DNA of 56,006 bases from Thermoplasmata archaeon (GTDB taxonomy: Archaea > Thermoplasmatota > Thermoplasmata > Methanomassiliicoccales > Methanomethylophilaceae): positions 1 through 56,006 of the forward strand of contig SUSW01000009.1 of assembly GCA_015063235.1 (NCBI GenBank), given 5' to 3'. Below the pieces are notes generated by a model, which searched no databases, had not been told where the DNA came from, and worked only from the letters and a program-made list of their open reading frames with translations. A program made the translations under genes and the position numbers. How positions within the stretch are numbered: position 1 is the stretch's first letter; every line of letters begins with the position of its first letter. This document shows, one piece after another, positions 1 through 56,006 of the stretch.

Positions 1-2
1 CC

Positions 3-509
3 CTTAGCTATACGGACCCTCATATGGCCGGATACATGGAGGAGATTGTGAACTCGCTTATAGATTCCTATAAGGAGAAACACAGCGAGATAGAGGCATA
101 CGATTTCCTCAACTACATACTGGTGTTCACCCAGAACATTGAATACAGGAGCGATTTCGACTCCACGGGATATGATGAGTATTGGAAATTCCCGCTTGAG
201 ACCATCTTCGACAGATGCGGGGACTGCGAGGACACCATGTTGCTATTCGTTGCCATTGCACATCAGTGCAGAGACATCCTGGACCTCGATTGCAGACTGT
301 CATTGCAGCTGATGCCGGACCATGCATGTGCAGGCGTGATAGTGGACACCACAACCGAGTACCAGAAGAATCCTGATGGTTTCATATTTGGTGAGACCAC
401 CGCCACAGGATACGATCTTGGAGAGATACCGGACAAGGTAAAGGATTACTTCCTTGATGTCGAAGGGAAGTACTACCCCAGCGTCTGCACCACTGTGGAG
501 ATAGTCTGA
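3..509 (+). CDS. Transglutaminase-like protein, C-terminal part (5' end outside window)
   Basis: The frame is open to the window edge, and the first ATG (24) has no ribosome binding site, so this is probably the end of a longer protein. A transglutaminase-like cysteine-protease fold is suggested by a GDCED motif (Cys at about residue 72 of the visible ATG frame), a later MPDHACAGV segment that would supply the His, and a downstream acidic residue. This is the usual Cys-His-Asp order. Members of this superfamily in archaea act as peptidases or cross-linking enzymes, and the substrate cannot be told here. No signal peptide is visible because the N-terminus is missing. Confidence 0.6.
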   Translation, partial: LSYTDPHMAGYMEEIVNSLIDSYKEKHSEIEAYDFLNYILVFTQNIEYRSDFDSTGYDEYWKFPLETIFDRCGDCEDTMLLFVAIAHQCRDILDLDCRLSLQLMPDHACAGVIVDTTTEYQKNPDGFIFGETTATGYDLGEIPDKVKDYFLDVEGKYYPSVCTTVEIV

Positions 510-703
510 TACAAAAATGATAAGCATCATCTCCCGACGGTGCCCTACCGTTTTCTGAACGAAGCATAAGGCGTATCGAAGGGCGGTGTTTCCTGATTCT
601 TTCACAATACCGCCTCATATCCTTGAACGTATTGGACACAATCACTACTTATTCGGACCGATCCGCCCTCATCATAGGGTCCGAAAAAATAAAACTAAGT
701 TAG
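510..703. other. Intergenic stretch with one inverted repeat
   Basis: No convincing gene. A 7-bp perfect inverted repeat TCGGACC / GGTCCGA (653-659 and 678-684) is followed on the + strand by an A-rich run, so it is not a + strand terminator. It could be a regulatory site of the toxin-antitoxin operon that follows. Confidence 0.3.
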
Positions 704-721
704 TAAAAACGTACGTTTTTA
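704..721. promoter_or_regulatory. Perfect 18-bp palindrome, probable toxin-antitoxin operator
   Basis: TAAAAACGTACGTTTTTA is a perfect palindrome that ends 24 bp before the antitoxin ATG. A second TACGTA core follows at 732-737. YefM/Phd antitoxins typically bind palindromes over their own promoter, alone and as a toxin complex, so autorepression here is the natural reading. Confidence 0.6.
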
Positions 722-745
722 ATATCTTCTATACGTAGCAGATGT

Positions 746-997
746 ATGGAAGTACTGAATGTGACCAGCGCCCGTAAAGACCTTTATAAAATCGTTGACA
801 ACCTTGAAGTTTCCGGACCTGTCATCATCACATCAAAGGATACTCAATCTGTTCTTATGAGCAAGAAAGAATGGGAAGAAATGCAGGAAACCATCTATAT
901 TCTGTCCGACCCGGACATGTTACCGGCCCTGAAAGAACTCCACGAGACGCCTATTGAAGAACTGGAGGCCTTTGATTGGAGAAAAAATACCAATTAA
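746..997 (+). CDS. YefM/Phd-family antitoxin
   Basis: The 83-aa product has the Phd/YefM layout: an N-terminal DNA-binding part (VTSARKDLYKIVD, then PVIITSKD and SVLMSKKEWEEM) and an acidic C-terminal tail that would wrap the toxin. It should neutralise the downstream YoeB-like RNase and repress the operon through the palindrome at 704-721. Its stop lies inside the toxin gene (22-bp overlap), which suggests translational coupling. The family assignment is firm. The DNA target is inferred from position. Confidence 0.85.
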   Translation: MEVLNVTSARKDLYKIVDNLEVSGPVIITSKDTQSVLMSKKEWEEMQETIYILSDPDMLPALKELHETPIEELEAFDWRKNTN

Positions 998-1281
998 GAT
1001 GGACCAAAGCGGCTATTAAAGAGTTCGAACTCCTCAACGGTGACAAGTTAAAGGACAAAGCCATCGAGATACTGAACATCCTTGAAGACAACCCGTTCCA
1101 GAATCCTCCGCCTTACGAAAAACTTCGCGCCGGACTTGATGGATTATACTCCAGAAGACTGAGTGTCAGACACAGAATTGTCTATGAAGTCGTTCAATCG
1201 GACGATCCAAGCTACAAAGGTATAGTGGTAATCGTCAGAATGAGATCGCATTACCGTGGGATGATGTCACTGCTGTTTTGA
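976..1281 (+). CDS. YoeB/Txe-family mRNA interferase toxin
   Basis: The 101-aa product resembles YoeB along its length: a Glu in PYEKL (about residue 48), [14 protein letters not shown] (Arg about 65) and a C-terminal RSHY (His-Tyr at 92-93). These match the catalytic Glu, Arg and His-Tyr known for YoeB, which cleaves mRNA in the ribosomal A site. The only available start is TTG at 976, inside the antitoxin gene. No in-frame ATG follows that keeps the first strand, so TTG is accepted. No inactivating change is visible. Confidence 0.85.
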
Positions 1282-1376
1282 ACAGTAAAAATCTGCATTC
1301 TACTGGGCCTATACAGGACACCTCCTCCCGTGACCCGAAGAACATAGTTTTGTATATCCGGTACCATACAGGGGCG

Positions 1377-2018
1377 ATGACACTGAAGGTAGACCCCGAC
1401 GACCTGGCAGCCGCAATGGAGAAGGATCCCGCCATAATAGACGAGAACGACGCTCTCAAATACCATCCCGGACTGATGGCCGTCAGCATGTACAGAGAGA
1501 GCCACGAGCTTTGGCTCAAGGGTGAGAAAGAGAAGGCCAGAGAGATCAACCTCAAGGCCCATCAGCTCACAGGCTGCGACATACATCCCGGGGCCACCAT
1601 CGGAAAGAGATTCTTCATAGACCATGCTACGGGTGTGGTCATCGGAGAGACCACTGAGATCGGTGATGACGTCATGCTCTATCAGGGAGTCACCCTAGGA
1701 GGAGTGTCCACCAATAAAGGCAAGAGGCATCCCACTCTGGGGAACCACATAGTCGTAGGATGCAACGCATCGGTCCTAGGGGCCATCACGATAGGCGACA
1801 ACGTGCGTATCGGTGCCGGTTCCGTGGTCCTGAGGGACATCCCCAGCGACTGTACTGTGGTAGGCGTCCCCGGAAGGATAGTCAAGCACAAGGGTGTCAA
1901 GGTCCAATGCGAGCTGGAGCACAACGACCTGCCCGATCCCGAAGAGGACGAGATCGTCATGCTCAAGAGGGAGATCGAGGAACTCAGGAAGGAGATCCAA
2001 GAGCTCAAGAAAGCCTGA
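1377..2018 (+). CDS. cysE: Serine O-acetyltransferase
   Basis: Transfers acetyl from acetyl-CoA to L-serine, the committing step of cysteine synthesis, in the cytosol. The 213-aa product has an N-terminal helical part ([20 protein letters not shown]) and then a left-handed beta-helix of hexapeptide repeats. The expected catalytic His residues sit in IDHATG (83) and KRHPT (118). A charged coiled-coil tail (about 190-213) is longer than in short CysE forms. The open frame extends to a TTG at 1278, but ATG 1377, with GGGG just upstream, fits the family's N-terminus. The 3' end overlaps the convergent ATPase gene by 14 bp. The gene's proximity to a later cysS (10 kb) is not an operon. Confidence 0.88.
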
Positions 2019-3603
2019 TCTGGTTGCGGATCACTGCCTTCCCATCCATTCTTTTGGGGGAGCGTATCGTTATATCGCCGTTTCCGGCATAGGTTATGGC
2101 TACGTGCACCTCTGAAATGGAACCGTTCTCCTCCTTGATCACCGAGCATGAAGGCGTTTGCCCTCTATGATGAACGGAACTGGGAATGACGATGCTGAAT
2201 CCGCCGGCATCCTTGGTCCAATCGCTTTTCGAGAATCCATACTCGAACGGGAAACCTGTGGCGTCCTCATAATCGTCGACAACCGTCTCTTCCTTACGGC
2301 GGAAGAGGTTCCCCGCACAGTAGAACGGAACGAACTCCCTGTCTCCTGACTTAGGCAGCCTCTTTGATATCACCACGGATCTCTCCACCTTGTACTTTCT
2401 CTGGTATGCATTCAGAGAGGTTGTATCGAAATCTGTTCCGGACTTGACTTCGATTGGTACAGTCCTTCCTCCGATGGATGCGATGAGATCCACCTCATAC
2501 TTCCCGTCCTTCCAATAGAACAGCCTGTCGGAGCCCGATGATATCAGTTCGCTGACAGCTAGGTTCTCGTACATTCCGCCCTTGTAAAGATGTGTGTCGT
2601 CATCCTCTGTGAGCATGATCCCAGCAGGATGTCCGGCCATCGCCCTCAGCAGACCCACGTCGCAGAAGTACAGCTTGTAACTGGTATCGTCCTCTTCGGA
2701 TACCGGCGGGTAGGCGTGCCTCTTGATCAGATTGGCCTTGTACACCATGCCCGAATTCTCCAGCCACTGCACGGGGTCTGCGAAATCAACAGACCTGCCG
2801 TCCTTCTTCAGTTCCTTGAACACAACCCTGCGGCTCTCCCTTGAAAGGAATGAAGGGATGGCGGTCCAAACCGATGTGAGCTTGTCAACCATATACTTTC
2901 CATGCTTGGCGAAATCCTTTCTGTAACCATTGAGAAGCTCCTTCTGAATGGAATCCACCTTTCTTATGTCATGCTCGGTGGACCAGGACTCCACTACGGC
3001 AGGCATACCGCCGACTATGCAGAAATCGCGGAGCTTGCGCAGGATGCTCTCGTGTATCAGTTCCGATATCGCATCGTCCTTAGGGTCGGACATGAGGAAC
3101 TCGGCCAGGGAGGATTCTCCTGTTGCCATGAGGAACTCGATGAAATTCATAGGGTAGAGATGCTTCGTGTCTACCTTTCCGACTGGGAAGGAGGATTCGG
3201 ACATTATGACGCCCAGCAACGAACCTGCGCATGCTACGTGAAGGTCGCCCATGTACTCCTCGAAGTACTTGAGGGATGTTATCGCATTATCGCATTCCTG
3301 AATCTCGTCCAGAATCAGCAGCGTCTTCCCCGGGATCACCTTCTTATTCTTCAGCAGTTCCAAATCCTCGACGATCCTATGAGGGTCCAGATCAGGTTCG
3401 AAAAGCCTTTTCAATTCAGGCGATTGCTCCAGGTTGCAATAGATATAGTCCTCGAACTGCTCCTCTCCCAATTGGGTCAATAGATAGGTCTTACCGCACT
3501 GACGCACCCCCATCAGCATCAATGGTTTCCTGTCGCTGCTATCCTTCCAGGATATCAGTTCGTCGAACAACAATCTCCTCATTGAATCCAGATAGGAATT
3601 CAT
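2005..3603 (-). CDS. AAA (AAA_14/DUF4143) family ATPase with C-terminal nuclease-like domain
   Basis: The 532-aa protein has Walker A GVRQCGKT (32-39), Walker B LLILDE (D99, E100), the CAGSLLG segment and the DUF4143 hallmark GGMPAVV. A PD-(D/E)XK-like patch follows (YEVDLIAS, then VPIEVKSG). Beyond DUF4143 there is an extra domain of about 85 residues, predicted beta-rich, which the 536-aa paralog at 43197-44807 shares. The biological role of this very expanded family is unknown; proposals include mobile-element or defence functions. The promoter region is a 33-bp-phased tandem array (3614-3725) that ends only about 10 bp from the ATG, so the array must affect initiation or transcription of this gene. 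The start ATG (3603) follows an AT-rich TATTTAAATATG context. Confidence 0.85.
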
Positions 3604-3613
3604 ATTTAAATAG

Positions 3614-3725
3614 TAACCGTTATTTTACATAAAATTTCGATGTAAATAACCGTTTTTCTCTAGTATTTTTACCCTCAAAGAACCGTTTTTTTACAGCAGT
3701 TTTATCCTCCAATAACCGTTTTTTG
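3614..3725 (-). repeat. Four-copy array with exact 33-bp period at ATPase promoter
   Basis: AACCGTT(T) cores begin at 3615, 3648, 3681 and 3714, giving spacings of exactly 33, 33 and 33. Sequence between the cores is AT-rich and diverged, so only the core and the phase are conserved. On the coding (minus) strand each core reads (A)AACGGTT preceded by an A-run. The array fills the gap between the ATPase start and the end of the next gene. Repeats this regular act elsewhere as iterons or cooperative operator arrays. Confidence 0.85.
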
Positions 3726-3761
3726 TCAGTTGTATTTGATCCGCCTTACTGTTCCAAGAGG

Positions 3762-5522
3762 TCAGTTCGACTGCTTCATGTACCGCTTCAGCATCCACAG
3801 GTAGGTGAGCTTGTTGTCCACCATGCTGTCGACCTTGTCCGGGTCGTATTCCTTAAGGGACTTCAGAAGCAAGGATCCCATCACGAGTGCAATCAAAGCG
3901 TACATCGTCAGGTCTATGATCACCACCTGCATGGCGCTGGTGGCCAGAAGGTAGATCACACCGATCTTGAGGGCCATCATCACTATGTTCACTGGCGTGG
4001 AGATGTACGCCTTCCTGACGGTCTGCATGAATCCGGTGAACACCCTGCTGATCAGGAAGAGCGGTATCGAAAGCGCATATATGCGGGTGCACAGGATGAG
4101 CTCGTCGGTGATCTTGGAGGTATCGCCGTTGGTGAACAGGGACAGGATGGGCTCGGCGAACAGGAGAAGTACGACCGAAGACAGGAGCGCCAGACCGAGT
4201 GCCAATTTGACGGCGAATCCCATGGAATGCTTCATGTCATCGATCTTACGGGCACCGGCCAGCGCCGAGCAGACCGGCATGGACCCCGATGTCACGGAAT
4301 CTGAGATGATCAGCATGAGGTTGGGGAACGAGAATGCCAGCTGGACCACGGAAAGGGTCATGGAACCCGTCACTATGGTGACAACGACGGTCTGGGCCAG
4401 CATCAGAAGGCCGAAGACCAGCGTATCGATCGCCACGGGACCTCCTGTACCCATTATCTCCTTTATCGACGATTCCGTAGGCGTTCTCAGACGTACCTCG
4501 AAATGGTAGTTCCCGTGCTTCAGCATCCAATATGAGAGGGCTGCGGAGACGAACATCCCCACTGCGGTACCTGTGGATGATCCCGATACGCCCATGCCCA
4601 GATCATTGACGAACAGCGGGGTCAGAATAGCGTTCACGGGTACGCTCACCAGCGTGCATACGGCCATCTTGGCCACTGCCCCTTCGGACTTGAGAAGGCT
4701 GGTCAGAACTCCGGACAGGATGATGAACGGACCTCCGAAGGCCAATGGGATGACGTACTCCCTGGCCATGTCCGCTATATCGGCCTCATGCACCGACACC
4801 ACCGGCTCCAGAGCCAAGAGCAGGAAAGCTATCGTGGGTATCGATGCGCTCAGCGCCATGAACACCGCCGCCTCCGCCAGCTTCTGCGTCCTGGAATAAT
4901 CCTTCTTACCGAGAGCGTACGATATGCAGATGCATGCTCCCACTCCGATTCCCACACCCATGCAGCTGACCACGGTGAACAGAGGATTGACGGCCGATAC
5001 GGCGGCGACGGCCTCCCCGCTGAGGCGTGACACCCACATAGTGTCCAGGAAACCGTTGACCTTGATCACGATGAATGTTACGCTGACTACGAGGGACATC
5101 GTAACTATGGCCTTCTTGGGGCTGTCGACCATCTCCTGGACACTGACCTTGGTAAGACGCTTCACTTTGCCTTTCGGTGACAAGGTATCCAGAAGTTCGG
5201 GATAGATCCAGGTGGACAACGATTGTTCCGGTTCCGGGATCCCGCTGTACCTGTACCATTCGGAATTGTTCCGCTCGGTCCATTTCACGGCGGTGATCAT
5301 GCAGTGGAACCATACCAATATCGATATAACGCACAGCGCCAGATAAACGGCGCCGATGAAGATGTTGAATTCGCCCCGGAACAGTTCGACGAACGTGAAC
5401 CCTGCGACGATGCTTATCTCCAGGAAAAAGTATCTCAGACCGTTCTTCCAGAGGCCGAGGTAGATATGCCCGAAACCGCAGAAGAAGGTGGATAGCAACA
5501 CGGACACTAGCTTCTTCTTCAA
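3762..5522 (-). CDS. MATE-family efflux transporter with N-terminal TM2-like extension
   Basis: The 586-aa polytopic membrane protein has a MATE core from about residue 130 (VSVQEMVDSPKKAIVTMSLV..., GFLDTMWVSRLSGEAVAAVSAVNPLF) with two six-helix bundles. Such proteins export drugs or metabolites with H+ or Na+. Before it sits an unusual hydrophobic region of about 80 residues (FCGFGHIYLGLWKNGL, then two more helices) that resembles TM2-type domains. The called start is TTG 5522, with no ribosome binding site at a useful distance. An ATG at 5585 with an upstream GAGGT is in frame but separated by a TAG codon (5526-5528), described separately. Confidence 0.85.
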   Translation of the reverse strand: MKKKLVSVLLSTFFCGFGHIYLGLWKNGLRYFFLEISIVAGFTFVELFRGEFNIFIGAVYLALCVISILVWFHCMITAVKWTERNNSEWYRYSGIPEPEQSLSTWIYPELLDTLSPKGKVKRLTKVSVQEMVDSPKKAIVTMSLVVSVTFIVIKVNGFLDTMWVSRLSGEAVAAVSAVNPLFTVVSCMGVGIGVGACICISYALGKKDYSRTQKLAEAAVFMALSASIPTIAFLLLALEPVVSVHEADIADMAREYVIPLAFGGPFIILSGVLTSLLKSEGAVAKMAVCTLVSVPVNAILTPLFVNDLGMGVSGSSTGTAVGMFVSAALSYWMLKHGNYHFEVRLRTPTESSIKEIMGTGGPVAIDTLVFGLLMLAQTVVVTIVTGSMTLSVVQLAFSFPNLMLIISDSVTSGSMPVCSALAGARKIDDMKHSMGFAVKLALGLALLSSVVLLLFAEPILSLFTNGDTSKITDELILCTRIYALSIPLFLISRVFTGFMQTVRKAYISTPVNIVMMALKIGVIYLLATSAMQVVIIDLTMYALIALVMGSLLLKSLKEYDPDKVDSMVDNKLTYLWMLKRYMKQSN

Positions 5523-5525
5523 GCC

Positions 5526-5585
5526 CTATATGGGTCTGCCCTCCTTGTTCAGCGGACAGGGTTGGGTCGGATCCGGTTGCTCCAT
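5526..5585 (-). other. In-frame upstream ORF ending in amber codon, possible N-terminus of the MATE protein
   Basis: ATG 5585 opens 19 codons (Met-Glu-Gln-Pro..., Pro-rich, with one Cys) and meets TAG at 5526-5528. The next codons are Gly and the TTG used as the MATE start, all in one frame. GAGGT lies about 9 nt before the ATG, whereas the TTG has no such signal. In a pyrrolysine-using archaeon the TAG could be decoded. In other organisms this would be a short leader peptide. Confidence 0.4.
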
Positions 5586-5630
5586 TGACGATAAACCTCT
5601 TCTGACAAACCAGTGTTGAGATCAGAGACT

Positions 5631-5711
5631 GGCGACAGGGATTCCTGTCCGCCTTGTCCTATCTCTTCGGCACCTTGTGTACCCATGTGAATCCAATCCT
5701 TGCTATATAAC
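5631..5711 (-). promoter_or_regulatory. Promoter and possible structured leader of the MATE gene
   Basis: On the minus strand a TATA-like CGTTATATAG lies at about 5702-5711. Downstream, a hairpin GGCG/CGCC plus ACAGG/CCTGT (5631-5653, one bulged base) lies inside a longer possible AGAGA/TCTCT stem. The leader before ATG 5585 would be about 100 nt. It matches no riboswitch I recognise. Confidence 0.3.
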
Positions 5712-5770
5712 GTTCAACCAGGCCCCTTCGCCGCCCGTCCAATCCCTGAAACAATTTATGAAATAATAAA

Positions 5771-5816
5771 ATCTCATATACGAGATATTAAAGGCTAAAT
5801 CAATAAATAATATCTC
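5771..5816. promoter_or_regulatory. Probable HipB operator region
   Basis: ATCTC-N6-GAGAT (5771-5786) and a second TATCTC half site (5811-5816) lie in the AT-rich segment before hipB. HipB-type regulators bind spaced inverted repeats over their promoter. The AAGGTG ribosome binding site for hipB follows at about 5836-5842. Confidence 0.5.
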
Positions 5817-5846
5817 AAATATTAACTTTTAACATAAGGTGCTGAA

Positions 5847-6185
5847 ATGAAGATATCCGGAGAATCCGAATGCGACGATGTTACCAGAGAACTGTCTTTG
5901 AGGTTCAAACAGTACAGGATCCTGTACCCTATGACTCAATCCGAACTGGCCGACAGATCGATGGTATCGGTCAGCACCATCAAGAGATTCGAGAACGGAG
6001 AGGACATCAGTCTCTCGAAACTGATTCGGATAATGAAATCGTTGGATCTTCTGGGGAATACGGACGTTCTGGTACCGGATCTCGGCGACAGACCGAGCAG
6101 GTATCTGGATGACTATAAGCCCAGACAGCGTGCCGGCAGGAAAAGAGGGAAAACATCCGAATGGAAATGGGGGGATGAGGAATGA
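5847..6185 (+). CDS. hipB: HipB-like XRE-family regulator/antitoxin
   Basis: The 112-aa protein has a helix-turn-helix of the Xre class over about residues 15-65 (MTQSELADRSMVSVSTIKRFENG) and a basic, flexible C-terminal tail (PRQRAGRKRGKTS). It precedes the HipA-type kinase with an ATGA overlap, the classic antitoxin-toxin order. It probably binds the ATCTC/GAGAT repeats upstream and holds HipA inactive. The ribosome binding site AAGGTG lies 5 nt before the ATG. Confidence 0.8.
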   Translation: MKISGESECDDVTRELSLRFKQYRILYPMTQSELADRSMVSVSTIKRFENGEDISLSKLIRIMKSLDLLGNTDVLVPDLGDRPSRYLDDYKPRQRAGRKRGKTSEWKWGDEE

Positions 6186-7438
6186 TGGATACCGCAGAGA
6201 TATGGCTCTGGGGTAGCCGGATAGGCATCATACACCAGGGGGAGGGCGATATGGTCCCCTCGTTCGAATATGACGCCGCGTTCAGAGAAAGCGGGATTGA
6301 ACCTGCCCCTTTCAAGATGCCTCTGTCTGAAAATGTGTTCAGATTCCCGGAGCTCCGTGATTCGGAAGCATTCCATGGCCTGCCTGGTCTGTTGGCAGAT
6401 TCCCTCCCCGACAGATTCGGTAACTCCGTCATAGACGTGTGGCTCGAAGCTAGGGGAAGACCGAAGAACAGCATGACTGCCATCGAAAGACTGTGCTACA
6501 CTGGTAAAAGAGGGATGGGTGCCTTGGAATACATCCCGGCGACCTATGAGGGCCGGAACAATGATACGATCGACGTCACAGAGCTGACTGAACTCGCCTC
6601 GGCCATACTCTCCGGGAAGGAACGGTATGAATTCCATGCAGATGATGTCAGCACAGCACAGCTGATAGAGATCGGGTCTTCCGCAGGAGGTTCCAGGGCT
6701 AAAGCGGTGATTGCATGGAACGAGAGCACAGGGGACATCAGGTCCGGTCAGACATCCTTATCTGCGGATTACGGCCAATGGCTGATCAAATTCGATAACA
6801 TCAGCGAGAACGGAGATCACGGAGTCAAGGACAGGAAGCATTACACCCTTATTGAGTACGCATATTACCTGATGGCCAGGGACCTCGGCATCGATATGAC
6901 CGAATGCCGTATACTCGAGAAGGACGGCCTATCCCATTTCATGACCAGGCGGTTCGATAGGAAGGATGGGAAAAAGGTCTTCGTGCAGACATTGGCAGCC
7001 CTCAGGCATATCGATTTCAACGAGCCCAGCCTGTACAGCTATGAATCGTTCGCAGAATGCTCCAGACGGCTCGGTATGGGCATGGATGCCGCGAAGGAGA
7101 TCTTCAGAAGGATGGCGTTCAATTCGATATCGATGAACTGCGACGACCACGTGAAGAACTTCTCGTTCATCATGGGAAGGGACGGCAGGTGGTCCCTGTC
7201 CCCTGCTTATGACATTACCTTCGCATACAATCCGATGAACAGATGGCTGAAGGGACACCAGATGACGATTAATGGAAAGAGTACACAAATCACCGATGAG
7301 GATCTGATCTCCTGCGGCGATTCAATAGGTCTGAGCAAATCCTTCTGCAGATCCGTTCTCAGAGATACAAAGGATGTCGTCGCCAATTGGAAGGAGTATG
7401 CGGAAAAGGTCGGGATCGATAAGGGAACGATTGAATAG
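6182..7438 (+). CDS. hipA: HipA-family serine/threonine kinase toxin
   Basis: The 418-aa protein has an N-terminal HipA subdomain (GLPGLLADSLPDRFG, 67-80), a glycine-rich loop GSSAGGSRAK (165-174), a Lys in LIKF (203), the catalytic MNCDDHVKN (Asp at about 321) and the metal-binding SPAYD (344). All residues expected of an active kinase are present. In E. coli HipA phosphorylates glutamyl-tRNA synthetase and causes dormancy; the target here is unknown. The start overlaps the hipB stop (ATGA). The stop is TAG, the only one seen on an intact gene in this window, with TAA eight codons later. Confidence 0.9.
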   Translation: MMDTAEIWLWGSRIGIIHQGEGDMVPSFEYDAAFRESGIEPAPFKMPLSENVFRFPELRDSEAFHGLPGLLADSLPDRFGNSVIDVWLEARGRPKNSMTAIERLCYTGKRGMGALEYIPATYEGRNNDTIDVTELTELASAILSGKERYEFHADDVSTAQLIEIGSSAGGSRAKAVIAWNESTGDIRSGQTSLSADYGQWLIKFDNISENGDHGVKDRKHYTLIEYAYYLMARDLGIDMTECRILEKDGLSHFMTRRFDRKDGKKVFVQTLAALRHIDFNEPSLYSYESFAECSRRLGMGMDAAKEIFRRMAFNSISMNCDDHVKNFSFIMGRDGRWSLSPAYDITFAYNPMNRWLKGHQMTINGKSTQITDEDLISCGDSIGLSKSFCRSVLRDTKDVVANWKEYAEKVGIDKGTIE

Positions 7439-7571
7439 ATACGGTCTTGCCTCAGAGTGTAAACCGCCAGTAAAGATCATGGCACATGGGCCATGTCACT
7501 GGACGGCAGGAATGCACCCTGATCCGTCAGGTCCGCTGACGTCCTTGGGTAACCTATTCGCAATAACGGAG
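7439..7571. terminator. Convergent intergenic spacer with palindrome
   Basis: The spacer lies between hipA and the leftward membrane-protein gene. ACATGG-G-CCATGT (7484-7496) is a short hairpin that could help end transcription, but no U-tract is present. No gene was seen. Confidence 0.3.
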
Positions 7572-8972
7572 TCACGATTCGAACTCCGAGATATCGTCCG
7601 GGATATCGTCATCCGGCTCGTCCTCGAACAGCTTTCCGAACACAGCATACTTCGCCCAGCGAGATACGGGCGGCAGTTCCTTGCCGTAGGGGGTGTAGTA
7701 CTTCCTGATCGATATGGACAGCAGCATCATCAGGATGATATCCAACGATATCGCCAATGTTATGTACGGGTTCAGCGAGAAGATGTGCGTGTAGCTAGTC
7801 GACGTATAGATGAGCGCCGCTGCGAGCAGGGGTATCGAGAATGTTACGCAACATCTGACGACCTTGCGCCATGACTTAAGCCTTCCGGATTCTATGCCCA
7901 TGAGCGAATCCACGGCAAATACGAGCATCACTATCTCAAAGATGGCCATGCCGTATGAGTATAGCGTCTCCAGATCGACATTTTCAATGATGGTTGTGCC
8001 CGTTGAACCGGTCAATATATCGGCATTAATGCCTATGAGTTTGGTCAGATAGACGAGACAGATGACTATCATGAACAGCTGGGCGAGTATGAGCGGCTTG
8101 GGCATCCTGACATCCCTCACAGATGCATCATATCCGTTTTTCACATCATCGAACGCGTGCTCATCTCCCTCGAACACCTTCAGAAGACGAGTTTCGTATT
8201 CCCACTGGTAACGGATGTGCTCGTTCATGCTCCTAAACATCATTACCAGAATGTAAAGCGAATAAAGGCCCAATGTGACTATGAAGAGGACCAGATGGAT
8301 GGTCCAGCGAATATGTTTGACCTTCCTGGGGAACGATTCTATGAATATCCCCTTCTCTGCGAGAGCTCCCTTCATGATCTCCGTGAACTCGAACTGATCC
8401 GTCTCGTGTCTGTAAGGATAACCCAGATTCGCAGGCATGGTGAGGATGAATGTGATGACCGGTGCTCCGATGAGGGCGACCGCTGCTGCAGTGTAGAACA
8501 CATCATATTCGTTCGGATTGATCGGCCTTGTGACGATGTAGAACAGGCCGAGCATCGTAATTCCTATCGATATCAGGCACGGGACCTTCATCTTGAAGGT
8601 ATCCCTACTAGATATCGCTTCGTGTTTGGCACGCATCTCGCTCACATCTGCACCAAGGCTCTCGGTGCAGTGGATAAGGGACGAGCGCCATGTAAAATCG
8701 CGCTTGGAATGCCTCTCCATCCTGAGATACATCGAATAGTTGATGTACTGAACGACCAGGCAGAAAACACCTATCTCTATCGACTGATGATCACAGTTGC
8801 TAGAGAATGTGAGGAAATAGAACTGGGGGATGATGGAAGGGACGAACAAGAAAGCAAAGAAAAAGACCATCGGCATCAGTGCAAGTAACGTTGAAATCAA
8901 ACCGTTGACAATAGTGTCGTAACGATTCCTTTCCTGAATACACGTTCTGAACTCGGAACAGTCAGCATCCAT
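7572..8972 (-). CDS. Polytopic membrane protein of unknown function
   Basis: The 466-aa product has about eight to nine hydrophobic helices (for example ISTLLALMPMVFFFAFLFV, VLFIVTLGLYSLYILVMMF, FEIVMLVFAVDSLMG, ISLDIILMMLLSI) and an acidic C-terminal tail (EDEPDDDIPDDISEFES). No family is recognised. The longest frame opens at a TTG (9023), but ATG 8972 has a full GGAGGTG ribosome binding site six bases upstream and is preferred. The start overlaps the stop of the surface-protein gene at 8962, so the two are co-transcribed. Confidence 0.7.
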   Translation of the reverse strand: MDADCSEFRTCIQERNRYDTIVNGLISTLLALMPMVFFFAFLFVPSIIPQFYFLTFSSNCDHQSIEIGVFCLVVQYINYSMYLRMERHSKRDFTWRSSLIHCTESLGADVSEMRAKHEAISSRDTFKMKVPCLISIGITMLGLFYIVTRPINPNEYDVFYTAAAVALIGAPVITFILTMPANLGYPYRHETDQFEFTEIMKGALAEKGIFIESFPRKVKHIRWTIHLVLFIVTLGLYSLYILVMMFRSMNEHIRYQWEYETRLLKVFEGDEHAFDDVKNGYDASVRDVRMPKPLILAQLFMIVICLVYLTKLIGINADILTGSTGTTIIENVDLETLYSYGMAIFEIVMLVFAVDSLMGIESGRLKSWRKVVRCCVTFSIPLLAAALIYTSTSYTHIFSLNPYITLAISLDIILMMLLSISIRKYYTPYGKELPPVSRWAKYAVFGKLFEDEPDDDIPDDISEFES

Positions 8973-9831
8973 TCTCGGCACCTCCTTTGATCCTTGTGAA
9001 ATAATAGTAAATAGACCCGACAATTCCGATCAACGCGATCACTATGGCTATGGGGATGGGGTATGGGATAAACTCCATCGATTCGATAGATACCAGTATG
9101 TATCCAGACCGGTGAACCTTAAACCCGAGTTCTTCGTCAACGACAACAGTATCCAACTGTTCTCCTGTGTCCAAGATTGTCACTTTTGCACTATCCGCAC
9201 CACTTCCCAGACGATATACATCAACATTGACTTCTACAGGCAGCTCCACATAATCATTTATCTTTAACAGTAAAAGATAGCCATTTCCAACTTCATTCTT
9301 GTATTCTTTGGGTATTTCCTTCTTGGCGAACTTATGGAATGTAATATGGATGGGTTCCCCTTTATGAGACAATTGACTATCGAGATAGAACTGACAGTGG
9401 TATGTATGATCCATTGAAATGTTGAAGTCACAATATGATTCATCTTCCACTTCCAGAACGATCTCTTTGAAACTCGGGCAATCGAAAATAGAAAACCATA
9501 ATTGTTCTCTAATATAATCAGTCGTTATGGATTCCAGATTCTTCAAATTGCAGAAACCGTAATCATAACTGAACATTCCTTTAAGATAGATCGTTGTTAT
9601 CGAATCGTAATGGTCGTTCCAGGGCATGATCTCCCCATCGTCATAGTCATACATTCCCCCCGAACCTTCGATGATCAACCGTCCGTCGTCATAATACGTC
9701 CAAGTTATGTTAGGGCCGCAATAACCGCTGTCGATGGGGGAAGAGCCTTCCGAATCGGATGATATGCTGGAGACTATCAGGATAACCGAGGCAATTACCA
9801 GGAAACAAAGAGATGCTCTGATGGGGTGCAC
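8962..9831 (-). CDS. BspA-like leucine-rich-repeat surface protein
   Basis: The 289-aa product has an N-terminal signal peptide (LCFLVIASVILIVSSIS), then a domain with the pattern CGPNITWTYYDDGRLIIEGS...MPWNDHYDSITTIYL. This is the usual opening of BspA/LRR_5-type extracellular repeats. One C-terminal membrane helix (IPIAIVIALIGIVGSIYYY) and a basic stop-transfer follow. It is probably anchored outside the cell for adhesion. The start is GTG (9831) with no Shine-Dalgarno, so translation may be leaderless. Co-transcribed with the downstream membrane protein. Confidence 0.65.
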   Translation of the reverse strand: MHPIRASLCFLVIASVILIVSSISSDSEGSSPIDSGYCGPNITWTYYDDGRLIIEGSGGMYDYDDGEIMPWNDHYDSITTIYLKGMFSYDYGFCNLKNLESITTDYIREQLWFSIFDCPSFKEIVLEVEDESYCDFNISMDHTYHCQFYLDSQLSHKGEPIHITFHKFAKKEIPKEYKNEVGNGYLLLLKINDYVELPVEVNVDVYRLGSGADSAKVTILDTGEQLDTVVVDEELGFKVHRSGYILVSIESMEFIPYPIPIAIVIALIGIVGSIYYYFTRIKGGAENGC

Positions 9832-10039
9832 GACTGGTAATAAAGATGTTGACTATTAATCCATTGCCTATTATAACCCCGACATTCACATCCTATATCT
9901 TCTGGTACCTGCCCATTCACATAGACTCTGACAGAAAGGCGTGTATTCGCACCCCTTGAAAAACAGACTAATGGGAGTGTGCATTTCGTTCTAATCCGGT
10001 GCGCGATGCAACGTATTGTTGCAGATGCGGCAGACAAAC

Positions 10040-10047
10040 CTATTTTA
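10040..10047 (+). promoter_or_regulatory. TATA box for cysS
   Basis: CTATTTTA lies about 30 bp before ATG 10076 with no Shine-Dalgarno between. This places transcription start near the codon and argues for a leaderless or nearly leaderless mRNA. Confidence 0.45.
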
Positions 10048-10075
10048 CCATCCAGCCGATACATCGGACGATCAG

Positions 10076-11506
10076 ATGTCATTGATGGTCCACAACACAC
10101 TGAGCAACTCCAAAGAGGAGTTCAAGACGATAGAGCCGGGAAAGGTGAAGATGTACGTATGCGGAGTCACCGTGTACGACGATATCCACATGGGACATGC
10201 CAGATGCATGATAGTGTTCGATACTGTCGTCCGCTACCTCAGATACCTGGGCTATCAGGTCACCCACGTCACGAACTTCACCGACGTGGACGACAAGATC
10301 ATCAACAAGGCCGCGATTGAAGGTATCGACCCCCTGGAGCTGTCCAGGAGGTACATAGAGAAGTACTTCGAGGACGCGGCCAAGCTCGGGATAAACAAGG
10401 CTGACATCTACCCCAAGGCCAGCGAATGCATACCCGACATCATCAGGATGGTCCAGAGGATCATCGACAACGGTTTCGGATATGTCACCAGCGACGGCAG
10501 CGTGTACTTCTCCATCGACAAGGTGGAGAACTACGGCAGGCTTGTGAAATCTAAGCTTGAGGATATGTCGTCATCGGGACGCGTGCAGATGGACCAGGAG
10601 AAGAGGAACCCCATGGACTTCGCCGTATGGAAGGCTGCAAAACCCGGAGAATGCTCGTGGGACTCGCCGTGGGGGCCCGGAAGGCCCGGATGGCATATCG
10701 AATGCTCGGCGATGATCGACAAGTATCTCGGAGAGCAGATCGACATCCACGGAGGAGGAAACGACCTTATCTTCCCCCACCACGAGAACGAGATCCTCCA
10801 GACCGAGGCAGTCACAGGGAAGCCGCTGGCCAACTACTGGATGCACAACGGTATGCTGCAGGTCAAGGGCCACGGCATGACGAAAGAGGAGAAGATGTCC
10901 AAATCCCTTGGCAACTTCTTCACCGTGAAAGATGTCGCTGCCAAGTACGACCCGCAGACCATCAGGTTCTACTTCCTCAACACCCACTACATGAGCCCCC
11001 TGCTCTACGGCGAAGACATGCTCGAGGAAGCGAAAGCTGCGGATTCGAGGATAATCAACAACTACAAGGACCTGAAATCCTACGTCAAGACCGCCCCCGA
11101 GGGCGATGCAGATGCCAATGACTGCTGCGATGCCATCGAGCAGTACAGGCAGGCGTTCAGGGACGCCATGGACGACGACTTCAACACCCGTCAGGCGATA
11201 GAGGTGCTCTTCCAGATGGTAAGGGCCACTAACAAGGCTATGAACGACAAATCGCTCTGCAAGAAAGCCGCACAGAAGTACATCGGCCTCATCGACGAGT
11301 TCAACGGCATCCTCAATATCATACCTGCCGACGACGGCGCCGACGACGGAACTCTGGATGATGTTATGCAGATACTCATCGACCTGCGCGCGGAGCTGAG
11401 GAAGAACAAGATGTACGACCTGGCGGACATGATCCGCGACAGGCTCAAGGAAGCGGGCATCGTCATGGAGGATTCCAAGGACGGCGCCAAGTGGAAGAAA
11501 CTCTGA
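10076..11506 (+). CDS. cysS: Cysteinyl-tRNA synthetase
   Basis: Charges tRNA-Cys with cysteine. The 476-aa class I synthetase has MYVCGVTVYD with a zinc Cys (29), the HIGH-type HMGHAR (38-43), zinc ligands in HIEC (208-210) and FPHHENE, and the KMSKS loop (273-277). The frame opens at a TTG 60 bp earlier, but ATG 10076 fits the TATA position and the family start. ATG 10085 is an equally plausible alternative. Many methanogens make Cys-tRNA indirectly via SepRS/SepCysS, so a direct CysRS with cysE in the same window points to free cysteine synthesis. The gene ends at a hairpin shared with the convergent tRNA thiolase. Confidence 0.95.
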   Translation: MSLMVHNTLSNSKEEFKTIEPGKVKMYVCGVTVYDDIHMGHARCMIVFDTVVRYLRYLGYQVTHVTNFTDVDDKIINKAAIEGIDPLELSRRYIEKYFEDAAKLGINKADIYPKASECIPDIIRMVQRIIDNGFGYVTSDGSVYFSIDKVENYGRLVKSKLEDMSSSGRVQMDQEKRNPMDFAVWKAAKPGECSWDSPWGPGRPGWHIECSAMIDKYLGEQIDIHGGGNDLIFPHHENEILQTEAVTGKPLANYWMHNGMLQVKGHGMTKEEKMSKSLGNFFTVKDVAAKYDPQTIRFYFLNTHYMSPLLYGEDMLEEAKAADSRIINNYKDLKSYVKTAPEGDADANDCCDAIEQYRQAFRDAMDDDFNTRQAIEVLFQMVRATNKAMNDKSLCKKAAQKYIGLIDEFNGILNIIPADDGADDGTLDDVMQILIDLRAELRKNKMYDLADMIRDRLKEAGIVMEDSKDGAKWKKL

Positions 11507-11514
11507 AACCATAA

Positions 11515-11534
11515 CCGGTGCCCTCGGGCGCCGG
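11515..11534. terminator. Hairpin between convergent cysS and tRNA thiolase genes
   Basis: CCGGTGCCC-TC-GGGCGCCGG is a 9-bp stem with one G-U pair, centred in the 30-bp gap between two convergent stops. It likely serves both strands. Confidence 0.5.
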
Positions 11535-11536
11535 AT

Positions 11537-12463
11537 TCATCCTTCTAACGATTTCATCTTCTTCTGGGCATCCGCAAGAAGGTCGCAGGACTTGCATCTC
11601 TTTCCCACGGTGGGCTCTCCGCATTTGCAAAGATGGAGATTCGATGTGGTGTATTCCTTGTATAGCATCGGGCGCAGGGTATCGTACGATGATACGATGC
11701 TGTGCCTGGATCCTGGGGAGCGGTCTTCGAGCTGATCGACGATGTCCCTGTACTGGTTGCGTAGAGCCTCCTTCCAATACGGGCATTCCCCGTCCCAGAA
11801 CTCTATATCGTTCACGATCGCGTAGAGCAGGCTCTCCTTCTCCGGTATCAGCCTCAGAGGGAGGAATCTGGGGATCAGTCCGGGCTGGACCCTCTCATGG
11901 GGACCCATCCTCGCCAGACGCTCCACGTCGCCTCTGACGAAGTTCATCATGATGGACTGCGCCATGTCGTCAAGGTTATGTCCGGTCGCAAGGAATTTGG
12001 CTCCTATCTTCCTCGCCTCGTCATTCATCAGCCTTCTGCGGAACACCCCGCAGTAAGTGCAGGGACTGCTGTCCCTCGAGAGCGGTGCGATGGCATCCAT
12101 GGTCACACCCAGCTCGGTGAAAGAACGCAGGTGGAACTCGATGCCGTTGGATTCGCAGAACCTTCTGACGATATCGACGCTGGGAGGCCTGTATCCTTCT
12201 ATCCCTTCGTCGATCGTAATGGCGTGGACGCCGACTTTGTTCCTGGGTCCGAAGACATCCGATATCAGCTTCAGCGCGACCATGCTGTCCTTGCCGCCTG
12301 ATACCGCTACTGCGATCTGGTCGCCGGGGTAGACCTTGATCTGCTTCCTTATCTCCCTCTTGACCCTCTTCTCAACGAATCTGGAGAAATCCTCGGCACA
12401 GAGATGCATCCCGTTGTATCTGATGAAGGTGACCGCATCCCTGCCGCATTGGTCACATCTCAT
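11537..12463 (-). CDS. TtuA/Ncs6-family tRNA 2-thiolation enzyme
   Basis: The 308-aa protein has an N-terminal zinc-finger (Cys 3, 6 and 22 plus His 20), the PP-loop SGGKDS (55-60) that adenylates the tRNA base, and CTYC (135, 138) plus a later Cys (227). The last three match the [4Fe-4S] ligands of TtuA-type enzymes. A second C-terminal Cys cluster (CKCGEP...CKSC) completes the family layout. It would thiolate uridine, U34 in the Ncs6 branch or U54 in the TtuA branch. The start overlaps the orc1 stop by 11 bp, so the two are translated from one message. Confidence 0.85.
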   Translation of the reverse strand: MRCDQCGRDAVTFIRYNGMHLCAEDFSRFVEKRVKREIRKQIKVYPGDQIAVAVSGGKDSMVALKLISDVFGPRNKVGVHAITIDEGIEGYRPPSVDIVRRFCESNGIEFHLRSFTELGVTMDAIAPLSRDSSPCTYCGVFRRRLMNDEARKIGAKFLATGHNLDDMAQSIMMNFVRGDVERLARMGPHERVQPGLIPRFLPLRLIPEKESLLYAIVNDIEFWDGECPYWKEALRNQYRDIVDQLEDRSPGSRHSIVSSYDTLRPMLYKEYTTSNLHLCKCGEPTVGKRCKSCDLLADAQKKMKSLEG

Positions 12464-13643
12464 CGGAGGCCCCCATGGTTCTGAGGTCGTTCTCGACCAT
12501 CTCCTCCACCTTCTTGGCGAGGACCTTGGAAGGGATGTCGGGCAGGGAGATCTTGGTGGACCTTCCGTTCTTGCCCTCGGTCATCACCCTGGTCCTGACC
12601 AGGCCGATCTTCTCCAGATCCTGAATGTACTTCCAGAACTGGGTGTGCCTCCTGGCGGGAACATCGAACTCCTCGCATACGATGGCGTAGGTCTTCTCAG
12701 CTGATGATATTGGGATGACCACGTTCTGCTTCATGGCACGGGCCACCGACAGCAGGGCGATCTTCTTGTTGATGTCCAATGAACTGATCTTGGATTCCGA
12801 TACTGTGCTATAGATGAGTGCTTTGGCAGCGCGGACGTCCTCGACCGTCACCTCTCCCACAGTGCTCTCCTCGGCTAGGCTGGCGGAACGCTCGAGCAGC
12901 TCAATGGCCATCCTGGCGTCCCCGTATTCTTCGGAACTGTCTGCGATCTGCTCTATGGCATCGTCGCTTATCCTTCCGGGGAACAATGCTATCTCGGAAC
13001 GCTCCTTCACTATGGTCTTCAACTCATCATAGCTGTACTTGTTGAACTTGATGGTTATGGATCTGCGGAACGTCGATGCGGAAGCTTCATCCATCATCTC
13101 GTATACGGATTCCTGCGAGATCATTATCAGCGAGACCGGGGCAGGTTTGGCAACATCGTCGGACATCCTGGTGATCTGATAGATTATGTCCACAGAGTTC
13201 TTCTTGAGTAACACGTTTACCTCATCGAGTATTATCACAAGAGGGCTCCTGTTCTTGTTCAGATGGTTCTTCAGGATGCGTGCCATCTCCTCGGTGGAGA
13301 ATCCCCTGTCGGGATATCCTGGATCGAAATGATGGATAAGATCGATGAGCACCGCGCTCTCCGAGTTGTTGCTCCTGCAGTTGACATACAGGACATCCAT
13401 CTTCATCCCTTTGCCGCTGCAGTAGTCCTTCATATCGTTGCAGAAACGCTTGGCGGTGACGGTCTTGCCGGTACCCACGGAACCCAGAAGGAATGCGTTG
13501 CAGGGGCGGTTCGATTCGACCAGAGGGCGAAACAATGATTCCAGCTGATGCATCTGTCCGTCCCTGTTGACAAGGTTCCTTGGGATGTAGTCGTAATCGA
13601 ATACACTGGGATCCTTGATGATGTTGGATGTCTTCTCGAACAT
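12453..13643 (-). CDS. cdc6: Orc1/Cdc6-type replication initiator
   Basis: AAA+ origin-binding ATPase of 396 aa: Walker A GSVGTGKT (54-61), Walker B LVIILDEVN (about 135-143), a sensor-2 GDARMAIELL, and a C-terminal winged helix (RHTQFWKYIQDLEKIGLV). It loads the MCM helicase at archaeal origins. AAGGTG lies 6 nt before the ATG. Origins often lie beside such genes, and the 200-bp AT-rich gap to the divergent ATPase gene is the candidate here. Archaea can carry several Orc1/Cdc6 paralogs, so this may not be the main initiator. Confidence 0.88.
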   Translation of the reverse strand: MFEKTSNIIKDPSVFDYDYIPRNLVNRDGQMHQLESLFRPLVESNRPCNAFLLGSVGTGKTVTAKRFCNDMKDYCSGKGMKMDVLYVNCRSNNSESAVLIDLIHHFDPGYPDRGFSTEEMARILKNHLNKNRSPLVIILDEVNVLLKKNSVDIIYQITRMSDDVAKPAPVSLIMISQESVYEMMDEASASTFRRSITIKFNKYSYDELKTIVKERSEIALFPGRISDDAIEQIADSSEEYGDARMAIELLERSASLAEESTVGEVTVEDVRAAKALIYSTVSESKISSLDINKKIALLSVARAMKQNVVIPISSAEKTYAIVCEEFDVPARRHTQFWKYIQDLEKIGLVRTRVMTEGKNGRSTKISLPDIPSKVLAKKVEEMVENDLRTMGASDEM

Positions 13644-13764
13644 TTAGGCACCTTTCCGTGGTTTGCTGCTGGTATGGGGTCCACGTTGATGTGCTTCGGA
13701 TATCTTCGAGATAGAAAAATATGGCTCTCTACGAAAGCAGGCGGAAACGGGTTTTGATTTTAAT

Positions 13765-13814
13765 TTACTCCAAAAATCAGAGTAAAATTATTTTACTCCA
13801 AAATTCGGAGTAAA
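13765..13814. promoter_or_regulatory. Two spaced palindromes in the orc1-ATPase divergent gap
   Basis: TTACTCC-N8-(G)AGTAAA occurs twice, with left arms at 13765 and 13793 (28-bp period) and right arms at about 13780 and 13807. The second copy pairs perfectly (TTTACTCC/GGAGTAAA). The site may be an operator of the divergent ATPase or initiator-binding boxes of an origin. A GGAAACGGG string at 13743-13751 faintly recalls mini-ORB cores but is not diagnostic. Confidence 0.6.
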
Positions 13815-13844
13815 TATTTATACCAACAAAGCATAGCAACAATC

Positions 13845-15278
13845 ATGCAGGAATTCATAGGACGTACCAGCGAATTGGAGCTCTTGGAGAGGATCTGGTC
13901 CCGGGAGCGTTACAAATCCTGTGCGGTATACGGCCGCAGACGCATTGGCAAGACACGTCTGATAAATGAGTTCATCAAGGACAAGAGAGGCATCGTCTTC
14001 GATCTGATAATGGGGACCGAGAACGAGAATGTCCAGAGGATGTCAAGGATACTGGCGGACACGATGAACATCTCTACTGATTCGGAAACGCTGTATGACG
14101 TGTTCGGCTGCTTGAAGAGGCTATGCTCCGAAGAAAAGATGATAATCGTTCTCGACGAGCTCCCCTACCTGACAGAGAAGAATAAGAGGGCCGCATCGGA
14201 GATACAGCATTTCATCGACTGGATGGCTGACAGCACGGAATCCATGATCATTGTTTGCGGCTCGTCGATATCGCTCATGCTCGATGAACTGAAGAACAGA
14301 GAGGATCCGCTGTACGGAAGATTCCATCACGAGATAGACCTTGGTCCGCTGTCCCTGCAGGAGACGAGAGGATTCCACCCGAGCCTGTCCGACCAGGATC
14401 TGCTAAGGACATATCTCACATTGGGAGGCATTCCTCTCTACCATGCCGGGGCGGGCGACCGCGACTACGGCTCGATAGTGGAGGAATACCTGTTCGATGC
14501 ATCCGGGATATTCTACAACGATGCGACGGACATAGTCATAAGCGAGATGAAGGAACTGTCCGGAAGCGCCATGTCAGTCCTTGAGTGCATCGCATCAGGG
14601 CTGTGCAGGTTCGGTGACATATCCTCACGCACCGGACTTTCCGATCAGGCCACGGACAGATGCTTGAAAGGGCTGATGGGCATGCGCCTGATAGACGTTC
14701 TCCATCCGATGGCTGGCGCACCGAAACATCCTGTGTACATGATAACGGATCCGTCGGCTGCATTCTTCTTCTCCATCATTAGGAGGAACTACACCGTTTC
14801 CAGATTGTCAGAGGGCATCTACGATGCGCTCAAACAGCAGATATCGGGATTCCTCGGAAGGCAGTTCGAGATATTCTGCAGGGCCGAGATCCCGAAGAGG
14901 TATCCATGCAGGGAGATCGGAAGCTGGTGGGGAGCCGTCCCGGTAAGGGACGATGACGGCAGGCTGCTCCGCGACGATAGAGGCAAGGTCGTGACCGAGG
15001 ACGAGGACATCGATCTGGTGGCAACACTTCATAAAGGCAACTTCCGCATAGATCTCTACGCCGAATGCAAGTTCACCAACCGCAAGGCATCCTTCACTAC
15101 GCTCAACAATCTGGAAAGGAGGGTGTCATTCATTAAGGGAGACGATAACAGGATCCTGATGATCATATCCGTGAACGGTTTCGAGGAGGATCTCGAAGAA
15201 TACGCCGTAGACAATTCTGTTGCGCTAGTAGATATGGATGTCATCATAGGGAAGAAGCCGTATCCCGAACTGTTCTGA
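13845..15278 (+). CDS. Archaeal-type AAA ATPase with DUF234-like nuclease domain
   Basis: The 477-aa protein starts with the GRTSELELL motif of archaeal STAND-like ATPases, followed by Walker A GRRRIGKT (30-37), Walker B MIIVLDELPYL (D104, E105), VCGSS, then GGIPLYH and a winged-helix region. The C-terminal part has EDIDLVATL...IDLYAECKF, a PD-(D/E)XK-like pattern typical of DUF234. Its function is unknown. It is a different family from the two DUF4143 ATPases here, but its promoter also carries tandem palindromes (13765-13814). No Shine-Dalgarno is seen; TATTTATA lies about 30 bp before the ATG, so it is probably leaderless. Confidence 0.85.
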   Translation: MQEFIGRTSELELLERIWSRERYKSCAVYGRRRIGKTRLINEFIKDKRGIVFDLIMGTENENVQRMSRILADTMNISTDSETLYDVFGCLKRLCSEEKMIIVLDELPYLTEKNKRAASEIQHFIDWMADSTESMIIVCGSSISLMLDELKNREDPLYGRFHHEIDLGPLSLQETRGFHPSLSDQDLLRTYLTLGGIPLYHAGAGDRDYGSIVEEYLFDASGIFYNDATDIVISEMKELSGSAMSVLECIASGLCRFGDISSRTGLSDQATDRCLKGLMGMRLIDVLHPMAGAPKHPVYMITDPSAAFFFSIIRRNYTVSRLSEGIYDALKQQISGFLGRQFEIFCRAEIPKRYPCREIGSWWGAVPVRDDDGRLLRDDRGKVVTEDEDIDLVATLHKGNFRIDLYAECKFTNRKASFTTLNNLERRVSFIKGDDNRILMIISVNGFEEDLEEYAVDNSVALVDMDVIIGKKPYPELF

Positions 15279-15349
15279 TGCTGTCACGGAATCCACCTTT
15301 GATTGCCATCCCCCTACCTAAAAATACATGATACCGAATTCTGAGAACC

Positions 15350-15718
15350 ATGAAGATGTGCTGGAAGTGCGGGAAGCCCCATGAGGAGGGTGCCGAGTTC
15401 TGCGAGTACTGCGGAGCATCGTTCCTGGGAGACAATCCCATGAAGGCCCCTTCCGGCAGGACCTCCTCGGAGCCTGTGGAGCACAAGGTGAATGATATCA
15501 GAGCTTTGATCGCGGGTGCAGCGATCGCATTCGGCCTGACCATCCTCGCAGGGTTCGTGCTCAGCCTGTTCATCATGCTCCTGGTCTGCGGGATCTACAT
15601 CGGATTCGCAGGTGCAGGGAGATCCATGAACTTCATCAAGGGTGCCGTGATCGGATACGTCGTCGGCCTGGTACTGATTCTGCTGGGTGTCAGCCCCGTA
15701 CTTGCCACACCGTTCTGA
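15350..15718 (+). CDS. Zinc-ribbon membrane protein
   Basis: The 122-aa product has an N-terminal zinc ribbon with two CxxC pairs (CWKCG and CEYCG), a short linker, and about two to three hydrophobic helices (LIAGAAIAFGLTILAGFVLSL, GAVIGYVVGLVLILLGV). Small zinc-ribbon membrane proteins are common in this archaeal group, with no settled function. The upstream TATA-like CTAAAAATACAT fits a short-leader promoter. Confidence 0.7.
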   Translation: MKMCWKCGKPHEEGAEFCEYCGASFLGDNPMKAPSGRTSSEPVEHKVNDIRALIAGAAIAFGLTILAGFVLSLFIMLLVCGIYIGFAGAGRSMNFIKGAVIGYVVGLVLILLGVSPVLATPF

Positions 15719-15826
15719 ACGTTCTCTGTGGTCGATAAGATTTAACTATCGAGCTGACCCTTTTAAATCGAAGCGGTACCGAGAAGGTGCTCTCAGCCGT
15801 CCCGGTCCGTTCTGGAAGGTTTGCGT

Positions 15827-16450
15827 ATGGACAGCAAAGTGATTATCGCAATAGTCGTGGTCGCGGCCCTGGTCATCGGAGGAGGTGTGGCGCTCGTTAT
15901 GATGGGTTCCTCCAACGATGAGAAGAAGGACGTCGTCACATACTACGGCAACGGCGGGACATATGACGGGAAGACATCGATGGACTCCACCATGCCGACG
16001 GTGATGGGCAACATATTCACCAACGGTGAGAAGACGTTCACAGGATGGAACACCAAGGCCGACGGAACAGGAACCGATTACAAAGTCGGTGCCCCGGTGT
16101 CGATGGGGACGAAGCTCTACGCCCAATGGAGCAACTATAAGCTCACGATCCAACAGGCAGGGTATGTGATTCTGGGATTGAACCTGTACATCACGGACGA
16201 AACCCGCACCATGGAGAAGGTCAATAACATGACGGTGCCGCTGAGCGACAAGGGTATGGCAATACTGACGTATGCCCAGTGGGACGAGGTCCAGGTGGAA
16301 GGCAACAAATTCGTCGGAAAGGTAAACGGGTTCAGCACCGAACTCGCTGTGAGTATGACCGGAGCGGATTCCGTAGAGCTCAAGGTCAGTCCCGACGGGA
16401 AGATGGCCATGGTCGAATTCACATATCACGGAAACGTGGTACTGAAGTGA
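15827..16450 (+). CDS. Membrane-anchored InlB B-repeat (Flg_new) protein
   Basis: The 207-aa product starts with an uncleaved N-terminal helix (VIIAIVVVAALVIGGGVALVMM), then one InlB-type B-repeat (YYGNGGTYDG ... FTGWNTKADGTGTDYKVG ... LYAQW), and an unrecognised beta-rich C-terminal half. It probably lies outside the membrane. ATG 15827 sits 6 nt after GGAAGGT; the in-frame TTG at 15821 is too close to that site. TTTTAAATC at about 15760 is the likely TATA box. Confidence 0.65.
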   Translation: MDSKVIIAIVVVAALVIGGGVALVMMGSSNDEKKDVVTYYGNGGTYDGKTSMDSTMPTVMGNIFTNGEKTFTGWNTKADGTGTDYKVGAPVSMGTKLYAQWSNYKLTIQQAGYVILGLNLYITDETRTMEKVNNMTVPLSDKGMAILTYAQWDEVQVEGNKFVGKVNGFSTELAVSMTGADSVELKVSPDGKMAMVEFTYHGNVVLK

Positions 16451-16462
16451 CCTTTAAACACA

Positions 16463-16478
16463 GCCCCGGGAACGGGGC
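16463..16478 (+). terminator. GC hairpin after the B-repeat protein
   Basis: GCCCCG-GGAA-CGGGGC, a 6-bp stem with a GNRA-type loop, lies 13 bp after the stop and is followed by CTTTACCTT. Confidence 0.55.
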
Positions 16479-16578
16479 CTTTACCTTGTAGAGAACTTGA
16501 ACCCATTAGCAGAAGAGGCACACTGTTTGTAGTCTGCTATTATCCGAATAGTATTTTGCCGATTAGCAAATTGCATCT

Positions 16579-16701
16579 TCACGGCACCAGATTCAGGACG
16601 AAGGCCACATGCGCACCGTCATGATAAACGGCGCCACAGATGGCTAGAGTCTCGTCGACTATCGGATCCACCAGCCTGGGGAGATATCTTTCATTATTCA
16701 T
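16579..16701 (-). pseudogene. Relic of an AAA ATPase gene start
   Basis: ATG 16701 opens a 40-codon frame whose first 25 residues (RYLPRLVDPIVDETL...CGAV) look like the N-terminus of a DUF4143-family ATPase. In such proteins a P-loop would follow; here the frame runs into unrelated residues and stops at TGA 16579. No ATPase continuation was found downstream to 16451. Upstream it retains a tandem array (16745-16796), as do the intact ATPases. The family match is from memory of the group's N-termini and is moderate. Confidence 0.4.
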
Positions 16702-16744
16702 CGTAACAGAAAAAAGATGTGTTGTACCTATGTAACAACGTAAC

Positions 16745-16796
16745 TTTCACTGATTCCATAAGGTCATTTTCACTGATTCCATAAGGTCATTTTCAC
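16745..16796 (-). repeat. 23-bp direct repeats upstream of the ATPase relic
   Basis: TTTCACTGATTCCATAAGGTCA occurs twice in a row, starting at 16745 and 16768, and TTTCAC restarts at 16791, giving spacings of exactly 23. On the minus strand the unit contains GTGAAAATGACC. The rest of the 16451-16941 gap holds only this array, the relic and two hairpins. Confidence 0.8.
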
Positions 16797-16895
16797 CAAT
16801 AATATCGGACAAAATCCGCCGATGGAATTCCAAAGACGGCGACGAGATCTTTCATTCAAAAAACACAAAAATGAATACAAACCCGATAGATGAGA

Positions 16896-16931
16896 AAAAG
16901 AGAGGTCAAAGACCGATTGCCTCTGACCTCT
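16896..16931 (-). terminator. Terminator of the transglutaminase-like gene
   Basis: On the minus strand AGAGGTCA (16931-16924) pairs with TGACCTCT (16908-16901) around a 15-nt loop and is followed by TTTTTC. This is an intrinsic-type terminator 10 bp after the stop. Confidence 0.7.
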
Positions 16932-16941
16932 GTTTATGCCT

Positions 16942-18507
16942 TTAGACCCTCCTGTGGATCAATACGGCGGCGATTACAACTATAGCCAACCCAGCGATAG
17001 CTATCCCTACATACATCAACGTATTATCAGAACCACCGTCTGTAGGATTAACATTCTGGAATACGGCGGTGATCTTCACATCTTTTGCCGGCATGATGAA
17101 GTAATTGTCCTCTATCAAAACATCACTGGATTCCCATCTCACGAACGCACTGTTCGAAGACACTATGTAAAGTTCTACTTTCTCTCCTACTGCGGCCTTG
17201 CTCTGTACATCGACTGATCCTGACCCTTCTACCGTGGTTTCGATACTGAATTCGAGTTCTCCGAATGTGTATTCACCTGAACCATCGAATTGTACAGTGC
17301 CCTTTCCTAGCAGATTCATTTCGGGACCGTAGATATTCTGGTCCCTTAGAGAAGCTATCTTGACGCAAGAGTTCATTACATCCTTCAGTTCGGTATCATT
17401 CAGATAGAATCTGATCTGATAGGTCTTGACAGAAGTACTACCGTAGTCTGGCGATTCTACCGGAACGATCTTGAACGAGAAGTAATCAGGTACACGCGAG
17501 GTCCTGTCCTTGAACAGACTGTCTATGATGTCATATGTATCGCCGGATAAGATCATCTTGAATCCCCAATCGCTGACATCGTAAACTACATCTTGACCGG
17601 GACTGAAGTAATTCTTGAAGAAATTTCCTCCATACATGTAACTATACCAGTCGTCACCAGCAGGTCTGATGCTGTAACCATGTTTCTCGAAATTCAATCC
17701 GTAGTCCGTAGTGTAGTCATGCGGATTGGATCTGAAGGGTTTGCCGTTGATGATGTCCTCGACGCCTACCAGGAAATAATCGTAGTTGTATACGCCGGGA
17801 CATGACAAATCATCCTCTTCGACATCCATTTGATACCATTTGCCTTCAAGTCTGACCGCATTCCAAAGGTGCGAATCCAGATTGTTGTAATCATCCTGGC
17901 ATCTAAGTGTGATGCAATCGATGCCGTTCTTCTTGCACAGATAGTTGAAAGCCTGGGAGTATCCTGCGCACACAGAGCTTTTGCCTATGAGATTGCCGTA
18001 CATGTTCTGATTATTTTCTCTGTATTGGTACCAGGTGTTCTCACACATGTAGTCGTGGATCTGTTTGATCTTATCGTAATCGGAACCGGTGAAGTTCAGA
18101 GTAGATACCAATTCATCGATTTCTTTGATCATAGATGCGTATTTCTCAGGTTCTAAGGAGGTTCCTGTATCGAGCAAAGCAGAACCGCCGTCGTTGAGAA
18201 CTATCTTATTTCCGGTGGTATCGTATATGTAATAATCGTAGCGGTACTGGAACCAGAACAATTCCGGATGATCCGAATACATGCCAAAATAGACTCTTGT
18301 TTCCTCTTCCGGAGTGAGGGACGTGCAGTCTATGTACGTTCCGTAGGATGTCACGGTAGCGTACACTTCGTCGTATACCTTCTTCTCCTTCTCGTTCAGG
18401 ATGTCGTACACCATGAACGTATCGCTCGCATCCGCCTCTTCAGTCGGCAGTGTCACGATGGCTAGAATCGCAACAGCCAATAGAGACAGTATGACTATTT
18501 TCTTCAT
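16942..18507 (-). CDS. Secreted, membrane-anchored transglutaminase-like protein
   Basis: The 521-aa product has a signal peptide (IVILSLLAVAILAIVTLP), then a transglutaminase-like domain at about 130-230 with Cys in KSSVCAGYSQAF, His in DSHLWNAV and Asp in YQMDVEE, so the triad is complete. A beta-rich region carrying a B-repeat-like end (SIETTVEGSGSVDVQSKAAVG...) follows. One C-terminal helix (LMYVGIAIAGLAIVVIAAVLI) ends in HRRV. It likely acts as a surface peptidase or cross-linker. Single-gene unit with its own terminator. Confidence 0.75.
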   Translation of the reverse strand: MKKIVILSLLAVAILAIVTLPTEEADASDTFMVYDILNEKEKKVYDEVYATVTSYGTYIDCTSLTPEEETRVYFGMYSDHPELFWFQYRYDYYIYDTTGNKIVLNDGGSALLDTGTSLEPEKYASMIKEIDELVSTLNFTGSDYDKIKQIHDYMCENTWYQYRENNQNMYGNLIGKSSVCAGYSQAFNYLCKKNGIDCITLRCQDDYNNLDSHLWNAVRLEGKWYQMDVEEDDLSCPGVYNYDYFLVGVEDIINGKPFRSNPHDYTTDYGLNFEKHGYSIRPAGDDWYSYMYGGNFFKNYFSPGQDVVYDVSDWGFKMILSGDTYDIIDSLFKDRTSRVPDYFSFKIVPVESPDYGSTSVKTYQIRFYLNDTELKDVMNSCVKIASLRDQNIYGPEMNLLGKGTVQFDGSGEYTFGELEFSIETTVEGSGSVDVQSKAAVGEKVELYIVSSNSAFVRWESSDVLIEDNYFIMPAKDVKITAVFQNVNPTDGGSDNTLMYVGIAIAGLAIVVIAAVLIHRRV

Positions 18508-18866
18508 GTTATCGAATTTACGTCATCGATAATAAGAGTTGCATCATCCAACCATTTATCATAAGTTGAAAAAGTGGTCCTTGTTCAGAAAAGGACATTT
18601 TCGATATTTTAAATCGAATACATAATGAGAGCATTCGCTAGGATGTGGTGAAAAACCGAGGCTGTATCGGCCGTTTCTGAAGATGGTTTTCATCCGCGGA
18701 CCAATTTATCTCCGGCGCCGGTCAGAACCGGCGGCCTTCTGGCTCCGATATCGCGAACGGATCTTTGGACAAGTTTTTTTGTACGAAGGTATGGGGCGAC
18801 CCCATCCGACAAAAATCGTATCAGGCATACCAATGACAGACGTTTCGCAGGAATCCTCGGTAAAAC
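18508..18866. other. Gene-poor stretch with two hairpins
   Basis: There is no supported gene, although the rfcS frame stays open from 18683. Hairpins: GTCCTT/AAGGAC (18577-18596) and CGCCGGT-CAGA-ACCGGCG (18716-18733). A TATA-like ATATTTTAAAT lies near 18603. A small RNA is possible but unsupported. Confidence 0.3.
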
Positions 18867-18874
18867 CTTTAATT
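18867..18874 (+). promoter_or_regulatory. TATA box for rfcS
   Basis: CTTTAATT lies about 30 bp before ATG 18902 with no Shine-Dalgarno between. This supports leaderless translation from 18902 rather than the upstream extension of the frame. Confidence 0.45.
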
Positions 18875-18901
18875 GTGACATCCATGGGGCGGACGGTATC
18901 A

Positions 18902-19861
18902 ATGAACGAGATTTGGACCGAGAAGTACAGGCCGAGGACGCTGGACGATGTCGTCGGGCAGAAACATGTGACCGAGAGGCTCAAAGCATACGTGGAATCG
19001 AGGAACATGCCGCATCTTCTCTTCACTGGACCTGCAGGCACCGGAAAGACCACATGCTCTCTGGCCTTGGCCAAATCAATGTTCGGCGACGAATGGAAAG
19101 GCAACTTCATCGAGCTCAACGCCTCCGACGAGAGGGGTATCGATGTCGTCCGCGGCAAGATCAAGGAGTTCGCGAGGACCGCTCCCCTGGGCGGTGCGGA
19201 GTTCAAGATCATCTTCATGGACGAGGCGGATGCCCTCACTTCCGATGCGCAGGCCGCTCTCAGGAGGACCATGGAGAAGTTCTCCGGCATATGCCGTTTC
19301 ATCCTGTCATGCAACTATTCCTCCAAGATCATCGACCCGATCCAGTCCAGATGCGCGGTGTTCAGATTCAAGCCCCTCACATCAGATGATGTGAAGGAAT
19401 TCCTGGAGGGTATCGTGGAGAAGGAGAACGTCCAGATCGACGATGCCGCTATGCAGGGACTTATACGCGTTGCAAGGGGAGATATGAGGCGTGCCGTGAA
19501 CTCGCTGCAGGTGGCCGCCTCCCTGGGGAAGAAGATCGACCTCGACGTCATCTATCAGACCACCGGAATGGCCAACCCCGAAGCCGTGAAGAACATGATC
19601 GAGACCGCACTGGGCGGGGACTTCAAGAAGGCCCGCGACATGCTGGACGAGATAATGATCACCTACGGGTTGTCCGGACAGGACGTCATCAAGCAGATCC
19701 ATTCCACGTTCTTCGACCTCAGCATCACCGATTCGGAGAAGGTCAGGTTCATGGACAAGACCGGCGAGATCGAATTCCGTATAGTCGAAGGGAGCAACGA
19801 GAGAATACAGCTCGAGGCACTGCTGGCGTATATGGTCATGCTCGGCGGCAACAAGAGATAA
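18902..19861 (+). CDS. rfcS: Replication factor C small subunit (clamp loader)
   Basis: The 319-aa AAA+ protein loads the PCNA sliding clamp. It has the family N-terminus (IWTEKYRPRTLDDVVGQ), Walker A GPAGTGKT (43-50), DEAD box (107-110) and the SRC arginine finger (149-151). The open frame starts at 18683, but the archaeal family begins at MNEIWTEKYRP and a TATA box is correctly placed for ATG 18902. It lies alone on the + strand, not in an operon with the large subunit. Confidence 0.95.
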   Translation: MNEIWTEKYRPRTLDDVVGQKHVTERLKAYVESRNMPHLLFTGPAGTGKTTCSLALAKSMFGDEWKGNFIELNASDERGIDVVRGKIKEFARTAPLGGAEFKIIFMDEADALTSDAQAALRRTMEKFSGICRFILSCNYSSKIIDPIQSRCAVFRFKPLTSDDVKEFLEGIVEKENVQIDDAAMQGLIRVARGDMRRAVNSLQVAASLGKKIDLDVIYQTTGMANPEAVKNMIETALGGDFKKARDMLDEIMITYGLSGQDVIKQIHSTFFDLSITDSEKVRFMDKTGEIEFRIVEGSNERIQLEALLAYMVMLGGNKR

Positions 19862-20000
19862 GTGCCAGATCCTGAAATAGGAACGAATCGTTACCATCCC
19901 TCGCCCGATTTGCAAATTGAACTGCAGCTGTTAACGTTATAAACTGCTCCAAATCATGGCATATCCTCTTCCGACAATCGTTCGGAAGGGGGTGCACTGA

Positions 20001-20987
20001 ATGCGTGATGATGAATATAGATTAGAGACAGAGACGAGACTGGACGGCGCCTTCAAGTCCCTCATGAGCAACAGTTCCATCCTCTCCAACATGCTGGAAC
20101 CGCTCATAGACGATTTCCGCGGGAAGGATGTCGAATACATCAGGAAATGCCTCCCTGTGGTGGAAGGGAACAGGACGATAGTCAAGCTGGACAGCGAATT
20201 CGGAACATTGGGAAAGGCCCCGGTCAGGCTGGATAACGTGTTCGAGGTCAAGGTGCCCGGCAGCGAATCGATAGCTGTGATCATCGACCTAGAAGGTCAG
20301 TCGGACAATAATCCTGGCTATCGCATTGAGAACAGAGCATTGTATTATGCGTCCTGCATGATCCAAGCTCAGAAAGGCCGCTATTTCGAGAACGATGATT
20401 ATGATAAAATCAGGAAGGTCATGAGCATCTGGGTGATGATGAATCCGGTCATGAAGGATAAGAACACCATACAGACACACTCGTTTAGTTCACAGTACTT
20501 GGATATATTCAGAAACGAAGGCAATATCAGGCCGTTGGATTTAATGGAGATCGTGATAATAAACATCGGCGATTCCAATGACCTACCTAACACTATGATG
20601 GGTCTGATGAACACGTTGTTCTCCAGGGGACTGACTGCATCTGAACGCGTCAAGGTTCTAAAAGATACTTATAATATCAAGGAAGCGGATATTTTACTCG
20701 GAAATTTGGAGGACATATCGATGAATCTTGAGGAAGGTTTTCATAACAGCTGGAAGCGCGAAGGTGTGCAGGAAGCGCTCGATTCCGGCATGGTTGTATC
20801 CAGAGAGGAATTCATTGCTGCCAAGCAATCAGGGATGAATGTTGCAGTCAAAATGGTCAAATATCTGATCAGCAAAGGTTTCTCGATCGATGAGAGTCTG
20901 GAACCGGTAGATGAGGACCTCAGGGATTCTGTCAGAGAGAAGATTTTGAAAGAAGAATTTTCCAATGATTCTGAGGTATGCCGATGA
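20001..20987 (+). CDS. Rpn-family PD-(D/E)XK nuclease (transposase_31-like)
   Basis: The 328-aa protein belongs to the Rpn/PD-(D/E)XK 'putative transposase' group. An N-terminal DGAFKSLMS segment is followed by an active-site Asp in RLDNV (78) and DLEGQ (Glu 98, Gln 100), then R-x3-RALYYAS. E. coli Rpn proteins are DNA endonucleases with reported anti-phage or toxic activity, restrained by a small product from their own 3' end. Here a GGAGG (20708-20712) precedes an in-frame ATG (20721), which could express exactly such an 88-aa tail. A second tail copy follows at 20984. A TATA-like GTTATAAAC at about 19935 and GGGGGTG before the start ATG support expression. Confidence 0.8.
   Translation: MRDDEYRLETETRLDGAFKSLMSNSSILSNMLEPLIDDFRGKDVEYIRKCLPVVEGNRTIVKLDSEFGTLGKAPVRLDNVFEVKVPGSESIAVIIDLEGQSDNNPGYRIENRALYYASCMIQAQKGRYFENDDYDKIRKVMSIWVMMNPVMKDKNTIQTHSFSSQYLDIFRNEGNIRPLDLMEIVIINIGDSNDLPNTMMGLMNTLFSRGLTASERVKVLKDTYNIKEADILLGNLEDISMNLEEGFHNSWKREGVQEALDSGMVVSREEFIAAKQSGMNVAVKMVKYLISKGFSIDESLEPVDEDLRDSVREKILKEEFSNDSEVCR
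20721..20987 (+). CDS. Possible intragenic C-terminal product of the Rpn gene
   Basis: An ATG at 20721, in the same frame as the nuclease, lies 8 nt after GGAGG. It would yield an 88-residue protein equal to the nuclease tail (MNLEEGFHNSWKREG...). The equivalent site is repeated, again with a purine-rich GAGGT, ahead of the free-standing copy at 20984. By analogy with the RpnS proteins of E. coli it may inhibit the full-length enzyme. This is inference from start signals only. Confidence 0.4.
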   Translation: MNLEEGFHNSWKREGVQEALDSGMVVSREEFIAAKQSGMNVAVKMVKYLISKGFSIDESLEPVDEDLRDSVREKILKEEFSNDSEVCR

Positions 20988-21220
20988 ATCTCGAGGAAGG
21001 TTTTCATAACAGCTGGAAGCGCGAAGGTTTGCAGGAAGCCCTTGATTCCGGCATTGTGATCTCTATCGAGGAGCATAATTCGAGAAGACTGAATGATGCT
21101 GTCAACATCGTGAGACGCATGATGAAGAGCGGATTTTCCTTGGATGGATGTCTGGAATATGTCGGAGAGGATCTAAAGGAATCTGTCAGAGAACAGATTC
21201 TGAAAGAACAGCAATCCTGA
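20984..21220 (+). CDS. Free-standing duplicate of the Rpn C-terminal tail
   Basis: The 78-aa product (from ATG 20984; ATG 20978 is an alternative) is a diverged copy of the preceding protein's last 88 residues. The first 22 residues differ by only two substitutions, and similarity continues to the end (KSGFSLDG, EDLKESVREQILKE). About 80 bp of DNA at its start are nearly identical to 20721-20800. It overlaps the nuclease stop by 4 bp in another frame. GAGGT lies 6 nt before ATG 20984. It may be a dedicated antitoxin or an inert duplication. No catalytic residue is present. Confidence 0.6.
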   Translation: MNLEEGFHNSWKREGLQEALDSGIVISIEEHNSRRLNDAVNIVRRMMKSGFSLDGCLEYVGEDLKESVREQILKEQQS

Positions 21221-21227
21221 TGCAAGC

Positions 21228-22007
21228 TCAGAACAGCTGAATGAATTTAGGTACTATCCTGTCCATGGCCTGGCCCAGGACCTCCTTCGAGGAGCACATC
21301 ACCAGAATTCCGTGCTCCTCCTGCAGCCCTTTATCGTAGACCGCCCCGGCCTTCTCCGCGATATGCAGCCCGGGCATGAAATCCCACATCCTGTTGAGGA
21401 ACCTTATATGGATGTCCGTACGCCCGCATGCGAGGTAGGAGAAATCCGTGCAGGCAGCACCGAAAACCTTGAATCTGGCTATGTCCGAGTAACAGTCATG
21501 GAATATCACGGCCTGCGCATCCCTGAAGGTCTGCGAGCGGCGGCTGAAATCCCCTGTAGACAACAGACATTTACCAAGATCCCTCGGAGCCGCCGTCTTT
21601 ATCCTTCTGCTGTTAAGATACGCTCCGGAGTCGTCCGCGGTGAACATCTCGTCGAACACCGGAAGGTAGATCGCGGATGCCTTCGGCACACCGTTCTCCA
21701 TAAAGCTGCCCTGTATCCCGAAGAACGGGATCCCGCGGGTGTAGTTCATCGTACCGTCTATGGGGTCGATGGTCCAGCTCCTCTCCGAGACCTCGGCATC
21801 GGGGTTGGTCTCCTCCGAGATTATGGTATCGTCCGGGAACTCTTTCAGAATGTCATCGATTATCGAGCGCTCGGCCAGCACATCGGAGTCCGTGACGACA
21901 TCGTAGGTCCCGATGGCTGTTCCTTTATCCTTAGCGGAGCGGTCGCCGCCCATGACTATTCCCGCCGCCCTCCGGACGGCGGATTCCAATACCTCTAATT
22001 CCCTCAT
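21228..22007 (-). CDS. Inositol monophosphatase / fructose-1,6-bisphosphatase family phosphatase
   Basis: The 259-aa product is a Mg-dependent sugar-phosphate phosphatase: SEE (64-66), DPIDGTMNYT (81-90) and a C-terminal RMWDFMPG metal site are all present. In archaea this family hydrolyses inositol-1-phosphate and often fructose-1,6-bisphosphate. It is the last gene of a leftward operon; its ATG lies 2 bp after the stop of the CoA-ligase gene. It converges on the Rpn tail gene with a 7-bp gap. Confidence 0.9.
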   Translation of the reverse strand: MRELEVLESAVRRAAGIVMGGDRSAKDKGTAIGTYDVVTDSDVLAERSIIDDILKEFPDDTIISEETNPDAEVSERSWTIDPIDGTMNYTRGIPFFGIQGSFMENGVPKASAIYLPVFDEMFTADDSGAYLNSRRIKTAAPRDLGKCLLSTGDFSRRSQTFRDAQAVIFHDCYSDIARFKVFGAACTDFSYLACGRTDIHIRFLNRMWDFMPGLHIAEKAGAVYDKGLQEEHGILVMCSSKEVLGQAMDRIVPKFIQLF

Positions 22008-22009
22008 GT

Positions 22010-23245
22010 TCAGTAGCGGTTGTCGAAGATCCTGTTGGTCTTCTTCTCGCTCCTCGGCAAGTATCCTATATCGACGGCCTTGGGCACTATGGTAACGTTA
22101 AGCTTCGCTTTGATCTTCTCCATGAACTCCTTCTCTGCGGCAGCGCGCTGCTCGCCCTGGGCAGGCGTCTCGAAGTACACGGTGATGATGTCCCTGCCCT
22201 CAAGGTGGTCGATCATAATCTGATATTCGCTTGTAGCATCCTTCATGGTCGCCAGCGTCTCCTCGAACTGCGCAGGGAACATGTTGACACCCTTGACCTT
22301 GATCATATCGTCCGTCCTTCCGACGATGATGTCTATCCTGGGGAACCTGGAACCGCAGGGACATTCGCCTGGGATAATCCTGGTGAGGTCGTGGGTCCTG
22401 TACCTTATGAGGGGTGCCCCCTCCTTCTTCAATGTGGTGATGACCAGCTCTCCGACCTCTCCGTCAGGAAGGTTCTTCCCTGTCTTCGGGTCGATGATCT
22501 CGAAGTAGATGTAATCATCCCACATGTGGATCCCGTTGCGGTAGTCGCAGCTGATACCGATACCGGGGCCGTAGATCTCGGTCAGTCCGTAGATGTCGTA
22601 GAAGTCGACGCCTAACTCATTTGCGATGGCCTGGCGCATCTTGTCGCCCCATCTCTCGGAACCGATTATCCCTTTCCTGAGGCACAGCCTGTCCCTTATA
22701 CCGCGCTTCTTGATCTCCTCAGCTAACAAAAGAGCATACGAGGATGTTGCGCATAACACCGTCGATTTCAGGTCCTCCATCATGCGCAGCTGCTTCTCGG
22801 TGTTGCCCGGTCCCATGGGGATGGCCATCGCGCCGAGCCTCTCGCATCCTGCCTGGAACCCTATGCCTGCGGTCCACAGACCGTATCCGGGTGTGATGTG
22901 TATGCGATCCTTATCGGTGACCCCGGCCATGGCGTAGCATCTCTCGAAGATGATCGCCCAGTCCTCCACATCCTTCTTGGTGTACGGGATGACGACAGGT
23001 GTCCCCGTGGTTCCCGACGACGAATGTATCCTGACGATGTCCTTCTCCGGGACCGCTGCGAGCCCCAGCGGGTAAGCCTCCCTCAGGTCGGCCTTGTCCG
23101 TGAAGGGCAGCTTCTCGAATTCCTCCTGGGTGCGGATGTTCTCAACGTCCAAACCCTCATACTTCTTGGAGTAGAACGGGCTGTTCTTCTTGATAACTGC
23201 AAGCTCGTTGAAGATCAGTTCCTTCTGGTACTCGTTCATCCTCAT
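22010..23245 (-). CDS. Phenylacetate-CoA ligase family enzyme
   Basis: The 411-aa adenylate-forming enzyme contains HSSSGTTGTPVVIPYT (ATP loop), GYGLWTAGIGFQAG, YDIYGLTEIYGPG and a C-terminal part ending in K-T-NRIFDNRY. It joins an aryl acid (phenylacetate or indoleacetate) to CoA using ATP. In methanogens this can serve reductive carboxylation to aromatic amino acids. The frame stays open 26 codons upstream, but ATG 23245 overlaps the Sel1 gene's TGA as ATGA, which fixes the start and shows coupling. It was not assigned paaK because the substrate is not known. Confidence 0.88.
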   Translation of the reverse strand: MRMNEYQKELIFNELAVIKKNSPFYSKKYEGLDVENIRTQEEFEKLPFTDKADLREAYPLGLAAVPEKDIVRIHSSSGTTGTPVVIPYTKKDVEDWAIIFERCYAMAGVTDKDRIHITPGYGLWTAGIGFQAGCERLGAMAIPMGPGNTEKQLRMMEDLKSTVLCATSSYALLLAEEIKKRGIRDRLCLRKGIIGSERWGDKMRQAIANELGVDFYDIYGLTEIYGPGIGISCDYRNGIHMWDDYIYFEIIDPKTGKNLPDGEVGELVITTLKKEGAPLIRYRTHDLTRIIPGECPCGSRFPRIDIIVGRTDDMIKVKGVNMFPAQFEETLATMKDATSEYQIMIDHLEGRDIITVYFETPAQGEQRAAAEKEFMEKIKAKLNVTIVPKAVDIGYLPRSEKKTNRIFDNRY

Positions 23246-23979
23246 TTTAATTCCCCGCTGTTGATTTTCTCTAGAAGTTCGGCGGCTTCTGCGGATCCGC
23301 GGATGGCCGCCTTGGTTAACCATTTCTTCGCGTTGTTGACGCTGCGATTCATTCCCTGTCCTGTGAGGTGCATCTTGCCCAATTCCAACATGGCATCTTC
23401 GGAACCCAGGTCCGCGGCCTTGATCATGTATTTGGCCGCTTTATCGTAATTCTGTGGGACTCCCCTGCCTTCCATGTACATCTTCCCAAGACGGTACCCC
23501 GCCTTGGGGAATCCGCCTTCCAGACACTTCGTGTAGCAGTCCATGGCGGATCTGTAATCGATGTCCCTGCCGATGCCTTCCTCCATCATGACGCCCATCC
23601 TGTAGAGAGCGATGATGTTGCCGGCCTCGGCCGCTCTGGAATACCAGTAGAATCCCTTCTCGTAGTCCTTCAGCCCCTCCACGTCCGTGTACATGTAACC
23701 GAGGTTGAACATCGCCCTGGCATCGCCCAGATCGGCCGCCTTGAGGTACAGTTCCATGGATTTGTCCAGATCCAGTCTGACACCCTCTCCGTGAGCCCTC
23801 ATATGAGCGAGATTGCACATCGCCTCCGCATTACCTTGATCGGCAGCGAGATAGAACCATCTGGCAGCCTCCCTGCGGTCCTGGACGACACCGTCGCCCT
23901 TGAAGAAGAGGTATCCCATGGCGACCTGCGCGTCGGGATCCCCGTCCTGGGCCTTCCTTAAGACGTCCTCGAATCCCAA
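23242..23979 (-). CDS. Sel1-repeat protein (245 aa)
   Basis: An array of about six Sel1 (TPR-like) repeats with the signature A-x2-G-x2-x-A-M-x-x-L-G-x-M-Y (for example AADLGDARAMFNLGYMY, AEAGNIIALYRMG). Such alpha-solenoids scaffold protein complexes. There is no signal peptide, so it is cytosolic. The start is TTG 23979, 4 bp after the stop of the larger Sel1 gene. The 3' end overlaps the CoA-ligase start. A physical link to the enzymes downstream is suggested by operon structure only. Confidence 0.8.
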   Translation of the reverse strand: MGFEDVLRKAQDGDPDAQVAMGYLFFKGDGVVQDRREAARWFYLAADQGNAEAMCNLAHMRAHGEGVRLDLDKSMELYLKAADLGDARAMFNLGYMYTDVEGLKDYEKGFYWYSRAAEAGNIIALYRMGVMMEEGIGRDIDYRSAMDCYTKCLEGGFPKAGYRLGKMYMEGRGVPQNYDKAAKYMIKAADLGSEDAMLELGKMHLTGQGMNRSVNNAKKWLTKAAIRGSAEAAELLEKINSGELK

Positions 23980-23983
23980 GAGA

Positions 23984-25465
23984 TCATCTCTTCTTGGATT
24001 TCATCATGTTCAGCAGTGCTGCGGCATCCGGATCGCCCTGCTTGGCGGCCATGTTCAGGTAGCGCTTGGCGCGGAGGTCGCTCTTCTTCACGTACTTGCC
24101 TTCGTAGTACAGCTTTCCGAGGTAGAACTGCGCCTCGTAATAGCCGGCTTTGGCGGAATTCTCTAAGAGCTCCAATCCGCCTTCCACGTCCTGCTTCACG
24201 CCGGATCCGGTGACCTTGAACATGCCTAAGAAGGCCATCGCAGCCGGATGTCCCTTCTCCGCCGCTTCGGTGTACCACACCGCGGCTTCCTCCAGATCCC
24301 TCTCGGTGCCCCTGCCTTCGTAGTAGAAACATCCAAGGCAGTACTGGGAGTTGACCTCCCCCATCTCGGCGGCCTCCCTGAACCATTTCAGGGCCATCTC
24401 GTCGCTCTGCTCGAAATAGTATCCGTTTCCGTACATGCATGCCAACGCATATTGAGCATATCCGTTGCAGCTGTTGGCCGCCTTGGTGAACCATTTTGCG
24501 GCCTTCTCATAATCCTTCTTGACAAATTGACCTTCGAAGCACATGTTGGCGAAGTCCACCATGCCCTGCTGGTAGCCGTTCTCGCATGATTTCTCGAGCC
24601 ACCTGGCTGCAAGGTCGGGATCCTGGGTGATCCCCTGGCCGTAGGCGTAGCACATCCCCAGCTGATACTGGGCTTCCGCATGGCCTTGTTCAGCGGCCGC
24701 ATGGAATGCCTCTGTTGCCTTCTTGGGATTGAAATGGCGGTTGTTCTGCGTCATGTAGATGCATCCGATGGAGAACTGTGCATCCATATTTCCTGCGTTT
24801 GCAGCTTTCTCGAACCATTCGAACGCCTTCCTGTCATTGGGGTCGGTGTTGCATAATCCCTGGTCGTACATCTGGCCGATGCGGTACATCGCAAGGGCGT
24901 CGCCCTGCTCCGCAGCCGATTCCAACCACTTCAGTGCCAGATCCCTGTCCTTCGGTATGCCTTTGCCCATCAGGTACATGAATCCGATCTTGGTCTGCGC
25001 TTCCAGATCGCCCTGCTCCGCGCATGCCGTGTAGAACCACACAGCCTCGGCATGGCTCTTCTTCACCTTATCGTTCCCCTTGTCGTACATGAGGAACAGC
25101 TCTTTACAAGCACTGCTGTCTCTCTGCTCTCCCTTGAACCTTAAGGCTATGAGGCCGTCCATGACCTCCGGGGAATTGCGCTGGAACTCCTTGGAAACGA
25201 TATCAGCCTGGACGGAACCGTCCTTGGCGGCCTTCTCGAAAAGAGCTTTCGCGGATTCCTTGTCCTGCTTCACACCCCCTTCGCCCAGGTATTGGAATAC
25301 CGCATACAGATACTCGGAATCCGGATCGTCCTTGCCGGAGAGTACGGCTGCGGCTTTGTTCAGATCGTATCCGCCGCTTCCAGAATCGATGAGACGGCGT
25401 GCTTCCTCAGAGAGCTCGGGGACCATATCATTCGTTATATCGCATCGATATATGACGATTGCCAT
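23984..25465 (-). CDS. Sel1-repeat protein (493 aa)
   Basis: After an N-terminal region of about 75 residues without repeats, some ten Sel1 repeats follow (AAEQGDALAMYRIGQMYDQG, AANAGNMDAQFSIGCIYMTQ, AAEQGHAEAQYQLGMCYAYG and so on). It is cytosolic, with no membrane segment, and is the first gene of the operon that runs to the phosphatase at 21228. It faces another Sel1 gene across a short divergent promoter (25466-25534). Confidence 0.85.
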   Translation of the reverse strand: MAIVIYRCDITNDMVPELSEEARRLIDSGSGGYDLNKAAAVLSGKDDPDSEYLYAVFQYLGEGGVKQDKESAKALFEKAAKDGSVQADIVSKEFQRNSPEVMDGLIALRFKGEQRDSSACKELFLMYDKGNDKVKKSHAEAVWFYTACAEQGDLEAQTKIGFMYLMGKGIPKDRDLALKWLESAAEQGDALAMYRIGQMYDQGLCNTDPNDRKAFEWFEKAANAGNMDAQFSIGCIYMTQNNRHFNPKKATEAFHAAAEQGHAEAQYQLGMCYAYGQGITQDPDLAARWLEKSCENGYQQGMVDFANMCFEGQFVKKDYEKAAKWFTKAANSCNGYAQYALACMYGNGYYFEQSDEMALKWFREAAEMGEVNSQYCLGCFYYEGRGTERDLEEAAVWYTEAAEKGHPAAMAFLGMFKVTGSGVKQDVEGGLELLENSAKAGYYEAQFYLGKLYYEGKYVKKSDLRAKRYLNMAAKQGDPDAAALLNMMKSKKR

Positions 25466-25534
25466 GTCCTAATAGTAAGTATCGCCGGCACCATCACGAT
25501 ATCCTTTTATTATGGAATCGCTCATCGAATGCCC

Positions 25535-26203
25535 ATGATATCCGACTCAGATGTGATGGAGCCTCTGGAGAGGGCGAAGTTCATTATCCGCATGCGGGAC
25601 GAGCCGGGGTATCTGGATGCATATAACATCCTTATACGTGAGACCAAGAACGACAGCACGGACGCCTGCTATTACCTCGGATTGATGTATGCGAGGGGGC
25701 AGGGGGTCCAGAAGGATTATTCCTCTTCCAGGTCGTGGTTCGAGAAGGGCTTCGAGGGAGGACATCCCGGATGCGCCTACTATCTGGGTATGATCTATCT
25801 GAATGGTCTGCAGGTGGAAAAGGATCCTTTGAAAGCGAAGGAATACTTCCTGATGGCTGCCGGGAAGGGGGATGTGAGGGCTGAGTACGAATTGGGATTG
25901 ATCCACTTCAAGGATGAGGGGATCCCCAGAGATTTGGATATTTCAGCGAGCTGGATGAAGCTGGCTGCTGAACACGGCCATATAGAGGCGCAGTTCATCC
26001 TCGGTCAGTATTACAAGACCGGTGCCGGTGTGGACAGGGACATGCCCAAGGCGGTCAGGTGGCTGATGACAGCTGCATTGAACGGGCACAAGGGTGCACA
26101 GGTATTATTGGGCAATATGTACAAGAACGGCGACGGCGTCGAGAGGAATCAGGACGAGGCCGAGCGCTGGTACGATATGGCGGACAACAACAGGGGATTC
26201 TGA
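25535..26203 (+). CDS. Sel1-repeat protein, divergent copy
   Basis: The 222-aa product has five to six Sel1 repeats (YYLGLMYARGQGVQKDYSSSRSWFEKG, AAEHGHIEAQFILGQYYKTG, AALNGHKGAQVLLGNMYKNG). The open frame reaches back to 25292 inside the opposite gene. TTTTATTA at about 25505-25512 places transcription start near ATG 25529/25535, so a leaderless start there is preferred. With the two leftward genes it forms a three-member Sel1 cluster that probably arose by local duplication. Confidence 0.8.
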   Translation: MISDSDVMEPLERAKFIIRMRDEPGYLDAYNILIRETKNDSTDACYYLGLMYARGQGVQKDYSSSRSWFEKGFEGGHPGCAYYLGMIYLNGLQVEKDPLKAKEYFLMAAGKGDVRAEYELGLIHFKDEGIPRDLDISASWMKLAAEHGHIEAQFILGQYYKTGAGVDRDMPKAVRWLMTAALNGHKGAQVLLGNMYKNGDGVERNQDEAERWYDMADNNRGF

Positions 26204-26265
26204 ACCGCTGATTCGATTGAATTATGGGCATCTTATTGGGGTGCTAAATTTTTGGAATGATAATG

Positions 26266-26357
26266 GTATGCCCGGGCCTACGGCAGGCATACTTCATAAG
26301 AGAAGGTCGGAGCCGTGCACCGCTTGCGCGGCTTAGGCTCCTATTGACCGCTTCGCC
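26266..26357 (+). ncRNA. Repeated structured element, copy 1
   Basis: A hairpin GTATGCC/GGCATAC (26266-26292) is followed by three nested stems: GGTC/GACC, GGAGCC/GGCTCC and CCGC/GCGG (26305-26349). It ends in GCTTCGCC. A second copy at 33984-34076 keeps every stem while loops differ. The strand is unproven; both copies follow the end of a + strand gene. The rest of the 26204-26520 gap holds nothing but the adhesin 3' hairpin. It could be a small RNA or a REP-like palindromic element. Confidence 0.5.
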
Positions 26358-26444
26358 TAAGGACTCGAGAATGGATTGCACATACATTACAATTAGGTAC
26401 GAGAAAACGTACAACGTGAATGATTATTCAGAATAATGGTAGAC

Positions 26445-26462
26445 GGCCCCCTTTCGGGGGCC
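26445..26462 (-). terminator. Adhesin 3' hairpin, copy 1
   Basis: On the minus strand GGCCCCC-GAAA-GGGGGCC, a 7-bp GC stem with a GNRA tetraloop, lies 58 bp after the adhesin stop. Three more copies occur near adhesin ends (34290, 45160 and 50370). On the + strand TGTTTT follows, so it may work both ways. Confidence 0.65.
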
Positions 26463-26520
26463 TGTTTTATGTTTAGGTTCTTGGTGTTACTTCTTCCTCT
26501 TTGGTGTTATCCAGCTCTCT

Positions 26521-29500
26521 TCAGCTGCGGTTGAGCCTGAGGACGAGGATAACCACCATGATCGCGATCAGGATGACCAGGACGATCAGGAGGATGTCGG
26601 TGAGCGAGAGTCCGGAGTCTCCGACGGCTGGTTCGGGAGTGGGCTCGGGTATGGGGGTGACACCCGATGCGACGAGCTCCATGTCATCGATGACGCAGAC
26701 GGTCTTCTCTCCGTTGATGACGGGATTACCCTGGTACTTGGTGGTATCGGAGATCTTCGCGGTGAAGTAGGATCCGTAGGGGACATCGGTGGGGATGTCG
26801 TATACGTTGAACAGCACGCCGTTCATGTAGTAGTCGACACCAGCGACGTACTTCACGATGACGGTGACATAGGTTGCCTTTGCTTCTGCGTATGCGTTGG
26901 TCTCTCCAACAGTTGCGTTTGCATCACCGTTGTAGTTGATCCAAGCAGTGAAGTTGTATCCTACAATCTCAGGAACAATAGCTGCATCGGCCTTCGAGAG
27001 TTTGATTGTGTCCTCCTCTGCGAAGATCGTTGCATAAAGGTTCTCCTCAACGATGAGTTTGGATGAAACAGCATCTCCAGCTGCCACACCATTGTGAGAT
27101 ACAGTAATCTCGGCCAGAGTAAGGTCGACGTCTGAGTATGCCACAAGGTAGTAGAATTTCTCTGCACCTGGAGTAAGATCATTGTTGATGACGACCTTTC
27201 CGACTATGGATGATCCCTCGCTGCCGAGAACGGTAATGGGGGTACCGATAATCAGGTTAGCCTCAAGGACCAGCTTGTAATCGTCAGCGATCGTGATGTT
27301 GACATCCTTTCCGCTGAGATCCAGCTTCTTATCAACGGTGACATCCTTTCCATCGATAGTGATATCAGTGACGTCATCGAAGTCGATGTTCTTGAAATCT
27401 GTGTAGACTGTGTATCCATCTTCCTCGAAAGTCGCTTCGTAGGTAAGCTTCTCGTAATCTGAGGATCCGGTCTCCCTCATGTGCATGGTTATTGCACCAA
27501 TCTCTCCGTGTGCGGTGGTTGCTCCGATAATGTAGACATCATCTCCGATAATTCCTGCATCCTTGTTGACAATCACACCATTAAGGTATGCGTCATCAAT
27601 AGCTTTGATGGCTCCGATATCAACAGTTCCCTTGATGGTCATGACCTTGGCATCCTTGTACTTGTCTGCCTTGATGATCAGATCTGCTGCATCATCATCG
27701 TTGACGTTGGAGACCAACAAGAGTGCGTATCCGTTCTCGTCGTCGGTTGAATCAACAATCTGAGCGGTCACACTGGCAGCGTACTTCTTCTCTGTTCCAA
27801 CATCCTTTGTAGCTCCGCTGGCGAGAATGAATGACTGTCCGTCTGCAAGGACGATCTTTCCTGCTCCGAGGTAAACTCCAGTTGCTGTTGTTCCCTTACT
27901 GAGGTTGAGAGTTCCGTTAACCACAACGATCGAGGGCATCTTGACGACCTCATCGACAACGAACCCATCGGTCACTTTCTTGTACTTGACCTCATACTGT
28001 GCATCGACAATAGCAGCAGTAGCATCGAAGATCGCTCCCTCTGCGACTGCGAAAGTACCGAATACAGTCTTTTCCTTGGTATCGGACTTCTGCTGCTTCT
28101 CGGGTGTGTTGGTAAGTGTGATCTTTCCAGCTCCGGTTCCCTCAGACATTGTAAGGGTACCGTCATTGTATGAGACGTCAAGACTGATCTTAGCTGGATC
28201 AGATGCGGTCGCTGCGATTCCAGCGATTGTGTTTGCGTATGCGTTGAACCTGACCTTGTCAAGGACGATGATGTTGTCTCCGAATGCAAAGGTTCCGTTC
28301 ACGTTGTAGATCGCCTCAGTGGTAGGTGCCTTTCCGGTCTGTCCGAAAGTGACCTTTGCAGTTCCCACTATGGTTATCTTCGCTCCCTCGGACATCGAGA
28401 GTCCATGGGCTCCGAATGACATGGTGGAACCAGTGCTGACGATAACGTTAACGTTCTTGGGAACAGTGATGTTGTCGTTGATGGGTGCCTCAGCGGCCTC
28501 TACGGTAAGGGTCGATCCCTCCTCGCAGTTCGCTACAGCGTATGCGACATCAGAGTAGATTGTGTATGCCCCATCCTGAATAGTGAAGGACATGATGCAT
28601 TTGACGACTCCATAGTCGGTAACAGGTGTGGTTCCGGTGACGAAGTTACTCTTGGCATCCTTAGATACCTTGAGTGCTGCATTGCTGACATCTACTGTCG
28701 CGGTTGTGGCGACCTCGGCTGTGGATCCAGCCTCGAAGACCATTGCATACCTGACAGGCATATTAATGGACTCAGGGAACGCGAATGTTCCTGCTGTCAC
28801 CTTGATGTTGACGTTCTTTCCTGTTGCAAGTGCACCCATCTCATCCTTGTTGAATGCGAAGTATCCGGGTTTTACAGCTTCAGTCTCTGTAGCGTTAGCA
28901 CCCTCCATCATCTTGATGGTTACCTTTCCTGCTCCTGTTGAACTGGAAAGGTCTGCATCCAGACTGAGCGTTGCGGTGTATGTTGTCTTAGTCTCTGCTT
29001 CCTTCGTCGCCTTGTACTTGGAGTTGTATGTAAGGTCTCCGACGACCTTTCCAGAAACAGTAACTGCGATATCTCCGACTGCCTCTCTGTTGATGGTGAT
29101 ATTTCCTTCGACGTTCTTGACAACAACACTGCCCTCTGAAGTTATGTCGCCCTTTATGGTACCGCTAGATGTCACACCGGTAGACGTGGTGATGTTTCCT
29201 TCGACCTTTCCGTTGGCCTCATCCTTTGTGTAGACCACATTGACAGCACCCTTGGCTGTGATGTTTCCGTTGTAAGTTCCATTGATGGTGGATGTCTGGA
29301 CTCCCGTGGTTATGTCTCCCTCGAAGGTAGCACCATTTGCCACAAGTTCCCATGCACCTGTTCCGTATGCAGTGATGGTTCCGTCGTTGTCGAACGTTCC
29401 GCCTGCTGCTGTGATAAGTGCTGCGCCGTCAGCAATGATTCCAGTTCCACCCATTCCCTTCAAGATCTTATCTTCTGAAAGTGCCGCGTCTGCAGTAGGC

Positions 29501-32500
29501 TTGACAAGAGTAAGGTCTCCAGTTATTTTTCCTGATACTGCCATGCTGTATTTGGCAGTGGTGCCTGTAGCATCATAGTTCAGTGTGACTGATGAGACGA
29601 TACTGGTTCCAGACATCTTAGTCAGGGTGAGTTTGTATGCTACCTTATCTGCTGTGACGTTCTGGCTTGTTGTAAGTGTTCCGGTGTAACCGGTCTCGAC
29701 TACTGTTGTTGACTTATCAGACTTCATTCCGGTTATGGCCGCATCCGTAATCTTAAGAGATCCGTCATTCTGGAATTCTCCTGCAATTACATCGATGATC
29801 TGAACCTGGGCTGTTCCCGCTGAAATGGTGGTATTCGTAGGGAATGTGATAGTGATGTCGTTTGCATCGACTACAGGTTTGATGATCTTAGCAAAAGAGG
29901 TGATGGTTCCATTGTTGGTCATCGTTCCGTCAGAATTCTTGAGTGTACCGAAGACATTGACGGTGCCCTCGATGTTCATAACGGCCTCGTTGTTGACAAC
30001 CGCCTCTGCCAAAATTACAGTCTTTCCCGAAAGGTTGATGGTTCCATTGTTGGTCAATACAGGCACATCTACTGTTCCTGTGGGATCTCCGAATACCAAT
30101 CCATCGACGGAAAGGGTGGAATCCTGCATGACCTCAATTCCTACTCCGTCGTCTATTCCAAGGATCTCCGCTCCGCCTGTGATGGTAGCAGCAGATGCCC
30201 CCCTTACACTAATTGATTCGGCTTCGACTCCGATTGCTTTTCCGGATACTGACATGACGGCCCTGTTCTTCAATTCGAATCCAGTTCCTGCAAATCCGGT
30301 TCCTGCAGAATTGATAGTGATGCTGCTTGCGTTTGCTGTTATTCCAGAAGTGTCCTGGTAGATACCATATACATACTCTGCGTCTGCTGTGTATGTAGTA
30401 AGCACGGATACTTCAACATCAGAATTGTCGATATCCAAACCTTTTACCGTGTCAGCAAAGATTCCGATCGCTTTGATCTCCTTGGCATCCCAAGTAGCAT
30501 TGGTTCCTTTTATGGTAACTTCGAGATCCACAGAGTCAATGACTTTCAGGGTACCAACCAGGAGGCCACCGACTGCAGTAACTCCAACTGTCTCCATAAC
30601 ATCCTTGGTCAACTTAGATGCATCGTACTCAATAGACAGCGATCCAGCATCCTTAGTAGTGCTGATCTCGGTCACAGCTGGGAAAAGCATAAGCTCCGCT
30701 CCCGTTTCAGGTGCGGCATACGTGATACTGTTGACTCCAACTACGGTTATTGTTGTGATTCCCGGCAATACTCCTAAGTTGTATGTTCCGTTGTAACCAT
30801 TGAGAGTGAGTTTCGTTCCGTCTTTTGTAACAGCCCATTCTCCGCCGAGAGCGTCTTTTCCGACCAACTGGTCGTATGCTGCTTCATCCTCTCCATCTAT
30901 GATCCCTGCGATTCCATTGATATCGGAACCGGAGTATGCGACGAACTGACTCTTGGTGTTATTAAATGTCACTTCAACGGCCTTAACTGTTGATCCGGAG
31001 TTAGCTGTGATTGTTATTGGGTAATACGCTGCGGGTGCGGTTTTCAGTTTTTCAGTAACTGTTGCAACTGAAAGTTCGCCGTTGACCGTGATGTTTCCGG
31101 CTGTGACGATGCCTCCTGTTCCTGTTCCGAAGAGCTTTCCATCGACCTGCAGAGCAATCTTGTCGCTATCGATGATCAGATTGTTAGTTCCTTTAATTTC
31201 GAGAGTCTTGTCATCTCCGCTCTCGATGATGACCTTTGCGGTTCCTGTGGTTCCGGAGTATTTGACAGTGAAGTTATCACCGCTTACTGAACCAGCCATC
31301 TTGAGCTCGGTTCCACTGGTGACAGTGATTTCTCCAGCGTATTCCTTTCCGTCGATGATGACTGATCCCTTTGTGATGGTAAAGCTTCCCTGCATGTCCT
31401 TCAATGTTACCGTCTTAGCATCGGTTCCGGTTCCGGTGGTAATCTTTCCAGATACTTTGCTGAATCCAGAGAACGATACTGATCCGGTTGTTACTGAAAC
31501 GTTAAGATCGGCGACAGTATTGTTTCCATCCTTTCCGACAAATGCAACTTCCTTAGCACCGACATCAACTGTCTCGTCAGCATCTGCTGCAACATTAGGC
31601 AGAACAATGATTGCATTCTTTGCTCCGGCATCTTCCAAAGCGGCCTCGATGGCTGTGTCGACAGCCTTTCCGGTAGTAGCTGTAACCTCTTCCGGTTTGG
31701 CATCGGTTCCATCGAATTTTATAGATCCGTTGTCATTGTTAACGTAAGCGCTCCAAGGTTCTGCCGTAGGTTTAGTGGTATCCCATCCGACGACGGATGC
31801 TCCCTTAGCGAAGTTGATCGTACCGTTGTTGGTGAGTGTGTATACGATGTCTTCTGCGCTTGCACCACTCTCGACTGGCAATTCAATATTCAACCTTGCA
31901 CCAACATCGTAGTTGATCGTTGTTCCCTTAGCGACAGTGAATTTCTCTGCAGCATCCTCAGCAAGTGTTGTTGTTCCAGTGATGGTCACTGTGCTGCCAG
32001 ACTTAATGTACTGGAGAATATCACCGTCTGAGAATGTTCCTCCGTTGATCTCTACAGCTACTCTGTCTTTGATAGCGTCAGCTTCATCAATAGCATGACC
32101 GGCTTTCTTTAAGACTCCAGTAGAGATGCTTCCGTTAATAGTTCCCGAATTGATAATAACTTTTGAAGTTCCATTGAGTGCAGGTGTTCCTCCATTGTTA
32201 TCGTATGTGTGACTGTATACAGAGGCGATTACCTGACCTGTAATATCCGATCCATTAATTGTTATTACAGCAGGCTTATCATAATACTGTCCATCTGTTC
32301 CGGTATTGTTTGCCACGAGCCATGTTGCAGCAACTGCGTAGTCACCAGGCAAAGCCTTAATGGTAACAGTGGAATCCATACTAATTGTTCCGGATGTGGA
32401 TGTGATAGCAGCTGCATGATTGCTATTGTCAGTAGTGATTCCAGTTATATCCACTGTAAGATTCTTTAATGTCACAGATTTGTAAGACTGGAGCAAAATA

Positions 32501-33168
32501 AATGAAAGATCATTTTTTGCATCGGCTGCTACTGCTGCTTCTGCGGCAATAATCTGTCCATCATGAATTGTCCAAGTCTCATGTGCATTAGTCTGTATTA
32601 CTTTGTTGATAGACTGAACACCATAAAGTGCTCCGCCAGGAGTGTATGTATTTCCGTTGAGATCCCAATCTACAACCTTTGTAGTACCTTTGGCAGCTGC
32701 ATCAACACCGATAACAATTGCTGCAACATCTTCATCGTCATCAATACTTACAATTTTAACATTTGATGCAGACGTAAATGCGGTACTCTCCAGAGCCCTT
32801 ACATATGTACTTAGATGGCTTGAGTACAGGAAATCGGTTGGTTCAGTAGTTCCGTAAATCTTTGTCTTTACGGTGAAACCAATCTCTGCAATCTGAGAAT
32901 CATCCGTAATACCTTGGATTGTTATTCCAGTTCCAATGAAGCCATCAAAATCAGGGGCTTCAACCATGGCGTCATAATCCGTAATATTAAGGATTTTGCC
33001 TTCCTTTGTGAACGTATATCCTGTACCGACTGTTACTGGATCGTCCAGATCATCTAATGCTACAGGTTCTGCATCATTACTCTGAACATCAGAAATAATA
33101 GCAAATGCAGCAAAAGCCATAGCCAGAACAGCCAGGACTGCCAGGAATTTAATTCCTTTTGTATTCAT
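26521..33168 (-). CDS. Giant adhesin-like surface protein (2215 aa)
   Basis: It starts with a signal peptide (FLAVLAVLAMAFAAFA), followed by some 2000 residues of short Thr/Val/Gly/Asn-rich beta-strand repeats (patterns such as GTINGSIS, EGNITTSTG, NNGTINLSG). These are typical of right-handed beta-helix adhesins. Near the end come B-repeat-like segments (GYNFTAWINYNGD), a Pro-Glu stalk, one membrane helix (TDILLIVLVILIAIMVVILVL) and RLNRS. It would project from the cell surface. The last 300 bp are almost identical to adhesin 2, pointing to recent duplication or gene conversion. The AAAAGGAG ribosome binding site ends a conserved leader (33169-33345). Confidence 0.8.
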   Translation of the reverse strand: MNTKGIKFLAVLAVLAMAFAAFAIISDVQSNDAEPVALDDLDDPVTVGTGYTFTKEGKILNITDYDAMVEAPDFDGFIGTGITIQGITDDSQIAEIGFTVKTKIYGTTEPTDFLYSSHLSTYVRALESTAFTSASNVKIVSIDDDEDVAAIVIGVDAAAKGTTKVVDWDLNGNTYTPGGALYGVQSINKVIQTNAHETWTIHDGQIIAAEAAVAADAKNDLSFILLQSYKSVTLKNLTVDITGITTDNSNHAAAITSTSGTISMDSTVTIKALPGDYAVAATWLVANNTGTDGQYYDKPAVITINGSDITGQVIASVYSHTYDNNGGTPALNGTSKVIINSGTINGSISTGVLKKAGHAIDEADAIKDRVAVEINGGTFSDGDILQYIKSGSTVTITGTTTLAEDAAEKFTVAKGTTINYDVGARLNIELPVESGASAEDIVYTLTNNGTINFAKGASVVGWDTTKPTAEPWSAYVNNDNGSIKFDGTDAKPEEVTATTGKAVDTAIEAALEDAGAKNAIIVLPNVAADADETVDVGAKEVAFVGKDGNNTVADLNVSVTTGSVSFSGFSKVSGKITTGTGTDAKTVTLKDMQGSFTITKGSVIIDGKEYAGEITVTSGTELKMAGSVSGDNFTVKYSGTTGTAKVIIESGDDKTLEIKGTNNLIIDSDKIALQVDGKLFGTGTGGIVTAGNITVNGELSVATVTEKLKTAPAAYYPITITANSGSTVKAVEVTFNNTKSQFVAYSGSDINGIAGIIDGEDEAAYDQLVGKDALGGEWAVTKDGTKLTLNGYNGTYNLGVLPGITTITVVGVNSITYAAPETGAELMLFPAVTEISTTKDAGSLSIEYDASKLTKDVMETVGVTAVGGLLVGTLKVIDSVDLEVTIKGTNATWDAKEIKAIGIFADTVKGLDIDNSDVEVSVLTTYTADAEYVYGIYQDTSGITANASSITINSAGTGFAGTGFELKNRAVMSVSGKAIGVEAESISVRGASAATITGGAEILGIDDGVGIEVMQDSTLSVDGLVFGDPTGTVDVPVLTNNGTINLSGKTVILAEAVVNNEAVMNIEGTVNVFGTLKNSDGTMTNNGTITSFAKIIKPVVDANDITITFPTNTTISAGTAQVQIIDVIAGEFQNDGSLKITDAAITGMKSDKSTTVVETGYTGTLTTSQNVTADKVAYKLTLTKMSGTSIVSSVTLNYDATGTTAKYSMAVSGKITGDLTLVKPTADAALSEDKILKGMGGTGIIADGAALITAAGGTFDNDGTITAYGTGAWELVANGATFEGDITTGVQTSTINGTYNGNITAKGAVNVVYTKDEANGKVEGNITTSTGVTSSGTIKGDITSEGSVVVKNVEGNITINREAVGDIAVTVSGKVVGDLTYNSKYKATKEAETKTTYTATLSLDADLSSSTGAGKVTIKMMEGANATETEAVKPGYFAFNKDEMGALATGKNVNIKVTAGTFAFPESINMPVRYAMVFEAGSTAEVATTATVDVSNAALKVSKDAKSNFVTGTTPVTDYGVVKCIMSFTIQDGAYTIYSDVAYAVANCEEGSTLTVEAAEAPINDNITVPKNVNVIVSTGSTMSFGAHGLSMSEGAKITIVGTAKVTFGQTGKAPTTEAIYNVNGTFAFGDNIIVLDKVRFNAYANTIAGIAATASDPAKISLDVSYNDGTLTMSEGTGAGKITLTNTPEKQQKSDTKEKTVFGTFAVAEGAIFDATAAIVDAQYEVKYKKVTDGFVVDEVVKMPSIVVVNGTLNLSKGTTATGVYLGAGKIVLADGQSFILASGATKDVGTEKKYAASVTAQIVDSTDDENGYALLLVSNVNDDDAADLIIKADKYKDAKVMTIKGTVDIGAIKAIDDAYLNGVIVNKDAGIIGDDVYIIGATTAHGEIGAITMHMRETGSSDYEKLTYEATFEEDGYTVYTDFKNIDFDDVTDITIDGKDVTVDKKLDLSGKDVNITIADDYKLVLEANLIIGTPITVLGSEGSSIVGKVVINNDLTPGAEKFYYLVAYSDVDLTLAEITVSHNGVAAGDAVSSKLIVEENLYATIFAEEDTIKLSKADAAIVPEIVGYNFTAWINYNGDANATVGETNAYAEAKATYVTVIVKYVAGVDYYMNGVLFNVYDIPTDVPYGSYFTAKISDTTKYQGNPVINGEKTVCVIDDMELVASGVTPIPEPTPEPAVGDSGLSLTDILLIVLVILIAIMVVILVLRLNRS

Positions 33169-33345
33169 ATTTCATTTCTCCTTTTCAGCGCCGAACATTG
33201 CCTCTGAATCGGGTTATCCTAAGATTACCTAGGATGATGTCGAAAATCCTCCGCTGTTACTTGCAGGTCTTAGTCCCTAACCGACAGACCTGCGGGCTTC
33301 CAGCGCTTGATCATCCAAAACCTCCCATCGGGCCCCTAATTCCTT
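33169..33345 (-). promoter_or_regulatory. Conserved structured 5' leader of adhesin 1
   Basis: In transcript order: GGAATTAGGGGCC, an outer GGGC/GCCC stem, an 8-bp stem GCAGGTCT/AGACCTGC (33293-33286 with 33270-33263) whose loop holds GTTAGGGAC, then GAGGATTTTCGACATCA, a hairpin TCCTAGG/CTTAGGA (33234-33217), AACCCGATTCAG and AAAAGGAGAA before the ATG. The same order occurs before adhesin 2 with changed but still pairing stems. This is a cis-acting RNA of no family I recognise. Promoter: a TTTATC at about 33389 would start transcription near 33360. Confidence 0.65.
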
Positions 33346-33429
33346 CCGGACGGCATGATGACCGATATCCATCATCGCGGGAGGATAGATAAACGGGGCC
33401 AAAAGAATAGACGAAAGAGATATGATGAA

Positions 33430-33439
33430 GTGCACAATA
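33430..33439. promoter_or_regulatory. Shared GTGCACAATA box, copy 1
   Basis: The same 10-mer occurs at 40909-40918. It lies 262 bp before the adhesin-1 ATG and 256 bp before the adhesin-2 ATG, in the gap shared with the divergent regulator. It is a candidate operator for the winged-helix proteins. Confidence 0.4.
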
Positions 33440-33557
33440 CCGCATGATACCTAGACCCTCATTATAATCATTAGTCGAAAAATGGAATCTCCTCCCTCCT
33501 TTATGTGCTCATAACCAGACATGATCCGCATGCCCAGCGGAACCGAAAGGAGCGCTC

Positions 33558-33567
33558 GGGGGGGGGG
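33558..33567 (+). repeat. G10 homopolymer in the regulator's N-terminus
   Basis: Ten consecutive G. Upstream ATGs (33521, 33530) read through the tract into a wrong frame. With nine G they would join the conserved regulator frame and restore an N-terminus that aligns with the paralog at 41007. It is a candidate phase-variation tract, or a sequencing length error. Confidence 0.6.
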
Positions 33568-33593
33568 AGCCGAAAAGCCTGCCAATCTCCGGG

Positions 33594-33974
33594 GTGCTCG
33601 ACGAAAGAAAGAACGTGAAGAAGGAGCCCAGGAGGTTCGAGGAGCTGCCTCCGGAAATACAGAAGATACTTGATGATAGGAAGATCCAGAAGAATAACAA
33701 CAAGACCATAATGGAATCCCTGGAAAGCAAGTACATAATGAGCCTCATACTGTATCTGGACAGGATGTCCCCTACGGTGAAATCGGATATCTATAACGAT
33801 GTTTCACGCAGTGCAACGATGCCCGGGAAGATCGATACTCTGGAGAGCCTCGGCCTCATTCAGGTGTACAGGACGGCGCATACCAATACCAATGTGGTTG
33901 TGATAACGGAGAAGGGAAGGAATGTGGCTGTGAAGATAAGGGAGCTTGTGGAGGAGATAGAGAAGGATCTTTGA
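33594..33974 (+). CDS. Winged-helix regulator beside adhesin 1 (N-terminus disrupted by G10)
   Basis: As read, GTG 33594 gives 126 aa. The protein is a winged-helix DNA-binding domain (SLILYLDRMSPTVKSDIYNDVSRSATMPGKIDTLESLGLI, then VVVITEKGRNVAVKIREL), closely related to the 149-aa protein at 41007-41456. Similarity to that paralog continues upstream of the GTG (PKSLPISGVLDERKNV against ETIPISDPIDGRKNV), so the true N-terminus is probably cut off by the G10 tract at 33558. Each paralog is divergent from an adhesin gene and probably controls it. It is followed at once by the structured element at 33984. Confidence 0.75.
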   Translation: MLDERKNVKKEPRRFEELPPEIQKILDDRKIQKNNNKTIMESLESKYIMSLILYLDRMSPTVKSDIYNDVSRSATMPGKIDTLESLGLIQVYRTAHTNTNVVVITEKGRNVAVKIRELVEEIEKDL

Positions 33975-33983
33975 TGACATGGG

Positions 33984-34076
33984 AGTATGCCCGGGCCTGC
34001 GGCCGGGCATACTCTAAAAGAAAGGTCGGAGCCGTGCGCCGCTTACGCGGCTTAGGCTCCTATTGACCGCTTCGCC
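33984..34076 (+). ncRNA. Repeated structured element, copy 2
   Basis: The leading hairpin is longer than in copy 1 (AGTATGCCCGG/CCGGGCATACT, 11 bp). The stems GGTC/GACC, GGAGCC/GGCTCC and CCGC/GCGG (34024-34068) are unchanged while loops vary (TTGC to TTAC, GTGCA to GTGCG). It starts 9 bp after the regulator's stop. Confidence 0.5.
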
Positions 34077-34117
34077 TCACGGCTCGCGGATCGGATTGCC
34101 ACGTACCCGCACGTTCC

Positions 34118-34215
34118 TGTACATTGGTGCACAAATCTGTGTATCGGTGCATATTTTTAGGGTATGCTGAACGAAAATATACATCAATGTACATTTTTGT
34201 CAGCGATTAATAGGA
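34118..34215. repeat. Degenerate TGTACATTGGTGCA repeats
   Basis: TGTACATTGGTGCA (34118) and TGTGTATCGGTGCA (34138) are 20 bp apart. ATATACATCAATGTACAT, further on (about 34178), reads as a related unit in the opposite sense. No gene is nearby except the flanks, and the remaining sequence to 34290 shows nothing. It may be the remnant of a promoter array. Confidence 0.4.
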
Positions 34216-34289
34216 ATCCTGTAAAATGTTAATAAAACTGGAAGGGACGGAAATAGACCGTTCTGTAAGAATATGTTAGATTCTTTAAA

Positions 34290-34307
34290 GGCCCCCTTTC
34301 GGGGGCC
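34290..34307 (-). terminator. Adhesin 3' hairpin, copy 2
   Basis: GGCCCCC-GAAA-GGGGGCC on the minus strand, 58 bp after the adhesin-2 stop, followed by TTTAAAG. Confidence 0.65.
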
Positions 34308-34365
34308 TGTTTTCTATTCAGGTTTTTGGTGTTACTTCTTCCTCTTTCGTGTTACCCTGTTCTCT

Positions 34366-37300
34366 TCAGCTGCGGTTGAGCCTGAGGACGAGGATGACGA
34401 CCATGATCGCAATCAGAATGACCAGGACGATCAGGAGGATGTCGGTAAGTGAAAGACCGGAGTCTCCGACGGCTGGTTCGGGGGTAGGTTCAGGTATGGG
34501 GGTGACACCTGAAGCAACGAGCTCCATGTCGTCGATGACGCAGACGGTCTTCTCTCCGTTGATCAAGGGGTTACCCTGGTACTTGGTGGTATCGGAGATC
34601 TTCGCGGTGAAGTAGGATCCGTAGGGGACATCGGTGGGGATGTCGTATACATTGAACAGTGTGCCATTCATGTAGTAGTCCACTCCTGCGACGTACTTCA
34701 CGGTGATCGTGAGGTAGACTGCCCTTGCATCGGCGTAGGCATTGGTCTCTCCGACCTCTGCCTTGGCGTCGCCGTTGTAGTTCAGCCAGGCGGTGAAGTT
34801 GTATCCGGTGATCTCGGGAATGAGTGCTGCATCTGCCTTTGCGAGGACGAGCTCATCATCCGCATCGGCGAAGATCGTTGCATAGACGACATCCTCGATG
34901 TCGAGCTTGGAGAAGACTGCGTCGTCTCCGTCTGCACCGACGATCTCTGCCAGCAAGAGGTTAGCATCAGCGTATGCGACGATGTATGCCTTATATCCAT
35001 CTTCGGAATCGATTACGACCTTTCCGATGATCGATGAGCCTTCGTCACCGAGGACGGTGGCGGGGGTTCCGATGATCAGGAGCTTGGTAACGGTGAGTGT
35101 CGCATCCTCTGTGATGACGATGTTGACATCCTTGCCGCTGAGGTCGAGCTTGTCGACTTCGACATTATGTGCGATGACGACGTCAGAGACCTCGTCCCAG
35201 TCTATGGAATCGAACTGGGTGTAGATGTAGTATCCATCTTCCATGAAGACTGTCTCGTAGATCAGGTCCTTGAAGGGAGCCTCGCCCATGTGGATGTTCT
35301 TTGCTCCGACGCTTCCACCGAGTACTGTAGTTGAGTCGTTGACGATGATGTAGACGTCCTCTCCGTAGATGATCGAGTCTTTGCCAAGCGCCAGTCCGTT
35401 GAGGTATGCATCATCGACCGCTTTGATGATCGAGTTGCTTGCTACTAATCCGCTGATGGTGACTGCATCGACCTTCTCTCCGCCGATGGTGAGCTTCTCC
35501 GCCTTCAGCACCAGATCCACAATACCTGCGACAGGCGATGTGAAGTTGAAGAGGTATCCGTTCGCATCTTCGGTGGTGTCCACGACGTATGTGTTGAGGC
35601 TTCCGGGGTAGTTCAAGGCCACATCGAAATCATCGGGGAGATCTCCCTTGTCCACTGTGAGTGTGTTGTTGGCTGCGATGGTGACATGTCCGAATCCGAC
35701 ATAGCCTCCGAGAACAGTCGTATCGTTCAGCAGGTTGAGGGTTCCCTCGACGCCGACGATGGTCGAATTCATTACGATCTCCTTGACCTCGGGTCCGTTG
35801 TCGGTATCCTTGTACTTGACCATTGCGGCTGAATCCTCGAGCTTTACGGCATCGAACACGGCATCGGCCGCTACGACGAATGTTCCGAATACGCAGAACG
35901 TCTCGGAATCGTCGGACTTGGTCTCGTCGTACAGGGTGTTGAACAGCTTGACGGATCCGGTGCCGAGTCCGCTGACCTTGGCCTGTCCTGCGATGAGCTG
36001 GAAGTCGGTCTTGATCTTGGCATCCGCGGAAGCGGTTGCTGCTACTCCCTGGATTGTGGAATCATCCATGAAGAACCTTGCCTCGTCGAATACGATCGAG
36101 TTGTCTCCGTAGACGATGGTTGCGCTTACGGTGTAGTATGTGATCTCCTCTCCCTCTTTGATCGATTCGTAGTTGGTCTGAGTGGGCTTGAAGATGACCT
36201 TTCCGGTTCCCTCGAGGGTGATCTTTGCGCCCTCGAGCATCTCGACATCCTTTCCGTTGAAGGTCAGGGTGATGTCCTCGACGACGATGTTGACACCGGC
36301 CTTGACAACGACGTCCTGGTCGATGGTTGCGGACTCTCCGACATAGAGCTCTGTGTTCTCCTCGCAGTTGAGGAGTGCGTAAGCGACATCGGAGTAGATG
36401 GTGTATGCTCCGTTCTCGATTTCGAATGCCATGACGAAGTAGACCTTACCGTAGTTCACGGAGGCTCCGGGTCCGACCTCGAAGAGTGCGTTGGCGTCCT
36501 TGGAGACCTTCAGCGCTGCCTTCTTGACATCAAGGCTTGCTGCGGACTTGTTGACTTCGATTGTAGCTCCGGCTTCGATGGTGAGGTAGTACCTGGCCTC
36601 GAGGGTCTTCACGGAATCCACGAGGATCCTTCCCTCTGTCAGGGCCATGGCGACGGTCTTGTTGTCTCCGAGCTCTCCGGTGTTGTTGATCTTGAAGAAT
36701 CCGGGGACTGCTTCAGCGGACGCTGTAGCATCGCTTCCCTTCGCAAGGTCGATGATGAGGTCGTTGGGTGTTCCTCCGACGGCCATGGTCGCTGTGAACA
36801 TCGTGGGCTCGGTCGCGGTTGTGGACTCCTTGTAGTTCGAGATGTAGACGACCTCGACTATGACGATACCGTCAAGTGTGACGGTCTTGGGATCTGCATC
36901 CGCGTTCGGCCTGTCGACCGTGATCTTTCCGACCATGTTGACGACTACGACGTTACCGCTGGCGAGTATGTTTCCGACGAGGTTGCCGTTGATGGTGACA
37001 TTGTTCTTTGCGGTGATGTCTCCGGTCATCGTCTTGCTTGCCGATACCACGACGGATCCGTGAGAGTGGATGTTTCCGTTGAAGTTGGCGACGGTCACTG
37101 TTCCTTCTCCGGCGGCGATGAGGTCTCCGTTGAAGGCTCCTGAGATGGTCACATCGCCGAGGTATGTGGCGAGGTTACCGTTGAAGGTAGCGTTCTCCTC
37201 GATGATCTCCTCTGCTCCAGACGCGTAGACTGTGATGTGGTTTTTGTTGTCGATGGTTCCTGCAGCAATATCGAAGATGGCTCCGGACTCCACGATGAGG

Positions 37301-40300
37301 TTCGCATCTTCGTTCAGCTTCACTGTGTCGGTTGTGATCGTAGCCTCGGAACCTGAGGTCGTGGTGTTGGCCTGGAGGTACAGACTCTGCTCCCAGATGC
37401 TGACGCTTCCGGTTACGGAGATCTTGTATCCCTTGCCGACCTTTGTAGGCTCGGTGCTGGTCGAGTCGTAATCGATAGTGATGGATGCGGAGTTGCTGTG
37501 CAGCGACATCGTGTATCCATTCAGTCCGGGGGTGATTACTCCCTCGAACTTGTCAGTCACATCGACGACTTCTCCTGCAGGGTTGTAGACCTGGATGGTC
37601 GCATTGAACTTGATTGTTCCGTCGAACTGCATCAGTGCATCGGTGATTGCGATGCTCTTGAGCTTTGCGTTGCCTGCTGTGGGTGCTGTTGCATCATTGA
37701 TTACCAAAGTTGCCTCAGTGACGAGTTCTTCTGCAACGATATTCTGCTCCATTGCGTAAACCTTGACGGTTCCGTTGTTGGTGAAGACTCCGGGTGCGGT
37801 GGTTGCGGACACGTCGTTGATGAACCATCCGTATACTCCGATGAATCCGTTGTTCTCCATGAGCGCATAGTTCCTGATTGCTCCGGTGACCATGACGTCT
37901 CCGTTGATGGTGACGATTCCCTTGTTGTCCATGAAACCGTCGATCAGGGCATCCTTGATGATGATCGTGGATTCCTGTGAGACGGTGGCGTCTGCGGCTA
38001 CAAGTTTTCCGGTGATGGTCAGGGTGGAGATGTTGGAAATGGTCAGGTTGTTGAATCCGACAGGGACCTCCTCGAATCCGAAGTCGAGGAGCACTACGTC
38101 TCCCTTGACGTCGACGGTTGCGGTCTTGATCGTCGTCGCATCGCATGCCGCGATAGCTGTGGCTGCCTCGATGAGCATCGACTTTCCGGTGATGTTGAGA
38201 TCTCCGAGAGAAGCGATTCCGATGAGACCGTCGTAGTCGTAATCGGGCATGACCTTGACCATGGTGGGTGCATCGAAGAAATCGAGGCCGTCAATGGCAA
38301 AGATTCCGGCGATGGCCATCTCTTCCTTCTGCTCGTCTGTCCAAGCGATGTTGGAGCCGTCGATGAAGATGCTTATAGTGACTCCGTTGATCTTGAGGTC
38401 TCCTCCCAAGATTGCCATGGAGGGCTCAGCGAGATCCTCTCCTTTCACATCGGAAATGTCGACAATGACAGCCAGGGATCCTGCTCCGTCTGTGGTGATG
38501 GAATCAAGGTTGTTTCCTCCGAACAAAGCGTAAACGGTGACATCATCTTCCGGATCCTCTCCAGGAATGACGATGGTTCTTTCGATGGGTGCCTTGACAG
38601 TCACGGCGTTGATTCCATTGAGCTCGATCTTCTCGATATCGTCGGGGATCACTCCGAAGTTGTATGTTCCGTTGTAGTTGTTCAGTGTGAGTACTGCTCC
38701 ATCGAATGTCCAGGTTCCGGTTGCTGCATCCTTTCCGATCCATTTGACGATATCCTCAGCAGTGATTCCTGCATCGTTGATATCTCCTCCGGAGTAGACG
38801 ACGTTCTTTCCAGCGGCTGCACTAACTACTTTGGTACTGAGATACCCTCCGTCCTTGACTGTGAGCGATTTGGCAGCACTGACATCAAGGATTCCAAGCG
38901 TAGCTCCTTCTCCGAGTCCGATGAGGTTTCCTTCGATCTCTACGTCGATGTTTGCACCGATTGTAAGTTTTGCACTTGCCGCGATGGTGATGTCCTTGCC
39001 CTCTCCTGCCTCGATGATCACGGTCGCGCCTTTGGTCTGACCGTCTTTCATCTTGATCAGGTTGTCCACACCTGTGACATTTCCGCTGATCTTGAGGACA
39101 TCGCCGTTATTGAGTTCGACGGTTCCGCCTTCCCACTCGGTATTGAGGACGGTGGATCCCTGCGAGAATGTGAAAGTACCCTTGGCATTTGTCAATGTGA
39201 CTTCCTTAGCGGCGGTTCCGGTTCCGATTGTGATCTTACCGGTGACAGTCTCAAAGCCTGTGATAGCTACCTCTCCTTCGCCGTTGACCTTGAGGTCGAC
39301 TCCAGAGACTGCCGCGCCGTTACCGATGATGATAACGTTGTTGGTTCCTGCGTCAGCTTTGAGCTCTGTTACAGCAGCGTCTCCGCCAACTATGAATGCA
39401 TTGGTTCCCGACGTAATCTGAGTAGAATCGATGTCAACCTTTCCATCCTCGGGCTCTGCTTCCTTAGCTTTAGTTCCGGGGATTTCCTTTCCTCCAGTTT
39501 CTATTGTGATGTTGGACTTGTCATCTGTGTATTTTAGAACGGAATAGTCTGTGAACGTTCCTCCTACGATAACAAATTTGGCCCATACTGCGGGGTCCAA
39601 CGTATTATCACCATTCGCCCTTAGGATACGTGCATTCTCGAGTGCACCGTTGATTATTCCTGAGTTGACGGTAACTGTGGTGATGTTTCCTTCGACACCC
39701 ACAGCATTGGTCGGATAATTCGTGATGTCTGCAGCAAGTATTCCATTCAATGTTGCTCCATCGATTACGAGCGAGGGCACATGCGTGTTATATACCTGCT
39801 CTGTACCATTGCTGTAAAGCATTGCTGCAGTCATTGCTGCATAATCGCCGTCGTTAGCATTAATGACGACACCGGATCCCAGGTTCACTACGCCTCCGGC
39901 AGTCTGGAAAATGGCCGCAGCCGCATTATCGGAATGTGTCTTGATCTGTGTAATGTCGAGCGTCACATCCGTTATTGTAAGTTTACCGTAAGACTGAATC
40001 AACTGGTATGAGATAAAGTTCTCAGCGTCATTTTCAATCACTTTTTCAGCTGCTTTTATAGTTCCATTCTTGATCGTCCAGGTCTGTCCAGGATAAACAT
40101 CAATGGCTTTTGTTTTAATCTTAGAACCTGTCATTCCGTCAGGAGAGTAGGTATAGCCGTTCAAATCGATTTCAAGGATCAGTTTTTCTTCGAATGTAGC
40201 TGTATCCATCAAAGCAGCAACTTCATTTCTTACACACTTGCCGACTGTATCAGATACATCCGCGAGAAGCATGATAGAAACTTTCTTGCTGCTGAGTTGA

Positions 40301-40653
40301 TCGGCGGTAATGCTCTGTACGGCGTCGTTCAAATGAGACGAGTAAAGAACTCCACCAGCCGTTGTCTTCTGTACAGCGAGCCCGTGTGCAGCAAACATTG
40401 CTTCTGTTGTTGCCTCACCCAGTGTGATGTCTGTTCCGTTGAAAACCACATCGATTGTGTTATCAATGATTTTCAGAGTCTTGGTTTCTCCATCATAGTC
40501 ATACTGACCGGCGACAGTTTTGTCTTCGTCTGCCAAATCAACTATGGTTGTCACCGCATCATTTTGCTCTGAGTTTGTCAGAACAGCGAACGCAGCAAAA
40601 GCCATAGCAAGAACAGCCAGGACTGCCAGGAATTTAATTCCTTTTGTATTCAT
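34366..40653 (-). CDS. Giant adhesin-like surface protein (2095 aa)
   Basis: The architecture matches the neighbour at 26521: a nearly identical signal peptide (MNTKGIKFLAVLAVLAMAF...), long beta-helix-type repeats rich in Thr, Val, Gly and Asn, a B-repeat-like end, Pro-Glu stalk, membrane helix and RLNRS tail. The signal peptide and the last about 100 residues are almost identical to adhesin 1, while the middle has diverged strongly. That is the pattern expected of surface proteins under diversifying pressure with conserved export and anchoring ends. The AAAAGGAG site and leader (40654-40822) are shared. Confidence 0.8.
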   Translation of the reverse strand: MNTKGIKFLAVLAVLAMAFAAFAVLTNSEQNDAVTTIVDLADEDKTVAGQYDYDGETKTLKIIDNTIDVVFNGTDITLGEATTEAMFAAHGLAVQKTTAGGVLYSSHLNDAVQSITADQLSSKKVSIMLLADVSDTVGKCVRNEVAALMDTATFEEKLILEIDLNGYTYSPDGMTGSKIKTKAIDVYPGQTWTIKNGTIKAAEKVIENDAENFISYQLIQSYGKLTITDVTLDITQIKTHSDNAAAAIFQTAGGVVNLGSGVVINANDGDYAAMTAAMLYSNGTEQVYNTHVPSLVIDGATLNGILAADITNYPTNAVGVEGNITTVTVNSGIINGALENARILRANGDNTLDPAVWAKFVIVGGTFTDYSVLKYTDDKSNITIETGGKEIPGTKAKEAEPEDGKVDIDSTQITSGTNAFIVGGDAAVTELKADAGTNNVIIIGNGAAVSGVDLKVNGEGEVAITGFETVTGKITIGTGTAAKEVTLTNAKGTFTFSQGSTVLNTEWEGGTVELNNGDVLKISGNVTGVDNLIKMKDGQTKGATVIIEAGEGKDITIAASAKLTIGANIDVEIEGNLIGLGEGATLGILDVSAAKSLTVKDGGYLSTKVVSAAAGKNVVYSGGDINDAGITAEDIVKWIGKDAATGTWTFDGAVLTLNNYNGTYNFGVIPDDIEKIELNGINAVTVKAPIERTIVIPGEDPEDDVTVYALFGGNNLDSITTDGAGSLAVIVDISDVKGEDLAEPSMAILGGDLKINGVTISIFIDGSNIAWTDEQKEEMAIAGIFAIDGLDFFDAPTMVKVMPDYDYDGLIGIASLGDLNITGKSMLIEAATAIAACDATTIKTATVDVKGDVVLLDFGFEEVPVGFNNLTISNISTLTITGKLVAADATVSQESTIIIKDALIDGFMDNKGIVTINGDVMVTGAIRNYALMENNGFIGVYGWFINDVSATTAPGVFTNNGTVKVYAMEQNIVAEELVTEATLVINDATAPTAGNAKLKSIAITDALMQFDGTIKFNATIQVYNPAGEVVDVTDKFEGVITPGLNGYTMSLHSNSASITIDYDSTSTEPTKVGKGYKISVTGSVSIWEQSLYLQANTTTSGSEATITTDTVKLNEDANLIVESGAIFDIAAGTIDNKNHITVYASGAEEIIEENATFNGNLATYLGDVTISGAFNGDLIAAGEGTVTVANFNGNIHSHGSVVVSASKTMTGDITAKNNVTINGNLVGNILASGNVVVVNMVGKITVDRPNADADPKTVTLDGIVIVEVVYISNYKESTTATEPTMFTATMAVGGTPNDLIIDLAKGSDATASAEAVPGFFKINNTGELGDNKTVAMALTEGRILVDSVKTLEARYYLTIEAGATIEVNKSAASLDVKKAALKVSKDANALFEVGPGASVNYGKVYFVMAFEIENGAYTIYSDVAYALLNCEENTELYVGESATIDQDVVVKAGVNIVVEDITLTFNGKDVEMLEGAKITLEGTGKVIFKPTQTNYESIKEGEEITYYTVSATIVYGDNSIVFDEARFFMDDSTIQGVAATASADAKIKTDFQLIAGQAKVSGLGTGSVKLFNTLYDETKSDDSETFCVFGTFVVAADAVFDAVKLEDSAAMVKYKDTDNGPEVKEIVMNSTIVGVEGTLNLLNDTTVLGGYVGFGHVTIAANNTLTVDKGDLPDDFDVALNYPGSLNTYVVDTTEDANGYLFNFTSPVAGIVDLVLKAEKLTIGGEKVDAVTISGLVASNSIIKAVDDAYLNGLALGKDSIIYGEDVYIIVNDSTTVLGGSVGAKNIHMGEAPFKDLIYETVFMEDGYYIYTQFDSIDWDEVSDVVIAHNVEVDKLDLSGKDVNIVITEDATLTVTKLLIIGTPATVLGDEGSSIIGKVVIDSEDGYKAYIVAYADANLLLAEIVGADGDDAVFSKLDIEDVVYATIFADADDELVLAKADAALIPEITGYNFTAWLNYNGDAKAEVGETNAYADARAVYLTITVKYVAGVDYYMNGTLFNVYDIPTDVPYGSYFTAKISDTTKYQGNPLINGEKTVCVIDDMELVASGVTPIPEPTPEPAVGDSGLSLTDILLIVLVILIAIMVVILVLRLNRS

Positions 40654-40822
40654 TATTCATTTCTCCTTTTCACGGCTATTCAGCCACTGAATCGGGTTAC
40701 TGCTTCAGCAGTGATGTCGAAAATCCTCGGTCAGTTCCTACAGATCCCGTCCCTAACTATACGGACCTGCGGGCCTTTCACCGTACAGGATACCAAGCAA
40801 TTCTATCCGGCCCCTAATTCCA
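40654..40822 (-). promoter_or_regulatory. Conserved structured 5' leader of adhesin 2
   Basis: Same order as leader 1. Outer GGGCC/GGCCC (40813-40809 with 40775-40771), inner GGATA/TATCC, long stem GCAGGTCC/GGATCTGT (40770-40763 with 40747-40740, two G-U pairs) around GTTAGGGAC, conserved GAGGATTTTCGACATCA, hairpin CTGCT/AGCAG (40711-40700), AACCCGATTCAG and AAAAGGAGAA. CTCTTTAAGAATA near 40870 is a likely TATA box. Confidence 0.65.
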
Positions 40823-40908
40823 TCTGAGAACAGCGGCATCCTAAGGGTATCACATCCAGCATATTCTTAAAGAGATGAATAGGGGGCAAACAAACTCGCT
40901 TTCGGTTT

Positions 40909-40918
40909 GTGCACAATA
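40909..40918. promoter_or_regulatory. Shared GTGCACAATA box, copy 2
   Basis: Here the box is part of a 10-bp palindrome TTGTGCACAA. Next to it ACAAAC-N9-GTTTGT (about 40890-40910) forms another inverted repeat. See copy 1 at 33430. Confidence 0.4.
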
Positions 40919-41006
40919 AGGATTTCACATTTTGTGATAGAAAAAAAGTTACTCGAATTATGAACACTTCACCCAATTCAAATATAATTAGATTAAGGAT
41001 ATAAGC

Positions 41007-41456
41007 ATGCAAAGCGAGGCGGCCAGCACATACTGGAAAGAGGAGACGGAACGTCGCGAGACCATACCGATCAGCGATCCGATAGATGGAAGAAAGAATG
41101 TGAAACTGGAGCCGAAATCCTTCGAGGAGCTGCCTTCCGACGTACAGAAGGTGCTCCTCAACAGGAAGAAATCGAAGGATAACGAGAGGTCGGTGATAGG
41201 GATGATGGAAGGGAAGTACATGCTCAGCATGATTCTCTACCTGGACAAGATGTCCCCCGTGCTGAAAAGCGATCTCTACAACGACATATCAAGAGGGGCA
41301 GGGATGCCCGGCAAGATAGACGACCTGAGGAAGCTCGGTCTGCTCGAGGTGTATTACACCGCAAGGACCACTGCGAACGTGATAGTGATAACCGAGAAGG
41401 GCAGAAAGGTCGCGGCGAAGATCAGGGAACTGATGGACACGATAGAGAACGAGTGA
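41007..41456 (+). CDS. Winged-helix regulator beside adhesin 2
   Basis: The 149-aa intact paralog of the protein at 33594. An N-terminal charged segment of about 35 residues is followed by RKNVKLEPKSFEELPSDVQKVLLNRKK, then the winged helix (MLSMILYLDKMSPVLKSDLYNDISRGAGMPGKIDDLRKLGLLEV) with a wing ending in VIVITEKGRKVAAKIRELM. It is transcribed away from adhesin 2 and is likely an autoregulator and regulator of it. An AAATATAATTAG TATA box about 25 bp before the ATG and no Shine-Dalgarno indicate a leaderless start. Confidence 0.75.
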   Translation: MQSEAASTYWKEETERRETIPISDPIDGRKNVKLEPKSFEELPSDVQKVLLNRKKSKDNERSVIGMMEGKYMLSMILYLDKMSPVLKSDLYNDISRGAGMPGKIDDLRKLGLLEVYYTARTTANVIVITEKGRKVAAKIRELMDTIENE

Positions 41457-41530
41457 GCTGGCACTGACGTTGTTATGCTTCTTATGCGGGCATTCTGGAT
41501 CTGTTCCTGCGTCTTTTCGATTCATTCGTC

Positions 41531-41550
41531 TAATCGATTGGAATCGATTA
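41531..41550. promoter_or_regulatory. Inverted repeat TAATCGATT-GG-AATCGATTA
   Basis: Nine-bp perfect arms with a GG spacer, with further ATCGA strings on both sides (41517-41575). It lies between the regulator and the Fic gene, both of which end here, so it is not an obvious promoter. It may be a protein-binding or attachment-like site. Confidence 0.4.
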
Positions 41551-41693
41551 ATCGAAACGATCCGATCGAAATCGCATATCCATGATTTCCCATATGTTTT
41601 ATTAGAAAATGGGTGTTACTAATTTTGAATTCGTGTTACTCTATTGAGTCAACCCCTGTACGGGAGAATACAGGATACGGCATCATACCCGTA

Positions 41694-42983
41694 TCATCTT
41701 GAGATATCCGCTTTCTTCCCAGTATAGGCGAATCTCATCATATGCCCGTCCTTCGACGATTCCTTCGCATATCCCTTCCCGATCAGGACCTTCAGGTCAT
41801 TGTGGACTGTCTGGTGCGACACGCCCAGCCCGGATGCCAGTTCGTACAGGTTCTGAGGGGAGTCGGAATTCATCAGGGATATCAGAATATCGGCCTGCCT
41901 CTGCGTCAGGCCCTCGGCATCCATCAGGTCCCTCATCGCCCTGCGCTCGCCGATCTTAGCCTCCAGATAGTCTGTGAACAGCCCGATGGCCCGCATGATC
42001 ATGTCGATGTTGTAATCAATGAAGTAGGTGACATCGTTCCCGTCGGTCTCGCACAACTGATATGCCTTCTCGTAATCCCCCTTGTGCTCCCTGATAGCCT
42101 TCGAGACGGACAGGTATTCCATCACCGTATACCCACTCCTCATGGTATACCAGTAGAACAGGGATCTGGATACGCGCCCGTTACCGTCCATGAACGGATG
42201 GATGTATGCGACCATGAAGTGGATCAGTATCCCTTTGATTATCGGATGTATGTAATCCTCATCGTCGTTCGCGAAATCGCATAGGCTGCCTATCATGGGA
42301 ACGATGAGCTCGTGGGAGACCGGTTCATGGTAGGTCTCGCCTGTGAGCACATCCCTGACCGCTATCGAGTTATCCGAACGGAACATGCCCTCGTATTCCG
42401 ATGACTCCAGCGTATCATGGGATATGATGCTGTGCAGCTCCTTGATGAGCTCCGGCGACAGGTCCCTGTCGAGGTTGGACCTGATGAATTCCATCGCCCG
42501 ATAGTTGTTGAGGATCATCCGCTCGGAACTGTTCTTCGGGACCGCGTTCCTCCTGAGCATCCTCTTGGCATCCCGGGTGGCGGTCGCGGCACCCTCTATC
42601 TGGCTGGATGCGATCGATTCCTCCATCATGGAACCTATCGACAGCACCGCTCTCCTCTTGTCGTTGAATCCGTTCATGGAGGGGAGCCCTGTAGAAAGGG
42701 CCATATCGATCCGGTGCAGGGGCCCCTGGAACCTGTCGAGGACGTTGAATGAGAGGGTCAGCCCGTCTATACTCACCGTCTTGGCGCTGGCGGAGCGCAT
42801 CATCTTCATCAGATACCAGAGGTTCTCCCGGCCGAATCTCCCGCATTCGTGATACTGCAGCCTGTCCCAGTGCAGATACCTGGCGTTGTACTCCGTGGCA
42901 AGTCCTATCGATTCCGGATCGGTGAAGATACCCGGCGAGGGTTCGATCTGAAATATCGCGGGAGCGGTCTGCGGCTTTCTCAT
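41694..42983 (-). CDS. Fic-domain AMPylase with inhibitory helix and C-terminal winged helix
   Basis: The 429-aa protein has the Fic motif HPFMDGNGR (262-270) with the catalytic His 262, so it should transfer AMP (or another nucleotide) to a hydroxyl side chain. An N-terminal SSQIEG (126-131) fits the [S/T]xxxE[G/N] inhibitory helix of class II Fic proteins, so activity is self-restrained. The C-terminal about 70 residues form a winged helix (LTQRQADILISLMNS...LGVSHQTVHNDLKVLIGKG), suggesting DNA binding or autoregulation. A 15-bp palindrome abuts the start codon. It is a single gene between the adhesin module and the ATPase. Confidence 0.88.
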   Translation of the reverse strand: MRKPQTAPAIFQIEPSPGIFTDPESIGLATEYNARYLHWDRLQYHECGRFGRENLWYLMKMMRSASAKTVSIDGLTLSFNVLDRFQGPLHRIDMALSTGLPSMNGFNDKRRAVLSIGSMMEESIASSQIEGAATATRDAKRMLRRNAVPKNSSERMILNNYRAMEFIRSNLDRDLSPELIKELHSIISHDTLESSEYEGMFRSDNSIAVRDVLTGETYHEPVSHELIVPMIGSLCDFANDDEDYIHPIIKGILIHFMVAYIHPFMDGNGRVSRSLFYWYTMRSGYTVMEYLSVSKAIREHKGDYEKAYQLCETDGNDVTYFIDYNIDMIMRAIGLFTDYLEAKIGERRAMRDLMDAEGLTQRQADILISLMNSDSPQNLYELASGLGVSHQTVHNDLKVLIGKGYAKESSKDGHMMRFAYTGKKADISR

Positions 42984-42998
42984 GTAATTCCAAATTAC
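42984..42998. promoter_or_regulatory. Palindrome at the Fic start codon
   Basis: GTAATT-CCA-AATTAC is perfect and directly adjoins the ATG. A further GTAATT half site lies at 43026-43031. Binding here would block initiation, fitting autorepression by the protein's own winged helix. Confidence 0.5.
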
Positions 42999-43033
42999 TA
43001 CAAACTATTAAAAAATTTATTTTTTGTAATTTT

Positions 43034-43083
43034 ATTGCAGAAAAGTATCAGAAAACAGCCTCATAGATTGCAGAAAAGTGTCA
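43034..43083. repeat. Two 17-bp repeats with 33-bp period
   Basis: ATTGCAGAAAAGTATCA (43034) and ATTGCAGAAAAGTGTCA (43067) are exactly 33 bp apart, the same period as the two ATPase arrays. They lie 51-100 bp upstream of fic. On the + strand they lead into ATG 43082 and a short frame of 21 codons that may be a lost ATPase start. Ownership is uncertain. Confidence 0.65.
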
Positions 43084-43196
43084 TGAATCGTCTTAGGAAT
43101 ACATCAACAATGAGATACATGAGAAGTCTGGCGCATGATCTTATATGACTGCTGACCCACAGTATGCATAAATGCGATCATCACCCGCAGGTGCTA

Positions 43197-44807
43197 TCAT
43201 CCGCTTTCCGAGATCTTCACCCTGCAATCCACCCTTTTGTGATAGCTGATCTTTACATTCTGCTGAGAATCGGCATCGACCCTGGCATCCGCTATCTCCG
43301 AAGTTTCGCCTTTCCTGCGTGCATATACGGATACCATAGGATTCTTTTTCCCATGCTCCTTACCTTTGATGTACAGGATGTATCCTCCGTCTGCCGGAAT
43401 CCAATCATCGCTATTGAAATCGGAGATGAATGAATCGTCCACTTCATCTGATGCATAGCTCTTTCCGTCCAAAAACTGCGTCATATATGCCGGAAGGTAC
43501 AGGATCCCGTCCGTATAGCTCAGGTTCTTTGGGGACACCACCACCGGCGTTTCCAGTTTCAGACCCTTACCTGAAATGAACATATCCAAAGACCTATGAT
43601 CCGTTGCACGCGAGGATTTGGACTCAATAGGACGGACCTTTTCACCGGCGGAAACTATGAAATCGATCTCGTAGAAATGCTTCTCATCCTCTTTCGTTTT
43701 GAAAGTATGGTAGAAAAGTTTGAATCCCATTGCCGTAAGTGCTTGGGCTGTAGCGTTCTCGTATACATACCCCAGATTGGCGGACAGCCTTCCGCTCACC
43801 AACTTGTCATAGATATGATTCTCCGAGAACTGCTTATCGTAGAAGCACAGGGTGACGAACATTCCTGTATCCTCTGTGTACATCTTGAAGAAATCATCAT
43901 CGACCGTTGTGGTTAGACCTACCTTGGGATCGTTGACATGACGGCATATCTGAACGGTCTGCGAGTCCTCCAGATTGAAGAACGATACCCTTTCCCTCCT
44001 TAGCCTTCTGTTGGATTCTGCTTTTGGGATCCTGTATCTTGTGGATTGGCTCGACAACTCGGAGGGTATGGCCAAGAACAGCCTTTCCAGCTTTCCGCTG
44101 GGATCCATCTTCCTGAAATCATCAAGATAGAGCTGGATGATCTCCCTCTTCACCTTGTCGATCTCCTGAAAGCTGCCGCCCGCTATGAATTTCAGAACGG
44201 CCTGAGGCATCCCGCCGACAGAGAGATACTCCCTGAAGAGCTTCATCATGTGATGATGGACATTGTCCTCCAGCTTGACCCTTTTCTCGTAGTACGGATA
44301 CAGGAGACGGAAGGTGTTGATGCCTTTGGCCCATAGGAATTCCTCGAAATCCAACGGATGGAGCTTCATCTTCTCCTCCTCCGACGGGATCATTATTCCT
44401 TTCACGTTCTTCTTTATGGATACCAGAGACCCCGTCTCGATGTAATCGTACCTTCCGTCCTGGACGAGGGCCTTGATGGCCTCCCTCGCTCTGGGGAACT
44501 TCTGTACCTCATCGAACACTATGACGGAATCCCTTTCCTTCAGCTCCTTGTTGTAATAGAGCTGCAGACCGCGGAAGAGGTCATCCAGATTGCTGAGGTC
44601 ATCGAACAGCCTCTTCACCTTGTTATCGGCTTTATAGAAATCCACTACTATGCAGGAAGCATACTCGTTCTTGGCAAATTCCGTGACGAGACTGGTTTTC
44701 CCCACCCTTCTAGCACCCTCGACGAGCATCGCTGTGGATCCGTTCGACCTTATCTTCCATTCTTTGAGGACATCGTATGCCTTACGCCTCAATATGACCT
44801 CTGTCAT
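43197..44807 (-). CDS. AAA (AAA_14/DUF4143) family ATPase, second paralog
   Basis: The 536-aa protein has Walker A GARRVGKT (31-38), Walker B SVIVFDEVQKF (D99, E100), ETGSLVSI, the DUF4143 mark SVGGMPQAVLKF and a nuclease-like patch (YEIDFIVS, IESKSS). The C-terminal extra domain (DWIPADGGYILYI...H) is shared with the 532-aa protein at 2005, though overall identity is low. The gene is preceded by a five-copy 33-bp array (44832-44986) whose core sequence differs from the array of the other paralog. The TATA and start codon lie within 30 bp of the array. Confidence 0.85.
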   Translation of the reverse strand: MTEVILRRKAYDVLKEWKIRSNGSTAMLVEGARRVGKTSLVTEFAKNEYASCIVVDFYKADNKVKRLFDDLSNLDDLFRGLQLYYNKELKERDSVIVFDEVQKFPRAREAIKALVQDGRYDYIETGSLVSIKKNVKGIMIPSEEEKMKLHPLDFEEFLWAKGINTFRLLYPYYEKRVKLEDNVHHHMMKLFREYLSVGGMPQAVLKFIAGGSFQEIDKVKREIIQLYLDDFRKMDPSGKLERLFLAIPSELSSQSTRYRIPKAESNRRLRRERVSFFNLEDSQTVQICRHVNDPKVGLTTTVDDDFFKMYTEDTGMFVTLCFYDKQFSENHIYDKLVSGRLSANLGYVYENATAQALTAMGFKLFYHTFKTKEDEKHFYEIDFIVSAGEKVRPIESKSSRATDHRSLDMFISGKGLKLETPVVVSPKNLSYTDGILYLPAYMTQFLDGKSYASDEVDDSFISDFNSDDWIPADGGYILYIKGKEHGKKNPMVSVYARRKGETSEIADARVDADSQQNVKISYHKRVDCRVKISESG

Positions 44808-44831
44808 AACAATATGTATGGATACTACATA

Positions 44832-44986
44832 TTTGTACGTTTCCCAGCTATTTATGAAGTCGAATTTGTACGTTTCCCAGCTATTTCAAATTCAATTTTT
44901 GTACGTTTCCCAGCTATTTCAAATTCAGTTTTTGTACGTTTCCCAGCTATTTATGAAGCTGAATTTGTACGTTTCCCAGCTATTTT
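44832..44986 (-). repeat. Five-copy array with exact 33-bp period at ATPase promoter
   Basis: A 22-bp unit TTTGTACGTTTCCCAGCTATTT repeats with GTACGT at 44835, 44868, 44901, 44934 and 44967, that is four spacings of exactly 33. The 11-bp linkers come in two kinds: outer linkers 1 and 4 (ATGAAG...GAA) and inner linkers 2 and 3 (CAAATTCA.TT). TGAATTTG in the outer kind is the reverse complement of CAAATTCA in the inner kind. In the ATPase sense each unit reads GGGAAACGTACAAA. It is too short and linkers too similar for a CRISPR. Confidence 0.9.
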
Positions 44987-45159
44987 CAGATGCATGGTGT
45001 TACCAATTATCAATATGAATCTGCGATCAACATACAATTGTATGGAAACAACAGAATATCTTTCCAATCTGTCGATGAACGACGGATCATCCTACACGAA
45101 TAAAAATTATCGATGGCCAAGATAGAACTGCTGGCTATCATCGATCCATATTGAATAAA

Positions 45160-45177
45160 GGCCCCCTTCCGGGGGCC
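45160..45177 (-). terminator. Adhesin 3' hairpin, copy 3, beside an adhesin relic
   Basis: GGCCCCC-GGAA-GGGGGCC on the minus strand. The loop differs from the other copies but is still GNRA. CTTTATTC follows. The rest of 44987-45159 shows no gene. Confidence 0.6.
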
Positions 45178-45226
45178 TGTTTGTCTTCGGGTTCCTGTCC
45201 CCCGCCTTATTTCCAACCGATGGAAC

Positions 45227-45346
45227 TCATCTCAGTCTAAGGAACATGATCACGGCCAAGATCCCTATCAGCACCACCAGCACGATGAGCAGGATGTTGA
45301 TCAGCGACAGTCCGGACTCGCTACCTGGCTCGGGGGTCGAATGTGC
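45227..45346 (-). pseudogene. C-terminal relic of an adhesin-like gene
   Basis: About 38 codons encode the stalk end, membrane helix and basic tail of an adhesin-like protein (TPEPGSESGLSL, then INILLIVLVVLIGILAVIMF, ending LRLR). The frame is cut by TAG just upstream at 45347, where an acetolactate decarboxylase fragment begins in another frame. The 3' hairpin at 45160 is retained. Confidence 0.75.
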
Positions 45347-45461
45347 CTAATCCTATGTCACCGTGCCTCTTCAGTTCGGAGATGGGTAGATGGCCCTCGT
45401 AATCCCTTTGGCAGAGAGCCTGGAGAAGGGATACCTGGAAGAGCGTCATGCCGTCTGACAT
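45321..45461 (-). pseudogene. N-terminal relic of acetolactate decarboxylase
   Basis: ATG 45461 opens 46 codons whose residues 6-42 (LFQVSLLQALCQRDYEGHLP, then ISELKRHGDIGLGTFD) match the start of alpha-acetolactate decarboxylase, which makes acetoin from acetolactate. Just after GTFD the similarity ends and the DNA becomes adhesin relic, so a deletion fused the two genes. The full enzyme is about 240 aa; only a sixth remains. The 45462-45690 gap shows nothing else. Confidence 0.7.
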
Positions 45462-45690
45462 GCATGCTCATCCGCTCTTACTATGTTAATTGTTTGCTGA
45501 TGATGAAATGTGAGCTAAGGGCTGAGGACGTAAGGTCTTCGTGATTAATCATCAGGAACTTCAGCACGATCCAAGGTTTTGAGAACTGGTAGAGGATGCC
45601 CATCCACCCGGATTCTTAACCAATGCCGCCCTCATCCACATTATCAGATTCTAAATACGGTTTGCACACTACTGATAACTGGAGATTGCG

Positions 45691-46029
45691 ATGAGCTTCG
45701 GGACCGTTATGGATTATCAAGATTGCCACGTATCCGATGAATACACCATATCAGATCTGAGATCTATGGTCGGCATATATGCCCCTTCTTACGGATTTTT
45801 AAAGGTATTCCTGTTCGGTTCCCGTGCACGCGGCGATTATCGCGATGAAAGCGATTACGACTTCTGTGTGGTCCCGGGAGAGGATACGGACCTATTATCC
45901 CTGGGCGGTTTCCTCATGGATATGGAGGATAACCTGGGCAAAGGGGTCAGCGTGGTCTCCCAGAATGGTATGAAACCTTCATTCCTGGACAGCATCAAGC
46001 CTGACATGAGGTTGCTCTATGAAGCCTGA
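45691..46029 (+). CDS. mntA: MntA-type minimal nucleotidyltransferase antitoxin
   Basis: The 112-aa product has the nucleotidyltransferase motif FGSRARGDYRDESDYDF (GS at 43-44, metal Asp 55 and 57). In MntA-HepT systems this enzyme neutralises the HepT RNase by adding AMP to a tyrosine near its active site. The partner gene starts inside its 3' end (11-bp overlap). The antitoxin looks intact although the toxin is broken. Confidence 0.82.
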   Translation: MSFGTVMDYQDCHVSDEYTISDLRSMVGIYAPSYGFLKVFLFGSRARGDYRDESDYDFCVVPGEDTDLLSLGGFLMDMEDNLGKGVSVVSQNGMKPSFLDSIKPDMRLLYEA

Positions 46030-46378
46030 AATCGATACTCTCCAGAACATTATCGGATACTGCGAGGCCATCTGAGACGATAGGCGGTTCTTCGGTGACG
46101 ATCTGGAGCACTACCTTGATGACAGCCGCTATCAGCGTTCGGTGACATTCTCACTCTTCCAGATAGGAGAGAAGATGAAGAATCTCCGTAAGAATTTCGG
46201 TGGAAGGTACGACACCATCTATTGGAAGAAGATTGCCGGTCTGAGGGATGTGATAGGGCATGGTTACGACTCCATCGATCATGAGATAACATGGAAGGTT
46301 GTTGTCAAAGACATGCCCGAATTAAAAGCAATCTGTAAAAATGTAATCAAAGAATTACAACAGGCACCGGATGATTAA
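46019..46378 (+). pseudogene. hepT: HepT-family RNase toxin with in-frame TGA
   Basis: ATG 46019 starts a HepT-like frame (PEIDTLQNIIGYCEAI), which meets TGA at 46073-46075 (codon 19). The same frame then continues to the natural end, including FSLFQIGEKMKNL and the RNase motif R-x4-H-x-Y (RDVIGHGY). A CGA-to-TGA change would explain it. A shorter product from GTG 46142 (78 aa) keeps the motif but lacks the first helices. The 46379-46530 gap has nothing. Confidence 0.75.
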
Positions 46379-46530
46379 ACATTCAGCCTTTACCCCCATT
46401 TATTGTTGCAACAATCCGACTATTCACTTGACTCGACGGGGATCAGATTCCCTTTGAGAATGACGAAAAATACAAAGAATCCAATGTACTTCATCAGTTA
46501 TTGTTTGGATGTCTGGCCTATTAGTCTGAA

Positions 46531-47565
46531 TCAATCCTCGGGATTCTCTCCAGCAGCTCTCATCTCTCTTATCAATAATGGGATGCTGCTACCGATACGG
46601 CCCTTAAGTTCACAAGACCGTCTAGTGTAGCCATTCTCGTCTGCAGCATTTATTGCTTTAAGTATCGGTCTGCAATCACCATCTTTGCCAGTGAAAACAG
46701 CCTTATCCAGGCTGTGCTTGTTGTAACCGGGGATGTATTTGGACAGCATCCGTTCAGAGTACCTTCTATCAGAATCGTCCTTTGGATTCTCCAGCATTTC
46801 TTCCTCATCAAAGCGTATATCATCCAGATGCAACAACAGCCAGAATTCGAATGCTGGATTCGTTAGATATACCGAAATCCCACTTCCTTCAAAGCACCTC
46901 ATGAGGATATCAAAATAGCTGCTTTCTGATTCTCCTTCTCTGAGCCTGTATGCATCGGAATGGTGATCTCTGTCAATAATAACGCAAAATCTGTCTTCGG
47001 CTATGTCTTTTTCTTCCAGATTGTGCCTGTCCGGATTGGTGAGCAGGGTAGCGGCCCTCTTATACTGAGGAAATGCTGTTTTTAGGGACCTCCTTACTAT
47101 AGAAAGCGCTTCGGAAGTGTCTGTTATGATCCCTTTGCTGCACAGTTCCTCTTCGATTTTTTCCAATAGACCCTGTTCAATGTCAGCGATGCCTGAATCC
47201 AGATCTTTTACGAATCTATCGTACTCTTTGTTCGCAAGTGAAGGAGGTGCATCATTCAGCACCCTTTTCCTGAACTCCATCAGCACCTGTTGGATAAAGA
47301 GCTTAGGAGTGAAATCTCCCAGAAGGGATCTTCTGAAATCATGCATCCTGTCCATGATCCACCTGGGGTCAGTGGAATCCTTGTCTTCTTTGAATCTGTA
47401 AAGACGTATGCAGTCCACGCTGTCATCTATTCCTATCTTGGATCTATTGTCCTTGATTATCCCGAAATACGTGGCTTCGTTATCCCCTTCGAATGCAAGG
47501 TAGAACCATCTTTCTGAGCGCCTTCCATCACGTCCCGCGATGCCCCTGCGGTCCAGTTGATACAT
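46531..47565 (-). CDS. RloB-family protein (AbiLii-like effector)
   Basis: The 344-aa product has RloB features: FEGDNEATYF near the start, FCVIIDRDHHSD in the middle and LTNPAFEFWLLLHLDD, typical of this TOPRIM-like, possibly nuclease family. The ATG at 47565 lies 4 bp after the stop of the AAA15 ATPase, with GGTGA 5 nt before it; the longer open frame to 47637 is rejected. RloB beside an AAA15 ATPase is the organisation of the AbiL abortive-infection system. The specific anti-phage role here is inferred from that pairing. Confidence 0.8.
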   Translation of the reverse strand: MYQLDRRGIAGRDGRRSERWFYLAFEGDNEATYFGIIKDNRSKIGIDDSVDCIRLYRFKEDKDSTDPRWIMDRMHDFRRSLLGDFTPKLFIQQVLMEFRKRVLNDAPPSLANKEYDRFVKDLDSGIADIEQGLLEKIEEELCSKGIITDTSEALSIVRRSLKTAFPQYKRAATLLTNPDRHNLEEKDIAEDRFCVIIDRDHHSDAYRLREGESESSYFDILMRCFEGSGISVYLTNPAFEFWLLLHLDDIRFDEEEMLENPKDDSDRRYSERMLSKYIPGYNKHSLDKAVFTGKDGDCRPILKAINAADENGYTRRSCELKGRIGSSIPLLIREMRAAGENPED

Positions 47566-47569
47566 ATTA

Positions 47570-48844
47570 TCACCACTCGTCAAACAGAGGAAGTGCACCG
47601 TAACGGCCGGAAAGATAGTTCCTATCAAGAGCAACATCGGACCTAGGCTGGAATTCGGATAAAGAATACAATTCTGATTCTCCCTTCTCCTTATCTATGA
47701 ACCAAATCTCATCCATTCTGAAGAGGGACAGGGTCATCAACAGTATCTGGTGAGTCGCTATAATCAGCTGGATACGGTCGTCCTCATGAGTAGCGAAGAA
47801 CAGCTCTATGAATCTCTTGGCGAGGAGCGGATGCATGCTGTGGCCGAACTCGTCGATCACATACGTTATATCCGAATCATCCTCAGCAAGCATTGGAGAA
47901 TAAAGCAAAGTTTCGATGGTACCCGCCGATTCATCGGAAAGGTTGAAAAGGGAATCGGTAGAGTCGTGCGCGAACTTCATCCTATATCCTGTATAGGAAT
48001 CGCCGTTCCTCTCCAAACACAGATCCGCCATGGCTAGACTCTTCATACCAAATTCCTTCATGTATCTGGTACCGGTTTCCACAAATTGCTTAGGAATGTT
48101 CTCATCGATCTCGAATCTGGTACCCTGCATATCCGGGATGAGGTGCTTCAGTATGCTTGAACTGTTGAGCATCTCCTCTTTGGTCTGCACATTGCCGGAG
48201 TTGATGATCAGCTTTTGGTCAAACCAATTTCTGACATCGGTGAATACTCTGAGATTAGAACTCTCTGGATATTTCTTCTTGAAACTGAGCATGAATATCA
48301 GTGTGGCCTGCGTGCTGACATCCATATCGGATACGTTGCCTTCCAACTTGCTATACTCTTCTGGACTGAAGAATTCTTGATTGAAGGATATTTCTTCTTT
48401 CCCGTTCCTTTCGAATATCTTTGTGAAACGATCTTCCTCTAGATGTCCTTCGTACAGAGATTCGCTGATAAGCTTGTGCTCGTTCAGTGTTACTTGGAGG
48501 TCGTACCTGTAGCATCTGCCTTCTGTCTCGAATATGTATCCGAAGGATGTAGGTCTCGTACGGTTATTTTCGTCGATACGGCAGTACATGTCAGCAATGG
48601 ATGTATCGGACTGGTTCCCCATGGGGTTGTCTGAGAGCACTAGTGTTCTGGATACGTCTAGAGCATCTATGAATGAGGTCTTGCCTCCGGAGTTGGTCCC
48701 GTAAATGGCAGCACCTTTGAGTACGTCGTTGCCGGCGAACCTCATGAGGTGTTCCTTCTTCTTTTGGACATTGCCTTTGAACATTGTGAGTTTGCTCGGT
48801 CTGTTGAATGATTTGAAGTTGTCTACAGTGAATGATAGAAGCAT
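47570..48844 (-). CDS. AAA15 (RloA/AbiLi-like) ATPase
   Basis: The 424-aa ABC/SMC-type ATPase begins with LLSFTVDNFKSF and has Walker A GTNSGGKT (49-56), signature LSDESAGT, Walker B TYVIDEFGHSMHP and a switch His in IATHQ. The family (OLD-like overcoming-lysogenisation ATPases) works as a sensor or motor paired with a nuclease-like effector. It is followed by an RloB gene in the same operon. It is intact and starts at ATG 48844; an AT-rich promoter (ATATATTTAAAATTAATT) lies just upstream. Confidence 0.85.
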   Translation of the reverse strand: MLLSFTVDNFKSFNRPSKLTMFKGNVQKKKEHLMRFAGNDVLKGAAIYGTNSGGKTSFIDALDVSRTLVLSDNPMGNQSDTSIADMYCRIDENNRTRPTSFGYIFETEGRCYRYDLQVTLNEHKLISESLYEGHLEEDRFTKIFERNGKEEISFNQEFFSPEEYSKLEGNVSDMDVSTQATLIFMLSFKKKYPESSNLRVFTDVRNWFDQKLIINSGNVQTKEEMLNSSSILKHLIPDMQGTRFEIDENIPKQFVETGTRYMKEFGMKSLAMADLCLERNGDSYTGYRMKFAHDSTDSLFNLSDESAGTIETLLYSPMLAEDDSDITYVIDEFGHSMHPLLAKRFIELFFATHEDDRIQLIIATHQILLMTLSLFRMDEIWFIDKEKGESELYSLSEFQPRSDVALDRNYLSGRYGALPLFDEW

Positions 48845-48924
48845 AGGAGCACCATTACGTACAATTCGATTTTATGATAAAAGATATATTTAAAATTAAT
48901 TAAGAATGTTTCGATTTATATAAA

Positions 48925-49440
48925 AAAAACTGGCCTCTGAGTTGAAAACGTGGTCTGTCAATTGAGATGTTACCACACAAACACAACGAACAGACCAGTT
49001 CGTTCACTATCAACCAACCTAATTAACTTTCCCACTGGTCCGAGACCTGTGCGCGTGTGGTCTTTAAAAAAGGAGACAGACCATATGTTGGCAATAGGAA
49101 TGGATGTCCATTCGTCCAAAACGACGGCTTACGCCGTCCCTTTGGACGATTGGGCCTGGAAATATGCGCGATATGCGATGATTTCAACAGAAGCTTCAAG
49201 ACTTTCTACAGCGACCGTCCCGGTTACGCCAAGGTGGCTTCGTTCCTCGATGGGATAGAACATTGCATCCTGATCGAGAACTCCACCAAATCGCATGAGG
49301 TCTTCTGGATGATGTCCGACCTCGACCTAACGGTCGTGGTCGCCCATGCCACGGACCTCTTCAGGATTACAAAATCGGTGAAGAAGACGGATCAGCTTCT
49401 TCTCTGCACTGTCCCCTTCGACGATGTACAGCACCCTGCG
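48925..49440 (+). mobile_element. Truncated IS110-family element
   Basis: It contains a left noncoding end of about 160 bp (48925-49084) and the first third of the transposase. In IS110 elements the left noncoding end encodes the bridge RNA. Here short stems are visible: GTGGT/ACCAC, CGAAC/GTTCG and GGTC/GACC. The right part of the element is missing; the sequence stops being transposase-like where the next gene's 3' end begins. Confidence 0.65.
49085..49440 (+). pseudogene. IS110-family transposase, frameshifted N-terminal fragment
   Basis: ATG 49085 gives IGMDVHSSKTTAYAVPLDD, the DEDD-nuclease start of IS110 transposases. A frameshift near 49160-49180 moves to another frame that continues DFNRSFKTFYS, FLDGIEHCILIENSTKSHEV, VVVAHATDLFRITKSVKKTD. 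The KTD motif is followed by degraded sequence, and the catalytic C-terminal part is absent. It cannot be active. Confidence 0.75.
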
Positions 49441-49441
49441 C

Positions 49442-50353
49442 TCACTCATCGAACTCTCCGCCGCGGTACAGGTTCTGCAGGCTGTTGCCTTCCCTTATTT
49501 CCCTATCACTGATCTTCGAATCTATGCTGCTGTTATAGAATGATGCGAGATCCTTAGCCTTCCTGAGACTGTCGCTGTTAGGATTCAGGAGCCCTTTGAG
49601 ATCCCTTTTCATGAATAGTCCAAGGATGCAGACTGCGGATGAGATGAGTGTTGTGCACAGAAATATTGCCGTCAGAATGAAGATATGCCTTTCCAAATCC
49701 CTGAGTATCAGATTGGCACCTATCGTCAGCATGACTCCGCTGACCACTAGAAGCATATTCAGTCTCTGTATAGAACGGTCATAATCTAGAATTGCTTCGT
49801 TCATCGCATGGTCTGCAACAAGATTGTCCTGCTCCAGGATCTTCACTATAATCTCATCATCTGTTTCAGCCATACCGGTTTCCTCCAATAATAAGGACTT
49901 ATCAATTCGGTTTCCGATCCTGCCCTTAAAGATTGCAGGTTCCAGGTTTCCATCTAAACAGATTTCGATGCTTTCAACGCTATCAAGAAGTCTGTCTAAA
50001 TACCATCTCAAATCTCCAACCTCTTTTGAAAAGTCATCTTTTTGCGTAGAATCTGTTATACTTGAATACAGAATCTCGACAGCGGTATCGTAACAGCCTT
50101 CGTAGATAGCTCTTTTATCTTCTTCCACTCCGTCCGGGTTGAATGCGATGATGTAGCAGTCGCTTTTGCATTCTTGTTCCAATTTACAAAGCCATTCCGG
50201 ACTTGGTGTTTCCAATTCCATCATATGCTGCTGAAGAAGATTTCCCGCCAGACTATCGATAAGAGGACAAAGTGAACCTGACAATTCCTTTGTTTTCTTC
50301 CCATTATACTCATGATCCTTTGAGAAAACTGCTGTTGAGATGATGTGTGACAT
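49442..50353 (-). CDS. Hypothetical protein with two membrane helices
   Basis: The 303-aa product is not recognised. The first 190 residues are soluble, acidic and probably helical. Two hydrophobic helices follow (LNMLLVVSGVMLTIGANLIL and FILTAIFLCTTLISSAVCILGLF), then a cytosolic tail. The layout, a sensor-like domain followed by a two-helix hairpin, resembles membrane effectors of defence systems, but no motif proves it. It abuts the IS110 relic, so its last few residues could have been altered by the rearrangement. Confidence 0.55.
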   Translation of the reverse strand: MSHIISTAVFSKDHEYNGKKTKELSGSLCPLIDSLAGNLLQQHMMELETPSPEWLCKLEQECKSDCYIIAFNPDGVEEDKRAIYEGCYDTAVEILYSSITDSTQKDDFSKEVGDLRWYLDRLLDSVESIEICLDGNLEPAIFKGRIGNRIDKSLLLEETGMAETDDEIIVKILEQDNLVADHAMNEAILDYDRSIQRLNMLLVVSGVMLTIGANLILRDLERHIFILTAIFLCTTLISSAVCILGLFMKRDLKGLLNPNSDSLRKAKDLASFYNSSIDSKISDREIREGNSLQNLYRGGEFDE

Positions 50354-50369
50354 AATTCCTCACATTAAT

Positions 50370-50387
50370 GGCCCCCTTTCGGGGGCC
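50370..50387 (-). terminator. Adhesin 3' hairpin, copy 4
   Basis: GGCCCCC-GAAA-GGGGGCC on the minus strand, 58 bp after the adhesin-3 stop. It lies only 16 bp upstream of the next leftward gene's ATG. Confidence 0.65.
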
Positions 50388-50445
50388 TGTTTATGTTTAG
50401 GTTCTTAGTGTTACTTCTTCCTCGTTGGTGTTACTCTCTTTCCGT

Positions 50446-53400
50446 TCAGCTCCTGTTGAGCCTGAGGACGAGGATGACGACCATGATCGCGATCAGGATG
50501 ACCAGGACGATCAGGAGGATGTCGGTGAGCGAGAGTCCGGAGTCTCCGACGACTGGTTCGGGTTCGGGCTCTGGAGGTACGGGTATGGGGTTGACTCCGG
50601 TAACGGTAAGAGTTGAATCCTCGGTTACGATGAATGAGTTCTTTCCGTTGATGAGAGGCGTTCCCTCGTACTTTGCAGTGTTGTTGATCTTCGCGGTGAA
50701 GACGGAGTTGTACTCTACCTTGACAGGAGTGTCGTAGATAGCGAACTCGACTCCGTCGCAGTAGTATGAGACTCCCTCTGCGAACTTGACGGTAACGAAG
50801 ACGGAGATAGCCTTTGCACCTGCGTAGGCGTTGGTCTGTCCGACGAAGGAACCTCCTCCGATCTCGGTCTCAGATTCATCGTAGTTGAACCACTTAGTGA
50901 AGCTGTATCCGACGATCATAGGTACGATGTCTTTGTCGACCTTGGACAGGATCTGTCCGGCCTCTCTCTCAGCAACAGGAACATCTGCAACTGTTCCATT
51001 CTCATTGGCGAAGATAATTGCGTAGGGTATATCCTCGATATCGAGAACAGAGTATACGGCCTCTTTCTTTCCATCGTATCCGTAGAATTCAGCATCATCG
51101 ATGTCAACATCCGAGTATGCAACAATGTATGCGTTGCTGTAGTGCTTTTCTGCACCGACAGTGTAGATGTTACCGATGACGATCTTTCCAGCGATGGATG
51201 ATCCTTCGCTGCCGAGAACGGTGATTGGAGTTCCAATGATGAGAGGCTTGTCGACAACCAGCTTCTTTCCTTCTGCGACTGTGATGTGGACATCCCTGCC
51301 GCTCAGGTCGAGCTTTGAATCATCGGTCAGGTCCTTGACGTTAAGATCCTTGGTAATGGTGATATCGCTGATCTCATCGAAGTCGACGCTTGTGAAGTAT
51401 GTGTATACGGTGTAGTCATCGTCTGCGAAGGTGACCTCGTAGGTCAGGGTCTTGTATACAGATGTGGCAGAGTCGTCTTTCATGTAGATTACTTTCGCAC
51501 CGAGGTATCCGATGGAGTCGGAATCTCCGATGATGTAAACTGCATCTCCGATGACTGAGGCATCTTCCTGGATGTCGACTCCGTCAAGGAATGCTGCGGC
51601 GGTAGCTGTGATGATACCGGTTCCAACATCCCCCTTGAGAGTCATGACATTGAAGGTCTCCCCTTCGATCTTGTAGGTGGTTGCCTTAAGGGTAAGGGTC
51701 TTCTCAGGCGATGCGGAAACGATGTTCAGGACATATCCGTTCGCATCGTCGGTAGCATCGACGATCTTTGCGGCGACACCTCCGGGAGCAGTCTTGTTCA
51801 ATCCTGCTTCCTTCTTTGCAGCATCCATGAGCTTGAACTCCTTTCCTGCTGCAAGGGTGATGGTTCCGAGTCCGGCGTATACTCCCTTGACCTCGGTGTT
51901 CGCGGTAAGGTTGAGTGTACCCTCGACGCCGACGGTTGTGGGCATGAGCCTGATCTTGTCGACTACGACCTTATCGTCTGCAGCCTTGTAGTCAACAACC
52001 TCGAATGCATCCTTGATGGATGTGGCGTCGAAGACTGCACCGCTGCGGACGATGAATGAACCGAATACAAGAGTCTTCATGTCATCGTCTCCGCTCTTTG
52101 CACCATCCTTTGTGAGGAAGTATGCATCGTTGCCCAGTGTGATGGCTCCGGTTCCGACTCCTGCAGCGATGGAAGCAGTTCCCTCGTTGTACAGAAGTGT
52201 CGTGCTGATCTTGGACTCTGCGGTGGAGGTGGCTGCTACTCCGACGATGGTTGAATCATCGGTGAACCTGACTCCGTTGAATTCAACGACGTTGCCGGCG
52301 TAATCAATTGTTCCGCTGATGGTGTAGAAGTCGTAGTCCTTTGTGTCGTCTCCTGGGTAGAGGTTCTCAGAGGTCTTCTCGAAGATGACCTTTCCGGTTC
52401 CCATAAGGGTGATCTTGGCTCCCTCTTCCATGGAGAGTCCCCATCCCTTGAAGTTCAGGGTGACCTTGTCGTTGATGATGACGTTAACTCCCTTCTTGAC
52501 AGATACCTTCGAAGAGATGTCTGCATTGGAACCGACCACGAGGTTGGCGTTCTCATCGCAGTTTGTCAGAGCGTATGCGACATCGGAGTAGATGGTGTAA
52601 CCGTCTGCGGTCTCGAAGCCCATGATGAACTTGACGACACCGTATGTGGGCGACAGGTCAGTCTCGAAGCTGATCTTGGCGGTTGCGTCCTTGGAGATCT
52701 TGAGAGCTGCCTTCTTCACATCGAAGCTGTTGCTCTTTGCGATCTCGAACTCAGTGTTTTTCTCGACAACGACGCAGGCCCTCTCAGGCATGACCATGTC
52801 GTTCGCCATGAGCTTACCCTCGGTGAGCTTGTATTCGATCGATGCGGTAGCACCGACTGTGGGTGCAAGTGCGAGTGTGAAGTATCCGGGAGTTCCGTCG
52901 GTTGTCGTGTTGGAGTCGACAGGTGCGGTGAGGGTCACTGAGAACTTGGCCTTTCCGTCGATATCCATCTTGTTGGTTCCGGTCGTCTTGACATCGGATC
53001 CCTTTGTTGCCTTGTACTCGTAGTCGTAGGTGAGTGTTCCCTTGAACTCGGCAGTGTTCTCTCCAGTTGTGAAGACGCTTGTGTCCCCTGCCTTTCCGGA
53101 GATGGTGACATTACCTTCGAGCTTCTTTCCGACTGTAACGGTGGCCTTGGTGGAGATATCTCCCTTCATGGTTCCCTTGTCGCTTATGGTTACTGCCTTC
53201 TCGGTGACGATGTTTCCGGTGAGTTTACCTTTCACATCAACGGTATCGGTTGCGGTGATGTTTCCATTTACTTCTCCACTGGTCTCTGCAATGGTGACAG
53301 CTCCGATATTGGATGTAATGTCTCCGACAAGGATACCTGTAACGGTGAGGTCACAGTTGGCTGTGACGGGACCGGCCCACTTTGCGCCCTTGACCAGGAA

Positions 53401-55605
53401 TCCTGCTCCGGCGTGGGAGATGACGACATCTCCGGTGTTGACCATTATTCCTCCATCTTTTACGACAAGTGCGGCTGCGGATTCATCAGTTACATTGGTG
53501 AAAAGACTATCAGTTGTTGTAACAGTACCGACCTCAATACCTCCAACCTTCGTAGTGCTGGAGATGTTAGCGACGATGGTCTTCTTAGCATCGCCGGTAC
53601 CGACGGTACCGCTGACCGATACGGTCCACTTGCTGCCGATCTTATCCTTCTCTCCATTAATATCGTAAGAAACAACGAGCAATGCTGTCTCGTTCTCGAG
53701 CACGAGTGCGAATCCGGTTCCATCCTGTGCAGGGATCAGTTTTCCATCGAATGTATCGCTGAGGGCTGCACCGGATTTCTGATCGAAGTCCACGACTGCA
53801 CCAGTTATTTTGCTGGATCCATCATATCCTGCAGCAACTGTGGTGAAGGTTATCTTCTTGATCATAGCTGCAGTGGTTCCAAGATCATCATTCTTGTTAA
53901 CAATCTGGATCCACTGATCTGCGAACTCTGCTCCAACCAATGCGGGAACGCTGATGGTTCCGCTGTTGTTCACAGCTCCTTTATTGTTGAAGGTTCCGAG
54001 GACCTTGATGTATCCGCTGTTGGCGAGTTTACCGTTTTCGTTGTTGGTGAAGGTGCTTCCAGCTACAATTACAGCATCTCCGGTGATTTCCAGGGTCGCT
54101 GCGTTGTAAGATGATGTTCCATTCTTACTGGACAGGACCATGTCTTTGACAGCCATTTCAGAGTCGGTCTTCACAATGAGATCTTTTACTGTCAGCTCAC
54201 CATCAATATCTACGGTGGTTGTGTTGGTTACATCCATACTTGTAGTTGCAAATACATCTCCGACAACATCTACATCGCTCTCATTCATTGCTGTGAATGA
54301 TGATGCGTTAATGGCGGTAGGTGCGATTACATACAATGCAGAGGAAACCAGTTTGACTTCTGCCTTGTTATCTGCATCTTTCGTGACACCGAAGACCTTC
54401 TTGGCATCGAGTACGGAACCGCTCATGATTGAGATTCCGAGTGCGGAATTGTTCATGTCGAGGTTGTATGTCTTTACACCGAACACATTCATCGTCTTGA
54501 TATCAGATGCTTTCCAATCGCTGTTGCTTCCTTTGACGACTATTGATACGGCTGCCTGATCCATCTTCAAGGGTTTAGCATCAGCCTTACCAGAGATCAC
54601 AGTGAGTGTGTTGGCCAGGTTATCGACCTGTACCTTGGACATGTCGACTTCGATCTCCAAAGTTGCCTTGCTGGCAGATGTGATAGATTCAATCGAGCCT
54701 GCAGCGGATCCAAAGAGCACTGTTGCTGCGAATTCCTTGGCTGCAGCATATGTTACTTTGCTGTTTCCGGTCAGTTCGATCGCGGCGATATTAGCTGCGA
54801 AGGGGAAGTTGTAAGTTCCGTTGTAGTTGTTGAATGAAAGGATTCCTTCACCGTTGTATTTCCATAATCCGCCTTCTGAATCTTTTCCGACGATCTTGTT
54901 CCATGTTGTTGAAGACAGAAGACTGATGTCGGATCCGGAGAATGCGACAAATTCTGCTGTATCTGCAGTTGATGCGTAATCTCCGTGAACCATACTGCCG
55001 GAATATGCATTATACTTTCCGGTTCCACCGATAGCAGTTGCAGCTATCAGCTTTCCATCCTCATTGATGTTTAATGTTCCAGCGTTATCGATGGTCTTAA
55101 TCTCTACCTTACCTGTAACATTGACTGTTGCACCAGACTTGATCTCAAGACTGGAAGCGACATCCTCTGTATCGAGGACTCCGATAACGTTCAAGGTCAC
55201 ACCCTTGCCGAGTATGAGCTTGTTTGCAGAGAGGATCTTGACACTGTTCTCCTCTTCGATGGTGACTGTTGCGTTCTTGTCTCCAGTTACTTTGATTGTG
55301 AGGTTTCCTCCGCTGAGTGTTCCCAGCATCTTAACGTCTGCACCCTCAGCCAGCTCGACGGTACCGGATACTTCCTTTCCGTCGATGATGATGGATCCCT
55401 TATAGATTTTGATGTCTCCCACGACTTTATCGAGTTTCATCGTCTGTGTCGTGGTCCCGTCTGTGGTCTTGACAGTACCTGAGATCTCGGTGAATCCTGT
55501 GAATGACAGTTCCTTTGATTCTCCGGTCGTGCTCTTGACCTCGATTGTGAAATCGGTCAGTTTGGTCTCGGTTCCCGCAACGAGTGCGAGGTTTGCCTGC
55601 TCCAC
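50446..55605 (-). CDS. Third adhesin-like protein, 5'-truncated (no signal peptide)
   Basis: The 1719 residues from GTG 55605 have the same beta-strand repeat composition and the same end as adhesins 1 and 2 (stalk, TDILLIVLVILIAIMVVILVL helix, RLNRS). The adhesin-like frame continues upstream to about 55880 without an ATG, GTG or TTG and then meets TAA at 55921-55923. No signal peptide or leader is present. It has therefore lost its 5' end by recombination and is probably not exported. Near-identical 3' ends with the other copies would allow it to act as a donor for gene conversion. Confidence 0.75.
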   Translation of the reverse strand: MEQANLALVAGTETKLTDFTIEVKSTTGESKELSFTGFTEISGTVKTTDGTTTQTMKLDKVVGDIKIYKGSIIIDGKEVSGTVELAEGADVKMLGTLSGGNLTIKVTGDKNATVTIEEENSVKILSANKLILGKGVTLNVIGVLDTEDVASSLEIKSGATVNVTGKVEIKTIDNAGTLNINEDGKLIAATAIGGTGKYNAYSGSMVHGDYASTADTAEFVAFSGSDISLLSSTTWNKIVGKDSEGGLWKYNGEGILSFNNYNGTYNFPFAANIAAIELTGNSKVTYAAAKEFAATVLFGSAAGSIESITSASKATLEIEVDMSKVQVDNLANTLTVISGKADAKPLKMDQAAVSIVVKGSNSDWKASDIKTMNVFGVKTYNLDMNNSALGISIMSGSVLDAKKVFGVTKDADNKAEVKLVSSALYVIAPTAINASSFTAMNESDVDVVGDVFATTSMDVTNTTTVDIDGELTVKDLIVKTDSEMAVKDMVLSSKNGTSSYNAATLEITGDAVIVAGSTFTNNENGKLANSGYIKVLGTFNNKGAVNNSGTISVPALVGAEFADQWIQIVNKNDDLGTTAAMIKKITFTTVAAGYDGSSKITGAVVDFDQKSGAALSDTFDGKLIPAQDGTGFALVLENETALLVVSYDINGEKDKIGSKWTVSVSGTVGTGDAKKTIVANISSTTKVGGIEVGTVTTTDSLFTNVTDESAAALVVKDGGIMVNTGDVVISHAGAGFLVKGAKWAGPVTANCDLTVTGILVGDITSNIGAVTIAETSGEVNGNITATDTVDVKGKLTGNIVTEKAVTISDKGTMKGDISTKATVTVGKKLEGNVTISGKAGDTSVFTTGENTAEFKGTLTYDYEYKATKGSDVKTTGTNKMDIDGKAKFSVTLTAPVDSNTTTDGTPGYFTLALAPTVGATASIEYKLTEGKLMANDMVMPERACVVVEKNTEFEIAKSNSFDVKKAALKISKDATAKISFETDLSPTYGVVKFIMGFETADGYTIYSDVAYALTNCDENANLVVGSNADISSKVSVKKGVNVIINDKVTLNFKGWGLSMEEGAKITLMGTGKVIFEKTSENLYPGDDTKDYDFYTISGTIDYAGNVVEFNGVRFTDDSTIVGVAATSTAESKISTTLLYNEGTASIAAGVGTGAITLGNDAYFLTKDGAKSGDDDMKTLVFGSFIVRSGAVFDATSIKDAFEVVDYKAADDKVVVDKIRLMPTTVGVEGTLNLTANTEVKGVYAGLGTITLAAGKEFKLMDAAKKEAGLNKTAPGGVAAKIVDATDDANGYVLNIVSASPEKTLTLKATTYKIEGETFNVMTLKGDVGTGIITATAAAFLDGVDIQEDASVIGDAVYIIGDSDSIGYLGAKVIYMKDDSATSVYKTLTYEVTFADDDYTVYTYFTSVDFDEISDITITKDLNVKDLTDDSKLDLSGRDVHITVAEGKKLVVDKPLIIGTPITVLGSEGSSIAGKIVIGNIYTVGAEKHYSNAYIVAYSDVDIDDAEFYGYDGKKEAVYSVLDIEDIPYAIIFANENGTVADVPVAEREAGQILSKVDKDIVPMIVGYSFTKWFNYDESETEIGGGSFVGQTNAYAGAKAISVFVTVKFAEGVSYYCDGVEFAIYDTPVKVEYNSVFTAKINNTAKYEGTPLINGKNSFIVTEDSTLTVTGVNPIPVPPEPEPEPVVGDSGLSLTDILLIVLVILIAIMVVILVLRLNRS

Positions 55606-55828
55606 CTTTATGGTCTTTCCATTGGCGGCGAGCTGTGATGCAATCGTGCTGTCTGTCTTAACGACGGTGTCGGTAGACGAGGACTCGTTGCTGTTGATGA
55701 CGTCTTCGATGGTCTTTCCGGTAGGGATGTCCTTTGAATCAATTACCTTGGTATCCTCACCAGAAGCGTTCTGGATGGAACCTCCTGTGAGCGTACCAGC
55801 AATGATGATTGAACCGGACGCTTTTACT

Positions 55829-55954
55829 TCAGCAGACTCTGCGATCTTTACAGTTGATTCTTTTGAAACCTGAACTCCGAATTTTAGGGAATATGTCTCT
55901 CTGAAATCCGGAGCAATTGATTATTTCCTGATCTATCTGGATAGCAGTTTTCAT
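55829..55954 (-). CDS. Chimeric short ORF at the adhesin-3 breakpoint
   Basis: ATG 55954 opens 41 codons. The first 25 or so (MKTAIQIDQEIINC, then SGFQRDIFPKI) read like a real protein start of unknown family, and the rest is adhesin DNA in the wrong frame. AT-rich TATA-like motifs (55966-55983) precede it. It is probably the promoter and start of another gene, joined to the truncated adhesin. Confidence 0.3.
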   Translation of the reverse strand: MKTAIQIDQEIINCSGFQRDIFPKIRSSGFKRINCKDRRVC

Positions 55955-56006
55955 AATCAGTGTAGCTTATAAATACTATATTCCCTATATGGATTATATG
56001 GGATTC

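Follow-up and report, generated by a model that had tools for sequence, protein, structure and literature searches.

The DNA analysed here, referred to as the window, is a stretch of 56,006 nucleotides from a Thermoplasmata archaeon of the family Methanomethylophilaceae. Two repeat arrays with a 33-bp step are present in the window, each directly upstream of an AAA_14 ATPase ORF on the minus strand, and the corresponding features are as follows.

2005-3603, minus strand: AAA_14-DUF4143 ATPase by Pfam (the 3.6-kb protein); PADLOC PDC-S01, E 7.3e-139; AlphaFold pLDDT 91.5
3612-3724, minus strand: putative operator array of the 3.6-kb ATPase, four copies at a 33-bp step, gene-strand core AAAAACGGTTA
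43197-44807, minus strand: second ATPase of the same subfamily (the 44.8-kb protein), AAA_14; PDC-S01, E 8.5e-102
44832-44985, minus strand: putative operator array of the 44.8-kb ATPase, five copies at a 33-bp step, gene-strand core CTGGGAAACGTACAAA

The heptamer AACCGTT occurs at 3615, 3648, 3681 and 3714 (span 3615-3720) with steps of exactly 33 bp, and the longer repeat AATAACCGTTTTT around it is found at 3612, 3645, 3678 and 3711 (steps 33, 33 and 33). The 44.8-kb array consists of TTTGTACGTTTCCCAGCTATTT five times at 33-bp steps, so the four cores and the step common to both arrays, as described in the initial annotation, were confirmed by position. Chance origin of the arrays was excluded by dinucleotide shuffles and by their recurrence at >200 other loci. 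The description of the two genes as DUF4143 ATPases applies to one of them, since Pfam finds DUF4143 in the 3.6-kb protein and not in the 44.8-kb protein, while both match PDC-S01. The two cores, which had been called unrelated, do differ, yet in gene orientation both fit the family scaffold G/A-AAAA-x-(G)T-(G), as AAAAAACGGTT and GGGAAACGTAC. In the 44.8-kb array (44832-44985), and also upstream of loci L003, L004 and L170, the spacers alternate or run A-B-B-A, so twice the period (66 or 46 bp) sometimes matches or outscores the single one.

The 3.6-kb array lies between a MatE gene and the start of ORF 2005-3603, and since both genes are on the minus strand, the intergenic promoter serves the ATPase gene only. 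The start codon of this ATPase is probably Met8 (window 3580-3582), which lines up with the M(F)RRK at which homologues begin; an ATTTAAAT box is then ~30 bp upstream. Start codons and promoters are predictions throughout, and many of the genomes compared are metagenome assemblies.

The genome contains 14 DUF4143 and 23 AAA_14 matches, and a repeat array precedes most of its DUF4143-type genes (upstream DNA read by eye and with a script). The spacing was then compared among 110 homologues of the 3.6-kb protein in archaea of the window's own genus (31 genomes), with the 99.9th percentile of dinucleotide shuffles of the upstream DNA as array threshold. The upstream DNA of 82 of the 110 exceeded this threshold, with periods of 32, 33 and 34 bp in 27, 48 and 7 cases and no other period, so arrays at the homologues are neither absent nor randomly spaced. 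As controls, shuffles beat the threshold score in 0.2% at any period, and stretches within genes did so in 14/449. A chain finder recovered 100 arrays of two to five copies each, with steps of 33 bp (123), 32 bp (66) and 34 bp (17). A second, mainly bacterial set comprised 80 relatives from named genomes, including Treponema, Fibrobacter, Lachnospiraceae, Bacilli, Bacteroidales and Kiritimatiellae; 57 of its 79 testable upstreams passed the same threshold, at 33 bp in 29, 32 bp in 26 and 31 bp in 2. Arrays were also found at 75/94 further loci from other archaeal genera and viral contigs. As far as archaea were sampled, the family of the window commonly has the 33-type, which is nearly absent from the other families of the order. 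Overall, ~10-20% of homologues are without a detected array.

Other subfamilies have other periods. In the 'GPKWSGKT' subfamily (L002 type) the period was 23 or 24 bp at 24 of 31 loci and 46 bp, twice 23, at two more; in the L009 type, palindromic sites recur every 39-40 bp at 8/26 loci; and the ATPase_2-DUF234 type has palindromic sites with a period of 27-29 bp in 18/25. The last type is represented in the window.

13764-13814, plus strand: two palindromic sites TTTACTCCaaaaatcaGAGTAAA at a 28-bp step, upstream of the DUF234-type ATPase gene
13845-15278, plus strand: ATPase_2-DUF234 protein, matching PADLOC PDC-S27; related subfamily with a 28-29-bp period

The view that the shared spacing is a family rule thus stands in the form of a 32-34-bp constant within the subfamily and not as a universal 33 bp, given the periods of 23, 28-29 and 39-40 bp elsewhere.

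Several further loci of the window were recorded. A Cdc6/Orc1 gene (12453-13643) is divergent from the DUF234 ATPase gene, with the 28-bp palindromic sites in between (13643-13845). A 33-bp rule extending beyond the ATPases was suggested by the Fic-HTH gene at 41694-42983 with two sites 33 bp apart, and was set aside because only 3/12 homologues exceeded the null, each with a different period. The two sites, ATTGCAGAAAAGTRTCA at 43034-43083 upstream of the gene, resemble the ATPase scaffold in an orientation opposite to Fic, and may be a relic or else a target of some ATPase. Homologues of the Fic-HTH protein (L388, L389 and related loci) have the palindrome ACCCTACCAATTTGGTAGGGT upstream, which is likely an autoregulatory site of the Fic-HTH family. 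Near the 44.8-kb ATPase, the RloB-like and AAA_21 genes at 46531-48844 match PADLOC AbiLii and AbiLi and are likely an abortive-infection pair, and an HTH and HipA-like pair at 5847-7438 with an inverted repeat upstream (5767-5831) is likely a toxin-antitoxin locus. Three very large ORFs are on the minus strand, at 26521-33168 (2215 aa), 34366-40653 (2095 aa) and 50446-55605 (1719 aa).

The position of the arrays relative to the predicted promoters was examined in both domains. In archaea, TATA-like boxes are most frequent at -30 relative to the start codon; the last operator copy, with a median position of -34, thus overlaps or abuts the predicted TATA/BRE. In Bacteroidales, the predicted -7 box TAnnTTTG is found at ~-41 and is preceded at ~17 bp by an operator copy that lies between the -33 and -7 elements, and the plasmid homologue of B. 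thetaiotaomicron has two sites exactly 66 bp apart on either side of the -7 box. The repeats therefore overlap the predicted core promoter of their own gene in archaea and Bacteroidales, and this placement of the last copy is as expected for a repressor, suggesting cooperative autorepression. In some cases operators upstream of the promoter could instead serve activation. Regular repeats beside a nuclease-like protein could also be transcribed and work as RNA in the manner of CRISPR or a leader RNA, a reading that we regard as extremely improbable: the arrays are at or upstream of the TATA/-7 box and mostly above the predicted transcription start, so they would mostly remain untranscribed with the gene, and no credible Rfam match was found. 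The features of a CRISPR array (identical repeats, unique spacers, transcription) are likewise not seen, since the spacers here resemble one another and are not variable inserts.

The 3.6-kb protein was divided into the following domains, the boundaries being our own reading of secondary structure and motifs.

3124-3603, minus strand: AAA+ ATPase domain, residues 1-160, with conserved Walker A G32xRxxGK38 and Walker B D99-E100
2665-2898, minus strand: winged helix, residues 236-313, from AlphaFold and covariation; proposed reading head with recognition helix 271-283
2794-2796, minus strand: codon of Arg270, the residue covarying with the operator base before TG
2305-2664, minus strand: PD-(D/E)XK-like domain, residues 314-433, with conserved E346, E370-x-D372 and E385-x-K387
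2008-2304, minus strand: extra C-terminal beta domain, residues 434-532, common to the 44.8-kb protein; most array-bearing homologues are without it

The AlphaFold model (pLDDT 91.5) places a helical lid between the AAA+ domain and the winged helix. Conserved motifs and the order of elements in the model agree with an ATPase fused to a PD-(D/E)XK domain, whose nuclease-like motif E-x-D...E-x-K is conserved at 87-96%. The best fold matches were SSO1545 (2fna) and Orc1/Cdc6 on origin DNA (2qby), with weak matches to NLR/STAND proteins and MalT (8bob), and a sequence search of the PDB gave no relative at E 0.01.

The core sequences follow the protein. Mean core similarity rose with protein identity, from 0.29-0.31 (identity <50%) through 0.36 (50-60%) to 0.55 (>60%), and the Mantel correlation of core with protein was 0.245, whereas 500 permutations gave at most 0.093. 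Close orthologues have a common core, shared above ~55-60% identity and not below, and none of the 197 within-genome pairs has one (maximum similarity 0.53). In the genome of the window, CTGGGAAACGTAC occurs exactly five times, all within the 44.8-kb array, its two one-mismatch matches elsewhere equalling the reversed-pattern control, and a double AAAACGGTT is found only at the 3.6-kb ATPase gene itself. The cores are thus private and not independent of the protein, in agreement with the initial annotation, and its proposal that each ATPase reads its own array is, judged from the sequences, the most likely reading. Pairs above 60% identity number 1/197 within genomes and 61/3898 between genomes; avoidance of close paralogues within a genome was considered, and the counts are too small to claim it.

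The extra C-terminal domain had been suggested as the part that reads the core. Both window proteins do carry this domain, with 27% identity between them, and it was dismissed as the reader because L003 (451 aa) and L007 (445 aa) bear arrays without it and because the covariation signal falls instead on the winged helix between the ATPase and nuclease-like domains. The reader is most likely this winged helix of the protein itself. From 159 aligned repeat units we derived a family scaffold, roughly CCT-x-G-r-AAAA-x-G-T-G, whose register becomes doubtful at loci that diverge strongly from the consensus, and scanned mutual information between protein columns and the 33 operator positions. The top pair joined operator position 8, the base before TG, to residue 270, which lies at the N-terminal end of the recognition helix (z 11.6, the next pair 6.95; rank 1 of 347 columns). 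G at position 8 was found at 52/71 loci with Arg/Lys270 and at 7/48 with other residues (Fisher 1.9e-10, inflated by relatedness). Of nine supported pairs that are independent of one another, 5.3 showed a base change in the same direction as the residue and 0.0 a change in the reverse direction (median p 0.06). Since relatedness inflates the p value and independent changes are few, the rule was frozen and applied to new loci, a set that includes a few near-duplicate viral contigs, with the covarying base masked during alignment. In this held-out test G was present in 12/33 with R/K270 and 2/37 without (p 0.002), and in 10/22 and 0/23 when only scaffold-fitting units were used (p 0.0002); 21 of the 33 R/K270 proteins are without G. 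Covariation by 30-residue windows was weak, with partial correlations of at most 0.134 that were highest at residues 61-105 and 211-285, and that of the whole protein was weak and spread beyond the winged helix, so the winged helix is assigned as reader from the single-residue test, as repeated on held-out loci. The site sequence tracks a predicted DNA-binding residue of the protein over a modest number of independent changes. Self-binding of the ATPase is a prediction, and a separate transcription factor could in principle read each array; this we consider very improbable, because the array travels with the ATPase alone and the core covaries with the recognition helix of the ATPase.

The unit of gain and loss is the array together with the ORF. 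In several homologue pairs of 67-92% DNA identity at unlinked sites, the similarity spans approximately the array plus ORF and the flanks are unrelated. A 23-type cassette of genome G005 is absent from G001 at the collinear site (an empty site) and mostly deleted in G006, where the 3' end of the gene remains; this deletion apparently took place between ATTTCATG repeats and resembles a microhomology deletion rather than an excision. The window also contains what is, from its sequence, the footprint of a lost cassette (16615-16796), made up of two parts.

16751-16796, minus strand: orphan array with a 23-bp period, core GTGAAAATGACCTTATGGAATCA, matching the cores of L156 and L158
16615-16701, minus strand: 29 residues left of the N-terminal part of a 23-type ATPase; nearest proteins L158 (69% identity) and L156 (66%), E ~1e-8

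The core of the orphan array had indicated the L156/L158 clade before the remnant was searched for, and the remnant then matched that clade. On plasmids, protein homologues of the ATPase are present and no array homology was found at the DNA level; plasmid-borne homologues of gut bacteria with upstream operators in 33-bp phase are L473 (Segatella copri) and L472 (Bacteroides thetaiotaomicron).

The ORC-like fold, the linkage of Orc1/Cdc6 genes to private adjoining ORBs (PMC3528665) and the joint gain and loss of array and ORF would also suit iteron-, origin- or partition-like sites, or the one-sided ends of a mobile element moved by the ATPase-nuclease. We consider this quite unlikely, as there are up to 16 copies per genome, searches of the genome with both window cores found no second core copy 3' of the gene, the loss in G006 does not resemble excision, and the promoter overlap would be left without explanation.

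We consider it likely that the cassettes are autorepressed, with the ATPase binding its own array cooperatively through the winged helix and blocking its own promoter. The arrays, their period and privacy, their linkage to the gene, the overlap with predicted promoters and one residue-base covariation were observed, and from these we infer binding, cooperativity and repression; any defence role would be an inference as well. Each gene would form a self-contained cassette in which an operator array overlapping the promoter is joined to the coding sequence of a STAND/ORC-like ATPase, a protein with a PD-(D/E)XK-like domain and an internal winged helix. Through this winged helix the protein would bind its own array with about one protomer or dimer per repeat, assemble cooperatively along it, cover the core promoter and repress its own transcription. 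The spacing would be set by oligomerisation of the protein and so be constant within a subfamily (33, 23, 28-29 or 39-40 bp), and the core would be set by winged-helix residues and so be private to each paralogue, allowing up to ~16 paralogues per genome to be regulated independently.

A different role would be that of a tether or sensor, with the ATPase-nuclease parked inactive on its own array, released to attack DNA when the array is lost or displaced by an invader, and with transcription control as a side effect. The family is a phage-defence candidate, its nuclease-like motif is well conserved, and up to five copies per array exceed the needs of a simple operator; the nuclease activity is, however, putative, and autorepression would predict the core-promoter position seen in both archaea and bacteria, so we regard this alternative as improbable. 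Somewhat less doubtful, though still unlikely, is that the array is a self-identity tag on which each of up to ~16 ATPase-nucleases per cell is held inactive, and that disturbance of host DNA or transcription frees it. If so, one array would both limit expression and arm defence, and the private code would stop the modules from triggering each other.

The PDC-S01 profile matches the full protein in both window ATPases and also in L003 (E 7.2e-137), L009 (E 1.5e-129) and L002 (E 5.1e-55). According to PMC12988326, PDC-S01 is the fourth most common prokaryotic defence system, with 9,986 archaeal and 29,494 bacterial copies, and is a candidate, validation being pending for most such candidates; PMC13356809 gives it as the most frequent individual locus in rumen genomes. 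The proteins studied here are members by profile and have the ATPase and PD-(D/E)XK fusion in common with PDC-S01 as described there. In contrast, no operator array appears in the available descriptions of these two papers, and the main text of PMC12988326 does not mention promoters, operators or direct repeats. No published description of the arrays was found in a search of open-access journal papers, so an earlier description elsewhere is possible.

The nearest precedent for private, gene-adjacent pairs of repeat and protein is Orc1/Cdc6 with its ORBs in haloarchaea (PMC3528665), which likewise combines AAA+ and winged-helix domains, several paralogues per genome and a diverged repeat linked to each paralogue, and whose fold is matched (2qby). 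ORBs, however, flank an unwinding element and start replication, whereas in the present family the array has a fixed period and overlaps the promoter, and the window proteins have a nuclease-like domain and no Cdc6 match in Pfam, the Cdc6 of the window being the separate gene at 12453-13643. For autorepression by an ATPase on spaced sites the nearest precedent is ParA of plasmid F and other F-type partition operons (PMC8465637), a winged-helix ATPase that represses itself cooperatively on spaced repeats, but its ATPase fold is another, its sites are hexamers in an inverted repeat at a 28-bp spacing instead of a direct 33-bp array, and the F system includes a partner, ParB, and a centromere. 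Neither has the full combination found here. Toxin-antitoxin autorepression is similar in its single mobile locus and private operator and differs in that no antitoxin partner was seen here and the putative effector is itself the protein proposed to read the DNA. STAND regulators such as MalT form ATP-dependent oligomers on repeated promoter sites; the weak fold match (8bob) is to MalT, which activates other genes through one common box, unlike the private sites at the own gene only in this family.

Since a fixed-period private array provides a predicted DNA ligand for each protein, binding, oligomer geometry and regulation are directly testable. Thousands of protein-operator pairs are readable from genomes and may constitute a natural recognition code, and the family could supply orthogonal regulators for bacteria and archaea.
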